Positions 1 through 56,077 of a DNA stretch of 56,077 nucleotides are shown here, piece by piece (position 1 is the first letter of the stretch; each line of letters opens with the position of its first letter). The position numbers and the translations under genes were made by a program. The notes below the pieces were generated by a model. That model did no database searches. It was not told the DNA's origin and saw nothing but the letters and a program-made list of their open reading frames with translations. This DNA comes from Promineifilum sp. (GTDB lineage Bacteria > Chloroflexota > Anaerolineae > Promineifilales > Promineifilaceae): assembly GCA_019695075.1 (NCBI GenBank), contig JAIBAS010000006.1, positions 1 to 56,077 of the forward strand, in the 5' to 3' direction.

Positions 1-149
1 CAGCGCGCCGCCCGGCGCAGCAGCGCGCCGTCGCCGCAACTGGGGTCGAGCAGGCGGTCGCTCGGCCGCCGCAGACAGAAACCCAGCAGCACGTCGGCCA
101 CGTCGGTCGGTGTGGCAAACTGGCCCCAGGTGCGTCGCTTGCTGGTCAT
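1..149 (-). CDS. N6-adenine DNA methylase, N-terminal fragment
   Basis: The reading frame runs off the left edge, so only the first 49 codons are present. The protein begins MTSKRRTWGQFATPTDVADVL and then contains DPSCGDGALL. GQ(F/Y)xTP at the N-terminus followed by a DPxCGxGxLL SAM-binding motif I is typical of N6-adenine DNA methyltransferases of the N6_Mtase/TaqI-like group. These use SAM to methylate adenine, usually within restriction-modification or phage-defence systems. The catalytic NPPY motif would lie beyond the window, so subtype and intactness cannot be judged. It is divergent from the small gene at 204 and shows no link to the polysaccharide genes. Confidence 0.72.
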   Translation of the reverse strand, partial: MTSKRRTWGQFATPTDVADVLLGFCLRRPSDRLLDPSCGDGALLRRAAR

Positions 150-165
150 ACTTCCCTCCGCGCGG

Positions 166-194
166 TTGGGGAACGGACTCACAGAGATTATACT
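166..194 (+). promoter_or_regulatory. sigma70-like promoter for the 204-689 gene
   Basis: TTGGGG at 166-171 and TATACT at 189-194 are separated by 17 bp. A start point near 201 would leave almost no leader before the ATG at 204, so the transcript may be near-leaderless. Assignment is by eye only. Confidence 0.4.
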
Positions 195-203
195 ATAGAG
201 GCG

Positions 204-689
204 ATGAACACGTTATCGACCTCGCTATCGACCAACGCCTTCCTGAAGTCGCTGCCGGACACGCTGCGACCGCAGTTGCCGCCGCCGTTACAGGGCTTCC
301 AGTGGCGCATCCCGTGGGGCGGGCTGCTGCAAATCCACTATGGCGAGGCGACGCTCCACTACGAAGTTGGCCATGTGGGCGAGCGGCCGGGCCGGTCGCG
401 CACCGGCTGGGAACTGGGCTTCCACTGCGAGTCGCGCGACCACGCCCTGAACCGTTTCCTGCTCGACGGCTTCCGCCGCCACCTATTCGAGATCAAAGCC
501 GAACTGGGCGACAGCATCGAGGCGGAGATGTGGGATCGGGGCTGGACAAAGATCTACGAGGTCTACGCCGACGAACCGCTCACCGAAGCCTACCGCGACG
601 CCGTGGCCGCGCGGCTGGCGGCGATCATCGCCTGCCTGCACCCGGTGTTCGTCGACCTGCGCAGCGCGGCGGCGGCCGTCTACCGCTGA
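204..689 (+). CDS. Unrecognised small protein (161 aa)
   Basis: This is a complete frame of 161 codons starting at ATG 204 with GAGG just upstream. I do not recognise the family. The protein has no signal peptide and no membrane segment, and is probably cytoplasmic. It is rich in aromatic residues in the first half (GFQWRIPWGG, HYGEATLHYEVGH, GWELGFHCES) and acidic and helical in the second half (FEIKAELGDSIEAEMWDRGWTKIYEVY). This fits a compact alpha/beta fold. It is divergent from the DNA methylase and converges on the secreted repeat gene, with a shared hairpin terminator at 716-757. Codon use looks like that of its neighbours. No function is proposed. Confidence 0.6.
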   Translation: MNTLSTSLSTNAFLKSLPDTLRPQLPPPLQGFQWRIPWGGLLQIHYGEATLHYEVGHVGERPGRSRTGWELGFHCESRDHALNRFLLDGFRRHLFEIKAELGDSIEAEMWDRGWTKIYEVYADEPLTEAYRDAVAARLAAIIACLHPVFVDLRSAAAAVYR

Positions 690-715
690 GCGGCCGGCCG
701 CGCCGGGAAAACAAA

Positions 716-757
716 CCGCGGCGGGCGGTGGGGATCTGGCCCCACCACCCGCCGCGG
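716..757. terminator. Intrinsic terminator between convergent genes
   Basis: An 18-bp GC-rich stem (716-733 with 740-757, one mismatch) encloses a 6-nt loop. On the minus strand it is followed by a T-rich run (TTTGTTTT, complement of 708-715), so it is a good terminator for the secreted repeat gene ending at 789. On the plus strand the trailing T tract is weak, but the hairpin may also stop the 204-689 transcript. Confidence 0.8.
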
Positions 758-788
758 TCGTTTGCGCGGCGGCTCTGTGCGCCGGGCG

Positions 789-3700
789 CTAGCGGATGAT
801 CACCGGCAGGGAGATGGTAAAGGTGTCCGGCGACGTGAAGGTGGCCGTCACCGTCCGCGGTCGGTTGATGAGCATCGACAGCGGGTTCTGCGTGCCGATG
901 GCGTCGCCGCTCCAGCCGCCGAACGTGCCGCCGGGCAGGGGCGTGGCCGTCAGCCGTACTGTCTGGCCGCAAGTCAGCTGGTCGATGGGCGGGTTGGCCG
1001 TGACCGTGCCAATGCCGATTTTATTCACCGTCAGCAAGGGCACATCCTCGGCCAGCGGCCCCTCGGCCGTGTTCTGGAAGTAGTCGAACTCGGCCGTCAG
1101 GGCCGGGGCCGTGGGGTTGCCGGTCGCTCTCAGGTTGCCGGCGAAGACGCCCGCCCGGGTGACGGTCATGGTGTACTTGAAGTCGCCGGCCACCTGCCAG
1201 GCATCGTCCGCGCCGGTGGCGCTGTAGCTGATCGTCCACTTGTCGCCGGCGCGATTGACGCGCAGATAGTTGGCGTCGGCGGCGGCGATGGACTGGCTGA
1301 GCTTTTGCGCTAGTTTGCCCGTTGACCACGCGCCGCTATAGAGAGTGACTACTCCGTTATAGGTGAAGTCAACCCGCAAGATCGTCGCGCCGGCGGCCGT
1401 TGTGCCCTCGACGAGGATACCTTGCGTCTGGTAGCTCTGGGTCACGTCCGAATCGATCTTGACGACGATCTCCAGGTCGCGGTTGTCGGCATCCTGCATC
1501 ACGCGCGGGGCGTTGTTCAGGCTCTTGTTGATATAGTGGTCGCTGCCTTCGGGAACCTGAATCTTCAGGGAGCGGCCGGTGTAGCTTACCGTGGCGTCGC
1601 CGACTTCCTCGACCGACCACCGGCTCGCCAGGACGCAGCTATTGAAGTTGTCGCTAAACGGCCCGGCGGGAACGATAAAGGTGGCGGTGATGTTTTTGTC
1701 GCCGGTCATCGTCAGGCGTAGTGGGTTGGCGGCTCCGCTGGCGTCGCCCGACCACCCGGCAAAGACGGAATCGGGCGCGGGCACGGGCGTCAGATCGACG
1801 ATATCGCCGTAGTCGTACTCAGCCTTCTCCGGGCTGATCTCAACCGCGCCGCTGCCGTTGCCGGCTGTGTTGACGGTCAGGGTGAACGGCCCGGCCGTGG
1901 TGAAGGTGGCGGTGACGCTCATCGCCCCGGTGATGGTGATGGGGACGGTCGAGTTTGTGCCCGTGACGTCGCCCGACCAGCCGGAGAACTCCCAACCGGG
2001 CGCGGGCACGGCCGTCAGCGTCACTTCCTGGCCGATGAAGTAGCCATTCGGCTGGTCCGGCGATTTGGCGATCGCGCCGCTGCCGACGACAGTGGTCGTC
2101 AGCGGGTAGACATCATCCGTGAAGGTGGCCACGGCAGTCATGTCGTTGTTGACCGCCACCGTGACGGGCGAAGTGCTGCCCGTAATGCCGCCGCTCCAAC
2201 CGACGAAGCGCTTCTGGTCGCCAGGCGTGGCCGTCAGCGTCACCATTGTGCCGACGGTGTAGCGGCCGCCCTCGCAGTTGGGCGCGGGATCGATCGTCAC
2301 CGTGCCGCTGCCGGCCGGGTTGACCACGGTCGTCAGCGTGTAGCAGACCACCGGCGCGAAGTGGGCGACGATGCTAGTGTTGCCGGTGATGGTCACATCC
2401 AGCGGATTGGCCGAGGACGGGCTGGGAAGGTCGCCCGTCCAACCGACGAAGTAGTAGCCGGAGTCTGGCGTGGCCGTGACGGTGACAATGTCGCCGCTGG
2501 CGTAGAGCGTCTTGTTCGGCGTCCAGGACACACCGCCATTGCCGGCCGAGGTGGCCGAGAAGGTATAGGTGGCCGCCGAGAAGTTGGCGGTGATGTTGAG
2601 GTTGCTGTTGACGGTGACGGTGGCCGGGTTGATCGTGCCCGTCAGGCCGCCACTCCAGCCGGTGAAGCTATAGCCGCTGTTGGGCGTGGCCGTCACCTGT
2701 ACCTGCTCGCCGGGCTGATAGGTCGCCTTGTTGGGATTCAGAGCGACGCTGCCGCCACCGGCCGGGTTGACGCTAGTGGTGATGGTGAACGACTGGGCAA
2801 ACGTCGCCGTGACATTCGTGTCCTTGGTGATGGTGACGGTCGCCGGGTTGACCGAACCCGTCAGGTCGCCCGACCAGCCGGCGAAGACCCAACCGGCGAC
2901 GGGCGTGGCAGTTAGCGTCACTATCTCGTCGGAATAGTAGGTGGTCTTGTTGGGTGTCTTGGTGACCGAACCCTTGTCGGCCGGCGAGACGGTCACATTG
3001 AGTGTGAACTGCTGCGGCTTGAAGACAGCGGTGATGGTATGCTGGCCGGTGATGGTGAAGTTGATCGAAGGGGTGCTGCCCAGCGATGCGCCCGCCCTTG
3101 CTTCGGCGGCGCCCGCGTTGACTGTCAGGTCCTTGTAGGCGTTATAGATGACCGGCTTGGCCCCGTCGAAGGTGGTCTGGTCCATAATGCCCCAGGTAAA
3201 CTGGCGCGGCACGATTGTCTTGTCCAGCAGAGGCGAAGCGCCCGTGCGGCCGAAGCCGAGCTTGGTCATGAGGCCCTGCTGTTGACCATAGGTATCGATC
3301 TTGAGGTCATCGATGTGGCTGGCCATATAGAGCGCCCGCCCCACGGTCGGGTCGGCCACGAAGGCCCATTCCTCGTCGGGCAGATCTTGCTCCCAGGCCA
3401 CGCCGGCCAGGGTTTGGACGCCGGTGCTACGCACGACAAAGTCGCTGTTGATCTGCAACGCGCCGCCGGGTGTGCCCTCATAGAGGAAGTAATAGTCATA
3501 GGGCGCATGCAGCATGGTGAAGGTGACGTAGGTCGGGTAGACCTCCCACCGACCGCGCCAGCGGTCGCGTCCGGCCGGCGGGTTCTTGGTCTCGTAGCTC
3601 TCGAAAGTGACCTTGATTGGCCCCTGTGAGATAAGCGTCGTGGTCATGACGTTGCGGCCGGGGTGGAAAAAGCCGCCGTTATTGGGGTGGACGATGTTGG

Positions 3701-4502
3701 GAATGCCGCGGAAGTCGCCGGCGTTCTCCGGCGCCGAATTCCAGCTAATCCAGTCATTGCCGTTGAGATCGTTGAAGCTGGAGAAGCCGCCACCCTTGGT
3801 GTGGTAGTAATAGGTGCCTACAGGCGTGTCGAGCCGATAGGCGGGCTTGGCCTCGTCCACAGTATCGGGTGTAAAGGTAATCTGATTGGGCACACTGGGC
3901 GGGGCAAAGCCCTTGCCGGTGACGTCGAAGTAGACGTGGTAGGTGCGGGTAGCCCCAGCGGGCGTATTACCCTCCATGATCAGCACGAGGGTGCCCGCGG
4001 CCTTGCCGGCGGCGTTGTAGTCGGTGGCCTTGTCGAACTGGAAGGGCACACTGTCGTCGATGACGTTGTCGTCGCCATCCACCTCAACCACACGGATGGA
4101 GTTGGGGTCGAGCGTGCCGGTCTTGCCCAGCGAGTCCCACAGCGCGGTGAAGTTGAGATCGAACTCGGCTGGTTTGTCCTTGCGCGCGTAGCCGGCGGCG
4201 GCCGCGGTAACGGGGACGCGGTAATCCCAATTATTGTCCCACCAAGCGATGTCGCTCTCCAGAACCCACTTGTCGAACGTCCAGCCGGCGATGGGCGTCG
4301 CCGTCAGGGTGACAACCTGATTCTCGCTGTAGGGCGGTGGCGGGCTGACATTGACCGTGCCCTTGCCGGCCGGGTCCACTTTGACCGTCAACCCGAATGA
4401 ATCCGGCGCGGCTTCGGCCGAGCGCGTGGCCAGGAGGATGGACATGCCCAGGATGCACGCGCAAATGATCAGAAAGGTGCGCAGGGTTGCCTTTGTGTTC
4501 AT
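789..4502 (-). CDS. Secreted InlB-type repeat protein with nested DUF2341-like domain (1237 aa)
   Basis: This is an extracellular protein of unknown exact role, probably matrix or adhesion. An N-terminal signal peptide (about 1-32, hydrophobic core followed by RSAEA) is clear. The rest is built of about eight InlB B-type/Listeria-Bacteroides repeats of about 70 aa, each with GWxFxGWSGD near the middle and a VTATF end. The first repeat is split after WTFDKW by a block of about 400 residues that starts WWDNNWDYRVPVT and resembles DUF2341; the repeat closes again at about residue 480-496 (ITGQHTITAVF). After six further repeats comes a concanavalin-like (DUF1349-like) domain at about 955-1155 (SDNFNSC...DYFQNT), then a last Cys-containing repeat and the tail ISLPVIIR. 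The start at 4502 has GGGGAGAAAG upstream. It is preceded by a box-type promoter at 4662. Confidence 0.8.
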   Translation of the reverse strand: MNTKATLRTFLIICACILGMSILLATRSAEAAPDSFGLTVKVDPAGKGTVNVSPPPPYSENQVVTLTATPIAGWTFDKWVLESDIAWWDNNWDYRVPVTAAAAGYARKDKPAEFDLNFTALWDSLGKTGTLDPNSIRVVEVDGDDNVIDDSVPFQFDKATDYNAAGKAAGTLVLIMEGNTPAGATRTYHVYFDVTGKGFAPPSVPNQITFTPDTVDEAKPAYRLDTPVGTYYYHTKGGGFSSFNDLNGNDWISWNSAPENAGDFRGIPNIVHPNNGGFFHPGRNVMTTTLISQGPIKVTFESYETKNPPAGRDRWRGRWEVYPTYVTFTMLHAPYDYYFLYEGTPGGALQINSDFVVRSTGVQTLAGVAWEQDLPDEEWAFVADPTVGRALYMASHIDDLKIDTYGQQQGLMTKLGFGRTGASPLLDKTIVPRQFTWGIMDQTTFDGAKPVIYNAYKDLTVNAGAAEARAGASLGSTPSINFTITGQHTITAVFKPQQFTLNVTVSPADKGSVTKTPNKTTYYSDEIVTLTATPVAGWVFAGWSGDLTGSVNPATVTITKDTNVTATFAQSFTITTSVNPAGGGSVALNPNKATYQPGEQVQVTATPNSGYSFTGWSGGLTGTINPATVTVNSNLNITANFSAATYTFSATSAGNGGVSWTPNKTLYASGDIVTVTATPDSGYYFVGWTGDLPSPSSANPLDVTITGNTSIVAHFAPVVCYTLTTVVNPAGSGTVTIDPAPNCEGGRYTVGTMVTLTATPGDQKRFVGWSGGITGSTSPVTVAVNNDMTAVATFTDDVYPLTTTVVGSGAIAKSPDQPNGYFIGQEVTLTAVPAPGWEFSGWSGDVTGTNSTVPITITGAMSVTATFTTAGPFTLTVNTAGNGSGAVEISPEKAEYDYGDIVDLTPVPAPDSVFAGWSGDASGAANPLRLTMTGDKNITATFIVPAGPFSDNFNSCVLASRWSVEEVGDATVSYTGRSLKIQVPEGSDHYINKSLNNAPRVMQDADNRDLEIVVKIDSDVTQSYQTQGILVEGTTAAGATILRVDFTYNGVVTLYSGAWSTGKLAQKLSQSIAAADANYLRVNRAGDKWTISYSATGADDAWQVAGDFKYTMTVTRAGVFAGNLRATGNPTAPALTAEFDYFQNTAEGPLAEDVPLLTVNKIGIGTVTANPPIDQLTCGQTVRLTATPLPGGTFGGWSGDAIGTQNPLSMLINRPRTVTATFTSPDTFTISLPVIIR

Positions 4503-4912
4503 AACTTTCTCCCCAACATTGACAAGCGCCGGACTCTCGCGGCCTGGCTCTCTTGACCTACACGGAAGTTACCGCAATTCGATATCTGTCTGGTTGGTCG
4601 CTCCTGACTCCAGACGCGGCTGCCCTTACAAGGCGGCCAGTTCAATCTATCGTACTATCGTAGCATAGCCCTGATCCCTTACGGCATTCCTTAACGGCTC
4701 TATTACACGTATCCTGCGCACGATTACGCGCGCCATACTGCGCATCGAAGTCCGGGTACGGCTGGCGCGGTGGCGATTGCCGGCGCATACATCCTGCGGC
4801 TAGATGTGGACATATCCGCGGGAGCGCGTCGGCCAAAACCCTCCGGGGCGAGCCGGGGAAAAGAGACGCTGCCGGCCAGGAACGCGTGTCCCCGACAACC
4901 GCGGGCCTGCGC
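4503..4912. other. 410-bp intergenic region
   Basis: No gene was found. It holds the composite promoter at 4662-4709 for the downstream minus-strand gene and a predicted leader of about 150 nt. No convincing terminator was seen after the sulfotransferase ending at 4913. The leader shows several TTAC words but no structure that I can name. Confidence 0.6.
4662..4709 (-). promoter_or_regulatory. Composite box promoter (site a), three half-sites
   Basis: On the minus strand this reads GTTAAG, N6, CGTAAG, N10, TATGCT. The -10 hexamer is 4662-4667, the proximal half-site 4678-4683 and the distal one 4690-4695. A third TTAC-type half-site (4702-4709) lies a further 12 bp upstream, giving three TTA cores at an exact 12-bp period. 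Predicted start is near 4655, about 150 nt before the ATG at 4502. Confidence 0.6.
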
Positions 4913-5746
4913 CTACTCGGTGAAGAACTCGGCCCAGGGCGTCGCTGCGAAGTGGGCCTTGAGCGCGTCGTAGTTGTCGATCTGGGATGACAAAGAGCGG
5001 CGCGGCCGTTTCTCTGTGCCGGGGTGGACATCTTCGTGGGGCACGCCCAGGAAGGTCTGAATCTGGCGCAACCCGCCTGGCAGGTCGCGAGTCAGCTGCT
5101 CGTAGACCACCTCGCAATGGGGGTGGCCGGCGAAAAGGGCGTCGTATTCCGCCTCCCAGGCGGTTAGGCGCTCGAAGAAGCTTTGCGCCTCGGCCGGCGC
5201 GATGTGGACGGCGGCCGGCTCTTTGTCGTCGGAGTATCTGATCCACTCCTCCGTCTCGCCGGCCTGCTTCTCCGACAGCAGCGTCTTCAACTTGTTGCGC
5301 CGTTTCAGGTGCAACACGCGCAACTCCGGCTGGCTCAGCAGGTAGTCCCAAACGCCCCGCCCCCAGGCCGTGTCGCGCGGCGCGTGGTGGTAGAAGATCT
5401 TGAAGCCGACGGCGTCGATCTGGGGCGGGTACTTGCGAAAGACCATCGTCTGCAGGAAGCGCGCCGGGTCGCGCTCGAAGAGGGCCTGGCTGTTCTCGAA
5501 TTCGTGATAGTGCTGCGGGTAGCGGTCGATGTTCTTGACGATCTCGCCAAAGCCCATGACGCGGCTGTGGTTGTTTAGCGAGCGCATCAGCAGGGTCGAG
5601 CCGGTGCGGGCGTAGCCGATGCAGACGAAGCGCACGTAGTCGCTATTGCCCGGCAGCAGGCCGGCATCCATCGCCCGGTGGCGCAGGCTATGGGCGGCGC
5701 GCATGACGCCGCGCGAGACCTGTTTGCGGAAGGAGGGTTGGGGCAT
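4913..5746 (-). CDS. Sulfotransferase, Stf0/NodH-like (277 aa)
   Basis: This is a PAPS-dependent sulfotransferase-type protein expected to transfer sulfate to a carbohydrate in the cytoplasm. The 5'-phosphosulfate-binding loop is visible at about residues 43-55 (GYARTGSTLLMRSL), followed by a conserved FGE. A 3'-phosphate-binding segment like that of lipopolysaccharide/NodH sulfotransferases follows (RVLHLKRRNKLKTLLS). Length fits the family. There is no signal peptide, and the basic N-terminal helix may associate with the membrane. It is the last gene of the CDP-sugar cassette, 3 nt after the stop of the gene at 5750, so it is almost certainly co-transcribed. The acceptor sugar is unknown. 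Confidence 0.8.
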   Translation of the reverse strand: MPQPSFRKQVSRGVMRAAHSLRHRAMDAGLLPGNSDYVRFVCIGYARTGSTLLMRSLNNHSRVMGFGEIVKNIDRYPQHYHEFENSQALFERDPARFLQTMVFRKYPPQIDAVGFKIFYHHAPRDTAWGRGVWDYLLSQPELRVLHLKRRNKLKTLLSEKQAGETEEWIRYSDDKEPAAVHIAPAEAQSFFERLTAWEAEYDALFAGHPHCEVVYEQLTRDLPGGLRQIQTFLGVPHEDVHPGTEKRPRRSLSSQIDNYDALKAHFAATPWAEFFTE

Positions 5747-5749
5747 GGC

Positions 5750-6724
5750 CTATCGGGCGGCGTTGGCCAACCATTTGCGTCGGAAGGCGGCCAGTTCGCC
5801 AGCAGCGTAAAAGTGGGTGGCAAAGCGGGTGCTGTACATGGCGTCGAGATAGCCGGCCGGCAGGCTCATCTCGCGGCGGAAGGCTTTGTAGAGCGCGGCG
5901 TAGGACTTGTCCTCGGCGACGTTGCTTTCGACCAACTGGAAATCGTCGAGGCCCATAAATGCCTGGAAGGCCTCCGCGGCGCACTCGTTCAGCTTCTCCA
6001 GCTTCAGCAGCAGCACGTCGGCAAAGGCGCTGTGGTAGATGGCATAGCCACGCGCGGCGTCGAACGGTTGGCCGTAGACATCCACGTCGTAGAGCGTCCG
6101 CAGCTCCATATCGAACCAGGTATCGGGCACGTCGTGGGGGTAGTGGTCGAGGAAGTGCCGGCGCAGAGCCGCCAGGCAGTCGGCCGTCGGCTCGGCGCAG
6201 CCGGCCTTTAGCTCGGCCGGCCACCAGATGTGGTTGTGGAACAGGCCGGACAGGTTGGTGGCCACCGGGTCGCGCACCATGGTGATGACCTTGACGCGCT
6301 CGCCGGCGGCGCGCATCCGCGTCAGTTCCCTGGCCAGCAGGCGGTTGCGCAGGAAGCCGTTACGCTCTTTGCGCACCAGCCGATCCCAACCGCCCACCCC
6401 CTCCATCGACAGCCGCTCGGCAAAGGCGCGCCCCTCGTCGCTGAGGAAGTGGGGCTGGAATGTCATCGTCGACTGGCGGATGCCGCGCGCCCGCAGCGAT
6501 GCGGAGATGGTCGTCGAGCCGACCTTGCCCATCGTATGCACGAGCAGTATCCCCAAGCCGAGCCGCCGGCGGCGACGGAGATGCCGCGCGGCCCGCGCTT
6601 GCAGGAAGCGATCTTCGCCAAAGACGGAAGTCGCCATCTGCTTGCCGAAGCGGCCGATCCGCCGGCGCAGGCCGCCTTTCTTGCGTTGGCCCTGTCGTGG
6701 AACAGTGGGCATGGTCGTCGCCAT
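5750..6724 (-). CDS. Sulfotransferase-like / putative capsular polysaccharide synthesis protein (324 aa)
   Basis: A P-loop-like segment HTMGKVGSTTISASL and a downstream VITMVRDPVATNLSGLF resemble the nucleotide-binding strand-loop-helix and 3'-phosphate loop of sulfotransferases. The HTMGKVGS form is typical of the putative capsular polysaccharide synthesis family (NKWYS-type, PF10364-like); that assignment is from memory. The N-terminal about 50 residues are very basic (RRRIGRFGKQ, HLRRRRRLG), suggesting membrane association. I chose ATG 6724 because AAGGAA lies 9 nt upstream. An in-frame TTG at 6748 would overlap the previous stop and lacks a better ribosome site. It lies in the same operon as the CDP-sugar genes. 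Confidence 0.65.
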   Translation of the reverse strand: MATTMPTVPRQGQRKKGGLRRRIGRFGKQMATSVFGEDRFLQARAARHLRRRRRLGLGILLVHTMGKVGSTTISASLRARGIRQSTMTFQPHFLSDEGRAFAERLSMEGVGGWDRLVRKERNGFLRNRLLARELTRMRAAGERVKVITMVRDPVATNLSGLFHNHIWWPAELKAGCAEPTADCLAALRRHFLDHYPHDVPDTWFDMELRTLYDVDVYGQPFDAARGYAIYHSAFADVLLLKLEKLNECAAEAFQAFMGLDDFQLVESNVAEDKSYAALYKAFRREMSLPAGYLDAMYSTRFATHFYAAGELAAFRRKWLANAAR

Positions 6725-6740
6725 AGTCGTTGGTTCCTTG

Positions 6741-7976
6741 TCAGACAATGCGCGGCTGGGGAATCGGGATGATGAACTTGCCGCCCGCCTCGCGATAGGC
6801 CGACTGCTGGCGCATGATCTCCTCGGCGAAGTTCCAGGCCAGGATCAGCACGTAGTCGGGCTGATCTTCGACCAGCTTCTCGACCGGGTAGATGGGCAGG
6901 TGGTTGCCGCCCATGTAACGGCCGTGCTTGTACTTATTGAGATCGACTACGTAATCCACCAGCGAGTCATCGATCTGGCAATAGGCCAGCATCGTCGTCG
7001 CCTTGGCTGCCGCGCCATAGGCGGCGATGCGGCAACCCTGGGCTTTCAGGTCGCGCAGGATGGCCAGCAAGCCGTCCTTGACGCCCTCTACTCGCTCAGC
7101 GAAATCACGGTAGTAGTCGATACTGTCTACCTTGCGCTCGCGCTCGGTGGCCAACAGCTCGGTCACGACCGGGCCGACGTTCTCGCGCGGTTCGACGAAG
7201 AGGCGCAGCGACCCGCCGTGGATTTTGGTGCGCTTCACGTCGTTGAGGTAGAGACCATGCTGCCGGAAGAGCTTGTCCAGCGCGGTGATGGAGAAGTAGC
7301 ACAGGTGCTGGTGGTAAATGGTGTCGAACTCGACGTGATCGACCAGATCGACGACGTAGGGGCACTCGATGACGGCCACGCCCTCCGGCTTCAGCACGGT
7401 CTTGATGCCGGCGACGAAGCCGTTGAGGTCGGGCACGTGGGCCAGGACGTTGTTGGCCAGGAAGACGTCGGCCGATTTGCCCTCGGCCACGAGTTGCCGG
7501 GCCAGGTCGTGGGTGAAGAAGGTGATCATCGTCGGGATGCCCGCTTCCTGCGCGGCCGTGGCCGGGGCCACCGACGGGTCGATGCCCAGCACGGGGATGC
7601 CGCGCGCGGCGAAGTTCTTCAGCAGGTAGCCGTCGTTGCTGGCGGCTTCCATGACCAGGCTGTCCGGGCCGAGCGGACGGGTCTCCATCAGGTATTCGGC
7701 GCTCTCGCGGAAGTGCTTCAACAGCGACGGCGAGACCGACGAGAAGTAGGGATACTCGGCGTAGAAGAGGATCTCCGGGTTGACCGTCTCGCGAATCTGG
7801 GCCAGCGACGAGTCGGGGCAGAAGACGAGGGTCAGCGGGGCCTTGAGGTCCGGTTCGTCGAGTTGGTCGGCGCGCAGCAGGCGGTCGGCCAGGGGCGTTT
7901 CGCCGAAGGCGATGATCGTCTCCAGGTTGGGCGAGCCGGAAATGCGGTCGGTGGTTTCGTTCTTGTAGATCGACAT
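6741..7976 (-). CDS. SAM-dependent sugar C-methyltransferase, zinc ligands degenerate (411 aa)
   Basis: The domain order matches nucleotide-sugar C-methyltransferases (NovU/TylC3 type). It has an N-terminal Methyltransf_13-like region, a central Rossmann SAM fold ([12 protein letters not shown], then [26 protein letters not shown]) and a C-terminal Methyltransf_14-like domain ([17 protein letters not shown]). The expected product is a C-methyl branched deoxysugar nucleotide. The N-terminal zinc site is oddly degraded: family CRxCGS is here DRISGS (residues 10-15) and CPDCG is CPDSS (53-57), so three of four cysteines are gone. The start at 7976 is preceded by AAAGGAAC. It follows the SDR gene at 8032 and the cytidylyltransferase, suggesting a CDP-linked substrate. 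Confidence 0.8.
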
Positions 7977-8031
7977 GGGTTCCTTTCGGCACGGGCGGGT
8001 CGATGGGACCCGCCCGTTCACCGCCACTGGG

Positions 8032-9075
8032 TTAGGCCGGGATGGACTCGCGCCAGCGCAGATTTTCGCTCAGGCGGCCGCTGGCCATCAGCATCTTGAT
8101 GTGGTCGATGCGACGGTAGCGCGGCCCCTCGAATTCCTCCAGCTTCAGGCCGACGCGCTGGTAGGCCTCGTAGAGGTCTTTGGCCCCGGCGCGGGCCGTC
8201 CACTTGGGCTTGTACTCCGGCAGCACGCGGGCGATCTTGCTGCTATCGACGCGGTAGTTGCGCTTGTCGGGGCTGGCCCCGGCGGCGAACTCGACGCGGC
8301 TGCCCGGAACCGTCTCGGCGACGATCTCGGCCAACTCGCGGATGCGGTAGTTCTCCTCCGGCCGGCCGACGTTGAAGGCCTCGTTGTGGATCAGTTCGCG
8401 CGGCGCGTGTAGCGCGGCCACAAAGGCCAGGGCCATGTCCTCGATGTGGACGACCGGTCGCCACGGCGTGCCGTCGCTCTTCAGGTAGACCAGGCCGGTG
8501 GTGTAGGCCCAGGCGGTCAGGTTGTTGAGCACCAGGTCGAAGCGCAGCCGCGGCGAGACGCCATAGGCGGTGGAGCTGCGCAGGAAGGTGGGGCTGAATT
8601 TGTCGTCGGCCAGCTTGGCCACGTCCTGCTCGACCATCACCTTCGACTTGCCGTAGGGCGTCACCGGGTTGAAGGCCGACTCTTCCGTGAGCCAGTCGTC
8701 GACGCCCGCGCCGTAGTTGCTGCACGACGATGAGAAGATATACCGCTCCGTGCCCAATTCCTTGGCCATCTGCGCCATGCGCACGGAGGCGCGATGGTTG
8801 ATCTCATAGGTCAATTCCGGGTTCAGGTCGCCCAGCGGATCGTTGGACAGGCCGGCCAGATGCAGGATCGCATTGAAGCCCTCCAGGTCGGCATAGGTCA
8901 CGTCGCGCACGTCCCGCTGGATGGCCGGGATGTCCGCGGCGGCGTCTTCCTCGCCGAAGGTGGCCGCCTGATAGAGGTTGCTGTCGAGGCCGACCACGTC
9001 GTGGCCGGCTTTCAGAAGCATGGGCACGAGCACCGTACCCACGTAGCCGTTATGACCAGTTACTAGAACGCGCAT
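8032..9075 (-). CDS. NAD-dependent sugar epimerase/dehydratase, extended SDR (347 aa)
   Basis: This is a cytoplasmic nucleotide-sugar modifying enzyme. The N-terminal Rossmann motif GHNGYVG (GxxGxxG, residues 7-13) binds NAD(P). SSSCSNYG and the catalytic TPYGKSK (YxxxK) are present, with a substrate-binding C-terminal half ([19 protein letters not shown]). The length is typical of extended SDRs. It lies 13 nt after the glucose-1-phosphate cytidylyltransferase, so its substrate is most likely a CDP-hexose or its 4-keto derivative. The exact reaction (epimerase, reductase or dehydratase) cannot be read from sequence. No separate CDP-glucose 4,6-dehydratase is present in the window. Confidence 0.8.
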
Positions 9076-9088
9076 GTGATTCCTCCTG

Positions 9089-9859
9089 CTACCAAATCTT
9101 CCACGGCGCTTCGCCGCTGTCCCATAGCTTCTCCAGCACGTACTTGTCGCGCCGAGTGTCCATGCACTGCCAGAAGCCGTCGTGTTTGTAAGCCATCAGT
9201 TCGCCGTCGGCGGCCAGGCGCTCCAACGGCTCTTTTTCGAATTGGGTATCGTCGCCGTCGATGTAGTCGAACACCTGCGGCTCGGCGACAAAGAAGGCGC
9301 CGTTGATCCAGCCTTCGGCCGTCTGGGGCTTCTCGGTGAATTCGCGGATGCGGTCGCCGTCGAACTCCATGTGACCATAGCGGGCCGGCGGGCGCACGGC
9401 GGTCATGGTGATCAGCCGGCCGTGGGCGCGGTGGAAGGCCAGCAGCCGGCTCAGGTCAACGGTGGAAACGCCGTCGCCCCAGGTCAGCATGAAGGTCTTG
9501 TCGCCCATGTAGGGCTGGAGGCGCTTGATACGGCCGCCGGTCATGGTGTTCAGGCCGGTATCGATCAGCTGGATCGTCCAGTCCTGAATGCCGTCAGTGT
9601 CGTGCAGGTCAACGCGCCCGGCCTTCAGGTTGATGGTCAGATTGCTGTTGAGCGAGCAATAATCGACCATGTAGCGCTTGATGACTTCGCCCTTATAGCC
9701 CAAAGCGATGACGAAGTCGCGATAGCCGAAGCACGAATAATGCATCATGATGTGCCAGAGGATGGGGCGTCCGCCGATCTCGACCATGGGCTTGGGCTTG
9801 ATCTCGGTCTCTTCGGCCAGGCGCGTCCCATGCCCTCCGGCCAGAATGCCTACTTTCAT
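9089..9859 (-). CDS. rfbF: Glucose-1-phosphate cytidylyltransferase
   Basis: The enzyme makes CDP-glucose from CTP and glucose-1-phosphate, the first step of CDP-deoxysugar pathways. The nucleotidyltransferase signature GGHGTRLAEETEIKPKPMVEIGG starts at residue 8 and carries the RfbF-specific spacing. IGGRPILWHIMM, the GDGVS metal-binding segment and FWQCMDTRRDK near the end are characteristic of the cytidylyltransferase rather than the thymidylyl RmlA branch. At 256 aa it has the family's usual length. It heads the operon 9859 to 4913 (cytidylyltransferase, SDR, C-methyltransferase, two sulfotransferases). I found no box-type promoter in the 101-bp gap before it. Confidence 0.92.
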   Translation of the reverse strand: MKVGILAGGHGTRLAEETEIKPKPMVEIGGRPILWHIMMHYSCFGYRDFVIALGYKGEVIKRYMVDYCSLNSNLTINLKAGRVDLHDTDGIQDWTIQLIDTGLNTMTGGRIKRLQPYMGDKTFMLTWGDGVSTVDLSRLLAFHRAHGRLITMTAVRPPARYGHMEFDGDRIREFTEKPQTAEGWINGAFFVAEPQVFDYIDGDDTQFEKEPLERLAADGELMAYKHDGFWQCMDTRRDKYVLEKLWDSGEAPWKIW

Positions 9860-9909
9860 GCGTTGTATACTCCTTGTCCGACTCGTGTTGGTGTCGGGCG
9901 ATTGACCGG

Positions 9910-9940
9910 GCGGGGATCGTCGTCGGGCGGCGATCCCCGC
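9910..9940 (-). terminator. Hairpin after the 9961-13947 gene
   Basis: A perfect 10-bp stem (9910-9919 with 9931-9940) and an 11-nt loop lie 20 nt past the stop codon. There is no T tract, so it may be a weak terminator or an mRNA-end stabiliser that allows readthrough into the CDP-sugar operon. Confidence 0.5.
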
Positions 9941-9960
9941 TGATATGGGCCTATTCTTAC

Positions 9961-12900
9961 CTAGCGAATGATCATCGGCAACACCACGGCGTGCCCTTCG
10001 ACCGTGACCATCACCGTCTGGCTGCCCTGGCCCTCACCGTCGGAGGCGATGAAGGTGATAGCATACTCGCCGGTCTGCGAAATGTTGGGCCGCCACGTGA
10101 ACGTCCCCGTGCCGTTGCCCTTGTCCACGAACGTCGCCCCAGGGGGCAGGTCAGTGGCCGAGAGGGTCACCGGCTGTCCGGTGGGGTCGCTGGCATGCAC
10201 GTCGAAGGTCAGCACCTCGGTAATCTGCACGGTCTGGTCGCCAATCGCGTCGATGGTCGGCGGCGGGTTGTTGGAGAACGTCGCCCGGATGATCGTGTTT
10301 TTCTCAATGGTGATCGTCGCCGGGTTCTCCGCGCCGGTCAGGTCGCCGGACCAGCCGGTGAAGAAGTAGTTCTGCCCCGGCACGGCCGTCAGGGTTACCT
10401 GGTCGCCGCAGTAGTACTCGGCCAGATTCGGGGCGACGACGACATCGCCCGGGCCGGTTTTGTTGATCGTCAGCGTGTGGCGGTTCTGGGTGAACACGGC
10501 GGTGACATTCATGTTCCGCGTCACCGTCAGCAGCTCCACCTGGTTATTGCCGCTCAGATCGCCTTCCCAGTGGTCGAACGTCCAGCAGGAATTGGCCTGG
10601 GCCACCAGGGCTACCTGGTCGTTATAGACGTAGGTCGCCTGGTTGGGGTTGAGCGATACGGCGCCGCCCACGCCTTCCTTGCCGATGCTTGTCACCTTGA
10701 CATTGATCTTATATTGATCCTGGGTAAAGGTGGCGTTGACGACTGTATCGTTGGTGATGGTCAGCTGCGTCTCCAGGTCGGTGGAGGTCACGGCCCCGCT
10801 CCAGCCGGTGAAAGTCCAGCCGACGTTGGGTGTCGCCCGCAGGGTAACCACGTCGCCGTAGACGTAGGCGCTCTTCTGCGGCGTGACGGTGGCCGTGCCG
10901 CCCGTGCCGTTGCCGTTGTGGATGGTGTTCAGCGTCAGGGAATATGTGTTCTGCTCGAAGTGGGCGGTGACTGTCTGCGTGCTGAACATTGTCAGCGAGA
11001 CGGTGGGCGAGGTGCTGGTGACTGCGCCCGTCCAGCCGGTGAAAGTCCAGCCCGGTTGGGGCACGGCCGTCAGCTCGACGACATCACCATAGACGTAGGT
11101 GGGCTTGTCGGGGCTTTTTGCCACCGCGTTGGCGTCGCCGCCGATGCCGTCGTTGGCGATGTTGACGTTGAGCAGGTACTGATCCTGAGTGAAGGTGGCC
11201 ACAACGTTCTTCGGCCCGTCAATAGTGACAGACGTGTTGGGCGCGGACGCATTGATGTCGCCGCTCCAGCCGGCGAACGACCAGCCGGGGACGGTCGTCG
11301 CCGCCAGGGCAACGCTCTCGCCGCAGGCATAGGTGGTTTTGTCCGGGTCCTTGGTCACCGTGCCGGTGCCGACCACAGTGACATTGACGGCTATCGGATT
11401 GGCGTCTTCGGGTATGATCGGCAGGTCTGAGTTGAAGAAGTAGTCGACCACGGCGGTATGACCGGGGGCCGTGCCGCCCGTGGCCGCCGCGCCGGCAAAG
11501 ACACCGACCTGGATGGGGGTCATGGCCATTGTATAGGCCGCCTGCCCCTTCCATATGCCGTCCTGGTAGTAGTAGCGTGTGAAGCTGTCGCCAATGCGCC
11601 GGACGCGCAACAGGGTCGGCAGGGGTGTGCCGTCGGCAAAGGTGGTCGTGGCGCTCTTGACGGCCGTGCCGTTGCTGACGAAGCGGCTGAACATGATGTA
11701 GCCGGAGGCCGTGCGCTCAAAGGCGACGCGAATATAGGTATCGGCGTCTTCTTCGATGAGGATGCCCTGCATCTGGCCCAAAGCCGTTGGCAGCGACTCG
11801 AACTTGACCTCGACAGTGAAGTCATTGTTGTTGGCCGCCTGGACAATACGTGGCGGGCCGCCGGTCGTCCAATCGTGAGCGCCGCCGGCCGGAAAGCTCA
11901 TGGTCAGCGTCTCGCCCGACATCATCAGGGTCGTGTTGCCCTGCGGGTCGATCTCCGTCCACATCGAGTTCAGCTGGCAGGCATTGAAGTCGTCGGAGAG
12001 GATGTCGCCGAACTCGGTGGTCACAAAGGTATCGTCGTTGGTAGAGCCGACATTGCCCTGCTCGTCGGCGCCACGAATGCGGAAGTGATAGCGGGTGCTG
12101 GGCTGTAGGCCGCGGATCTCGACGGCGTGGGTAGTTTTCAGCGTCAGGTCTTCGACGGCTCCCAGCTCGTAGTTGGTGGTCTTGCCATATTCGACGCGAC
12201 TGGTAGCCGGTTCGTTGGTCGTCCAGTTGATGTTCGCGCCGTTGGGCAATGTCGTGACGACGACGTTGCTGATGACCGGGGCGGTCGTGTCGGGCGCGGC
12301 CGTCGTGAACTTGTAGCTCACCGGGTTCATGCAGTTGCCCGGCAGGTCACAAGCCTCGATGCGGACGTTGTACTCGGTCGAGAAGTCCAGGTTGCCGGGC
12401 GGGTCGTAGACCAGGCGGTAGTCGCCCATCACACCCTGAATGTCAGTACGGTCGGTGCGGTCTTCGCCATTGATGAAGACCTTAACCCTTGTCCAATCGA
12501 CGCCGAACTGGGTATCGCCCAGCCGGGCGACGATGGCCGACTTGATATCGACGTTGGTGGCGTTGGGCGCGGGCAGCTGGCCGCTGACGATGGGCGCTGT
12601 GGTGTCGGCCGTCGTGGCGGTGGTGCGTCGCAGGATGAACATGGGGCCAGGGTATTCGACGAAGTGCCCCGATCCGTTGACATACAGGAAGGTGATCCGG
12701 TTCAGACCGGGCACAAGGAAGTTCTTGTTGAATGGCTTGATACCCAAGTCCCAGTCCGGCGCGCCAACGGTGGCGGCAGGGCTGCCATTGATCGAGAAGT
12801 TCGGATTGCGCCAGTACGCGCCGACCAGGGTGGCGGTGGTGAAGTAGGAGGCCACGGTATCGGGCAGCGAGAAGTCATAGCTGACCGCGTCGGGGCGCTT

Positions 12901-13947
12901 GCCATCCATGTGCAGACCGTAGTCGGTGAAGGTGTGGATGGTGAAGGCGGTCACGGGCACATTGCGCATCAGCTTGAAATCGGCCGAGATGCCGCCCGCG
13001 CCCTCGCGCACGTTACCGGCGGCGTCGACGACGCGCAGCTTGAACTTGATCACCGGCTGGTTGGTGATGTGGCCGATGTTCCAGGTCACGGTGGCGACGC
13101 CATTCTTCGGCTTGGCCGTGCCGATGTGGTTGATCGTGCCGCCGGTCTGCTTCTCCTCCTTGCCGCCGGGCCACCAGTTATTGCGGCCCAGGTTGTGCCA
13201 GTCGCGGAAAACGCCGTCGTTGTCTTCGTCGTAGCCCTCATACCAGGCGTGGAACTCGACGTAGAGCGTGTCGGCGGAAACGTCGGCGGTCAGCGTCAGC
13301 TTGTCATTATTGACGGTCAACGTGCCGCCCGCGTCGGGGGACACCGCGCCGTTGTCGTCGGCGATGCCGGTGATCTGTCCGGTGGGTGGTTCCACGTCGC
13401 TGCCCGGGCCGGGCAACAGGGGGTTCTCGGCGTTGTGGTAGATGCGAATGCTGATGTCGTGAATGTGGGTCGGCCGTGCGGCCCAGAAGGTGATCGTGTT
13501 TGTGCCGGTCTGTAGATCGGCCTTATTGACCTCCGGGATCCACGGTGAACGGCTCCAGTCGTTGCCAACGGGGGAGGTATAGACCGTTGAGCCGTTGTTC
13601 AGCCGGAATTGGAGGCTACCCGGCGCGTAGGCGCGCCACAGGTCCAGGTAAAGCTCGACCTTGAGCGCGTTGCTGAAGTCATCGGGCAGCTGGAATGCCA
13701 GCGTCTTGGGGCACTTGTCAAGTGTCCAGGGTTCGACGTACCATGTGCCAGCGGGGTTTGTCGGCGTGCCGTCCTCGTTGCAGCCGCCGGTGAACTGGCT
13801 ATGGTTAACCCAATACTCCTTGTAGGTGACCTGGCTGCTGGCATTGAAGATGCCGGCCTTGGCTGGCGCGGGCAGGATCATCAGGAATCCGCCCACAATC
13901 CCCAGCGCCAGAATGAGAACGAGATGGTGTGTTTTGCTCCTAAACAT
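9961..13947 (-). CDS. Giant secreted modular protein, N-terminal type A (1328 aa)
   Basis: An exported protein. The signal peptide ends in APAKA before GIFNASS. The first about 450 mature residues form a domain shared with the protein at 19021 (VTYKEYW, HSQFTGGC, WYVEP, KCPK, NDWSRSPW) that I cannot assign. Next come a Big_5/SbsA-like Ig domain (VSGQLPAPNATNVD), an FN3-like domain (INWTTNEPATSRVEYG), a concanavalin/DUF1349-like domain (SDDFNACQL...DYFFNSDLPIIPED), five InlB-type repeats, a putative Ig domain (NNPPPTIDAIGDQTV...) and the tail VVLPMIIR. I chose ATG 13947 because GAGGGT precedes it and it starts the signal peptide directly; a longer frame exists. Its own box promoter lies far upstream at 14302, giving a leader of about 350 nt. 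Confidence 0.8.
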   Translation of the reverse strand: MFRSKTHHLVLILALGIVGGFLMILPAPAKAGIFNASSQVTYKEYWVNHSQFTGGCNEDGTPTNPAGTWYVEPWTLDKCPKTLAFQLPDDFSNALKVELYLDLWRAYAPGSLQFRLNNGSTVYTSPVGNDWSRSPWIPEVNKADLQTGTNTITFWAARPTHIHDISIRIYHNAENPLLPGPGSDVEPPTGQITGIADDNGAVSPDAGGTLTVNNDKLTLTADVSADTLYVEFHAWYEGYDEDNDGVFRDWHNLGRNNWWPGGKEEKQTGGTINHIGTAKPKNGVATVTWNIGHITNQPVIKFKLRVVDAAGNVREGAGGISADFKLMRNVPVTAFTIHTFTDYGLHMDGKRPDAVSYDFSLPDTVASYFTTATLVGAYWRNPNFSINGSPAATVGAPDWDLGIKPFNKNFLVPGLNRITFLYVNGSGHFVEYPGPMFILRRTTATTADTTAPIVSGQLPAPNATNVDIKSAIVARLGDTQFGVDWTRVKVFINGEDRTDRTDIQGVMGDYRLVYDPPGNLDFSTEYNVRIEACDLPGNCMNPVSYKFTTAAPDTTAPVISNVVVTTLPNGANINWTTNEPATSRVEYGKTTNYELGAVEDLTLKTTHAVEIRGLQPSTRYHFRIRGADEQGNVGSTNDDTFVTTEFGDILSDDFNACQLNSMWTEIDPQGNTTLMMSGETLTMSFPAGGAHDWTTGGPPRIVQAANNNDFTVEVKFESLPTALGQMQGILIEEDADTYIRVAFERTASGYIMFSRFVSNGTAVKSATTTFADGTPLPTLLRVRRIGDSFTRYYYQDGIWKGQAAYTMAMTPIQVGVFAGAAATGGTAPGHTAVVDYFFNSDLPIIPEDANPIAVNVTVVGTGTVTKDPDKTTYACGESVALAATTVPGWSFAGWSGDINASAPNTSVTIDGPKNVVATFTQDQYLLNVNIANDGIGGDANAVAKSPDKPTYVYGDVVELTAVPQPGWTFTGWTGAVTSTSPTVSLTMFSTQTVTAHFEQNTYSLTLNTIHNGNGTGGTATVTPQKSAYVYGDVVTLRATPNVGWTFTGWSGAVTSTDLETQLTITNDTVVNATFTQDQYKINVKVTSIGKEGVGGAVSLNPNQATYVYNDQVALVAQANSCWTFDHWEGDLSGNNQVELLTVTRNMNVTAVFTQNRHTLTINKTGPGDVVVAPNLAEYYCGDQVTLTAVPGQNYFFTGWSGDLTGAENPATITIEKNTIIRATFSNNPPPTIDAIGDQTVQITEVLTFDVHASDPTGQPVTLSATDLPPGATFVDKGNGTGTFTWRPNISQTGEYAITFIASDGEGQGSQTVMVTVEGHAVVLPMIIR

Positions 13948-14032
13948 TGTACCCTCATGCAGGTGATCTGTGATACGTTCTGAGACAGCTTGTTGCTCAC
14001 AAGCCACAAGCCAGGCTTATGGCAGTGCAGCC

Positions 14033-14074
14033 TTATGCGACTGAGAGCAGGCGCTTTTCGCGCATCCAATCCAT
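14033..14074 (-). CDS. Possible 13-aa leader peptide
   Basis: This ATG frame encodes MDWMREKRLLSVA and is preceded by AAGG five bases upstream. It sits between small hairpins in the long leader of the secreted-protein gene. It could be a leader peptide or chance; nothing else supports translation. Confidence 0.2.
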   Translation of the reverse strand: MDWMREKRLLSVA

Positions 14075-14301
14075 TGTGACCTTGTCACTGCGGTGTGCGC
14101 CGCAGGGCGGGCGAAATCCAGTACGAGCCGGCTGAGGTGCGCTGCTACCGTTAAGGGGGCGTCTCCGAAAGCGCTTCGGTGGACGAGTATGGCTCCGATA
14201 CAACATTTGTCGCGTCAGCCGGTCTATTGATAACAATTGGCGGCCATTGTCAGGTAGACAAGGCCTCGTCGGGCAAACTGGCCCGGCTCTATCTACGATA
14301 A

Positions 14302-14335
14302 AGGATAGTCATGCCGGCTTACGACGGCTCTTAAG
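14302..14335 (-). promoter_or_regulatory. Composite box promoter (site b)
   Basis: The minus strand reads CTTAAG, N6, CGTAAG, N10, TATCCT, one of three sites with a TATCCT -10. The distal half-site directly abuts the terminator hairpin of the upstream gene. Predicted start is near 14295, leaving an unusually long leader before 13947. Confidence 0.65.
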
Positions 14336-14340
14336 TGAAG

Positions 14341-14373
14341 GCGGCCGCCCCCAGGCTGATAGGGGGCGGCCGC
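14341..14373 (-). terminator. Hairpin terminator after the 14385-18890 gene
   Basis: A perfect 12-bp GC-only stem (14341-14352 with 14362-14373) and a 9-nt loop lie 11 nt past the stop codon. No T tract follows on the minus strand. Confidence 0.6.
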
Positions 14374-14384
14374 CGCGTGGCGGA

Positions 14385-17300
14385 CTAGCGGATGGCCATT
14401 GGCAGGAAGATGTCGAAGCTGGTCGGCTGGATGAAGGTCGCCGTGACGTTGTGTCGCCGGTTGACCACCAGCGTCTGGATAGGGTTGACGCCGTTCAGGT
14501 CAACGCTCCAGTTCTGGAAGCGCCAACCCGTGGCCGCCGCGGCCCGCAGCTGTACGCGCTGGCCGCAGGTATACGTTGGGCCGGCGGGGGTGGCGGTGAC
14601 CGTGCCTTGGCCCACCTTGGTCACGGTGATGGCGGGCGCGTTGGCGTCCTCCGGCGTGATGGGCGCGGTCTCGTTAAAGAAGAAGTCGAACAGCGCTGTA
14701 TGGCCGGGCTGGGGTGTGTTGCGCGGGGCGGTGCTGGCCACGAAGACGCCAACGGACTGGACGGGCAGACCGTAGTTGAACCCGCCCACGCCCGTCCACG
14801 GGCCGGTACGAATGGAACTATAGTAGAACTTCCACGCATCGCCGGTGCGGCGGATGAGCATGTATATCTCATCCTGCGGATCGACAACAGGCACTTGTAT
14901 GCGCACGCGCCCCTGGCCGTTGTTCACTGTGCCGACGAAGAACTGCACGCCCGGCGTCTCCTGTGTGCCGTCATAGAGAAAGTCGGCGCGGATGAAGTTC
15001 GTGGGCGATGCTTCGATTAGCACACCCTGCGTCTGGTAGGTTTCGGTCACGGGTGAGTCGATCTTCACAACCAGGGCGAAGTTGGTGTTGGCGATGGACT
15101 GCATCATCCGCGCGCTGTTGTTGCCGGTCTTCCAGATCTCGTAGTTGACCTCCGGCGGCACGGTGATCTTGAGTTGGGAGCCGGTCAACTCGTACTCGGC
15201 CTGGCCCAACGGATCGACCCACGTCCACAGGTCGCTGTTCAGCGCGCCGCAGCCGTCGAAGTCATCGGAGACAACGCCCTGCGCGTCGGTGAAGTTGGCG
15301 AAGATGGATTTGTCGCTATTGACGGTCAGGACGTAGGGGTTCTTATTGCTGACGAGATCGCCCGTCCAGCCGGCGAAGGCGTAGCCGGTGTCGGCCGTCG
15401 CCGTCAGGGTGATCTGTGTGCCGGCGGTGAATTGTGTGCCCTCCGGGTCGACGGCAACCGTGCCATGCGGCAGGCTATCCTCGCCGGGCGCAACGGCAAC
15501 GGCAACGTTGTAAATCGGGGCTACCTCGAACACGGCCGAGACGACCTTGTTGCCGTCCATCGTCAGCACGAGGGGGTTTGTTATCCCGGTGGCGTCGTTG
15601 CCCCAGGCGGAGAAGATGTAGCCCAGAGCCGGCTGGGCTGTCAGGGTCACCTGCTCGCCGGGCGCGTAGAGGGTGCGCACGGGGTTCACCTCGATTGTGC
15701 CATTGGTCGGCGGCACGATGGTCAGGCTATAGACACCCGCGGCGGCAAAGGTGGCCGTGATGGCCATGTTGCCGTTCACGGTGATGGTCTTGGGATTCTC
15801 GTTGCCGGTCACGTCGCCGCTCCAGCCGACAAACTCGGCCCCCGCCCCAGGGAAGGCAGTCAGCGTCAGCTGCTCGCCGGAGCCGTAAGTGGGTTTGTCG
15901 GGTGTCTTGACGACGACACCGCTGCCGACAGTGGTCACGGTGACGGTGTAGTTGGCGTCGGCGACGAAGGTGGCCGTGACGGTCGAGTTTTTGGTCATGA
16001 CCAGCGTGGCCGGGTTGGCGCTGCCGCTCAGGTCGCCGCCCCAGGCAACGAACCGGAAGCCGGAATTGGGCGTGGCTGTCAGGGTGACCTGCTCGCCGGC
16101 GTAATAGGCCGGTTTGGCCGGCACGGCGGCGATAGTGCCGTTGGCGTTGGGCGAGAGGGTCAGGGTAAAGACGTTCTCGGCGAAGGTCGCCGTGACGGTC
16201 TTGTCGCCATCCATGACCAAGGATTGCTGGAGGAGTGTGCCTGTCAGCGCCCCACCCCAGCCGATAAAGCTGGCCCCGGCCCCAGGAACGGCCGTCAGGG
16301 TGACGGTCTCGCCGTGGAAATAGGTCGCCTTGTCGGGGTTCTTGGTCACGCCGCCGGGGCCGTTGACGGTAATGGTCAACGTGCGCGCCGGGGCGGCGGC
16401 GAAGTTGCCGGCGATGGTCATGTTGCCGTTGACGACAACCGTCAGCGGGTTGGTTGTGCCGGTGGCGTCACCGCTCCAGCCGGTGAAGAGGTTGCCCACG
16501 GCCGGGGTAGCGGTCAATGTCACCGACTCGCCGGCGCTATAGGCGGGCTTGTCGGGCGACTTGGCCACCGCGCCCGCGCCGTTGGCGCTGACGGTCAGGG
16601 TGTACTGCACGTCGGTGACGAAGTGGGCCGTGACGTTCTTGGTGGCATTCATGACCAGCGCGCCGGGGTTGGCCGTGCCGGTCAGGTCGCCGCTCCAGTG
16701 GTCGAACTTGAAGCCGGTGTTGGGCACGGGCGTCAGTGTGACCGGCTCGTCGCAGGCGTAGTTTTCCTTGACCGGGTTGCGGGCCACAGAGCCGGCCCCA
16801 ACAGGGTCGATGGCGACGGTGAGCTTGCGGTCGTTGTCTTCCGGGACGATGGGGCTTTTGCTATTGAAGAAGTAGTCGATCAGGCCAACGGTGGCCGGGT
16901 CCTTGCTGGAGTTGGCGATGTACGGCCCGTAGGCGCTGACCACCATGTCGTGTTGGAAGCCGGCGGCGAAGGCCCAGGTCGTGCCGTTGGTGGAGTAGTA
17001 CAGGTTCCAGACGCTGCCGATGCGCTTGACGCGCAGATACATGGGGGGCGTGATCGTAAGCGTCAGGTCATTGATCCGCGTTGTGGGCGCGCCGGCCGTG
17101 AAGGTGAAAGCCTGCAAGCGATAGCTGTCGCCGTCGTGGAGGAAGTTGTAGCGCAGGAAGTTCTGCGCGTCGGCCTCGATGAGGATGCCCTGGGCCTGGT
17201 TTTTCTGGCCGAAGACCGATTCGAACTTGACGTCCAACTCGAAGTCTTCGTTCTTGGCGAACTGCATGACGCGCGGCGCGTTGGAGCCGCCGGTCCAGAT

Positions 17301-18890
17301 GTCGTGCCCCGTCCCGGCCGGAATGCTGATCTGCACCTGCGAACCGGTCATAGATAGCTCGGCGTCGCCCAGAGGATTCACGAAGGCCCACAACTGCGGG
17401 TTCAGCTGACAGCCGCTGAAGTCGTCGGAGATGGGCGTTTGGACGTTGGGATTGATCAGCAGCGCGGCCGCCGTCGTGTCGCCGAATATCTCCAGTGCCG
17501 CGGGGTTGGCGTTACCGCTGAGATCGCCCAGCCAGCCCTGGAAGGTGGAGCCGGCGGCCGGTGTCACGGTCAGGCTGACGTCTTCGCCAAAGCGATAGCT
17601 CTGCTTCTGGGGCGACACGTCGATTGTGCCCGTGCCGGTGCCGGTCGCGTTGACGGTCAGCGTCGGCTTGGGCTGCACGCTGGCGAGGTTGACGGTCACG
17701 TTGCCGAAGCGGGCGTCCACGTGGTGGGCCACCAGGAGGATGGCGCCGCTCTTCGGCTCGCCGTTGTTGCCCTGTTGCTCAAAATCCCAGGTGGCCGGCT
17801 CGGCCTGGCTGGCCTCCCAGACCTTGAAGCGGTAGGTGGCTGGCTTGGCGGAGTTGGCGCTCGAGGTGATACTGACTTTGAAGATGTAGGGGGTGTTCAG
17901 GCTGAGAGTGCGAGCGCTTTCACCCAGAAGGTTGCCGCGATGGCCCACCAGTTGCAGGCCCTCGCTGGGCGTCGCGCCGCCCTTCCAGCGGTACCAGGCG
18001 AGCGCGCCGAGACGCCGCCAGCCGGTGCGCGGTTGGGTGTCGTTCTCGGCCCAGTAGTGGCCCTGCCAGCGTACCATGACGCCGACGCCCGGCCCGTTGC
18101 TGGGGCCGGTGTAGCCGCTGGGGTCAACGGCCAGGATGGTGATGGGCACGGTGACAGTGTAGTCACGCCAGGACAGGTCGCCGATGGCCAACAGGCGGTC
18201 GAAGTCCAGAACCGTCGGCCGGGCCGCGCCGTTGTCGATGGTCCACTGTCCGTCCACCACCTGGGCGACGTCGGTCACTTTGGTCGCCGCGCCCCAGTTG
18301 ACGGTGATGTTCTGGGGTGGCGTCCAGGTCGGGCCGGCGCTGTAGTTGACGGTGACGACGGCCTGGCTGGACGTCAGGGCGCTGTCGAGAGCGGTAATGA
18401 CCACCTGGTTACTGCCCATCAGGAGGTCGGTGTAGTCCAGCTCGATGTTGAAGTCGCCGGCCTGGGCCAGGCGTAGGTTGTCTGGCCCGCGAGAGAGGTT
18501 CTGCGGCGGGCCGCCGTTGAGGGTGTAGGTCAGGCTGGTGATGGGCACGGCGCTGCTGACGTTGCCAAGGATGTTGACCCACTTCTGGGGATCGCCGCGC
18601 AGGCCGGCCGCCTGTGTCGCGCCATACCAGACGTTGATCACGGGCGCGTTGGGTGAATCTTGAAAGTCGAGGCCGAGATGGCCGGCCGCGCCGGATGGCG
18701 TCGTGACGAGGCCATCTGGTTGCCTGGGCGCGCCGCCTTCCAGGGGCGGCATGGCGCTCTCGTCGTCGCTGGGGGCCGTGACCGGAGTGACCGCGTTGGC
18801 AGCATCGGCCCAGGCCCCGACGCCGCTGGTCGTTAGAACGACCACCAGCAGCAGAGCCAGAAGCCAAAGCCCTCTTGCCTGTCTGTTCAT
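14385..18890 (-). CDS. Giant secreted modular protein, N-terminal type B (1501 aa)
   Basis: The protein starts MNRQARG, with a strong hydrophobic signal segment ending GAWA; GGAGAG lies upstream of ATG 18890, so I prefer this to a longer frame from 19016. An N-terminal block of about 360 residues (VWYGATQ, DPQKWVNI, GVMVRWQGH, RRLGALAWYRW, GAILLVAHH, FGNVTVN) is shared with the protein at 23982 and looks like a concanavalin-type lectin fold of unknown ligand. Then follow one InlB-type repeat, a DUF1349-like domain (SDDFSGCQL...DYFFNSKSPIVPED), seven more repeats, a second DUF1349-like domain (SDDFDGCGAL...FFNETAPITPED), a final Cys-containing repeat and the tail FLPMAIR. It probably acts in the extracellular matrix or as an adhesin. 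No promoter box was found upstream, so it may be read from the 19021 gene. Confidence 0.8.
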   Translation of the reverse strand: MNRQARGLWLLALLLVVVLTTSGVGAWADAANAVTPVTAPSDDESAMPPLEGGAPRQPDGLVTTPSGAAGHLGLDFQDSPNAPVINVWYGATQAAGLRGDPQKWVNILGNVSSAVPITSLTYTLNGGPPQNLSRGPDNLRLAQAGDFNIELDYTDLLMGSNQVVITALDSALTSSQAVVTVNYSAGPTWTPPQNITVNWGAATKVTDVAQVVDGQWTIDNGAARPTVLDFDRLLAIGDLSWRDYTVTVPITILAVDPSGYTGPSNGPGVGVMVRWQGHYWAENDTQPRTGWRRLGALAWYRWKGGATPSEGLQLVGHRGNLLGESARTLSLNTPYIFKVSITSSANSAKPATYRFKVWEASQAEPATWDFEQQGNNGEPKSGAILLVAHHVDARFGNVTVNLASVQPKPTLTVNATGTGTGTIDVSPQKQSYRFGEDVSLTVTPAAGSTFQGWLGDLSGNANPAALEIFGDTTAAALLINPNVQTPISDDFSGCQLNPQLWAFVNPLGDAELSMTGSQVQISIPAGTGHDIWTGGSNAPRVMQFAKNEDFELDVKFESVFGQKNQAQGILIEADAQNFLRYNFLHDGDSYRLQAFTFTAGAPTTRINDLTLTITPPMYLRVKRIGSVWNLYYSTNGTTWAFAAGFQHDMVVSAYGPYIANSSKDPATVGLIDYFFNSKSPIVPEDNDRKLTVAIDPVGAGSVARNPVKENYACDEPVTLTPVPNTGFKFDHWSGDLTGTANPGALVMNATKNVTAHFVTDVQYTLTVSANGAGAVAKSPDKPAYSAGESVTLTATPAVGNLFTGWSGDATGTTNPLTVVVNGNMTIAGNFAAAPARTLTITVNGPGGVTKNPDKATYFHGETVTLTAVPGAGASFIGWGGALTGTLLQQSLVMDGDKTVTATFAENVFTLTLSPNANGTIAAVPAKPAYYAGEQVTLTATPNSGFRFVAWGGDLSGSANPATLVMTKNSTVTATFVADANYTVTVTTVGSGVVVKTPDKPTYGSGEQLTLTAFPGAGAEFVGWSGDVTGNENPKTITVNGNMAITATFAAAGVYSLTIVPPTNGTIEVNPVRTLYAPGEQVTLTAQPALGYIFSAWGNDATGITNPLVLTMDGNKVVSAVFEVAPIYNVAVAVAPGEDSLPHGTVAVDPEGTQFTAGTQITLTATADTGYAFAGWTGDLVSNKNPYVLTVNSDKSIFANFTDAQGVVSDDFDGCGALNSDLWTWVDPLGQAEYELTGSQLKITVPPEVNYEIWKTGNNSARMMQSIANTNFALVVKIDSPVTETYQTQGVLIEASPTNFIRADFLYDGTQETPGVQFFVGTVNNGQGRVRIQVPVVDPQDEIYMLIRRTGDAWKFYYSSIRTGPWTGVGGFNYGLPVQSVGVFVASTAPRNTPQPGHTALFDFFFNETAPITPEDANAPAITVTKVGQGTVTATPAGPTYTCGQRVQLRAAAATGWRFQNWSVDLNGVNPIQTLVVNRRHNVTATFIQPTSFDIFLPMAIR

Positions 18891-18973
18891 GAAGTACTCT
18901 CCGTTGTGGCTAACATCGCCAAGAATGAAGAATGGGAGTGCCCTCCACGGCGCACTCCTGGCACTCGACGAGG

Positions 18974-19012
18974 CCATGATGGGGCGGCCGGCAGCCGGCT
19001 GCCCCATCATGG
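18974..19012 (-). terminator. Large hairpin after the 19021-23910 gene
   Basis: A perfect 12-bp stem (18974-18985 with 19001-19012) continues, after one mismatch, into five more base pairs. It lies 8 nt past the stop codon, without a T tract. It may act as a partial terminator or mRNA-stability hairpin inside the two-gene unit. Confidence 0.6.
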
Positions 19013-19020
19013 ACAATCGT

Positions 19021-22000
19021 CTATCTCAAGATAACTGGCACAACCAGCTTGTAGCCTTCGCTGCTGGCCACGAACTCGGCCGTCAGGTTGATATCTCCGG
19101 CCACAGTCACCGTGCGCACGGGGTTGGAGCCGGTGGCGTCGCCTGTCCAGCCGCGGAAGATCCAGCCGGCGGCCGGCACCGCCCGCAGCGTAACCTGCTG
19201 GCCACAGTAGTAGCCTTGGTTCGGGTTGCGCGTCACCGCGCCCGAGCCGGTGATGTCAACGTTGATCGTGTAACGGCTGTCCTCAGCGGTGATGGGTGAG
19301 GCAGTGTTAAAGAAGTAGTCAACCACGGCCGTATGGGTGGGCAGATTGCCCTTGAAGCGGGTATTGCCGGCGTAGACGCCGACCTGATTCACCTCTACGG
19401 CGAACTCAAAATCGACGCTCTTGACCCATTCGCCCGCCTGACCCATCTTGTACCATTGTTCCCACTTCGCGCCGGTGCGAACGATACGCATGTACATCGG
19501 CACGGAGGCACTGCTATCGGCGATGGGAACCACAGTCGTCTTGCGCGGCTTGGCCTGGTCGCCGTCAATGGTGACGGCGTAGACGTTGATTTCGTTAGCC
19601 TGGCGCGCATGGAACTCAAACCGCAGGAAGGTATCTTCGTCCTGCTGGATGAGGATGCCCTGCATGGCCAGGAAGCCCTCGATGGCGGAGTCGAACTTAG
19701 CCTCGACGGTGAAGTCGGTGTCGTTCGATGGTTGCATCAGGCGCGGGGCGTCGATACCGGTTGTCCAGACGTTGTGCGCCGGGGCCGTGGCGTCACCGCC
19801 GGGCACCGTGATGGCGATCTGGTCGCCGCGCAGCGACAATTGGACGTTATCCTCGTCCAGCGGGTTGACCCACGTCCAGCGGCTGTCCACCTCGCAGGCG
19901 GCGAAGTCGTCGGAGAAGATGCCCGACGAGGCGCTGGTGGAGAAGGACAGGTCGTCTGACTCGACGAGGTGACCGAAGCCGTCAACCGACGTTAGCTTGT
20001 AGTGGTAGAACGTCTCCGGCGACAGGCCGGTCAGGATCACTTCGTGTGCGGTTACCAGGGCATCCTTGGTCACTGTGCCGCCGAGGTAATCGACATCCTC
20101 GCCATAGTCAACCTGGCTGGTGCCGGGCACGTCCGTCGTCCAGGTGACGCGGGCGGTTGTGCCGCCGGGCAGGACTTCCACATCAGGGTTGCTGATCTCG
20201 ATGGGCGTTGTGTCGATGCCGAAGACGGCCTCGACTGTGAGGTTACCCTCCATGACGACGACGGCCGGGGCGACATCGTTGCTGATGTCGCCGGTCCAGA
20301 TGACGAACTCCATGCCGGAGTCGGGCACGGGCGTCAGGGTGACGATGTCGCCGTAGAGGTAGTACTCCTTGACCGGGGTCACATTGACGTGGCCGGCGCC
20401 CTGGGCGGTGGCCGTGACGGTATAGTGTTGCTGGGTGAACTCGGCGGTGATGCTCTTGTCGCTAACCATCTCCACCGTGGTCGTCAGTTCCGTGCCGGTC
20501 AGGTCGCCGCCCCAGCCGTCGAAGACCCAGCCGTTGGCGGGCGCGGCCTGCAAGGTCACCACCTGGCCGTGGCCGTAGGTCGGTTGGTCGGGGTCTTTGG
20601 TCACAACGCCGCCAACCTGGCCGACCTCGCTGTTGCTGACGATGTCCACGGTCAGGTCATACTGGTTCTGCACGAGCCTGGCGATGGCCACTACGTTCTG
20701 CGACATGGACAGGTGTAGCACCGGGTCAGTTCCACTGACGCCTTCGCCTTCCCAGCCGGTGAACGTCCAGCCGAGTTCGGGTGTCACGGTGATCGTCACT
20801 GCCTCGCCGTAGAGGTAGGTCGGCTGGACAGGCTCGACAGTAATCGTGCCGCCCAGGCCGACGCCTTCGGTGATGATCAGGGTGTCGAGCGTGTATTCGT
20901 CCTGGTCAAAGGTAGCCGTGATGTTCATGTTGCCGGTCACCGACACGACAGCCACGGGGTCTGTGCCGGTGTAGCCGCCCGACCAGCCGACGAAGCTCCA
21001 GCCGGGCGTCGGCGTGGCCGTCAGGGTGACGTTCGTTCCATAGACATAGCCGGCCGCGTCGGGGCTTTTTGTCACCGTGCCGCCGACGCCGTCGCCGTTG
21101 CTGGTCACGTTGACGTTGACCGTGTAGAGTGTGCTGTTGGTGAAGGTCGCGGTGACGTTTTCAGACTTGGTCAGGTTGATGGTCTTGACCAACTCGCCGC
21201 CGCTGAGCGCGCCGCTCCAGCCCTGGAAGGTCCAGTCGGGCGCGGGCGCGGCCGTCAGCGTGACCGTCTCATTGCAGCCATAGGATGCCTTGTCGGGGTC
21301 GCGCGTCACCGTGCCCTGGCCAACCTTGGTTACGTTCAGTTCGATGGGCGGGTCTTCCACCGCGATCGGGTCGCTCTGGCTGATGAAGTAGTCGATGACG
21401 TTGACGTGGGCCGGGTCGGTGCCGGTGTTGCCGACGTAGGGGCCGATCTGGCTCATAACCATCGCGCGCACGTAGTCGGTGGCCAGCGTCCAGTTCGTGC
21501 CGTCGGTCGAGTACTGGATGTTCCAGATGTCGCCGGTGCGGTTGACGCGCAGGTAGCTGGGGGCAGTGATGCCAACGGGCGTCGTGAAAACCACCGTGCT
21601 ATTGCCCGACACCGTGTTAGCAACAACCAGGCTAATGACGTTGGAGTTCTCGCTCTGGAAGCCGATGCGCAGATAGTTGGCCGCGTCCTGCTGGACAAGC
21701 AGACCAATCGACTTTGTCTTCTGTGCCAGCGGCTTTTCGAACTTCACTTTGACATCGAAATCCTGATTGGCAACATATTGCATCAGGCGGGGCGCATCGA
21801 GGTTGGAGCGCCACAGGTCGTGGCCCGTGCCGGCCGGCACGGCGATCTGCGCACCCGTGCCTGTCAGCACCATCGGCGCGTCGCCCAGCGGATTGAGGTA
21901 GGACCACACCGATGAATCCAGTTCGCAAGCGCTGAAGTCATCGGAGATGAGCGCTCCTGGCGTGCGCTTGGTCTTGAAGGTCAGGATGGTCGTCGTGCCG

Positions 22001-23910
22001 GCATTATTGTTGTAGTCGACCGAGGTCAGACGGTAGTAGTAGGTCGACTCCGTTTGCAGTCCGGGCAGCACCAGCGAGTGCTTGAGCACCAGGTTATCAT
22101 CGCTGACCAGGGGCTTCTCAAGCGCCTGGGTCAGGCCATACTCCACCTTGCTGGAGGCGGCCTCGTTTGTTGTCCAGGTGACGGTTGCCTGGGAGTCGGT
22201 CGTGACGACGTTGATGTTGGTGATCTGCGGCGGCGTCAGGTCGGGTGGCTCGGTGGTGAAGCTGAAGACGTCGGCCGTCGTCATGCAGTTGCCCAGCAGG
22301 TCGCATCCGTAGAAGGTCACCGGGATTTGCGTATTGGCCGGCAAGGGCTGCGTCGGCACATAGGATACGCTCAGGTTGTTGGCCGTGCCGCTGAAAACGG
22401 GCGTCACCTTGTTGCCGTTGACGCTCATGATGATGCTGTCGCGGTTTACACCGGTGCCGAGATCGCGAAACTGGATGGTGATGTTGGTGAACACATCCAC
22501 GTCAACGCTATTGGGAGCTGGCAGGCGACTGGCGACGTAGGGCGGCGCTATATCGGGCGCGTCAGTACTGTTGCCCTTGAGGACAATCATCGGGCCAGGC
22601 TCTTCGACGAACTGGCCGATGCCGGTAGTGTAGAAGTAGGCTAGGCTGTTGTTGCCGGGCAGCAACACGGTCTTGTTCAGTGTGCGGACGCCCAGTTCCC
22701 ATTCGTCCGCCGCGGCGCCTTCGCTAATGTAGGCCGGAGACGTGCCATTGAACGAGAATTTGGGCCGCTTCCAGTACATACCCAACAGGTAGGCGGCCGA
22801 GTAGTCGATCGGACTGTAGTCCGCGGGCAGCGGGAAGGTGACGGCGACCGTATCAGCCTGGGTGCCACTCATGTGCAGGCCGATATCCGTGAAGCCCGGG
22901 ATAGTATAGTAGACGGTCGGGTAGTAGCGCGCCAGCGTATACTCCGGCGTCGCCGGGCCTTCGCGGACGTTGCCGTCGGTGGCGACAATGCGGATCTTGA
23001 ACTTGACGCCGGGCTGATTGATGATGTAGCGCAGGTTCCAATCCTTGGATATCGTGCCGCCGGCGGCGAGCACGGCCGCGGTGCCGATGTGGTTGATCGT
23101 CCCACCATTCGGGTGAGTAGAGGCATCATAGCCACCAGGCCACCAGTTGTTGCGGCCGATGTTGTGCCAATCGCGGGAGACGCCGTCGTTGTCGTCGTCG
23201 TAACCGTCGTAGTAGGCATGGAACTCGACGTACTTGGCGCCGGAACCCGGCGCGAACTGGGCGCGGAGGGTCAATTGATCCTTGTTGACCAGCAGCAAGC
23301 CGCCGGTATTGGCGGGGACTTCGACGTTGTCATCCAATGACTTGATGATCGTCAGTTCGCCGTCGGGCGCAGTGGCGGGGGAGCCGTTGACGAGAAGCGG
23401 GTGCGTATCGTCGTAGTAGATACGGACGGCGATGTCGTGGATGTGGTAGAGACCGTGCTCGGCCCAGAACGTGAACGTCGTCGTCTGCTGCAAGCTGCTG
23501 AGCGGGATCTCGCCCACCCACGGCGAGCGGCTCCAGTCGGAGCCGGTGTCCGGGGTGTAGACCGTCGGGTTGTTGCCAACGCGAAAATGGGCGCTGTGGC
23601 TGTCGTAGTTGCGCCACAGGTCGAGATAGACCTCGGCTTTGAGGGCGCCGCTAAAGTTGTCCGGGATGTTGATCTGCATCATCTTCGGGCACTTGTTCAG
23701 CACGCCCGGCTCGACGTACCATGAGCCGTTCGGGTCTTCAGGCAACCCGGCGTCGGTGCAGCCACCCGTGAATTGCGAGTGGGGCATCCAGTATTCTTTG
23801 TAGGTTACCTCACCATTGGCAGTGAAGATACCCGCTTTTGCCTCAGGCGCGCGGCCCAGGCCGACCAATACTCCAATCAGGACTACCAGTACCATTACAT
23901 AACGCTTCAT
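19021..23910 (-). CDS. Giant secreted modular protein, N-terminal type A (1629 aa)
   Basis: The signal peptide ends in PEAKA before GIFTANG, matching the paralogue at 9961. Domains in order: the shared type A N-terminal region to about residue 480, a Big_5-like Ig domain (ASRLPAPNSVDVDV), FN3 (VTWTTNEAASSKVEYG), DUF1349-like domain 1 (SDDFSACEL...DYFISQSDPIAVED), five InlB-type repeats, a second FN3 (VTWTTDVPGTSQVDYG), DUF1349-like domain 2 (SDDFAACEV...DYFFNTASPITAED), a last Cys repeat and the tail VVPVILR. Paired cysteines recur: GGC/KCPK and CDLLGNC in the N-terminal part, and one Cys in each lectin-like domain with one in the following repeat. The start at 23910 has GAGGAAGAAG. It follows the 23982 gene by 71 nt and is probably co-transcribed with it. 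Confidence 0.82.
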   Translation of the reverse strand: MKRYVMVLVVLIGVLVGLGRAPEAKAGIFTANGEVTYKEYWMPHSQFTGGCTDAGLPEDPNGSWYVEPGVLNKCPKMMQINIPDNFSGALKAEVYLDLWRNYDSHSAHFRVGNNPTVYTPDTGSDWSRSPWVGEIPLSSLQQTTTFTFWAEHGLYHIHDIAVRIYYDDTHPLLVNGSPATAPDGELTIIKSLDDNVEVPANTGGLLLVNKDQLTLRAQFAPGSGAKYVEFHAYYDGYDDDNDGVSRDWHNIGRNNWWPGGYDASTHPNGGTINHIGTAAVLAAGGTISKDWNLRYIINQPGVKFKIRIVATDGNVREGPATPEYTLARYYPTVYYTIPGFTDIGLHMSGTQADTVAVTFPLPADYSPIDYSAAYLLGMYWKRPKFSFNGTSPAYISEGAAADEWELGVRTLNKTVLLPGNNSLAYFYTTGIGQFVEEPGPMIVLKGNSTDAPDIAPPYVASRLPAPNSVDVDVFTNITIQFRDLGTGVNRDSIIMSVNGNKVTPVFSGTANNLSVSYVPTQPLPANTQIPVTFYGCDLLGNCMTTADVFSFTTEPPDLTPPQITNINVVTTDSQATVTWTTNEAASSKVEYGLTQALEKPLVSDDNLVLKHSLVLPGLQTESTYYYRLTSVDYNNNAGTTTILTFKTKRTPGALISDDFSACELDSSVWSYLNPLGDAPMVLTGTGAQIAVPAGTGHDLWRSNLDAPRLMQYVANQDFDVKVKFEKPLAQKTKSIGLLVQQDAANYLRIGFQSENSNVISLVVANTVSGNSTVVFTTPVGITAPSYLRVNRTGDIWNIQYSTDGTNWTLATDYVRAMVMSQIGPYVGNTGTDPAHVNVIDYFISQSDPIAVEDPPIELNVTKVGQGTVTRDPDKASYGCNETVTLTAAPAPDWTFQGWSGALSGGELVKTINLTKSENVTATFTNSTLYTVNVNVTSNGDGVGGTVTKSPDAAGYVYGTNVTLTATPTPGWSFVGWSGGYTGTDPVAVVSVTGNMNITATFDQDEYTLDTLIITEGVGLGGTITVEPVQPTYLYGEAVTITVTPELGWTFTGWEGEGVSGTDPVLHLSMSQNVVAIARLVQNQYDLTVDIVSNSEVGQVGGVVTKDPDQPTYGHGQVVTLQAAPANGWVFDGWGGDLTGTELTTTVEMVSDKSITAEFTQQHYTVTATAQGAGHVNVTPVKEYYLYGDIVTLTPVPDSGMEFVIWTGDISNDVAPAVVVMEGNLTVEAVFGIDTTPIEISNPDVEVLPGGTTARVTWTTDVPGTSQVDYGEDVDYLGGTVTKDALVTAHEVILTGLSPETFYHYKLTSVDGFGHLVESDDLSFSTSASSGIFSDDFAACEVDSRWTWVNPLDEDNVQLSLRGDQIAITVPGGDATAPAHNVWTTGIDAPRLMQPSNDTDFTVEAKFDSAIEGFLAMQGILIQQDEDTFLRFEFHARQANEINVYAVTIDGDQAKPRKTTVVPIADSSASVPMYMRIVRTGAKWEQWYKMGQAGEWVKSVDFEFAVEVNQVGVYAGNTRFKGNLPTHTAVVDYFFNTASPITAEDSRYTINVDITGSGAVTRNPNQGYYCGQQVTLRAVPAAGWIFRGWTGDATGSNPVRTVTVAGDINLTAEFVASSEGYKLVVPVILR

Positions 23911-23981
23911 CTTCTTCCTCGTCTATGATTGCCTCATCGTCGTTTCCGCTACGTTCAGTTGTTGATTGGCCGGGCGGGCTT

Positions 23982-26483
23982 CTATTTGTCGACGGTCATA
24001 GGCAGAAATGTTTGATAGCTTCCGCGCGCAAATGTGGCCGTGACGGTGTGATTACGCGTCACAGTCAGCTGTTGTGAAAGCGCGCTACCGGTAAGATCGC
24101 CGCTCCAGCCAACAAAACGCCATTGTACTGCCGGCACAGCGGTCAATGTGACCTTCTCATTACAGGCATATGTTTGTTTGGCCGGGTTTAGCGTTACATT
24201 ACCCTGACCAACTTTGTTGACAGTGATAGTGAAATTGCCGGGTGTATGGCCATCTTCAGGCACGATGGGGGCGGCGCTGTTGAAGAAGTAGTCGACGATG
24301 GCCGTGTGGGCCGGGGCCGGGCGGAACGGTGGTGTGCCGTGGTTGGCCCCGTAGACGCCCGTTTTGGTGACGTTCAGGGTATAGGCGAAGCTGCCGCCAG
24401 AGACCCAGTCCGTGCCGTTATCGGAATAGGAGTAGCTCCAGGACGCGCCCACGCGCGTGACGCGGAGGTAGGGCGGCGTGCTCGACAGGGGGCGGTTATA
24501 GATCAGCGCCTTGGGATTGCCATCCAGGAACCGCGCCGCGAACAGTTGGATGGAGTTGCCGTCGTGGTAGACCTCGAAGCGCAGGAAGTTATTGGCGTCC
24601 TGTTCCACCAACAGGCCTTGCATCTGGTAGCGCTGGCTGACGACGGACTCGAACTTGGCGATGATCTCGAAGTCGGTGTTCTGCGTCGGTTGCATCACCC
24701 GTACTGACAGATTGCCGCCCGTCCAGATGTTGTGCGAGACGTTGGCCGGCACGTTGAGCAACAATTGGGTGCCGTTGACGGTTTGGCTACCCTGGCCGGT
24801 GGGGTTGATGAATGTCCACAGGCTCGTGTTCAGGGCACAACTGTTGAAGTCGTCGGACACAGGCGAGTTGGCATTGGCGGCGATGAAGTTGGCGACGATG
24901 GTCTTCGTCCGGTTCATGACGACGAGGGCGGGGTTGTCGGAAGACACCAGGTCGCCCGTCCAGCCGGCAAAGATAAAGCCGGTGTTGGGTCGCGGGGTCA
25001 GCGCGACTTGCTCGCCGTAGTTGTACTTGCGCTTGTCGGGGGCAACCGTGACCGAGCCACCGCCGCTGGAGGAGATATTGAGCTTGATCTCCTCGGCCGA
25101 CGGCTGGAAGTTCGCGCCCACGGCGACATCCGAGGTGATGTCGAAGACGATAGGATTCTCGTTGCCGGAGAAGTCGCCCGTCCAGTTGCTCAGGGCGTAG
25201 CCGGTCGCGCCCTGCGCCCGAATCTCGACGCGCTCGCCGTAGGTATAGGTGGTCTTGGAAGGCGTGACGATGATCTGGCCGTTGGCCGGCGGGACGACGT
25301 TGAGCGTGAAAGTCTGGGCCGTAATCGGCTTGACGGTGACATTGCCGAAACTGACCATTGCCTGGTGGGCAACGAGCAGAATGGAGCCGGTGCTCGGCTC
25401 GCCAATGTTGCCGGGCGCGGATAGATACCATTCGGGCGGTTCGGGATCAGACGCGCGCCAGAACTTGAAGCGGTAGTTGGACGGCGCGCCGGCCAGGGGC
25501 GACGTCTGGACGCTCATCTTGAAGATATAGGGGGTGCTTAGCTCGATGGTGCGGTCGGTGCGCTTATCGACGATGTTGCTCGCGCCGCCGCCGTTGCCGC
25601 GCAACTCGAAAGCAGTGTCGCCATTGGGCGCCCAGCGATACCAGGCCAGAGCCCCGAAATGACGCCAGTAGTCGCGCGGTTGGGACGTGCCTTCATGCCC
25701 CTGCCAGCGCACGATGATGCCGACGCCCGCGCCGTTGCTGGGCGGTCCCCACTCGGCGGTGTTGAGCGAATTGACCGTCACGGGCACAGTGACCTCGTAA
25801 TCGGTCCAGCTCATATCGCCGATGGCCATCAGGCGGTCGTAGCCGGGGACAACGTTTTCCAGACGGCCGCCGAGGATGGCCCAGCGACCATCGACGACCT
25901 GCGCGCCGGCCTGCACACTGCCGAGCGCGCTCCAGTTGGCGGTGTAGGGCATGGGCCAGGTGTTGCCGGCGTCGTAGTTGACGGTGACCGTCTTGGTCAC
26001 CTGGGTCACGCCGTCATTGGCCTTGATGAGGACGGTGTTGGCCCCCTCGACCAGTTCGGTGATGGCCAGCTCGATGTTGAAATCGCCCGCGCCATACAAT
26101 CGCTCGCCGGTGGGGCCAAGGGACAAAGTCTGGTCCGGCCCGCCGTTGAGGGAGTACTTCAGCGAGGTCGTGCCCGTGGCCGTGCCCGGGATGTTGACCC
26201 ACTGCTGCGGGTTACCCAGCTGGCCGAAGTTCTGTGTCGTGCCATACCAGACGTCAATCGCCGGAGCATCGGACGAGGCAGGCGCAGCGGCCGGGGCTTC
26301 GTAGCTGATGATCGGGTAGGGATATGGCGCGCCATCCTCAACGGGCGGCACTTCCGTATCTGCAATGAGACCTTGGTCGTTGGGGCTGGCCGGCACAGGT
26401 GTATCGGCGCGGAGAAACGCCGGGTGTACCAGTAGCACCAGCAAGGCCATGACGGCAAGCAGGATAAAACGCGAGTATCTCAT
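23982..26483 (-). CDS. Secreted modular protein, N-terminal type B (833 aa)
   Basis: The smallest member of the secreted set. The signal peptide spans about 1-26 (hydrophobic, ending FLRA). The type B N-terminal lectin-like block (VWYGTTQ, GNPQQWVNI, GIIVRWQGH, RHFGALAWYRW, GSILLVAHQ) matches the protein at 14385. It is followed by two InlB-type repeats, a DUF1349-like domain (SDDFNSCAL...DYFFNSAAPIVPED), a final repeat with Cys (TYACNE) and the tail FLPMTVDK, which departs from the usual terminal Arg. The start ATG 26483 has AAGGAG about 10 nt upstream. It is the first gene of the B-A-B-A series and has a box promoter at 26512 with a leader of about 20 nt. Confidence 0.8.
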   Translation of the reverse strand: MRYSRFILLAVMALLVLLVHPAFLRADTPVPASPNDQGLIADTEVPPVEDGAPYPYPIISYEAPAAAPASSDAPAIDVWYGTTQNFGQLGNPQQWVNIPGTATGTTSLKYSLNGGPDQTLSLGPTGERLYGAGDFNIELAITELVEGANTVLIKANDGVTQVTKTVTVNYDAGNTWPMPYTANWSALGSVQAGAQVVDGRWAILGGRLENVVPGYDRLMAIGDMSWTDYEVTVPVTVNSLNTAEWGPPSNGAGVGIIVRWQGHEGTSQPRDYWRHFGALAWYRWAPNGDTAFELRGNGGGASNIVDKRTDRTIELSTPYIFKMSVQTSPLAGAPSNYRFKFWRASDPEPPEWYLSAPGNIGEPSTGSILLVAHQAMVSFGNVTVKPITAQTFTLNVVPPANGQIIVTPSKTTYTYGERVEIRAQGATGYALSNWTGDFSGNENPIVFDITSDVAVGANFQPSAEEIKLNISSSGGGSVTVAPDKRKYNYGEQVALTPRPNTGFIFAGWTGDLVSSDNPALVVMNRTKTIVANFIAANANSPVSDDFNSCALNTSLWTFINPTGQGSQTVNGTQLLLNVPANVSHNIWTGGNLSVRVMQPTQNTDFEIIAKFESVVSQRYQMQGLLVEQDANNFLRFEVYHDGNSIQLFAARFLDGNPKALIYNRPLSSTPPYLRVTRVGASWSYSYSDNGTDWVSGGSFAYTLNVTKTGVYGANHGTPPFRPAPAHTAIVDYFFNSAAPIVPEDGHTPGNFTITVNKVGQGNVTLNPAKQTYACNEKVTLTAVPAVQWRFVGWSGDLTGSALSQQLTVTRNHTVTATFARGSYQTFLPMTVDK

Positions 26484-26511
26484 TTTGGCCCTTACTCCTT
26501 CGCTTCTGTCT

Positions 26512-26545
26512 ACGGTATTTTGCTCAGCTTACGGAGTTTCTTACG
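26512..26545 (-). promoter_or_regulatory. Composite box promoter (site c)
   Basis: The minus strand reads CGTAAG, N6, CGTAAG, N10, TACCGT. Both half-sites are identical here, showing most plainly that the element is a direct repeat. Predicted start is near 26505, about 20 nt before the secreted-protein ATG at 26483. Confidence 0.6.
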
Positions 26546-26768
26546 AGCGCGCGCGGTGACGCTGTTTTCACGCGTTATTTGCGCTGCTGTGGCCCTATCG
26601 CCACATCGGCTCACACACCCGCAAGCTATCGCCCCGGCCCACAAGTGAAGTGGCCGGTCTATGCCAACGGTCCCCTCGATTGTGTGAAGCGCCAAGTGCG
26701 AGCGTGACTGACCAGCAATCAGAGAGGCAACGTGTCGCGGCCGTGGCCTCTCCCCCGATGCGAACGTT

Positions 26769-28289
26769 CTACTTACTGGGGCGCAACCGGTGTGGTACCA
26801 AGCGCGGCCAGCGTCGATCGATGCCCAGCGCTTTCACAAGCACCTCGTAGATTTCTGTGACGAGGGCACGCTGTAGCAGGATAGTAGCAGCAATGTACAG
26901 GAACGCCGCCCACAGGACAACCGCGATGAGCGAGAGGCTATTGACCCCACCAAATGTTTGGATGATGGTCCCGCGCAGTAGCAAGATGCCGACGCCCATA
27001 ATCGTGCCGGACGCGAAGAACGGCAGGCTGTAAACGACCAGTTTTCGCGCCGTCCCCGGCAGAATCTGATTGACTTGGAAGATGTTGAGCACCATGGTGG
27101 CGGTGTAGCCGAGCGAGACGCCCACGGCGATGCCGGAGGCGCCGAACGGCCGCAGGAGGATCAGGGCGGTGGGCAACAGGACGGCGATATAAACCAGGCT
27201 GGCCGTGATGTTGCGCCGTGGTTGCCCCAGAGCCAGGAAGAGCGGTGACGCATTGGCCGAGACCGCCCAGGTCAGGCCAAAGACGGAGAAGATTTGCCAC
27301 AGTGGGATCATCGGCGCCCAGGTGTCGCCGATGAGGACGGGCACGAGCAGCGGCGCGGCGGTCGCCAGGCCGACGCTCAGGGGCATGACCATGAGCAGGA
27401 CCATACCGGTGCTCTTAATGTAGGCGCGCGCCAGCCGCTCCGGCTCGTTTTGTATCCGCGCATAGGATGGGAAGAGCACGTTGCCGAAGATCGTGTTGGC
27501 CAGCATGTTGGACAGGCGGCCAGTCAGCGTGTAGGCCTTGTCGTAGAAACCGACGACGGTGGTGCCGAAAAAGCGGCTGGTCAGCCAGGTGTCGAGCTGC
27601 GTCTGGACGGAGCGCAGGACACCGCCGCCCATCGTCGGGGCGCCGAAACGTAACAGGCTCTTGACGATCACGGGGTCCCATTTCTGTGGGCGCAGCCATA
27701 TCCAGGGTCGGCTTTGGCTCCAGAAGATGAGCGTGCGCAGCATCTCGGCGACGATATTGCCAATGGCAAGGCTCCACACGCCCAGGCCGCCTAGCGCGCA
27801 ACCGATGGCGATGAGGGATGAGGAAATCTCAGTGATGACCTGAGCAACGCCCAGTTGCCTGAACTTGAGGTCGCGGCGCAGCAACGCCTCAGGCACGACC
27901 CACAGGCCGTCGATGGTCACGATGATGGACATCACCCTCAGGATGGGCACCAGGTCACTGCCGCCGCCGAGAACAGAAGCGATCGGGGCGGCCACCAGAA
28001 CGATCACGATGGTCGTGGCGATGCTGGTCAGCATGACCAAGACAAAAGCGTAGTGGGCAACCTTGCGGATGTCGTGCTGGGTCTGGACTAACGCCGGGCG
28101 CAGACCCAGATCGGTAAAGAGGTTAGAGGCGTTCATCAACAGCATAGACAGGGCTATGAGGCCGAAGTCGGCCGGGTGCAGGAGTCGCAGCAATATGATG
28201 GCCAGCACCATCGATACTGGCCGCATACCCAGCGTAATGCCGGCCATCAGCATACTGCCGCGCGCTGTCTTGATCTTCAAGTCACTCAA
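26769..28289 (-). CDS. Wzx-type polysaccharide flippase (506 aa)
   Basis: An integral membrane protein of the MOP superfamily that moves lipid-linked repeat units across the cytoplasmic membrane. Hydrophobic segments run through most of the length (for example GMRPVSMVLAIILLRLL, FVLVMLTSIATTIVIVLVAAP, LIAVVLWAAFLYIAATILL), giving roughly 12-14 membrane spans. The N-terminal ARGSMLMAGITLGMRPVSM and FGLIALSMLLMNASNLFTDLGL are typical of the oligosaccharide flippase (Polysacc_synt) family. The start is TTG 28289 with AGAGGTGAG just upstream. It has its own box promoter at 28458, and a GC-rich hairpin (28368-28386) lies in the predicted leader. Confidence 0.88.
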   Translation of the reverse strand: MSDLKIKTARGSMLMAGITLGMRPVSMVLAIILLRLLHPADFGLIALSMLLMNASNLFTDLGLRPALVQTQHDIRKVAHYAFVLVMLTSIATTIVIVLVAAPIASVLGGGSDLVPILRVMSIIVTIDGLWVVPEALLRRDLKFRQLGVAQVITEISSSLIAIGCALGGLGVWSLAIGNIVAEMLRTLIFWSQSRPWIWLRPQKWDPVIVKSLLRFGAPTMGGGVLRSVQTQLDTWLTSRFFGTTVVGFYDKAYTLTGRLSNMLANTIFGNVLFPSYARIQNEPERLARAYIKSTGMVLLMVMPLSVGLATAAPLLVPVLIGDTWAPMIPLWQIFSVFGLTWAVSANASPLFLALGQPRRNITASLVYIAVLLPTALILLRPFGASGIAVGVSLGYTATMVLNIFQVNQILPGTARKLVVYSLPFFASGTIMGVGILLLRGTIIQTFGGVNSLSLIAVVLWAAFLYIAATILLQRALVTEIYEVLVKALGIDRRWPRLVPHRLRPSK

Positions 28290-28367
28290 CGTCTCACCTC
28301 TGCTGGCAGCCTACGCTGCTTGTCCTTCCATTCCTTCCATCGCCGGGCAACAGGCCCCTGCTTGGCC

Positions 28368-28386
28368 GGCCGCCGGTGCGGCGGCC
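28368..28386 (-). other. Hairpin in the flippase leader
   Basis: A perfect 8-bp GC stem (28368-28375 with 28379-28386) with a 3-nt loop lies between promoter d and the TTG start at 28289. It could be a late terminator of the upstream glycosyltransferase or a leader structure. There is no T tract. Confidence 0.35.
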
Positions 28387-28457
28387 ATCGTTTGGTGGGG
28401 CAGCAGCGAGGCGCGGAAGGCAATCGTCAGTCAGGCGGGCTCCCCATCCACTCAGCT

Positions 28458-28491
28458 ATTAAAGCAAAGTCTACTTACAGGTGGGCTTAAG
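28458..28491 (-). promoter_or_regulatory. Composite box promoter (site d)
   Basis: The minus strand reads CTTAAG, N6, TGTAAG, N10, TTTAAT. The distal half-site overlaps the TAA stop codon (28487-28489) of the upstream glycosyltransferase, so the box is embedded at the end of that gene. Predicted start is near 28451, about 160 nt before the flippase start codon. Confidence 0.5.
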
Positions 28492-29644
28492 CCGTACGGT
28501 TGCCCGTATCGCTATGCAAACGCTCATACAGGGCCAGGTAGCGCGTGGCCACGATGTCCCAGGTCAGCCCTTCGCGGCGGGCCTCGGCCGCGGCGCGGCT
28601 GTGGGCCAGAAAGTCCGGCGCGCAGACGTAGCGCAGCATGGCCGCGGCGATGCTCTCCGGGGTGTTGGTGATGAGCAGCCCGTTCTCGCCGTCGTCGATC
28701 ACCTCGCGGTTGGGCCGGAAGTCGGTGGCGATGATGGGCAGGCCCAGGGCGCGGTATTCCAGCACCTTCAGGGTCGGGTGGTACATCCAGTCGGCCGGCA
28801 GTTCGGGCACGTAGGCCAGGGCGACATCGTGGGCCAGGACGGCCTGGGGCACTTGCTCATAGGGGATGGGCGGGCGAATGGTCACATGATCGCCCAGGCC
28901 TAGGCGCTGGATGGCGGCGGCGTAACGGCCCTCGCTGGCGTCGTAGCCCATGAAGACGACGCGGAAGCCGTCGGTCTGCCGGGCGACAAGAGCCGCTGCT
29001 TCGAGGATGCGTTCCAGTCGCCGGCGCACGGTCAACCGGCCGATGTAGATGAACGAGACCGGCGCGCCGGCGGGCCGCTCGGCGGCGCGGCGGGCAGCCA
29101 GGAACTGCGGATCGACGCCCATGGGCACGACCGTCGCCCAGCGTGGCCAGTCCTCGCCCAGCACCTGTTGCGCCCCAGCCGGGTGCAGGAAGGTGGTGTG
29201 GTCGAAGATCAGGCGCGAGTAGATCACGCGGGCTTTGTTCTGTAGCGCGGCCGTGGCCCGACCGAGCGCGCCCGTGCCATGTCGCTCGTTGATCTGGCGC
29301 ACGTCGTAGAGGTAGCGCGTCCGCCGGGGCATCAGCACGGGCAGGAAGCGGAACAGGTCAAAGGCATTAACTTGGACGATGTCGGGGCTGGCTTGGGCGA
29401 TGAAGCGGCGCATCCGGCGGAAGCGGCTGAGCTTGGCCAGCCGGCGGGCGAGCGGCCGGGGCAGCGCCGAGCGCCCGGCAGCTACTGTGGCCACGATGCC
29501 ATCGCCATCGCGCCATTCCACGTCGCCGGCGGCATTAGGCGTGCCCACCCAGACGGTGTGGCCGTGGCCGCGCAGCTCAGTGGCGACCTTGTCGTAATCG
29601 GGCGTCGGTTGACTGGAATAGAATTGCGCCAGCAGGATGTGCAT
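28487..29644 (-). CDS. Glycosyltransferase family 4 (385 aa)
   Basis: A cytoplasmic GT-B fold enzyme expected to add one sugar to the lipid-linked unit. The N-terminal domain begins MHILLAQFYSS with a D-x-V acceptor-side region. The donor-binding domain carries VSFIYIGRLTVRRRLERILEAA, then the EX7E-like segment around YVPELPADWMYHPTLKVLEYRALGLPIIATDF, typical of GT4. The end NGLLITNTPESIAAAMLRY is also standard. AGAGGAA precedes the ATG at 29644. It is a single-gene unit with its own box promoter at 29686, downstream of the GT2 gene. Donor and acceptor are unknown. Confidence 0.87.
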   Translation of the reverse strand: MHILLAQFYSSQPTPDYDKVATELRGHGHTVWVGTPNAAGDVEWRDGDGIVATVAAGRSALPRPLARRLAKLSRFRRMRRFIAQASPDIVQVNAFDLFRFLPVLMPRRTRYLYDVRQINERHGTGALGRATAALQNKARVIYSRLIFDHTTFLHPAGAQQVLGEDWPRWATVVPMGVDPQFLAARRAAERPAGAPVSFIYIGRLTVRRRLERILEAAALVARQTDGFRVVFMGYDASEGRYAAAIQRLGLGDHVTIRPPIPYEQVPQAVLAHDVALAYVPELPADWMYHPTLKVLEYRALGLPIIATDFRPNREVIDDGENGLLITNTPESIAAAMLRYVCAPDFLAHSRAAAEARREGLTWDIVATRYLALYERLHSDTGNRTA

Positions 29645-29685
29645 GTTTTCGGTTCCTCTCGTTTCGGGCGGGTTGCCAGATAGTG

Positions 29686-29719
29686 AGGATAAGTGGACGA
29701 CGTTACGGCGCGCCTTACA
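29686..29719 (-). promoter_or_regulatory. Composite box promoter (site k)
   Basis: The minus strand reads TGTAAG, N6, CGTAAC, N10, TATCCT. Predicted start is near 29679, about 35 nt before the GT4 ATG at 29644. A possible imperfect hairpin terminator of the preceding GT2 gene (arms 29748-29754 and 29787-29793) lies just upstream. Confidence 0.6.
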
Positions 29720-29792
29720 AGGCCGTGGCGCACTGGCCGGGCGGGCGGGCCTGATGCCTCAGTCCAACAGGCAATCGATTATGGGGTCAGGC

Positions 29793-30665
29793 CTAAGTCT
29801 CGCGCAAAAGCAGGTCGTTGCCCAGCCGGCGCCAGTTCTTGCGCATCCAGTAGCCCATGTATAGGTAGCACGACACGCGATCCTTTAGGCCAACGGGCGA
29901 GCGTTCGATGGAGCGCAAGTGCTCGCGCAGCAGCCGCCATTGGGGAAAGGTGACCTTGCCGGCGCGGCGCGGGTCATACCAGGCTTGCTGCGATTGCTGC
30001 GACTTGTTGCCGCCCCACGATTGTCCTTCGTGGAAGCGGTAGAAAAAGAGCGGTTCCGGCACTTCGTAGAACTTGCCCAGCAGGCTCAACTCGCTGAGCA
30101 GCGGCCGGTCGGAACCGGTGTACTTGCCGATCAGCCGTGTCTGGGCCAGCACCGACCGGCGCATGACGCCGAACACGGCGACGACGGGATGCGGGTCGAG
30201 GACGAACTCGTAGAAGCGCACCCGCGCCTGCGGGTCGTCGAAATGGTGTTTGCCGGGGTAGTCCTTCACGACGTTGCCGGCGCTATCGATGGCCCTGGCC
30301 TGCGTGTAGGCCAGAACCACGCCGGGGTCGCGCTCCAACGCCGCCACACAGCGCTCCAGGAAGGCCGGCGCGCAGAGGTCGTCGTGGGCGGCCCACTTGA
30401 AGTAGCGTCCGCGGGCCAGATCAAACGTCAGGTTATAGTTGGCCGAGCCGCCGATGTTGGTTTCGTTGCGCCGGTAGCGGACGCGCGTGTCGCGGGCGGC
30501 ATAGTCGCGGGCGATGGCCCCGGTTTCGTCGGTCGAGGCGTTGTCGCAGATGATCAACTCGAAGTCGCGGTAGGTCTGGGCCAAGAGCGAGTCGAGCGTG
30601 GCGGCGAGGAAGTTCGCGCCGTTGTATACGGGCATGCCCAGGCTAACAGTCGGCTGGTCGGGCAT
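29793..30665 (-). CDS. Glycosyltransferase family 2 (290 aa)
   Basis: A GT-A fold enzyme that uses a nucleotide-sugar donor in the cytoplasm. The first residues VSLGMPVYNGANFLAATLDSLLAQTY followed by ELIICDNASTDET are the classic GT2 start. A metal-binding acidic motif appears as HDDLCAP about 100 residues in. Length fits a soluble GT2 without membrane anchor. AGGAGAG precedes the ATG. It is the last gene of the operon 35132 to 29793 (Wzc-like, three sulfotransferases, GT2), 39 nt after the sulfotransferase at 30705. Confidence 0.9.
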   Translation of the reverse strand: MPDQPTVSLGMPVYNGANFLAATLDSLLAQTYRDFELIICDNASTDETGAIARDYAARDTRVRYRRNETNIGGSANYNLTFDLARGRYFKWAAHDDLCAPAFLERCVAALERDPGVVLAYTQARAIDSAGNVVKDYPGKHHFDDPQARVRFYEFVLDPHPVVAVFGVMRRSVLAQTRLIGKYTGSDRPLLSELSLLGKFYEVPEPLFFYRFHEGQSWGGNKSQQSQQAWYDPRRAGKVTFPQWRLLREHLRSIERSPVGLKDRVSCYLYMGYWMRKNWRRLGNDLLLRET

Positions 30666-30704
30666 CGTCTCTCCTGATCGGTGGGGTGCGGTGGTGGCAG
30701 CGCC

Positions 30705-31832
30705 CTACTTCTGGACGCCCAGCGTGCGGGCCACCCGCCGGTAGACGCGCTGGACGGTGTCTGTGCGGCGTTGGTCGATGCCCGCGGGGCGACGCTTGCC
30801 CAGCCGCGCCAACAGATGGGCCGCGCTGTGGCCCAGCACAACGGGCGCTTTGGCCTTGGCGGCCAGACCGGTCGGCTCGAAGCTGTAGCCGAATTCCTTC
30901 AACTCCCGGCGCAGCACGATCTGGCAGACGTAGATTTCCTCCGGCGTCAGGCTCTCTTTCCAACGATCGACGGCAGCGCGGCTGATGCCTTCATTGGCGT
31001 TGCCGGCCGTCTTGCTGGTGGCATTGATCCAGCCGACTTGCAGGAACTCCGGCTGGAAGGGCAGACCCAAGAAGCGGCAGATGTGCGGGATGGTCGTCTG
31101 CGGGTCGGAAACCATATCCTCATAGCGCACGGTCAGGACGCGCCCGGGGTACTTCTGGCGCGCGTCGCGGGCTGAGTCAATGGACTCCTTCCACATGTAG
31201 CTGTCGATGATCGTGTCGTAGTTGGTGCTCCGATCCGGTGTCAGTTGCTCCTGGACTTCCTTGGCGTCCAGCCATTCGTCGGTGCGGCGGTGCTTGCGCG
31301 AGGACAGGGCCGCGCGGGGGTCGCGCACCAACTCGATAACACGGGCCTCTGGATTCACGCGGAGGATGTCTTGCAGGAAGTAGACATGCTCCGGCGACTT
31401 CTCCAGCCAGCGCTCGCGGCCGTTGAGCCGGGTCAGTTCATCCATGACCAGGGCGAACAGGCTGATATGCCGCTCGGCGATGGGCACGGTCGCAGCCACC
31501 TGGCCGACGTTGGCCAGCAGTTGCTCGAACTGCTCCTCGGTCAGGTTGAACGTCGCCAGGCTATACGCATCGGCGCGCTCGTTGGCCCGCTTCGTGCCCA
31601 GGTAGGCCAGCGCGGTGATGTGGTAGACAAAGTCGCGAAAGATCTGGGGATCGTCGAGATCGGCGAAGCGACGGCGGTTACGGTTGAGGTCCTGATAGAA
31701 GTGGGTCTCGCCGGCGGCAACAAAGAGGGTCGAGGAGCGGCGCAACATGCTCTTGAGCAAGCTGGTGCCGGTGTGGATATAGCCGACGATGAAGATCGGC
31801 CCGCTATTGGATGGCGGTGTGTTGGCCTGCAT
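30705..31832 (-). CDS. Sulfotransferase family protein (375 aa)
   Basis: A likely PAPS-dependent sulfotransferase. The 5'-phosphosulfate loop is PIFIVGYIHTGTSLLKSML at about residues 12-30. The 3'-phosphate segment is VIELVRDPRAALSSRKHRR at about 160-180. VRYEDMVSDPQTTIPHICRFLGLP is the usual third landmark of sulfotransferases. The protein is longer than the other members here, with a C-terminal basic extension (LARLGKRRPAG...RVYRRVARTLG). AGGAGC precedes the ATG. It lies in a tight operon with two other sulfotransferases, 21 nt after the gene at 31854. The substrate is unknown. Confidence 0.85.
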   Translation of the reverse strand: MQANTPPSNSGPIFIVGYIHTGTSLLKSMLRRSSTLFVAAGETHFYQDLNRNRRRFADLDDPQIFRDFVYHITALAYLGTKRANERADAYSLATFNLTEEQFEQLLANVGQVAATVPIAERHISLFALVMDELTRLNGRERWLEKSPEHVYFLQDILRVNPEARVIELVRDPRAALSSRKHRRTDEWLDAKEVQEQLTPDRSTNYDTIIDSYMWKESIDSARDARQKYPGRVLTVRYEDMVSDPQTTIPHICRFLGLPFQPEFLQVGWINATSKTAGNANEGISRAAVDRWKESLTPEEIYVCQIVLRRELKEFGYSFEPTGLAAKAKAPVVLGHSAAHLLARLGKRRPAGIDQRRTDTVQRVYRRVARTLGVQK

Positions 31833-31853
31833 GTCTATAGCTCCTATTGGGCG

Positions 31854-32735
31854 TCAGGCCGGCTGGGCTAGGGGCGCGCCAATGGCGGCCTCGTTGAGCT
31901 GGTCGAGACGGGCGAGCAGTTCGGCGCAGAGGGCGTCCACTTCGGGGCTGAGCCGCGAGACACGGCCCTTGCCTACCGACTGCGGGTGTACGTCGCGGAC
32001 GATGTGATCGCCGGGATAGGGGCGGCCGAGGAAGGCGTAGATGTGGCGCATCGTCGCCGCCGGGTCGGTCGCCAGGTCTTCGTAGCGGCAAAGTAGGACG
32101 TTGGGGTCGCCCTGCAAGTTGAGATCGAAGTATAGACGGGAGCGCGCCCACCAGAACAGCGCCGCGGCGTCGTGGGGGTTCATGTCCTCGCGGAAGAAGC
32201 GGCGGATGGTGTCACGTGTTGCGGCCGTGCTGTGTTGCGAGCGCCAGTTGTCGGGGTCGTCATGGACAAACGGGCGCAGGTCCTTGATGCCGTTGTCCAT
32301 GCCAAACGCCTTCAAGTTCGACGAGGCCACGTCCTGATAGTGGCGATATTGCCATAGCACCCTGGCGCCGGGAAAGGCAGCCAGCATCTCGTGGACGCGC
32401 TGCGACTCAACCAGTGGCTTCAGGACGATCATCTCGGCCTTGTCGCGGGCCAGGCGGGCCTTCACAACCGGCAACGGGTTGAGCCGGACGTGCTCCAGCG
32501 CGTCGCCGGAGGTCAACTCGCTGGTCTCGCGGTAGACCTTGACGCCCATATCGCGCTCAAAGACCCAGTACATCAGGCTGGTGCCGGCGCGCTGGATGCC
32601 CATGATGAAGACCACCTGGGCGGCCCGGTCGCCGGCCGTCAGTCCATCCAGCCCCTGCGCCGCCCGCTTATAGAGGCGAAAGAGGCCAAAGGAGATATTG
32701 CGGCGATTGAAGTCGGAGGGTTTGAGGTTACTCAT
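31854..32735 (-). CDS. Sulfotransferase family protein (293 aa)
   Basis: The nucleotide-binding loop is AQVVFIMGIQRAGTSLMYWVF, about 40 residues from the start. The 3'-phosphate region is VLWQYRHYQDVASSNLKAFG, and CRYEDLATDPAATMRHIYAFLGRPY is the conserved C-terminal landmark. The N-terminal region (NRRNISFGLFRLYKRAAQGLDG) is basic and may contact the membrane. The ribosome site is weak. It is the second of three consecutive sulfotransferase genes, and sequence similarity to its neighbours is low outside the motifs, which suggests different acceptors rather than a fresh duplication. Confidence 0.83.
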   Translation of the reverse strand: MSNLKPSDFNRRNISFGLFRLYKRAAQGLDGLTAGDRAAQVVFIMGIQRAGTSLMYWVFERDMGVKVYRETSELTSGDALEHVRLNPLPVVKARLARDKAEMIVLKPLVESQRVHEMLAAFPGARVLWQYRHYQDVASSNLKAFGMDNGIKDLRPFVHDDPDNWRSQHSTAATRDTIRRFFREDMNPHDAAALFWWARSRLYFDLNLQGDPNVLLCRYEDLATDPAATMRHIYAFLGRPYPGDHIVRDVHPQSVGKGRVSRLSPEVDALCAELLARLDQLNEAAIGAPLAQPA

Positions 32736-32759
32736 GGATGTATTCGCCCGCCCAGCGGC

Positions 32760-33602
32760 CTAGTCGCTGTAGCCGCGCCGCCAGTTCTCCAGCCGCCGGC
32801 CGAGCAACTGCTCGACGGTGTGGACGTCGTCCTCCAGCAGACGCCAGAGGGCTTGCTTCGTCTCGCGGGCGAAGGTCGGCTTCTCGGTGATGGTGTTCGA
32901 CAGCAGGCGGTGGCGGATGGGCTGGCGGACGGCGGCGGGAATGATGTTGCGCATCTTCTGGAAGACCTCGGTCTTGGTGAAGTCGCGCACGGCCTGATAG
33001 CGCACGTAGGGCTGGCCGACCGACGGGTTGAGTTGTGCGGTGTCGGTCTCGTCAAACGGCGTGGCGTCGATGCCCAGGAACTCGGCGATGCGGTAGAGCG
33101 TTGGCACCTGGTCGGCGGTGTACTCCTCGAAGAGCAGCAGCAGGACATTCTCCGGCCCAAACAACTCCAGGTAGGGGCGCAGCTGGACGCCGTAGCGGCT
33201 GAGGTTGACGTAGGTGGGGTCTTCAAAGACGGCCACGTCGGGCGGCCGCCGGTCGATGTCGCGCACGAAGTTGTGGCTGTAGAGCGAGACAATACGGTCT
33301 ACCGGCTGGCGCATGATGTAGATGAGCTTGAGCGCCGGGTTGTATTCGTAGAGCCGCGCGGCCGTGTCCCGATATTGCGGGAAGAAGGTGTAGTGCGTCG
33401 ACGCCTCGCCTAATAACTGGCCGGGGCGAGGGTCATAGAGCGCATGATAGCGATCCAGTTCGGCCCGCCAATCGGCCACCTGGTGGAAGTAGGCCGGCTC
33501 CTTCTCGCGACAGAAGCAGATCTGGGGATGGGCAGCCAGTTGGGCAGCCAGGCTTGTTGTGCCCGACTTCTGGGCGCCTATCATCATGAAATCGACGCGC
33601 AT
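32760..33602 (-). CDS. Sulfotransferase, heparan-sulfotransferase-like (280 aa)
   Basis: The protein starts MRVDFMMIGAQKSGTTSLAAQL, then HPQICFCREKEPAYF. The GxxKxGTTxL plus KExxxF pattern is that of the heparan-sulfate/chondroitin type sulfotransferase domain. The KxGTT lysine is the expected PAPS-contacting residue. The 3'-phosphate segment is LIYIMRQPVDRIVSLYSHNF. It most likely sulfates a polysaccharide or its lipid-linked precursor. ATG 33602 has AGGAG and lies 9 nt after the stop of the Wzc-like gene, implying one transcript. Confidence 0.87.
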   Translation of the reverse strand: MRVDFMMIGAQKSGTTSLAAQLAAHPQICFCREKEPAYFHQVADWRAELDRYHALYDPRPGQLLGEASTHYTFFPQYRDTAARLYEYNPALKLIYIMRQPVDRIVSLYSHNFVRDIDRRPPDVAVFEDPTYVNLSRYGVQLRPYLELFGPENVLLLLFEEYTADQVPTLYRIAEFLGIDATPFDETDTAQLNPSVGQPYVRYQAVRDFTKTEVFQKMRNIIPAAVRQPIRHRLLSNTITEKPTFARETKQALWRLLEDDVHTVEQLLGRRLENWRRGYSD

Positions 33603-33611
33603 GACAGTCTC

Positions 33612-35132
33612 CTAATGAGCCTCCGATTCGTAGTAGGCATAGCTGCCGTTTGGCTCGACGCGGTTGACGACCACTTCCAGGGATTTGACGCGGACGTTCG
33701 ATAGCTGCTGGCGCACGGCCTCCACGTCGCCGCGGCGGGTCTGGGCCTGGGCGATGACGAGGATGACGTTGTCGACCGCGGGGGCCAGCACGGCGGCATC
33801 GGCCACCGACAGCAGCGCCGGCGTGTCGAGGATGATGAAGTCGAAGGTCGTCTTGAGTTGCTCGATCAGGTCGAGCATGCGCTGCGAGCCAAGCAGTTCG
33901 GTCGGGTTGGGCGGCAGCGGCCCGCTGGTGATGACCTGGACGCGCGGGAAAGCGCTGTACTGGATGGCCTCGTCCACAACCACCTCACCGGCCAGGATGT
34001 TGGTCAGGCCGCGCTTGTTGGGCAGGTCGAATAGCTTGTGGACGGTCGGCAGGCGCAGGTCGCAATCGACGACGACGACCTCGCGGCCGCTCTGGGCCAC
34101 GGTCACGGCCAGGTTGCCGGACACGGTCGATTTGCCTTCGCCGCGTTTGGCGCTAGTCAGCAAGACGACTTGCGAGCCGCCCACGCCGCTGGCGAGGATG
34201 TTGGTGCGTAGCCGTCGGAACGATTCCAGTTGTGGATAGTGGCCGCTGCCCAGCCGGGCAATAGATAGCTGCTCCTTGGCCGCCGGGACCTGACCAATGC
34301 TCATCACCTGGGTGACGTTCTCGATCTGCTCGGTGGTGTAGAGGGTCGTGTCCAGCGTCTCTAGCAGGAAGGCCAGGCCCACGCCGCTGATGAGACCGAC
34401 GGCCACGCCGAGGGCGATGTTGATGACGTGGCGCGGCTTGGAGGGGCGATTGGGCGCGTTGGCTTCTTCGATGATGGAGATGGCGTTGGCGCGCAGCGCT
34501 TCTTCCAGGCGAGCGGCTTCGTACTGGGTCAGCAGCGAGGTATAGGCGTTCTCGCGCACTTGCAGGGCCTGGGCCGCGGTGGCAATGGCGGCCTCGTCTT
34601 GGGGCGAGGTGGACAGGGCGCGGGCGTAGGCGTCGCGGGCGTCGCTGAACTCCTTGTCGGCCGTGTCCAGCTGCTCACGCAGGATTTCCTGCCGCGTCTG
34701 ACCGGTGCCGCCACTGTAGAACTCGCGGTTCTGGTCGACAAGCACCTGCGCCGCGGCGTTGGCAATGTCACGGGCGTCTTCGGGGTCGGTCGCCTCGGCC
34801 GAGATGCGGATTAGCTCCGTGCCGGGGATGGCCTGGACGGTAATGGCCGGCAGGCTTTCCAGGCCTAGCTCATCCTTAATCTGTCGCCGGACGGTTTCAC
34901 CGGTGATGATGCGCGAGTAGGTGGCGATCAGGCGCTCGGTGTAGTTGATGTCCGGGCGCGCTTCGGTAATGGACCCGCCGCCGATGGTCAGGACGCGGAC
35001 GGTCGTCCCCGCGGTGTATTGCGGCGTGGCCAGGAGGGTGATCGCTGTGGCGATGCCCGTGCCCAGGACCGTACAGACGATGACGATCCACAATCGTCGC
35101 CGTAGGACGGAGAGGTAACTTCTTAGCTCCAT
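33612..35132 (-). CDS. Wzc-type polysaccharide co-polymerase fused to a BY-kinase (506 aa)
   Basis: It controls chain length and polymerisation in Wzy-dependent polysaccharide export. A Wzz-like region is bounded by membrane spans at about 13-33 and 236-257. A cytoplasmic tyrosine-kinase domain follows with Walker A (SAKRGEGKST, about 327-336), Walker A' (VVVVDCDLRLP, 352-362) and Walker B (IILDTPALL, 433-441). The C-terminal tail is short but tyrosine-rich (Y498, Y500, Y501) and is the probable autophosphorylation cluster. No cognate phosphatase or outer-membrane Wza is present. It is the first gene of an operon with a box promoter at 35180. Confidence 0.92.
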   Translation of the reverse strand: MELRSYLSVLRRRLWIVIVCTVLGTGIATAITLLATPQYTAGTTVRVLTIGGGSITEARPDINYTERLIATYSRIITGETVRRQIKDELGLESLPAITVQAIPGTELIRISAEATDPEDARDIANAAAQVLVDQNREFYSGGTGQTRQEILREQLDTADKEFSDARDAYARALSTSPQDEAAIATAAQALQVRENAYTSLLTQYEAARLEEALRANAISIIEEANAPNRPSKPRHVINIALGVAVGLISGVGLAFLLETLDTTLYTTEQIENVTQVMSIGQVPAAKEQLSIARLGSGHYPQLESFRRLRTNILASGVGGSQVVLLTSAKRGEGKSTVSGNLAVTVAQSGREVVVVDCDLRLPTVHKLFDLPNKRGLTNILAGEVVVDEAIQYSAFPRVQVITSGPLPPNPTELLGSQRMLDLIEQLKTTFDFIILDTPALLSVADAAVLAPAVDNVILVIAQAQTRRGDVEAVRQQLSNVRVKSLEVVVNRVEPNGSYAYYESEAH

Positions 35133-35179
35133 AGTATTTGCTGTGCTCCTCAGCTTACTTCCCTGTTACTGCTCATTGC

Positions 35180-35213
35180 AGCTTAGCAAGCCTCTATTAC
35201 GAACAGTCTTTCG
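35180..35213 (-). promoter_or_regulatory. Composite box promoter (site e)
   Basis: The minus strand reads CGAAAG, N6, CGTAAT, N10, TAAGCT. It has the weakest half-sites of the set but exact spacing. Predicted start is near 35173, about 40 nt before the Wzc-like ATG at 35132. Another TTAC pair at 35155/35166 has an 11-bp period and no matching -10, so I prefer this placement. Confidence 0.45.
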
Positions 35214-35276
35214 TTCGCAGCCAGGCACGGCCAGGCGCGTCTCTATTTTAGCATGAGAGGGAAGGCTGCCGGCGCG

Positions 35277-36431
35277 TCAATCGGCCCGCCGCTCTGAGTG
35301 GGTCAGCGGCCGCGGCCGGAAGAGCAGTTCGTCATAGAGGCGTTGGTAGGCAGCGATGATGGTCGGCCAGTGGTAATGCTGGACGACGTGCTGATAGGCC
35401 CCGGCGGCCAGTTCGTTCATTTCGGCCTCGTGGGCCAGCGCCCACTCCAGGCGGGCGCGCAGGTCGGCCACGTCGGCCGACTTGAAGTAGAGCGCGTGCT
35501 CCTGCAAGACGACGCGGTTTTCGGGGATGTCGCTGGCGATGAGTTGGGTGCGCAGCGCGGCTACTTCCAGCATGGTGATGGCCATGGCCTCGTAGGTCGT
35601 CGGGAAGACGAACAGGCGCGAGAGGGCGATCAGGCCGAACAGCAACTCCTTGGAGGCGATGAAGCCGGCGAAGCGGACGCGCTCGTCGGCCAGGGCCAGG
35701 AGTTGCTGGGTGTACTCCGGCACGTGGCTCGTGTCGCCCACGACCAACAGCTTCACGTCGGCGTCCATCTGGCGCAGAGCCTGCAGGACAAAGTGGCAAC
35801 CCTTGCGGGGCACGATGCGGCCGGCGGTGAAGATGATGTATTTGCCCGGCTCCAGGCCGTGCTCGACCAGCAGGGCGCGGGCCTTGTCGGTGTCCGGGCA
35901 CAGTTCGTCGATGCCATTGGGCAGGTAGTGTACGGGGCGGTGGTAGGTAGCCTCCAGGTACTCCTGGTCGGGCTTGGAGACGCTGGTGCGCGTATTGGCC
36001 AGATAGGTGAACGGCATCTCGGTCAGGCGCAGCAGGGGCTTGAAGCGGCCCCATTTGCTGAGTTCGGGCGGCTCCTTGCTGAGCAGGCCGTGGGCGGTGG
36101 CGATGACCTTGTAGCGCAGGCGCAGAATGGGCAAGACGAAGCACGTCTCGACGCTATGGACGTTGATGAGGTCATAGTTGCCCAGGAAGAGGGCATGGAG
36201 CGCCGCGAGCAGAAATAGTAGCGGGGCGTTGAAGAACTTGCCCGGCAGCGTGGGGATGCGCACAAGGCGGACGCCGGGGATGGTCGTGCCGGCGGGCACG
36301 AGGGCGGCGTTGACGTAGACCACCGGCTCATAGCGGTTACGGTCGAGGCGGCCGACGAGCTTCTCGACGACAGTATCGACGCCGGCGTTGGCGGGTAGGG
36401 CTTTGATTCCGATGTAGGCGATCTTCTTCAT
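35277..36431 (-). CDS. Glycosyltransferase family 4 (384 aa)
   Basis: A GT-B enzyme adding a sugar to the repeat unit. The N-terminus MKKIAYIGIKALPANAGVDTVVEKL is typical of GT4 proteins that open with a glycine-rich acceptor loop. TAHGLLSKEP and NTRTSVSKPDQEYL are central landmarks, IIFTAGRIVPRKGCHFVLQAL opens the donor domain, and FVFPTTYEAMAITMLEVAAL carries the EX7E motif. GGAGACGACC precedes the ATG. It is the last gene of the operon 39789 to 35277. A gap of 144 nt with promoter e separates it from the Wzc-like gene. Confidence 0.88.
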   Translation of the reverse strand: MKKIAYIGIKALPANAGVDTVVEKLVGRLDRNRYEPVVYVNAALVPAGTTIPGVRLVRIPTLPGKFFNAPLLFLLAALHALFLGNYDLINVHSVETCFVLPILRLRYKVIATAHGLLSKEPPELSKWGRFKPLLRLTEMPFTYLANTRTSVSKPDQEYLEATYHRPVHYLPNGIDELCPDTDKARALLVEHGLEPGKYIIFTAGRIVPRKGCHFVLQALRQMDADVKLLVVGDTSHVPEYTQQLLALADERVRFAGFIASKELLFGLIALSRLFVFPTTYEAMAITMLEVAALRTQLIASDIPENRVVLQEHALYFKSADVADLRARLEWALAHEAEMNELAAGAYQHVVQHYHWPTIIAAYQRLYDELLFRPRPLTHSERRAD

Positions 36432-36454
36432 GGTCGTCTCCGGCCGCGCGGCGG

Positions 36455-37735
36455 TCAGCGCCGGTCGAGGGCCGAGCCGGCCGCCGGGGCGTGGTCGCGG
36501 CGCGCGCCGCCCAGGACGCGCTCATAGGCGCGCAGCGTTTGGTCGTAGTGGGCGTCCGGGCCATTGACCTCTTCCACCTGTCGCCGCCCATTGCGGCCCA
36601 TGTCGATGGCCAGTTCGCGCCGGTCGAGCAGGGCTTGCATCTTCTCGGCCAGTTCGGCAGCGTCCCCCGACTCGAACAGCAGCCCGTTGTGGCCGTCCTG
36701 AATCTGCTCCGGGATGCCGCCGATGCGCGCGCCGACGACCGGGGTGCCACAGGCCAGCGACTCGATGACGGTCATGGAGTAGTTCTCGTACCACTCCGAC
36801 GGCTGCACGGTGAAGAGCGCCCCCTGCATGGTGCGCGTCAGTTGGGCGGTGTCGAGATGGCCGAGGAACTTGACGTTGCTCAACCCGTGGGCAGCGACGA
36901 AGGCGCGCAGCTCCGGCTCCAGTTCGCCCGCGCCGGCGATGCGCAGTTCGGCGGTCGTGTCGATGCGCCGCATGGCCTCCAGCAGGGTCAGGATACCCTT
37001 GGTGCGCACCAGGCGGCCGACGAAGATGAAGTAGTTCTCCGGCTCATAGCGGGGCTGGAACTGGCCGGGGTTGATGAAGTTGGGGACGGTGACGATGGGC
37101 TTGCGGATGCCATGCTCCTGCACCTTGGCGGCCAGGAAGTCGCTGGGGGAGATGAACAGGTCGATGTTCGGCTCGTACAGCCGGAACACCTCATGGAAGT
37201 ACATCTCTGCCCCGGCGAGGATGCTGGCCATGCGCGAGTCGCGCTTGCAGCGATAGCGGGCGATGTTGTAATAGCGGTGGCCGCGGCAGCGCTCGCAGAT
37301 CGTCTCCTGGGAGATGAACGTCGTGTTGGGGCAGACGATCTTGTAGTCGTGGAGCGTTTGGATGACGGGCAGGCCGGCTTTCTTCAGCGCCGGCAAGATG
37401 GAGGTCGACATCTCATGGATGAAGCCGTGGATGTGGACGAGGTCTGGCCGGGTGTCGGCCACCAGCCGCTCGATCTTGCGCCGCGCCTCGCGCGAGTAGA
37501 GGATGCGCTCGGCGACCTCGAGCTTTGGCCCGACGCCCGGTTTGGCCAGCTCGGTGGGGAAGTCCATATAGCTGACGAAATCGACGTCGTAGTCCGACGG
37601 CCGATTGAGGGGGTGCTGCATGGCGAAGGGCACGACCTCATGGCCGCGCGCCGCCAACAGGGCCGACAAGTCCAGGAAACAGCGTTCGGCTCCGCCGCGG
37701 ACGTAGTTGAAGCTATTGACCATCAAGATCTTCAT
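36455..37735 (-). CDS. Glycosyltransferase family 4 with Cys-rich insert (426 aa)
   Basis: A GT-B glycosyltransferase. MKILMVNSFNYVRGGAERCFLDLS is the classic N-terminal loop (xGGAE). LHDYKIVCPN, then CERCRGHRYYNIARYRC, is the four-cysteine insertion seen in a subset of GT4 enzymes and may bind metal. The donor domain starts at YFIFVGRLVRTKGILTLLEAM, and the EX7E motif is within PSEWYENYSMTVIESLACGTPVVG. It is co-transcribed with the GT4 at 35277 (23-nt gap) and follows the sulfotransferase at 37784 by 48 nt. Confidence 0.89.
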   Translation of the reverse strand: MKILMVNSFNYVRGGAERCFLDLSALLAARGHEVVPFAMQHPLNRPSDYDVDFVSYMDFPTELAKPGVGPKLEVAERILYSREARRKIERLVADTRPDLVHIHGFIHEMSTSILPALKKAGLPVIQTLHDYKIVCPNTTFISQETICERCRGHRYYNIARYRCKRDSRMASILAGAEMYFHEVFRLYEPNIDLFISPSDFLAAKVQEHGIRKPIVTVPNFINPGQFQPRYEPENYFIFVGRLVRTKGILTLLEAMRRIDTTAELRIAGAGELEPELRAFVAAHGLSNVKFLGHLDTAQLTRTMQGALFTVQPSEWYENYSMTVIESLACGTPVVGARIGGIPEQIQDGHNGLLFESGDAAELAEKMQALLDRRELAIDMGRNGRRQVEEVNGPDAHYDQTLRAYERVLGGARRDHAPAAGSALDRR

Positions 37736-37783
37736 GGCGCTACCGTCCTGCCGGCGTCTCGCGGCGGAGCCGGGAATGGGAGG

Positions 37784-38419
37784 CTAGGCCGCCACCTTGT
37801 CGGCGCGGCGATTGCGGTAGAGGTTGGGGTCGGCTGTCTGGGCCATGGCCTGAATGTCCATGTCGCGGCCGAGGAAGCGGCTGATGGTGTTGGCCGCCGC
37901 CAGGGGGTCGGCCATCACGTCGCTATAATGGATGTAGAGCACCTCAAAGTTGGGCTGTTGGGCCAGCCATTGCTCCACCTGCTGGATGTGGCGCTCGAAG
38001 AGCATGGTCATCTGTGCGTCGTCCATCTTGTCGGGGTCTTCGCCGCGGCGGATGAGCATCTTGCGCTGTGAGGCCAGGATTTCGGACATATGGCGGCGCA
38101 GGAAGATGACCTGGTACTGCTGTTCCTTGGGCAGATGCTTGAGCAGGGCGGAGATGACCTTGATCACCTTGCCGGATGCGTCCTGAACCCAGGCGACATC
38201 GCCCTTGTCCATCTGCTTGACACGCTCGAACTCGTAGTAGCCCTTGGGGTTGTCGTCGTCGGCCGTGCGCAATTCGTCGGTCATGGGCGGAATGCCGCCC
38301 GCCTCCAGCATTTTCATCATCATGGACGTGCCCGAGCGGGGCAGGCCGGACACGACAATGATGGGAGCCTTGTGGTCTGTGGCGGCCGGATCGCCGCGCC
38401 GTTTGCCAAATAGCTTCAT
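37784..38419 (-). CDS. Short sulfotransferase family protein (211 aa)
   Basis: PIIVVSGLPRSGTSMMMKMLEAGGI is the 5'-phosphosulfate loop, followed by DDDNPKGYYEFERVKQ. VIFLRRHMSEILASQRKML provides the 3'-phosphate segment and IHYSDVMADPLAAANTISRFLG the third landmark. This short class is widespread in bacteria, usually annotated only as sulfotransferase, and its substrates are largely unknown. AGGAAC precedes the ATG. It lies 8 nt after the sulfatase-like gene, so the two are coupled. Confidence 0.83.
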   Translation of the reverse strand: MKLFGKRRGDPAATDHKAPIIVVSGLPRSGTSMMMKMLEAGGIPPMTDELRTADDDNPKGYYEFERVKQMDKGDVAWVQDASGKVIKVISALLKHLPKEQQYQVIFLRRHMSEILASQRKMLIRRGEDPDKMDDAQMTMLFERHIQQVEQWLAQQPNFEVLYIHYSDVMADPLAAANTISRFLGRDMDIQAMAQTADPNLYRNRRADKVAA

Positions 38420-38427
38420 TGGGGTTC

Positions 38428-39789
38428 CTACTCTACATAACCTAGTTTACGCAAGTGTTCGGCCAGGCCGGCCATTTCCATATCGCTCATTTCATCTGTC
38501 ATGGACACGGCCGCGCCGGCCTGGGCCAGGTGACCGGAGATGAGCGCGCGCAGGGCGGCGGCCTTTTCCGGCATCATGGCGGCCAGGTTGCGCGTCTCGC
38601 CGGGGTCGGCGCTCAGGTCATATAGCTCTTCGGGCACCTTGGGGTTGTTGGCGTCGAAGGCGTACTTGTAGCCGTCGTGGCGGATGCCATAGAACGACGA
38701 CGGTTCGCGCGAGTTCTGGCAGGTTTCGATGAAGGCCGGCACGGCCGGTAGCGTCTTGCCCTGCATCAGCGGTCGCAGGCTGCGCCCTTCGGCCGCCGGC
38801 GGTGCATCCTCGGCCAGGCCGGCCAGGTCGAGGATGGTCGGCAAGATGTCGATCTGCCGCGCCTGCTGGCTGATGCGGCGGCCGGCGGCGGGCACGGGGC
38901 CGCCGGCAATGACCAGCGGCACGCGCACCAGCGAGTCGTAGACGTGGTAGCCGTGGCCGGTGACGCTGACCAAAGGGCTTTCGAGCACGCCGGCACGATG
39001 GAGCACCCGCGCGGCCGAGAACCAGCACGACCGCAGCGAGGCGACAGCCTTGCGCCGGGCGCGCACCCAGGAGCTGCTGGCTTTGCCCGTCGTTCCCTTG
39101 GACAGCGACTTTTTGAAGAACTCAACCCGGTTTTCCAGGTTGTTTTCGGGGATTTTCTCGCCGTGGTCGCCGGTGACGAGGATGATGGTGTTGTCCTCAT
39201 CGATGACCCGCAGCAGTTCGCGCAGGCGGGCATCGTAGCTGGAGATGGCGCGGTCGTACTCGGTGCGGCCATACTCGGGCTTGTTGAACTCCGGCAAGAT
39301 CTGGCGCGGCCGGTGGACGCCCCACAGATGCAGGTAGGCAAACCACGGCTCGCGGAACGCGCCGTCGCGGAAGCGGGCGATCAGTTCGTCGCCCCATTCG
39401 CCCAGCAGCGAGGACTTGACGCCATCGCGCAGTTCGTAATGGTCAAAGCCGCGGTCGAGGCGATAGAAGGGGCTGAGTGGGCCAGAGGCTTCGGCGTAGG
39501 TGTGGTAGCCGTTCTCGCGCAACACTTCGGCCAGCAGGGGCACATCGTCGGCCACGCGCGCCCCGACCATGGCCCGCACGCCGTGGCGGGCGGGGTACAT
39601 GCCCGTGAACATGGTCGTCATGCACGGAATGGTCATGGAGTTGGCGGTGATGAGATGCGAGAAGAGAACGCCGCGCTCGGCCAGGGCGTGGAGGCCGGGC
39701 GTCTGGGCGCTGCGATCGGGATCAAATGTCCGGTCGGCCCGTAGACAGTCGATGACGATCAGTAAGATGTTAGGCCTTGCTCCAGGCAT
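38428..39789 (-). CDS. Sulfatase-like alkaline-phosphatase-superfamily enzyme with Thr nucleophile (453 aa)
   Basis: The fold is visible from NILLIVIDCLRADR (metal-binding Asp14), FTGMYPARHGV, the LVTGDHGEKIPEN metal site and VRVPLVIAG. True sulfatases carry CxPSR before the LTG motif. Here the aligned stretch is TIPCM (residues 53-57), so the formylglycine cysteine is replaced by Thr53 and the Arg by Met. Thr nucleophiles occur in phosphodiesterase and phosphoethanolamine-transferase relatives, so the activity may be phospho- or sulfo-group transfer, or hydrolysis without formylglycine. There is no signal peptide, so it is probably cytoplasmic. It heads the operon 39789 to 35277, with AGGAG before the ATG and box promoter f at 39889. 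Confidence 0.8.
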   Translation of the reverse strand: MPGARPNILLIVIDCLRADRTFDPDRSAQTPGLHALAERGVLFSHLITANSMTIPCMTTMFTGMYPARHGVRAMVGARVADDVPLLAEVLRENGYHTYAEASGPLSPFYRLDRGFDHYELRDGVKSSLLGEWGDELIARFRDGAFREPWFAYLHLWGVHRPRQILPEFNKPEYGRTEYDRAISSYDARLRELLRVIDEDNTIILVTGDHGEKIPENNLENRVEFFKKSLSKGTTGKASSSWVRARRKAVASLRSCWFSAARVLHRAGVLESPLVSVTGHGYHVYDSLVRVPLVIAGGPVPAAGRRISQQARQIDILPTILDLAGLAEDAPPAAEGRSLRPLMQGKTLPAVPAFIETCQNSREPSSFYGIRHDGYKYAFDANNPKVPEELYDLSADPGETRNLAAMMPEKAAALRALISGHLAQAGAAVSMTDEMSDMEMAGLAEHLRKLGYVE

Positions 39790-39888
39790 GCGATACTCCT
39801 ACGCCACTGCTCGATTTGACAAACAACTTGGTTCTTGGGCCAGCCGACGGCGTCGGCGGTTGGCCGCACAGCAAGTCTCTACCGGCTG

Positions 39889-39922
39889 ATCGTAGTGGAT
39901 ATGGCTTACGAACTACCTGAAG
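39889..39922 (-). promoter_or_regulatory. Composite box promoter (site f)
   Basis: The minus strand reads CTTCAG, N6, CGTAAG, N10, TACGAT. Predicted start is near 39882, about 92 nt before the sulfatase-like ATG. A terminator for the previous gene lies immediately upstream at 39951. Confidence 0.6.
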
Positions 39923-39950
39923 TAGATTCTTCGGGCGGCCGGCAAACAAA

Positions 39951-39981
39951 ACGGGCGGAGTCGTTGACCGGCTCCGCCCGT
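39951..39981 (-). terminator. Intrinsic terminator after the polymerase gene
   Basis: A perfect 10-bp stem (39951-39960 with 39972-39981) with an 11-nt loop is followed on the minus strand by TTTGTTTGCC. It lies 21 nt past the stop codon of the gene at 40003. Confidence 0.8.
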
Positions 39982-40002
39982 AGATAGCAATGCGCGACAG
40001 CC

Positions 40003-41433
40003 CTAGCGCCTGGGCCGCGGGCGGAAGAAGGCCGGCACGGACTCATCCTCAACCCAGGACGGTCGCGGCCGTCGGCTGCGGCGCCGTAGACGTGGATAGA
40101 TGCTCTGGAAGAGAAAGCCGAGCGTGGCCCAGTAGCAGATCATGACCATGCCGTAGAGCCAGGTCTTCTGATACCACAACCAGATTGGCCAAAAGAAGGT
40201 GAAGATGATCAACCCATAGGCTAGCGTGGCTTCATACGGGTCAGAAGTGCGCCGGGCGAGGCGAAACAGCTTGGCCATAATCCAGAAGTTAATGGCCAGG
40301 AATATCGCCATGCCGAGCACGCCGTACTCCTGAATCCACACGCCCAGACTGGTGCTGCCACCACCACCATAGAGGTCATCCTCCAGGGTGGCGCCGGCGA
40401 TGCCCAGGGCAGTGCTATAGGAGCGGCTACCCATGCCGTAGCCGAAGAGGGTGGTTGTCACGTCGCGCTGTATCTGCTGCCAGGCATAGACGATTGCGCC
40501 GCCGCGGCCGAGCTTATAGAGTCCTTCCTGAGCCGATTCTTCTTCCCTGAAGAGATAGCTCTCGATCGCGTCGCGGGTCATGTACTCTTGCAGTGGCTTT
40601 AGGCCGCGCGTGGTGGCAATGAAGCTGTTGTAGACGGGCACGAAGATGGCCCCAGCCAACACGGCCAGGGCGACATAGAGAAACAAATAGCGGAACTGGC
40701 CGCCGCGCACCAGGTGGAGGACGAGCGCGAAGATGAGCAGGACGGCAGTGGCAAAGACGTAGAACTTGGTCACGCTCAACATCATGGCCACAAGGCCCAA
40801 AATCAGGATTAGCCCCAAATACTTCCATCGCCCGGTCGCCAGCCAATGACCCAGACCCACGCAGACGACGAAGAAGACGAACACTGAGTAGGCGCCGACG
40901 CCCTTGTGGCCGAAGGTTCCCGCGAGGCTGTCGCCCGGCGGCTCGCCGGTGGCGTACTGGGCGAACTGCACCAGCACCTGGAACACCAACGTGACCACGA
41001 GGAACTTAAAGATCAAGCGCGCCGAGTCGTTCGGCCAACGGGATATCAGGTAGATGAAGAGCGCCAGGAGGGGGTACTTGAAGAGCCGCCACCAACCCCA
41101 CAGGGTTACACTCGCGGCTTGCCCCTCGAAGGCGCCAACCAGCGCCCAGATGACAGTGATGGCGATGATCACCAGCATCGCGCCGGGCATACGGTTCTTC
41201 AAGAGCATGTAGGCCATCGTCAGGCCGACAATCGCCCCGGCAATGACATCCGTGACGAAGTCCAATCGCTGCGGCAGGCCGGCCTTCCATAACAGGAAGG
41301 GCCAGATCAGCTCGACAATCAGCAGCACGGCCAGCAGGCGGAACCAGGCTGTGCGCATCCAGGCGCGTGATTCGGTCTTGCCGGCCGGCTTTGTCGCCTG
41401 AATCGGTTGGTGTCTGTAGTCTGCCTGGGCCAT
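40003..41433 (-). CDS. Wzy-type polysaccharide polymerase / O-antigen ligase-like (476 aa)
   Basis: A polytopic membrane protein expected to polymerise flipped repeat units on the outer face of the membrane. About ten to twelve hydrophobic segments are visible (LLAVLLIVELIWPFLLW, FVTDVIAGAIVGLTMAYMLL, GAYSVFVFFVVCVGLGHWL, LFLYVALAVLAGAIFVPVY and others). A large loop of about 90 residues follows (TTRGLKPLQEYMTRDAIESY to LEDDLYGGGGSTSLG), as in Wzy/WaaL proteins. The C-terminal end is strongly basic (RLRRRSRRPRP). Assignment to polymerase rather than ligase rests on context with Wzx and Wzc. The ribosome site is weak. Confidence 0.82.
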   Translation of the reverse strand: MAQADYRHQPIQATKPAGKTESRAWMRTAWFRLLAVLLIVELIWPFLLWKAGLPQRLDFVTDVIAGAIVGLTMAYMLLKNRMPGAMLVIIAITVIWALVGAFEGQAASVTLWGWWRLFKYPLLALFIYLISRWPNDSARLIFKFLVVTLVFQVLVQFAQYATGEPPGDSLAGTFGHKGVGAYSVFVFFVVCVGLGHWLATGRWKYLGLILILGLVAMMLSVTKFYVFATAVLLIFALVLHLVRGGQFRYLFLYVALAVLAGAIFVPVYNSFIATTRGLKPLQEYMTRDAIESYLFREEESAQEGLYKLGRGGAIVYAWQQIQRDVTTTLFGYGMGSRSYSTALGIAGATLEDDLYGGGGSTSLGVWIQEYGVLGMAIFLAINFWIMAKLFRLARRTSDPYEATLAYGLIIFTFFWPIWLWYQKTWLYGMVMICYWATLGFLFQSIYPRLRRRSRRPRPSWVEDESVPAFFRPRPRR

Positions 41434-41469
41434 ATCGTTTCTTGCCGGACGAATGGTCTGGTCTGGGTG

Positions 41470-41505
41470 GCAGACGCCGGGGCGCTTATGGCTCCCGGCG
41501 TCTGC
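41470..41505 (-). terminator. Hairpin after the aminotransferase gene
   Basis: A perfect 12-bp stem (41470-41481 with 41494-41505) with a 12-nt loop lies between the aminotransferase stop and the polymerase start. No T tract follows, so readthrough into the polymerase gene is possible; that gene has no promoter of its own that I can see. Confidence 0.55.
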
Positions 41506-41551
41506 GCGTCATTCCATCACCCGCTCACGCGAGGTGATCCTATCAGGCCAT

Positions 41552-42694
41552 CTAGTCAGCGGCCACTCCCTGAGCCAACATCTCATCCGGGTGACTCTGG
41601 AAGAAGTCACGGATAGCATCGACCACGTAGGCGACTTTGTCGTCATCCAGTTCCGGGTATATCGGCAGCGACAGGATAGTCTCAGCGTAGGCCTCGGTGA
41701 TGGGGAAGTCGCCGGCCTTATAGCCCAGCTCAGTATAGGCGGGCTGGACATGGATGGGGATGGGATAATGGAGGCCGGAGGCGATGCCCTTGCTCTTGAG
41801 GTACTCCATCAGCGCCTCGCGGTTGTGGACGCGAACGACGTAGAGGTGGAAGATGTGCTCGGCGTAGGGGGCTGTCCACGGCGTCACCATGGGCAGGTCG
41901 CGCAGCAGGTCATTGTAGGTGGCGGCAGCGCGGCGGCGGCTGGCGTTCCAGTCGTTGAGGTGGGGCAACTTCACCTTGAGCACGGCGGCTTGCATGGTGT
42001 CCAGGCGGTGGTTGAAGCCCTTGACCTCGTGGTAGTACTTGACCTTCTGGCCGATGTTGCGCAGCAGGCGCACCTTCTCGGCGATCTCGTCGCTGTTGGT
42101 GGCCACGGCCCCGCCGTCGCCATAGGCGCCGAGGTTCTTGCCGGGGTAGAAGCTGAAGCCGGCGGCGTCGGCCAGCCCACCGATCATGCGGCCCTTGTAG
42201 CGCGCGCCGGCGGCCTGGGCGGCGTCCTCGAAGACGTACAGGCCGCGCTTGCGAGCGATGGCCAGGATGGGGTCCATGTCAACCGGCTGGCCATAGAGAT
42301 GGACAGGCATGATCGCCCGCGTGCGCGGGGTGATGGCCGCTTCGATCTTGGTCGGGTCGATGTTGTACGTTTCCGGGTCGATATCGACCAGCACCGGCGT
42401 GGCCCCGGCATTGGAAATGGCCAGGGTCGTGGCGATGAAGGTGTTGGCGACAGTGATGACCTCATCACCGGGGCCGATGCCATAGGCGCGGACGATCATC
42501 TCCAGCGCGGAGTAGCCGGAATCGACGCCAATGACATGGCGCACGCCGCAGTAGTCGGCGAATGCGCGCTCGAACTCGGCCACGGCGCCGCCGAGGACGA
42601 AATCGCCGCGCTTCATGACGGCCAACACGGCCATGTCTAGTTCTTCTTTAAGGCTCTGATACTGTGTCTGCAAGTCAACAAACGGGATATTCAT
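41552..42694 (-). CDS. DegT/DnrJ/EryC1 sugar aminotransferase (380 aa)
   Basis: A PLP-dependent nucleotide-sugar aminotransferase. IPFVDLQTQYQSL is the usual start, FEDAAQAAGA the PLP-phosphate/Asp region, and SFYPGKNLGAYGDGG holds Lys186, the Schiff-base lysine. Together with the dehydrogenase at 46260 and the acetyltransferase at 45614 it resembles the WbpE/WlbC step (3-oxo to 3-amino) of UDP-2,3-diacetamido-2,3-dideoxyglucuronate synthesis. That assignment is inference, since the three genes are not adjacent and WbpA is not in the window. AGGAAAAGG precedes the ATG. Box promoter g is at 42807. Confidence 0.88.
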   Translation of the reverse strand: MNIPFVDLQTQYQSLKEELDMAVLAVMKRGDFVLGGAVAEFERAFADYCGVRHVIGVDSGYSALEMIVRAYGIGPGDEVITVANTFIATTLAISNAGATPVLVDIDPETYNIDPTKIEAAITPRTRAIMPVHLYGQPVDMDPILAIARKRGLYVFEDAAQAAGARYKGRMIGGLADAAGFSFYPGKNLGAYGDGGAVATNSDEIAEKVRLLRNIGQKVKYYHEVKGFNHRLDTMQAAVLKVKLPHLNDWNASRRRAAATYNDLLRDLPMVTPWTAPYAEHIFHLYVVRVHNREALMEYLKSKGIASGLHYPIPIHVQPAYTELGYKAGDFPITEAYAETILSLPIYPELDDDKVAYVVDAIRDFFQSHPDEMLAQGVAAD

Positions 42695-42806
42695 GGTTGT
42701 GCCTTTTCCTGGACTAGGTATCTTTCAGGCGGATGGGGGTGGTGTCCAGGCTGGTTTTGGACACGCAGTAGACTAGCGCCCCAGGCTCGTGCTCGAATCC
42801 TCTAGC

Positions 42807-42840
42807 AGGATAGGGGGATGACCTTACGAACCGGCTTACA
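42807..42840 (-). promoter_or_regulatory. Composite box promoter (site g)
   Basis: The minus strand reads TGTAAG, N6, CGTAAG, N10, TATCCT. Predicted start is near 42800, about 105 nt before the aminotransferase ATG. It is one of the best examples of the pattern. Confidence 0.65.
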
Positions 42841-42896
42841 GGGAGCGGGCAGCGGGGCGCGAGTGGTTGTTGGCGTCATGAGCGGGAGTGGAAAAA

Positions 42897-42955
42897 GCCC
42901 ACGGATTGCGCCGGTTGCGCCGATTCCCGGCCGTAAACAGGCGCAATCTGTGGGC
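42897..42955 (-). terminator. Intrinsic terminator after the MBOAT gene
   Basis: A 16-bp stem with one mismatch (42897-42912 with 42940-42955) is followed on the minus strand by TTTTTCC. It lies 11 nt past the stop codon of the gene at 42966. Confidence 0.8.
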
Positions 42956-42965
42956 GCTATCGGTA

Positions 42966-44375
42966 TCAGAACTGGAAGTAGATGAACGGGTTGGTATTCG
43001 TCGGCGCGAACAGGTAGATGAGCAGGAGCACGGCCGACATGGCGAACGCCGCTTTGAAGCTATAGGGCGAGTCGAAGAAGACCAGTTCCTTGGCTCCGGC
43101 GCGGTCGCGGTAGATGCCGATCAGGTGGCCGACCACCATGAGCAGGGCAGCCACGAAGAACCATTGGTAATACCACTGCACGCCGTCGGCGTTGATGAAC
43201 AGCATTTTGCTGTACATGGCCAGCATGGTCGCCGTGTTCGGGGCGCGGAAGAGCACCCAGACGACGCAGACGAATAGGAACGTCGCCGCCCAGGCCAGGA
43301 CGCGGCCGATGGGTGTGGCCTTCATCTTCACGACGCGCTCCCAATAGCGGTTGACTCCCAGCGCGCCGCCATGTACGCCGCCCCAAATGACGAAGTTCCA
43401 GCTTGCGCCGTGCCACAGGCCGCCCAGCAGCATGGTGATCATCAGGTTCAAGTAGGTGCGCCGGCTACCCTTGCGGTTGCCGCCCAGGGGGATGTAGAGG
43501 TAATCGCGCAACCAGGTGGACAGGGAGATGTGCCAGCGGTTCCAGAACTCGGCCACGCTGGTGGAGATGTAGGGCATGTGGAAGTTGCGGTTCAGGTGGA
43601 AGCCCAACATCCGCGCGATGCCGATGGCCATGTCCGAATAGCCGGAGAAGTCACAGTAGATCTGGATGGCGTAGGCGAAGACGGCCAGCCAGACGGTTGC
43701 CCCGGAGTAGTAGGAGGGATCGGCAAAGACCTGATTGACGAAGGGGGCCACGCTGTCGGCCAGGATGAGCTTCTTAAAGAGGCCGACGGTGAAGATTTGC
43801 GCGCCGGCCCAAACGTTGTCGCCACGGATGCCGATGGGCTTCTTCAGTTGGGGCAGGTAATCGGCCGGGCGCACGATGGGGCCGGCCACCAGACGGGGGA
43901 AGAAGGCCACGAAGAGGGCGTAATCGCTGAAGCTTTCGGCCGGTTTCGTCGTGCCGCGGAAGATGTCGATGACGTAGCTGATCGACTCGAAGGTGAAGAA
44001 CGAGATGCCGACCGGGAGGATGATGCTCACCGTCTCCAGATGGAAACCCAGCGGCGACAGGATGTAATCGGCCGAGTCGATGAAGAAGTTGAAGTACTTG
44101 AAGAAGGCCAGGACGCCCAGGTTGAAGACGAGCGAGGCGATCAGGATCGACTTTTTGCGGCGGGCGTCGGTGGCGGTATACATCGCCTTGCCCAGGAAGG
44201 CGTTGACGACGGTGTTCAGCAGCAGCAGGATGAGAAAGCGCCAATCCCAGTAGGCATAGAAGTAGTAGCTGGCCAGGATCAGCGTTAGCTTGCGCCACCG
44301 CTGTCCGGGGACAACGATGAGCAAGGCCATGACGACCAGCAAGAAGGCCAGGAACTGAAAGCTGGAGAAAATCAC
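42966..44375 (-). CDS. MBOAT O-acyltransferase, AlgI-like (469 aa)
   Basis: A polytopic membrane protein that passes acetyl groups across the membrane for polysaccharide O-acetylation. MIFSSFQFLAFLLVV and ASYYFYAYWDWRF are the typical AlgI-family opening. LPVGISFFTFESISYVIDIFRG, FPRLVAGPIVRPADYLPQL, IYCDFSGYSDMAIGIARMLGF and NRWHISLSTWLRDYLYIPLGGN follow in family order, and His322 in LLGGLWHGASWNF is the invariant catalytic His. The start is GTG at 44375, preceded by GGAGGTGA, and overlaps the previous stop (GTGA), so it is translationally coupled to the SGNH gene. Confidence 0.92.
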   Translation of the reverse strand: MIFSSFQFLAFLLVVMALLIVVPGQRWRKLTLILASYYFYAYWDWRFLILLLLNTVVNAFLGKAMYTATDARRKKSILIASLVFNLGVLAFFKYFNFFIDSADYILSPLGFHLETVSIILPVGISFFTFESISYVIDIFRGTTKPAESFSDYALFVAFFPRLVAGPIVRPADYLPQLKKPIGIRGDNVWAGAQIFTVGLFKKLILADSVAPFVNQVFADPSYYSGATVWLAVFAYAIQIYCDFSGYSDMAIGIARMLGFHLNRNFHMPYISTSVAEFWNRWHISLSTWLRDYLYIPLGGNRKGSRRTYLNLMITMLLGGLWHGASWNFVIWGGVHGGALGVNRYWERVVKMKATPIGRVLAWAATFLFVCVVWVLFRAPNTATMLAMYSKMLFINADGVQWYYQWFFVAALLMVVGHLIGIYRDRAGAKELVFFDSPYSFKAAFAMSAVLLLIYLFAPTNTNPFIYFQF

Positions 44376-45526
44376 GGCGTCACCTCCAAGGGCCGGGGAG
44401 CGCCGGCGCCGGCCTGTTGCAGATAGGCCAGGATTTGATCGGCGATGATTTGGTGGCCGTGTTCATTGAAGTGCCCAACGCCGAGGGTGGTGTTCTGAAA
44501 GCCGCGCGGCGGCTGCTGCGTCTGGAAGGCATGGAGCATTGGCTCGTAAAGATTCACCAACGGGATGTCCAGTTGCTGCGCCGCGCGCATCAGGGTATCG
44601 GGAGCATAGGTTGGCGCGGCATCCTTGCCAAAGGCCGGGATGTAGGTGTTGTAGACGATGACCAGCCGATCCCCCCAGATGTCGCGCAGCGCGCTCAGTT
44701 GAGCGACGACGGCGGCCTCTTGCCCTTCCAGCACGTCGAACGTATTGCCGGCCAGCTCAGACTGGGCCGCCTTGGTCTCGGCGCTGCCGGCCATGAAGCC
44801 GTCCGTTTGTAGCAACATGCGCAGGAAGAACTGGCGCACGGGTGTATCGCTGATCAGCGCCTGCGCGCCGCCGAGTTTCTCCGGCTTGACCAGCTTGGTA
44901 GTGGGGTCGGCCTGGAACTGGGCCAGCAGATCGGGGGCGTTGGCCAGCGGCAAGAAGTCCTGCTGATTGAGCATGACGAAGACGCGGCTGGGCGCGAACT
45001 CGCGATCCATATTGCGGCCGAAGCTGAGGTAGGTGCGGATGTCCTGACCGGCCATGCCCAGGTTCAGGGTCTGCACGGCGTGGTCGGGGTTGGCGGCGTT
45101 CCAGGTATCCTGAACGATCTCGGTAAACTTTTTGGCGTCAGAAACCTGCTTGGCCTCGACATAGGAGTCGCCCAGGAACAGGAGACGCGGCACGTCTGGG
45201 TCGAGCGTCTTGTCAACGACGAGGCCGTTGTCGCCATAGCTGGTCACGCCGTAGCCTTCCCAGGTGTAGAGTTGTGTCGTGCCCGGCGCGCCCACCAGCC
45301 GGTAGCCTTCGTACACGTCTTGGTCATACACGGTCCGGTCGCGGCCGATAACCAGCGTGTAGAGCGCGACCCAAATGACGAGCACCAGCGCGCCGGCGGC
45401 CGCCCAAGTGAGGGCCAGCCGCCCATACGCGCCAAGCTTCTGCGCCACGTTTTGAGCCGTCTTCGGCACAGCCGGGCCGGACAACATGCCGGCCGTCATC
45501 GGTGTTTCGCTTTTTCCTGTTTCCAT
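44372..45526 (-). CDS. AlgJ/AlgX-like SGNH O-acetyltransferase partner (384 aa)
   Basis: A membrane-anchored extracytoplasmic protein. One transmembrane helix spans about residues 36-60 (LALTWAAAGALVLVIWVALYTLVI). An SGNH-type fold follows with RLLFLGDSYVEAKQV (GDSY, about 119-122) and a C-terminal GHFNEHGHQII carrying the expected His. It most likely takes acetyl groups from the MBOAT partner and transfers them to the polymer. I chose ATG 45526; a TTG at 45547 would extend it by seven residues and the ribosome site is not decisive. It overlaps the MBOAT gene by 4 nt. Confidence 0.83.
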   Translation of the reverse strand: METGKSETPMTAGMLSGPAVPKTAQNVAQKLGAYGRLALTWAAAGALVLVIWVALYTLVIGRDRTVYDQDVYEGYRLVGAPGTTQLYTWEGYGVTSYGDNGLVVDKTLDPDVPRLLFLGDSYVEAKQVSDAKKFTEIVQDTWNAANPDHAVQTLNLGMAGQDIRTYLSFGRNMDREFAPSRVFVMLNQQDFLPLANAPDLLAQFQADPTTKLVKPEKLGGAQALISDTPVRQFFLRMLLQTDGFMAGSAETKAAQSELAGNTFDVLEGQEAAVVAQLSALRDIWGDRLVIVYNTYIPAFGKDAAPTYAPDTLMRAAQQLDIPLVNLYEPMLHAFQTQQPPRGFQNTTLGVGHFNEHGHQIIADQILAYLQQAGAGAPRPLEVTP

Positions 45527-45557
45527 AGCGCTACATCGTCGCTCCAAACATGCAGCA

Positions 45558-45611
45558 ATCAGGCCCGCGGAGCGGATAAGCGGCGGTCGCTCAATGCTCC
45601 AGGGGCCTGAT
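45558..45611 (-). terminator. Hairpin after the acetyltransferase gene
   Basis: A 9-bp stem (45558-45566 with 45603-45611) has further partial pairing inside the loop and starts 3 nt past the stop codon. There is no T tract. The following genes (45526 and 44375) have no visible promoter box, so readthrough is likely. Confidence 0.45.
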
Positions 45612-45613
45612 CT

Positions 45614-46267
45614 CTAATTGTTTGCGGCACAATCGTTTTTGCGGCCGTCAACATAGGCTTTGATGCCCTCGTGCAGGGGGCAGTCAATCTGGTCTACGGT
45701 GGTGTGAACCTGGGCCGGGTTGCCATAGACGACGGCGTGGGGTGGCACGTCTTTGGTGACGACCGACCCCGCGCCGACGAGGGCGTATTCGCCCACAGTG
45801 ACGCCGGGCAGGATGGTGACGTTGACGCCGATGCGCGCGCCACGCTTGATAGTTGGGCCGCCGGCGTGGGTACACTCGGCGCAGAGGGGGCGCATATCGT
45901 TGGCGATGGTCACGCCGGGAGCCAGGAAGGCGTCGTCCTCGATGGTGGTGAACTGGGCGACGTAGACGTTGCTGTGGATCTTGACGTTGTTGCCGATGCG
46001 GCAGCCGTAGTCGATGACCGAATTGCTCCAGATGCCGACGTTGTCGCCGATGGAGTTCTCTTCGCGGATGACGACGTTGTGGCCCGTTTGCAGGCCGCGG
46101 CCGATGGTTGTGCCGACGTAGACGACCGTGCCGGAGCGCAGATGGGCGTCGCGGCCGATGCGCAGGGCGCGGTCGGCGATGGGCCGGCCGGTGGGGTAGC
46201 CGATGGCGACCGACTCGTCGATCGACTCCGGCTCTTCCATGATGACAGATTCGACTGAGCTAAGCAT
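45614..46267 (-). CDS. Hexapeptide-repeat N-acetyltransferase, WlbB/WbpD-like (217 aa)
   Basis: A left-handed beta-helix acyltransferase of the LbetaH superfamily. Hexapeptide repeats run from about residue 40 (RIGRDAHLRSGTVVYVGTTIG) to about 175 (IGVNVTILPGVTVGEYALVGAGSVVTKDVPPHAVVYGNPA). The insertion NDMRPLCAECTHAGGPTI is typical of sugar-nucleotide N-acetyltransferases. It likely acetylates the 3-amino group made by a DegT enzyme. I chose ATG 46267: AAAGGAA lies upstream, and it overlaps the dehydrogenase gene by 8 nt, indicating coupling. A longer frame from 46327 would overlap more and lacks support. Confidence 0.83.
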   Translation of the reverse strand: MLSSVESVIMEEPESIDESVAIGYPTGRPIADRALRIGRDAHLRSGTVVYVGTTIGRGLQTGHNVVIREENSIGDNVGIWSNSVIDYGCRIGNNVKIHSNVYVAQFTTIEDDAFLAPGVTIANDMRPLCAECTHAGGPTIKRGARIGVNVTILPGVTVGEYALVGAGSVVTKDVPPHAVVYGNPAQVHTTVDQIDCPLHEGIKAYVDGRKNDCAANN

Positions 46268-47330
46268 GGACGAGTTCCTTTTCGGCTTCCGGCTGGCTCT
46301 GGGGGTGGCCGTTGGTGGACACGGCAATCGCCTGTCCGCCGAGGTGCAGCGATTGCTGGGCCGCCTCGACGACCTGGACGACGCGCAGGCCGTTCAGGCC
46401 GTCGGTGCGCGGGCGCTTGCCCTCATTGATGCAGTCCAGGAAGTGCTGGCACTGCACGCGCAGCGGTTCCTCGAAGCGGATGTAGGGGCTGACCACATCG
46501 CCATAGTGGTAGGCAAAGCTGAACTCGCCGAAGGTGTCGGTGTGGCGAATGGCCTTGACGCCCTTGTCGTAGATTTTCACCTTTTCCAGCGGTTCGACGT
46601 CGTCGTAGATGACCATCTTTTTGCTGCCGACGACGGTAATGCGCCGCTGCTTCGACGGGTCGAGCCAGCTGGAGCGGATGTGGGCCAGGACGTTGTTGGG
46701 GAAGGTCAGGGTGGTATAGGCCACGTCTGCGATGCCCTCTTGCACACAACTGGAGGCATGGGTGCTGACGCTGACCGGGTCGGCGCCCAGCAGGTAGCGC
46801 AGGATGGAGATGTCGTGCGGGGCCAGGTCCCAGATGACGTTGGCCTTGGTCTGGAAGAGGCCCAGGCTGGCGCGGATGGCGTCGATGTAGTAGATGTCGC
46901 CCAGCTCGCCGTTCTGGATCATCTGCTTGAGGGCGCGGACGGCCGGGTTGTATTCGAAGGTGTGGCCGACCATCAGGATGCGGTTGGCCGCCTCGGCCAC
47001 ACGGATGAGGTCGATGGCGTCTTCGCTATTCAGGGTGATGGGCTTCTCGACCAGGACGTGCAGGCCATGCTCCAGGCAATCGCGGGCGATGGCGTGGTGG
47101 GTGGCCGGCGGGGTGGCGATGACGACCGCGTCCAGGTCCATGTCGAACATCTCGCGGTAGTCGCGCACCGCGTGTTCGATCTGCGGGAAGCGCTGGCGCA
47201 TGCGGTTCATCGGCTCGACCTGGAGATCGGAGACGACGATGACGTTTGCGCCGGGGATTTCAACGAAGTTGCGAATAAGGTTTGGGCCCCAATAGCCGCA
47301 GCCAATGGCGCCGATGCGGAGATCGGTCAT
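46260..47330 (-). CDS. Gfo/Idh/MocA-family nucleotide-sugar dehydrogenase, WlbA/WbpB-like (356 aa)
   Basis: An NAD-dependent oxidoreductase. The Rossmann motif GAIGCGYWGPNLIRNF is at the N-terminus. EKPITLN (catalytic Lys region) lies about 95 residues in, and WDLAPHDISILRYLLG is the second conserved block. This combination and length match enzymes that oxidise C3 of UDP-N-acetylglucosaminuronate; the exact substrate is inferred from the neighbouring acetyltransferase. I chose ATG 47330, one base after the stop of the sugar-phosphate transferase and with AAAGGTG upstream. A GTG at 47342 would overlap. Confidence 0.85.
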   Translation of the reverse strand: MTDLRIGAIGCGYWGPNLIRNFVEIPGANVIVVSDLQVEPMNRMRQRFPQIEHAVRDYREMFDMDLDAVVIATPPATHHAIARDCLEHGLHVLVEKPITLNSEDAIDLIRVAEAANRILMVGHTFEYNPAVRALKQMIQNGELGDIYYIDAIRASLGLFQTKANVIWDLAPHDISILRYLLGADPVSVSTHASSCVQEGIADVAYTTLTFPNNVLAHIRSSWLDPSKQRRITVVGSKKMVIYDDVEPLEKVKIYDKGVKAIRHTDTFGEFSFAYHYGDVVSPYIRFEEPLRVQCQHFLDCINEGKRPRTDGLNGLRVVQVVEAAQQSLHLGGQAIAVSTNGHPQSQPEAEKELVHA

Positions 47331-47331
47331 G

Positions 47332-48147
47332 TTAGCGAGCACCTTTGCCGTTCGTAACTGCTGTAACGGTCATGATGATGATTTTGATGTCCAGCCATAG
47401 CGTTTGCTGCTGGATGTATTCCACGTCCAGGCGCACCATCTCCTCAAAGCTGGTCGCGCTACGCCCCTTGACCTGCCACCAACCGGTCAGGCCGGGGATG
47501 GTGCGTAGCCGGTCGTGGTGGTGGTACTGGTAAAGTTCGACTTCGTAGGGGATGGGCGGCCGCGGGCCAACCAGGCTCATGTGGCCCAGCAACACGTTCC
47601 AGAGTTGGGGCAACTCGTCGAGGCTGGTCTTGCGCAGGAAGCTGCCGACGCGCGTGACGCGCGGGTCAGCCACCAACTTGTACTTGGCGTCTTCGGCCTG
47701 TTGGGCCGATTGTAGTTCGGCCATGCGCTTATCGTCGCCGGCGATGTAGGCTTCGATGAACTGGCGATGGAGAGTGGACTTGGCGTCGGTGCGCATGGTG
47801 CGGAATTTATAGATGGTGAAGGGGACTTCTTCCCACACTACCTGGCCATTGCGCACCCGGCGGCGCGCCGTGACGCGCTCCTGGCGGAAGATGGCCGGGC
47901 CGGGCGAGTCCCATTTGATCAGCAGGGCGATGAAGGCCATCAAGGGCAATAGGAAGACTAACGACAAGATGACGATGAGCAAGTCCATCGCCCGCTTGGC
48001 GACGAAGTAGGTTTCGCCGGTTGTAGCCTGGTGAGCGCCAATCGCCGGACCGGCTGACCACTGTAACACTTTTTGTTCTTCCATTGCGCCAGTTTCCTCT
48101 TTTACAGGAGATTCCAATACATTGCTCGTCGCTGTGGGCACGCTCAT
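47332..48147 (-). CDS. Initiating sugar-phosphate transferase (bacterial sugar transferase, 271 aa)
   Basis: It transfers a sugar-1-phosphate to undecaprenyl phosphate, the first step of repeat-unit assembly. A single hydrophobic segment ([43 protein letters not shown]) precedes the catalytic domain, with [38 protein letters not shown] and [14 protein letters not shown], all hallmarks of the PF02397 family. The short N-terminus lacks the CoA-binding-like domain of large WbaP proteins. I chose ATG 48147 (GGTGGAGAG upstream). ATG 48084 with GAGGAA is a real alternative, because promoter h would start the mRNA only about 8 nt before 48147. Confidence 0.9.
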
Positions 48148-48161
48148 TGCGCTCTCCACCC

Positions 48162-48195
48162 TTGATAACATCGGAAACTTACGAACGCCCTAACG
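48162..48195 (-). promoter_or_regulatory. Composite box promoter (site h)
   Basis: The minus strand reads CGTTAG, N6, CGTAAG, N10, TATCAA. Predicted start is near 48155, almost at the annotated ATG. It lies 73 bp downstream of site i, so the operon appears to have two copies in tandem. Confidence 0.5.
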
Positions 48196-48234
48196 GTTCT
48201 TTCACGACCTGGCCCGTGGCTTGGACCTGAGCCT

Positions 48235-48268
48235 ATGGTAGGCGGCGCACCTTACGGCCTGAGTTAAG
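48235..48268 (-). promoter_or_regulatory. Composite box promoter (site i)
   Basis: The minus strand reads CTTAAC, N6, CGTAAG, N10, TACCAT. Predicted start is near 48228, giving a leader of about 80 nt before the sugar-phosphate transferase. Confidence 0.6.
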
Positions 48269-48341
48269 GGCGAAAAGGCCCCTTTTTTGTCCAAACGAGG
48301 ATATTTTTACATTCTGAAGTGTTGTAATAGCTCAATAATAC

Positions 48342-48370
48342 TTGTGTCAGTGCGATTCGCTCTTTATAAT
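48342..48370 (+). promoter_or_regulatory. sigma70-like promoter for the beta-helix genes
   Basis: TTGTGT at 48342-48347 and a perfect TATAAT at 48365-48370 are spaced by 17 bp on the plus strand. Predicted start is near 48377, with a leader of about 185 nt to the ATG at 48563. It does not have the box pattern of the minus-strand operons. Confidence 0.55.
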
Positions 48371-48562
48371 GCGATCATCAACTATCCTCTGTGCCAGACA
48401 GTTTTGGAGGATGGGAAAACGGAGTAGTACCCGAATTGCATAAGTGATGGTGTCCGCACCGGGCATGGCGGCGATTGTGTTTGTGTTCCCAATCGTCGGC
48501 AACTGGTGAATGACGCCGCGCAACCGCGGCCAGTTTTGGGCCGCCAGGGAAGAGGATCTGTT

Positions 48563-51097
48563 ATGGGCACAACCTACTATGTCTCCGCCGCCAACGGAAA
48601 CAACAACAATCCCGGAACCGACCCGGCTCAACCTTTGCGCACCATCCAGGCGGCTGTCAACAAACTGCAGGCGGGCGATAGCGTCAGCATCCGAGGTGGC
48701 GTCTATGCCGAGCGAGTCTACATCCAGAAGCCGGGCACGGCCGAGTCGCCGATTCGCCTGGCCGCGTATGAGGGTGAACAGCCTGTCCTCGACGGGGTCG
48801 GGCTAAGCATTGCCGAGGACGCCGCGCTGGTGGTCATCCATCAGAGCCAGGATGTTGCGCTGAGCGGCCTGACCATCCGCAACTCCAGCGGTCGCGGCCT
48901 GGTTATCACCCAGTCGAGCCGCGTCACCGTCGGCGGCTGCACCATTGAGACGTGCTTCGCGGGTGGGCTACAGGCCATTCAGGACGACAAGCTGCTGGTT
49001 GAGAAATGCATCATCCACGACTGCGCCCGCCGCTTCATGGCCTATGGCCCGGGGCGACAGAACGTGGCCCTGCTGGCACAGCGCAGCAGTGATGTAGAAC
49101 TTCGCGAGAACCGGGTCTATGAGAACTCCGACCAGGGTATCGTCATCTCCGTCGGTTGCCAGCGGGTCAGCGTGACCCACAACACCTGCTACGACAATCG
49201 CAACGGGCAGATCGGCGTCATCTCGGCCCAGGACGTCACCATCGATGCCAATCTGTGCTACCACACCGGGCGGGCGGAATATCTGAACCTGATGGGCCGG
49301 CGCGGCCCCGGCATCACCAAGGGCGACCTGGCGCTCTACCGCGATGGCGGCGCGTGGCACTCGCGCAACGTGCAGGTTAGCAACAACATCGTCGTCGGCT
49401 GCGGCGTGGGCTTCCAGACGGGCCAAGCGGGGGGGCGGCTGAGCGACCTGCGCCTGGCTCATAACACCATTCTCAACAGCACTGGTGCGGCCATTCACAT
49501 CGGTCGGGGGCAAACCGGGCGTCGCAGCTACATCGAGAATAATCTGATCGTCTCCAGCAACAGTGACGAGACTGTTCTGGCCACGACGGGTCTTGGCATC
49601 GTCTGGCGCCACAACCTCTGGTCGAGCTATCCAGGTCAGGGGGCTTATAACCCGGCCAGTGATGTTATCGAGGCGGAGGCGGGGCTGGTCAACGTCACAG
49701 CGCCGATCGCGCCTGGCGCTGTGACCAGCGATCCTTACAAGCTGATCGAAGGCTCTGTAGCGATTAACCGTGGCATTCGGCACAATGGCGATACGCCGGT
49801 CGACTTCTGGGGTACTCCACGAGATCGCAAGCCCGACCTGGGCGCATACGAGTTCCAGGGCACGGCGGGCGACGTGCCGGACGACGACATCGAACTGCCG
49901 CCGGCCGGCACGCGCGTGACCAAGGATTTGCAGGCCCTCTACGACTTCAAAGAGGGTCAGGGGCAACAGGTGCGCGATGTGGGTAGCGTGGGCGAGCCGC
50001 TCCATCTGCGCATTGTCGATGCGGCCAATGTTAGCTGGCAGAGCGACGGCCTGCGGGTGACGGCGCCCACGCTCATCACGTCGGAGAGGCCGGCGCGCAA
50101 GGTGATCGATGCCTGCCGCGCCAGCAAGGAAGTGACGCTCGAGGTCTGGATTCAGCCGGCCAATGTCAGCCAGGATGGCCCGGCGCGTATCGTCTCTATC
50201 TCCGCCAGCAAGACCGAGCGCAACGTCACTTTGGGCCAGGGCCTTTATGGCAACTATGCGCCCGATGTCTATATGACCCGGTTGCGCGCGACCAGCACCT
50301 CGACGAACGGACTGCCCGCGGTGGTGTCGCCGGCCGGCACGGCCACGACCGAGCTGACGCACGTGGTCTATACGCGGCGCGCCGACGGGCGGGCGACGCT
50401 CTATGTCAACGGGCAGGACCGCGGCGTGCTGAATATCGAGGGTGATCTGAGCAATTGGGATGACCGCATGCCGTTGTTGTTGGCCAATGAGCTGAGCAAC
50501 GACCGGCCGTGGTTGGGCGTCTTTCGCCTAACGGCGGTGTATTCGCGTGCGCTGGCGGCGGCCGAAGTGGTGCATAACTACGAGGCCGGCGCCGGCGGCG
50601 AAAGCGCGATCGTCGTCGAGTTCGGGCTGCTGTCCGGCTCCGCCTATGGCGTTGCGCCGCACAAGGTCGAGTTCGATGCCTCCAGTAGCACGGCTGTGGC
50701 CGGCATCGCGGGCTACTTCTGGGAGTTTGGCGACGGGCAGACGTCTGACCGGCCCAACCCCAGCTATATCTACCCGGTTCCGGGAATCTATACTGTCACC
50801 CTTGCCATTACCGACACCGCCGGAAACACAGCTAAGGTCACCAAGGAAGGGTTCATTGTCGTCGTCACTTCGCCCGTGCCGCCGTTGCCGTCGGAATTCG
50901 CGCGGTTTGTGCTGGTTGACGTGACGAACTCAACCGTTCTCGGCTTCGGTCTACAATATCCTGACCTGCGTTGCACAGTCAGCTGGAACCAGGACCCATA
51001 CTACCTACTGACCTTTAGCGTCCTAGACGATGTACGCCAGTCCTGCGAAAGAGAGCAGGTCAAGCTCGTTTGGGTCGATGCATTAGAGGTCGCTTAG
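48563..51097 (+). CDS. Right-handed beta-helix protein with LamG and PKD domains, no signal peptide (844 aa)
   Basis: Probably a carbohydrate-active or carbohydrate-binding protein. The opening MGTTYYVSAANGNNNNPGTDPAQPLRTIQAAV is typical of secreted parallel beta-helix proteins of the pectate-lyase/DUF1565 type. About 400 residues of beta-helix follow (repeated N-x-V, SxRGL patterns), ending GAYEFQG. A LamG-like concanavalin domain comes next (LQALYDFKEGQGQQV...HNYEAG), then a PKD domain (FWEFGDGQTSDRPNPSYIY) and a C-terminal module of about 65 residues (RFVLVDV...LVWVDALE) shared with the next gene. No signal peptide is present in this or a longer frame from 48506. GGAAGAGGA precedes the ATG. 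Confidence 0.8.
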   Translation: MGTTYYVSAANGNNNNPGTDPAQPLRTIQAAVNKLQAGDSVSIRGGVYAERVYIQKPGTAESPIRLAAYEGEQPVLDGVGLSIAEDAALVVIHQSQDVALSGLTIRNSSGRGLVITQSSRVTVGGCTIETCFAGGLQAIQDDKLLVEKCIIHDCARRFMAYGPGRQNVALLAQRSSDVELRENRVYENSDQGIVISVGCQRVSVTHNTCYDNRNGQIGVISAQDVTIDANLCYHTGRAEYLNLMGRRGPGITKGDLALYRDGGAWHSRNVQVSNNIVVGCGVGFQTGQAGGRLSDLRLAHNTILNSTGAAIHIGRGQTGRRSYIENNLIVSSNSDETVLATTGLGIVWRHNLWSSYPGQGAYNPASDVIEAEAGLVNVTAPIAPGAVTSDPYKLIEGSVAINRGIRHNGDTPVDFWGTPRDRKPDLGAYEFQGTAGDVPDDDIELPPAGTRVTKDLQALYDFKEGQGQQVRDVGSVGEPLHLRIVDAANVSWQSDGLRVTAPTLITSERPARKVIDACRASKEVTLEVWIQPANVSQDGPARIVSISASKTERNVTLGQGLYGNYAPDVYMTRLRATSTSTNGLPAVVSPAGTATTELTHVVYTRRADGRATLYVNGQDRGVLNIEGDLSNWDDRMPLLLANELSNDRPWLGVFRLTAVYSRALAAAEVVHNYEAGAGGESAIVVEFGLLSGSAYGVAPHKVEFDASSSTAVAGIAGYFWEFGDGQTSDRPNPSYIYPVPGIYTVTLAITDTAGNTAKVTKEGFIVVVTSPVPPLPSEFARFVLVDVTNSTVLGFGLQYPDLRCTVSWNQDPYYLLTFSVLDDVRQSCEREQVKLVWVDALEVA

Positions 51098-51155
51098 GGG
51101 GCGGCGCCAGTTACACCCAATGTAAGCTTGGTGTGCAACCTTAGGGGAGATCAAA

Positions 51156-53135
51156 ATGGCTACTTACTATGTGGATGGCAATTCGGGCAATGATTCGGCC
51201 GATGGCGGCAGCGCGCGGCCGTGGAAAACGATTGGCAAGGCCAGCGACCGCGTGAACGCCGGCGACGAGGTGCGTATTCGCACGGCCGTCTATAACGAGA
51301 CCGTGCGCTTCCGGACGCCCAACACGACCTGGCGCGCCGACACAGGCCACACGCCGGTGATCGACGGCCGTTATCATGAGGGCCTATTCAACAACGGCAC
51401 CCTGCCGCACCCGGACGAGACGACCAATTTCCTGCCTCCCGGCAACGTCGGGGCGATGGTCAGCCTGTCCGAACCGGGCATCACGATCGATGGATTGACC
51501 GTGCAGAACGTGGCCGGTAGCGCAATTTCCGTTAGCGAGAGTAATTGCACGGTTCGCAATTGCCGGGTCGATTTTGCCTATAACTCCGGCATCAAGGCCA
51601 ACACAACGGGCGCGCTCATCGATCATGTCGTGATTGAGAACAACGTTTGCACCCGCATTAGCGTCCGCTACTACGACCCGCTCCGGGTTGCCGGCGGCCA
51701 GGAGAGCGTTTCCGGCGTGCTCAAGATCGGTCGGACGCGCGACAGCATCGTCCGCAATAACGTTTTGGCCTATGGGCATGGTGAGGGCATCAACATCGGC
51801 AAGGCCAGCTATCGCACGCTGGTGGAAGGCAACATTGTCCACACGTGCAACCACGTCCACATCTACATTAACCGGTCGGTTGATGTCACCATCCGCAACA
51901 ACCTGGTCTACCACCTCTACATCCCTGACTTCGTGGGCGACAACGACAAGCCGCCGGCGGGCATTGCCATCGGTGATGAGGGCGCCGAAAACGGGTCGTG
52001 GCCGCATAGTTCCGGAGGGCAGATCTACAACAATATCGTTGTTGGTCTGGGCACTCTGTTCTCCCTGCGCAATAATGCCAACTACTACGACACGCAAATG
52101 GAGAACTGTTACGTCGGCTTTAACACCTTCGTCGGCCGCGAAAAGACGTGGACGGCCGTTGCCATGGCGGGCAATATGAAGGGCCGCAACCATCGTAACA
52201 GCGTGTTTGAGAACAACATCATCTACAGCACCGGGCGGATCAGCACCGCCACCGGCGACCTAAGCGGTATTGCCTTCCGCAATAATATCTGGAGCGCGCA
52301 GCCAGATGCCGCCATGCGCGGGCCTGATGATCGCATTGGCGATCCGAATCTGGCCAACGCCATGGCCAGGCTTGTGGAGGATTTCCCGAAGCCCGATTCC
52401 AACATCGACGTGCATAACTACAGCCTGACCCAGCGCAGCACCCTGGCTATTGGCCGCGCCAGCGATGGTTCGCGCATCAATAACCTCCAGCCGCCGGATG
52501 TTCCCAAGGACTTCTTCGGCAACAACCGCGGCAGCAGCCGGGATATCGGCGCGCACGAGTTCGATGGCGTCGGCAGCGCCATCACGGCCAATTTCAGCAT
52601 CGGTGCGGGCCAGCAATTGGGGCGCGTGCCCCACACCGTGGACTTCATCGATAGAAGCACGGCCGACCGGCCCATTGTCGCCCGCCTGTGGGATTTTGGC
52701 GACGGCCAGACATCGACGGAAACAAGCCCCTCGCACACCTATGAAACGGAGGGCGCGTTCACGGTTGCGCTGACGGTGACCGATGATCAAGGCCAGAGCG
52801 ACACAGAGACACGCGAGAACTTCATCACAACCGAGATTGAGGAAACCGTCCTTCTCCCCGATACCTTTCGTCGCTTTATGGTGATCACCCAGGGCGCAAC
52901 GCCCGAAGCGGCCGCCTATGGCACGCAGTTCCCCGACATGAGTTGCGTCGTTCTCTGGAAGGAGTCGCCGGCGCATATCCTCAATTTCGTCAGCATCGAG
53001 GACGCGCAGCGTGTGGTTTCACGCCTGGGCGAGATGGACCTGGTCTGGGTGGACGAATTGGGCGATCTGGACGCGCTGTTGCTGGGCGACGAAGATCTGG
53101 CAGAGGCGTGGCTGATGGAGGCCACCGCGCGCTAA
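51156..53135 (+). CDS. Right-handed beta-helix protein with PKD domain, no signal peptide (659 aa)
   Basis: A paralogue of the preceding protein. MATYYVDGNSGNDSADGGSARPWKTIGKA is the same beta-helix opening. The helix runs to about residue 470 (IGAHEFDG), with no LamG domain. A PKD domain (LWDFGDGQTSTETSPSHTY) follows, then a C-terminal module (FRRFMVI...YGTQFPDMSCVVLW...LVWVDELGD) matching the neighbour, plus a short acidic extension. No signal peptide or membrane segment is present. AGGGGAGAT precedes the ATG. It follows the first gene by 58 nt, so it is likely co-transcribed. It is convergent with the sulfotransferase at 53145, only 9 nt away, without a clear terminator. Confidence 0.8.
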   Translation: MATYYVDGNSGNDSADGGSARPWKTIGKASDRVNAGDEVRIRTAVYNETVRFRTPNTTWRADTGHTPVIDGRYHEGLFNNGTLPHPDETTNFLPPGNVGAMVSLSEPGITIDGLTVQNVAGSAISVSESNCTVRNCRVDFAYNSGIKANTTGALIDHVVIENNVCTRISVRYYDPLRVAGGQESVSGVLKIGRTRDSIVRNNVLAYGHGEGINIGKASYRTLVEGNIVHTCNHVHIYINRSVDVTIRNNLVYHLYIPDFVGDNDKPPAGIAIGDEGAENGSWPHSSGGQIYNNIVVGLGTLFSLRNNANYYDTQMENCYVGFNTFVGREKTWTAVAMAGNMKGRNHRNSVFENNIIYSTGRISTATGDLSGIAFRNNIWSAQPDAAMRGPDDRIGDPNLANAMARLVEDFPKPDSNIDVHNYSLTQRSTLAIGRASDGSRINNLQPPDVPKDFFGNNRGSSRDIGAHEFDGVGSAITANFSIGAGQQLGRVPHTVDFIDRSTADRPIVARLWDFGDGQTSTETSPSHTYETEGAFTVALTVTDDQGQSDTETRENFITTEIEETVLLPDTFRRFMVITQGATPEAAAYGTQFPDMSCVVLWKESPAHILNFVSIEDAQRVVSRLGEMDLVWVDELGDLDALLLGDEDLAEAWLMEATAR

Positions 53136-53144
53136 CGCGACCGG

Positions 53145-54002
53145 TCAGCTTCGCCAGGCCGAGAGATCGCGCTGGAGCATCTGCTCCAGTTCGGCGATGT
53201 CTTCGCAGTAGAAGGCGTTCAGGCGTTGCTGTAGAGCCGGCGGCATGGGCGGCGGTTCCTGCAAGTTCTGGTCGTGGGTCTTAACCAGAGCCGAACGCAC
53301 TCCCTGGGGCACAAGCGGATCTAGCTTTTGCCTCAGGGGGTGTTTCTTTAGGCGCTCATAGAGACGGCCGAGCCGCTCGTTCTTCATCGCCCCGCCCTTG
53401 TTGCGCACAGTCATATCGGGCACGAAGGTGTCATCGATCTCCAGGAAGTGGCAGACGTCAACATAGGCGCCCAATGGGTCGCGCAGCAGATCATCAAACA
53501 AGATGACCTTGATCTGCTCCGGGGCGAACAGCGCGTACCAGTTGCGCAGCCAATGGGCGTAGAGGCCGTGGGTGAGGGCATATTCCCCCTCAACCAACGC
53601 CTCCTCGACCGGTCGATTCTCATCCCCCAACCGCACCTGATGCCAATAGACGGAGTAGGCCCGCTTAACCGGCTGGCGCAGGCTGAACAGCAGCTTGACA
53701 TTCGGCAGCCGGTCGTGGATGCCCTGTGGGGCAATCGGACTGATCATGTAGTGAGGCGATACCTCACCGATCACTGACTGTTCGCCAGCCTCGGCGAAGA
53801 GGGTCGTGTATTGCTCCCACGTCTTGATCGGAAAGTAGAGGCCGCGGCCTTGCACGTGGTCGGGGTTATCGATCTCGTAGGCGAAGTAGCGTGGCTCCTT
53901 CAGGGGGCACATGTAGACGTCGGGATGCTGCTTAAGGTAGTAATTGAGGGACGTGGTGCCGGCCTTGAGCGCCCCGCCGACGATGAAATTAGGCAATCGC
54001 AT
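53145..54002 (-). CDS. Sulfotransferase, heparan-sulfotransferase-like (285 aa)
   Basis: MRLPNFIVGGALKAGTTSLNYYLKQHPDVYMCPLKEPRYFA contains the GxxKAGTTSL PAPS loop and KEPxYF, as in the protein at 32760. LLFSLRQPVKRAYSVYWHQVR is the 3'-phosphate segment. The C-terminal half (NKGGAMKNERLGRLYERLK, PPALQQRLNAFYCEDIAELEQML) is usual for this class. I chose ATG 54002, because the 56 extra residues of a longer frame (from 54170) are Arg/Ala-rich shadow sequence overlapping the neighbouring gene. It is second in a two-gene operon with the sulfotransferase at 54052. Confidence 0.86.
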   Translation of the reverse strand: MRLPNFIVGGALKAGTTSLNYYLKQHPDVYMCPLKEPRYFAYEIDNPDHVQGRGLYFPIKTWEQYTTLFAEAGEQSVIGEVSPHYMISPIAPQGIHDRLPNVKLLFSLRQPVKRAYSVYWHQVRLGDENRPVEEALVEGEYALTHGLYAHWLRNWYALFAPEQIKVILFDDLLRDPLGAYVDVCHFLEIDDTFVPDMTVRNKGGAMKNERLGRLYERLKKHPLRQKLDPLVPQGVRSALVKTHDQNLQEPPPMPPALQQRLNAFYCEDIAELEQMLQRDLSAWRS

Positions 54003-54051
54003 GGTTATGGCTCGCTTCGCGGTGTTCGCTGTCACGGCAGCAACAATGGTT

Positions 54052-55044
54052 CTAATTACGCGCCTGCTGCGGCTCCGGCCGGCGCGCCCTGGAGCCGCGC
54101 AGGGCATAGCGGATGCGACCAAACTGGTCCTTGGTATATTGGCGTAGCTGCCGCATGCGCATCTCGGCATCGCTCAGTTGCAGCTCTGGCCAGTCGCGGC
54201 CGGGCGTCGGGGCGGCGATATCGTGAGCCAGCAACATGGCTTCGATCTGGTCAATCTCGGGGCATTCGCGGCGCAGGCGGGTGATGTGCTCCTGGAGCGC
54301 GGCCGTGTTTGGCTCTTCATAGTAGACGCGACGATGGTGGCTTTCGGCCGCGCCCAATTCGCGCGTACCCTCGGCGCGCCGGCGCACGTCCTGGTATTTG
54401 TCGCTGTCCTTGGCATACAGGTGGATGCGCGAGGACAGATTGCCGCCCAGAACGTGGTGACGTTTCTCCCAGAAGCGCTCTTTGCCCTCAAAGAAAGGAA
54501 TCTCCAACTGCTTGCAGGCCGCCCGCAATGTAGTCTCCTGGTCATGGGTGTAGTGACCATATTTGACCGCGCGCCACTGATCGATAAACGAGTAGTACAG
54601 TTTGTGATAGCGCGGCCAACTGCCCAGTTCGGCGCCATCTTGCAGCCGGTTGCGCTTCTGAAGCGAGTGGGCGAACTCGGGCAGCGTCTTCCATATCATG
54701 ATATGGCGCACGTCATACCCCTTGCGGGCCAGGCGCTCGCTCTGCTCGTCGACCCAAACGATGTTCTTGCTGGCGTCAACGATGAATTCCACTTCGGGGT
54801 TCAACTCGAAGATGGAATCGTAGAGGTTGTCCTCGCCACGCTGCTTGACGCGCTCCCATAGCGTGCAGGCGGGGTCGCCACAGCCGCACACCCACGTGCC
54901 GCGCACGAAACGCTCCTTGGTCGGGCGAAACAGGTGGCGAATCTCCCCCGCGCCGAAACCGGCCGGATCATTGGCCAGGGTCAGATGGAAGAAAGTCGAG
55001 CCACTGTACGAAGTTCCCCCGACGAAGATGACTTTTTTCGTCAT
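54052..55044 (-). CDS. Sulfotransferase-like P-loop protein with CxC/C cluster (330 aa)
   Basis: MTKKVIFVGGTSYSGSTFFHLTLAND is a sulfotransferase-type 5'-phosphosulfate loop, and GEIRHLF follows as in related enzymes. TWVCGCGDPACTLWERV is a three-cysteine segment that may bind a metal. The 3'-phosphate segment (HIMIWKTLPEFAHSLQKR) is less typical, so catalytic activity is less certain than for its neighbours. There is no signal peptide. GGAGG precedes the ATG at 55044, and box promoter j lies at 55087. It is followed after 49 nt by the second sulfotransferase gene. Confidence 0.78.
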   Translation of the reverse strand: MTKKVIFVGGTSYSGSTFFHLTLANDPAGFGAGEIRHLFRPTKERFVRGTWVCGCGDPACTLWERVKQRGEDNLYDSIFELNPEVEFIVDASKNIVWVDEQSERLARKGYDVRHIMIWKTLPEFAHSLQKRNRLQDGAELGSWPRYHKLYYSFIDQWRAVKYGHYTHDQETTLRAACKQLEIPFFEGKERFWEKRHHVLGGNLSSRIHLYAKDSDKYQDVRRRAEGTRELGAAESHHRRVYYEEPNTAALQEHITRLRRECPEIDQIEAMLLAHDIAAPTPGRDWPELQLSDAEMRMRQLRQYTKDQFGRIRYALRGSRARRPEPQQARN

Positions 55045-55086
55045 TCACTTGCCTCCGTAATGCGTCCCAGATGGGCCGCAACCCTT

Positions 55087-55120
55087 ATTAAACCGGCAGT
55101 GGCTTACGATGCCAATTAAG
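55087..55120 (-). promoter_or_regulatory. Composite box promoter (site j)
   Basis: The minus strand reads CTTAAT, N6, CGTAAG, N10, TTTAAT. Predicted start is near 55080, about 35 nt before the sulfotransferase ATG. It shows that the outlying two-gene sulfotransferase operon carries the same element as the main locus. Confidence 0.55.
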
Positions 55121-55171
55121 CCGACCCAGGTCGGGAATGGATTCGGGCTGCCCCTGACGCCATCTTCGGCG

Positions 55172-55177
55172 TATAAT
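55172..55177 (+). promoter_or_regulatory. -10 element for the aminotransferase gene
   Basis: A perfect TATAAT lies about 60 nt before the ATG at 55236. No good -35 is present at the usual spacing. Confidence 0.35.
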
Positions 55178-55235
55178 CCACCCTCAGACGTGGCGCAGCG
55201 GTAATCACACGCCTGGCCCGTCGAGATGAGTGTCC

Positions 55236-56077
55236 ATGAAGATCGCCCCCTTCTCAACCGAGAACTTCTTCGCCCGCTACGAGTTCACCACGCCCCACCT
55301 GCTCTGCGCTTCGGATTGCGAGACGCTGACAACGGGCGAGTTGCTGCGGCTGGCGGGCCTGGACGCGGCCGACCTGCTGGGCCAGCGCCTCGCCTACACC
55401 GATTCGCAGGGCGACCCGGCGCTGCGGGCGGCCATCGCCGCGCTCTACGACCGGGTCAGCGCCGACGAGGTCGTCGTCCTGGGCGCGCCGGAAGAGGGCA
55501 TCTATCTGACCATGCGGACGCTGTTGGAGCCGGGCGACCACGTCGTCGTGCTGACGCCGGCCTATGACTCGCTGCGCAACCTGGCCGCGCACGTCAGCGG
55601 CAATGTCACGCCCTGGCCCATTCGCGCCGTGGCCGGCGGTTGGGCGCTCGACCCGGCCGAACTGGAGCGGCTGATGCGGCCGGAGACACGCCTGGTCGTC
55701 GTCAACTTTCCCCACAACCCCACCGGCCATCTGCCCACCGCGGCCGAGTTCGCCGCTCTGCTGGACATCGTCCGCGCCCGCGGGGTGTGGTTGCTGTGCG
55801 ACGAGATGTACCGCGGGCTGGAGCGCGACCTAACCGACCGGCTGCCATCGGCGGCCGACCTGTACGAACGGGCCATCGTCCTGGCCGGCCTGTCGAAGAC
55901 CCACGGCCTGCCGGGGCTGCGCGCGGGCTGGCTGCTGGTGCGCGATCCGGCCGTCCGCGCCGCGCTCATCAACTGGAAGCACTACACCACCATCTGCCCG
56001 CCCGCGCCGACGGAGCGGCTGGCCACGGCGGCGCTACTGGCCCATGCGCCGCTGGTCGAACGCAGCCGGGCGCAGAT
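55236..56077 (+). CDS. Fold-type-I PLP aminotransferase (class I/II), truncated by window end
   Basis: The frame opens at ATG 55236 (GAG just upstream) and is still open at the window edge after 280 codons. It contains DPALRAAIAALYD, VVNFPHNPTGHLP (NPTG at about 161-164), LLCDEMYRG (cofactor Asp about 189) and LAGLSKTHGLPGLRAGWL with the Schiff-base Lys at about 221. These define a class I/II aminotransferase of amino-acid metabolism. The specific substrate cannot be told. It is divergent from the sulfotransferase operon and probably unrelated to it. Confidence 0.88.
   Translation, partial: MKIAPFSTENFFARYEFTTPHLLCASDCETLTTGELLRLAGLDAADLLGQRLAYTDSQGDPALRAAIAALYDRVSADEVVVLGAPEEGIYLTMRTLLEPGDHVVVLTPAYDSLRNLAAHVSGNVTPWPIRAVAGGWALDPAELERLMRPETRLVVVNFPHNPTGHLPTAAEFAALLDIVRARGVWLLCDEMYRGLERDLTDRLPSAADLYERAIVLAGLSKTHGLPGLRAGWLLVRDPAVRAALINWKHYTTICPPAPTERLATAALLAHAPLVERSRAQ

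Follow-up and report, generated by a model that had tools for sequence, protein, structure and literature searches.

The window analyzed here, a 56,077-nucleotide stretch of DNA from a Promineifilum-type Chloroflexota MAG (a filamentous sludge bacterium), contains four large genes on the minus strand, which in transcription order are B1 (23982), A1 (19021), B2 (14385), and A2 (9961). The initial annotation had described two N-terminal types alternating across these genes; all four genes lie where it placed them and carry the motifs that it quoted, and the two types are referred to here as A and B heads. Signal-peptide-like starts were seen in all four.

B1 (positions 23982 to 26483; 833 aa) encodes a signal peptide, a B head (25323 to 26408; sequence match, fold model, and PDB search), two InlB repeats, a DUF1349/GH43_C2 concanavalin-like module (24261 to 24866), one further repeat, and the tail YQTFLPMTVDK. 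A1 (19021 to 23910; 1629 aa) encodes an A head (22552 to 23910 including the signal peptide; sequence match, fold model, and PDB search), a Big_5 domain, an fn3-like stretch, a concanavalin-like module (21364 to 21963), five repeats, a second fn3-like stretch, a second concanavalin-like module (19291 to 19932), one repeat, and the tail KLVVPVILR. B2 (14385 to 18890; ~1501 aa from its likely start) has a signal peptide, a B head (17688 to 18788; sequence match), one repeat, a concanavalin-like module (16845 to 17438), seven repeats, a second concanavalin-like module (14658 to 15281), one repeat, and the tail FDIFLPMAIR, and A2 (9961 to 13947; ~1328 aa from its likely start) has a signal peptide, an A head (12619 to 13932; sequence match), a Big_5 domain, an fn3-like stretch, a concanavalin-like module (11413 to 12015), five repeats, a Big_9 domain, and the tail AVVLPMIIR. 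The open reading frames listed for B2 (14385 to 19016; 1543 aa, TTG start) and A2 (9961 to 14007; 1348 aa, GTG start) are over-extended, with signal-peptide starts near 18890 (MNRQARGLWLLALLLVVV) and 13947 (MFRSKTHHLVLILALGIVGG), respectively.

The four genes occupy one slot of an exopolysaccharide (EPS) cluster, bordered upstream by a Wzx-type flippase (PF13440; 26769 to 28289, minus strand) and downstream by a minus-strand cassette (6741 to 9859) of a nucleotidyltransferase (9089 to 9859), an epimerase (8032 to 9075), and a C-methyltransferase (6741 to 8027). The EPS cluster (28487 to 48171, minus strand) contains glycosyltransferases, sulfotransferases (30705, 31854, 32760, and 37784), Wzc/Wzz-like, sulfatase, Wzy-like, and MBOAT genes, and a sugar-phosphate transferase. 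A fifth secreted repeat protein (789 to 4502, minus strand; seven repeats, a concanavalin-like module, one repeat, and the tail FTISLPVIIR) has neither an A nor a B head; counterparts matching at 57 to 58% flank the slot on this side in G001 and G006 too. Two neighboring beta-helix and PKD proteins (48506 to 51097 and 51156 to 53135) are encoded on the plus strand, opposite to the cluster; the one at 48506 to 51097 carries a Laminin_G_3 module and resembles, at 32 to 41%, the C-terminal region of the Acidimicrobiia fusions described below. Rfam and tRNA scans of the window gave no match.

Head families, shared modules, and tail

The heads of B1 and B2 share 51% identity over 358 aa (E = 1e-92), those of A1 and A2 share 51% over ~446 aa (E = 3e-137), and no N-terminal match was found between A and B heads. 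Judged by sequence, A1/A2 and B1/B2 are true paralogue pairs. Only the downstream modules are common to the A and B genes, namely, PF18998 repeats and DUF1349/GH43_C2 concanavalin-like modules, with additional Big_5 and fn3-like stretches (Pfam) in the A genes. No further copy of either head was found in the same genome.

All four genes score 112 to 344 bits for PF18998 (Divergent InlB B-repeat; cut-off, 23.6), and arrays of these PF18998/TIGR02543 (List_Bact_rpt) repeats, in up to nine stretches, make up the arms of the proteins. DUF1349 (PF07081; cut-off, 32.4) is matched above the cut-off in A1 (65.0) and B2 (59.5) and below it in B1 (20.2) and A2 (26.9); the B1 module exceeds the GH43_C2 (PF17851) cut-off (25.9 versus 22.7). 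Each protein has one or two such modules, some below the Pfam cut-off, here not joined to a catalytic domain. InlB-repeat surface proteins have the same PF18998 arms; those of the window are distinguished by two heads without a Pfam family. A Pfam scan of 12 A heads gave a single chance match of one member and no family, and one of 29 B heads gave no whole-head family, with weak and mostly Ig-like matches (best E, 3e-4) and weak matches to Glucodextran_B in 6 of the 29 (best E, 0.004). In the A head, cysteines are conserved, as is a DxDNDG-like loop that could bind calcium. B heads also occur in another setting, in proteins of 470 to 570 aa with neither InlB repeats nor the LP tail (L065, L066, L067, L069, L070, and L071), some of which end in a membrane stretch (G036 and G011).

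Listeria internalins have LRR and LPXTG; the window proteins have neither (Pfam/NCBIfam; C-termini FLPMTVDK, VVPVILR, FLPMAIR, and VLPMIIR) and no membrane stretch. Their tail instead follows the pattern [hydrophobic]-[LMIVF]-P-[three mostly hydrophobic], then 0 to 6 residues. Across the window (789 to 4502, 9961 to 14007, 14385 to 19016, 19021 to 23910, and 23982 to 26483) and loci L045 to L068, the pattern was found in 30 of the 40 A/B proteins whose C-terminus is complete versus 5 of 230 other open reading frames of the same loci (p = 4e-26), and most of those lacking it are B proteins with other architectures. In 400 kb sampled from G001, the pattern occurred five times versus ~3 expected, and three of these matches look real; because the sample is small and near expectation, no general claim is made for the tail. 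To our knowledge, it is unlike any known LPXTG or PEP-CTERM signal, and it may be an undescribed Chloroflexota sorting signal. The open papers found on Promineifilum EPS or on a Chloroflexi C-terminal sorting signal contain nothing on these proteins.

Conservation and origin of the B-A-B-A order

The initial annotation had proposed looking for the same pairing in related genomes, and the alternation is indeed kept throughout the genus. B1-A1-B2-A2, with its domain architecture, is kept in G001, G003, and G006 (all three of the relatives with an unbroken locus), and fragments in G005 (split contigs) and G007 (B1-A1, then a short B2) are compatible with it. Across the genus, B1 consists of a B head, two repeats, a concanavalin-like module, and one repeat; A1 of an A head, a concanavalin-like module, five repeats, a concanavalin-like module, and one repeat; B2 of a B head, one repeat, a concanavalin-like module, seven repeats, a concanavalin-like module, and one repeat (short in G007, G002, and G004); and A2 of an A head, a concanavalin-like module, and five repeats. 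Trees gave four clean orthologue clades (support, 100/99 for A1, 98/97 for A2, 100/99 for B1, and 100/99 for B2), so the copies are older than the genus radiation. The subsequent expansion of repeats that had been proposed was not borne out, since no orthologue varies in repeat number or domain order within the genus, which leaves no repeat expansion after the genus split; lineage-specific expansion was rejected on this constancy. A recent tandem duplication was also rejected, as DNA copies of the heads are only 74 to 85% alike over short stretches and had already separated before the genus arose.

Full-length A and B proteins from different species that retain them are mostly 54 to 68% identical, like the flippase and GT4a (47 to 78%), and the cassette at 6741 to 9859 is 88 to 95% identical across the genus, with its neighbors at 50 to 65%. 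By these identities, the surface proteins and polymer-specific genes evolve fast and the sugar supply stays fixed, and the conserved cassette suggests a conserved C-methylated sugar in the polymer. The same cassette was also seen beside B in G022, G025, G105, and G011.

Across the genus, and also in G022 and G025, the slot has the same flippase and cassette borders, and its gene content varies among relatives. In G001, G003, G005, and G006, a sulfotransferase-like gene of ~330 to 350 aa (GTGRSGTT loop) lies between B2 and A2, where the window has a 377-bp gap without it (14008 to 14384, minus strand). This gene is 81 to 87% conserved (L046:4198-5253, L048:6845-7867, L049:14345-15421, and L056:4911-5867). 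The slot of the congeners G002 and G004 is B1-B2 with no A, and since the RpoB tree nests both inside the genus, A was lost there. In G025, a family relative, the slot contains a single B. G009 shows a B-A pair. The slot of G022, another family relative, is fragmented. Contig C191 breaks off in a B gene that directly follows Wzx. Contig C562 begins within a repeat protein that has a concanavalin-like module and the LP tail; A comes next, and its reading frame runs on without a break into C20, with which C562 shares an overlap of 25 exact bases. Beyond the rest of A, C20 carries B and the nucleotidyltransferase. With C191 and C562 joined by architecture and slot position (no overlap), the slot reads as B-A-B with no second A, and the architectures of its B genes are like B1 (two repeats before the concanavalin-like module) and like B2 (one repeat).

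The best A tree places the A1/A2 split after G022 diverged; grouping the G022 A head with A1 was rejected (AU p = 0.0085), and grouping it with A2 was borderline (p = 0.054). For B, placing the split before G022 (C191 with B1, C20/C15 with B2) improved lnL by 8 over a within-genus split (AU, 0.47 versus 0.11, the latter not rejected), and the older split agrees with the repeat pattern beside the B head and with slot position. The concanavalin-like modules formed six position-specific clades in which sisterhood of A1 with A2 or of B1 with B2 was neither shown nor rejected; dating the pair duplication by these modules was abandoned for lack of resolution, each position being its own clade.

Stepwise growth fits these comparisons better than one duplication of a B-A pair, with support that is not decisive. 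The slot would first have held one B and then B-A-B, between the flippase and the sugar-nucleotide cassette, and a second A would have been copied into its last place before the genus radiated. Of the pair duplication originally proposed, the paralogue pairs and the conserved alternation stand, and a single duplication is not the best-fitting history given B-A-B in G022 and the AU tests.

A single tandem duplication in the genus ancestor, with the second B of G022 arising independently, appears rather unlikely. It would account for the equal divergence of A1/A2 and B1/B2 (51% each) and for the B-A pair of G009, and one clade of genus B1 and B2 was not rejected by AU tests (p = 0.395 in one and p = 0.11 in a later one); however, the B-A-B of G022 lies in the same slot and its B architectures match those of B1 and of B2, the older B split has the better likelihood, and the downstream modules give no pair sisterhood. 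It is still more improbable that B-A-B-A is older than the G022 split, with the second A lost in G022 and this history hidden from the A tree by later A1-A2 gene conversion within the genus. The early split preferred by the B tree is compatible with such a history, as is the fact that loss of A happened at least once (G002/G004), but the AU results for the G022 A head speak against it, and A1 and A2, only 51% alike, carry no trace of recent conversion.

Pairing, folds, and likely function of A and B

B is present in all 13 genomes found with A. Among 118 relatives, 8 have both, 10 have B only, and none has A only (Fisher p = 6e-8, relatedness not corrected). Wherever the contig is readable, the gene directly upstream of A is a B gene (or a fitting end of one), except where the sulfotransferase-like gene intervenes between B2 and A2 in four genomes. 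Four Acidimicrobiia, from another phylum, encode both heads in one protein of 2,768 to 2,842 aa (L108:9899-18205, L109:9893-18346, L110:9899-18208, and L112:9899-18427), with A N-terminal, three concanavalin-like modules, and B further on. These fusion proteins have no LP tail, their genes have glycosyltransferase genes nearby, and G418, G420, and G421 have a stand-alone B gene in addition.

The earlier suggestion that the paired heads work together thus gains from the genomes with A, the adjacency, and the fusions, and loses from the occurrence of B without A in 10 of the 18 relatives with B; heads unpaired in most relatives, which had been named as evidence against pairing, were found for B and not for A. 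G002 and G004 kept both B genes after the loss of A. Because A is confined to genomes with B and B often occurs alone, the dependence appears to be of A on B, not the reverse. Tentatively, A and B might be two parts of one polymer-holding device (A working only with B, the two being fused in Acidimicrobiia), encoded with its exopolysaccharide and, in Chloroflexota, held at the surface by an undescribed C-terminal signal.

The model of the B head (pLDDT, 90) has an Ig-like module with a concanavalin/galectin-like jelly roll behind it. Its best PDB matches were galactocerebrosidase, GH43 C-terminal domains, the lectins VIP36 and Emp47p, and galectin-8, with TM-scores to the target of 0.63 to 0.67 for the galectin-8 domain and 0.47 to 0.52 for VIP36; TM-scores to multi-domain targets were low, and the galactocerebrosidase and GH43 matches probably reflect their sandwich domains. 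Eukaryotic L-type lectins and galectins (VIP36, Emp47p, and galectin-8) share the jelly-roll fold of the B head (TM to target, 0.5 to 0.67) at 7 to 13% identity. The A head model, of middling confidence (pLDDT, 75), has beta-sandwich modules whose PDB matches, with low TM-scores, are scattered over many multi-domain proteins. Many proteins without sugar-binding activity likewise have concanavalin-like or Ig folds.

Vibrio cholerae RbmA, RbmC, and Bap1 are biofilm matrix proteins encoded beside an EPS cluster. They offer an analogy, as secreted beta-sandwich/lectin-like proteins that are encoded with EPS genes and tie polymer to cells; they differ in phylum and architecture, and no sequence relation to the window proteins was found. 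RbmA (4kkp) matched the A head weakly (rank 50; TM, 0.15 to 0.25).

On balance (probability, roughly 0.55), we consider the A and B proteins an old, stable set of secreted, multi-domain surface or matrix proteins, putatively polymer-binding, of a sulfated-exopolysaccharide locus, with the B-A-B-A order grown stepwise. Their likeliest function would be to bind the cluster's own polymer and hold it at the cell surface. The proteins would be exported together with the polymer made by the same cluster, by a route that we infer; heads and concanavalin-like modules would bind the polymer, repeat arms would span it, and the tail would hold the proteins at the cell or sheath, thereby tying the sulfated polymer to the filament. 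The initial annotation had offered partner fibers or binding proteins of the sulfated polymer; the latter reading fits the locus and the modeled folds, and nothing favors fibers in particular.

The proteins could instead be adhesins or receptors for outside targets (cells, particles, or foreign polymers), located at the EPS locus because both are fast-changing surface traits. We regard this as a serious rival, less probable than a role with the cluster's own polymer: a repeat arm with a lectin-like head is a common adhesin plan, and A and B diverge as fast as the flippase and GT4a and faster than the cassette, but the place of the slot next to Wzx and the sugar-nucleotide cassette does not change from genus to genus, and glycosyltransferase genes are also found near the A-B fusion of the other phylum. 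A role as enzymes trimming or modifying the polymer is very improbable, for although glycoside hydrolases and lyases often contain concanavalin-like modules and B resembles accessory beta-sandwich domains of galactocerebrosidase and GH43, with GH43_C2 matched, no catalytic domain was found in the four proteins (Pfam and NCBIfam), and the matched family is the C-terminal, noncatalytic one.

Promineifilum-type Chloroflexota grow as filaments in sludge communities, and the phylum is believed to contribute to the cohesion of flocs and granules; we know of few genes for how they hold their matrix. Chloroflexi have been linked with EPS and aggregation in general (PMC9942424). The locus brings to light two head families that no Pfam model covers, as well as a conserved tail at the C-terminus, possibly a sorting signal, and the A-B fusion in another phylum predicts joint action of both heads. 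It also offers conserved candidate matrix proteins tied to a sulfated-polymer cluster.
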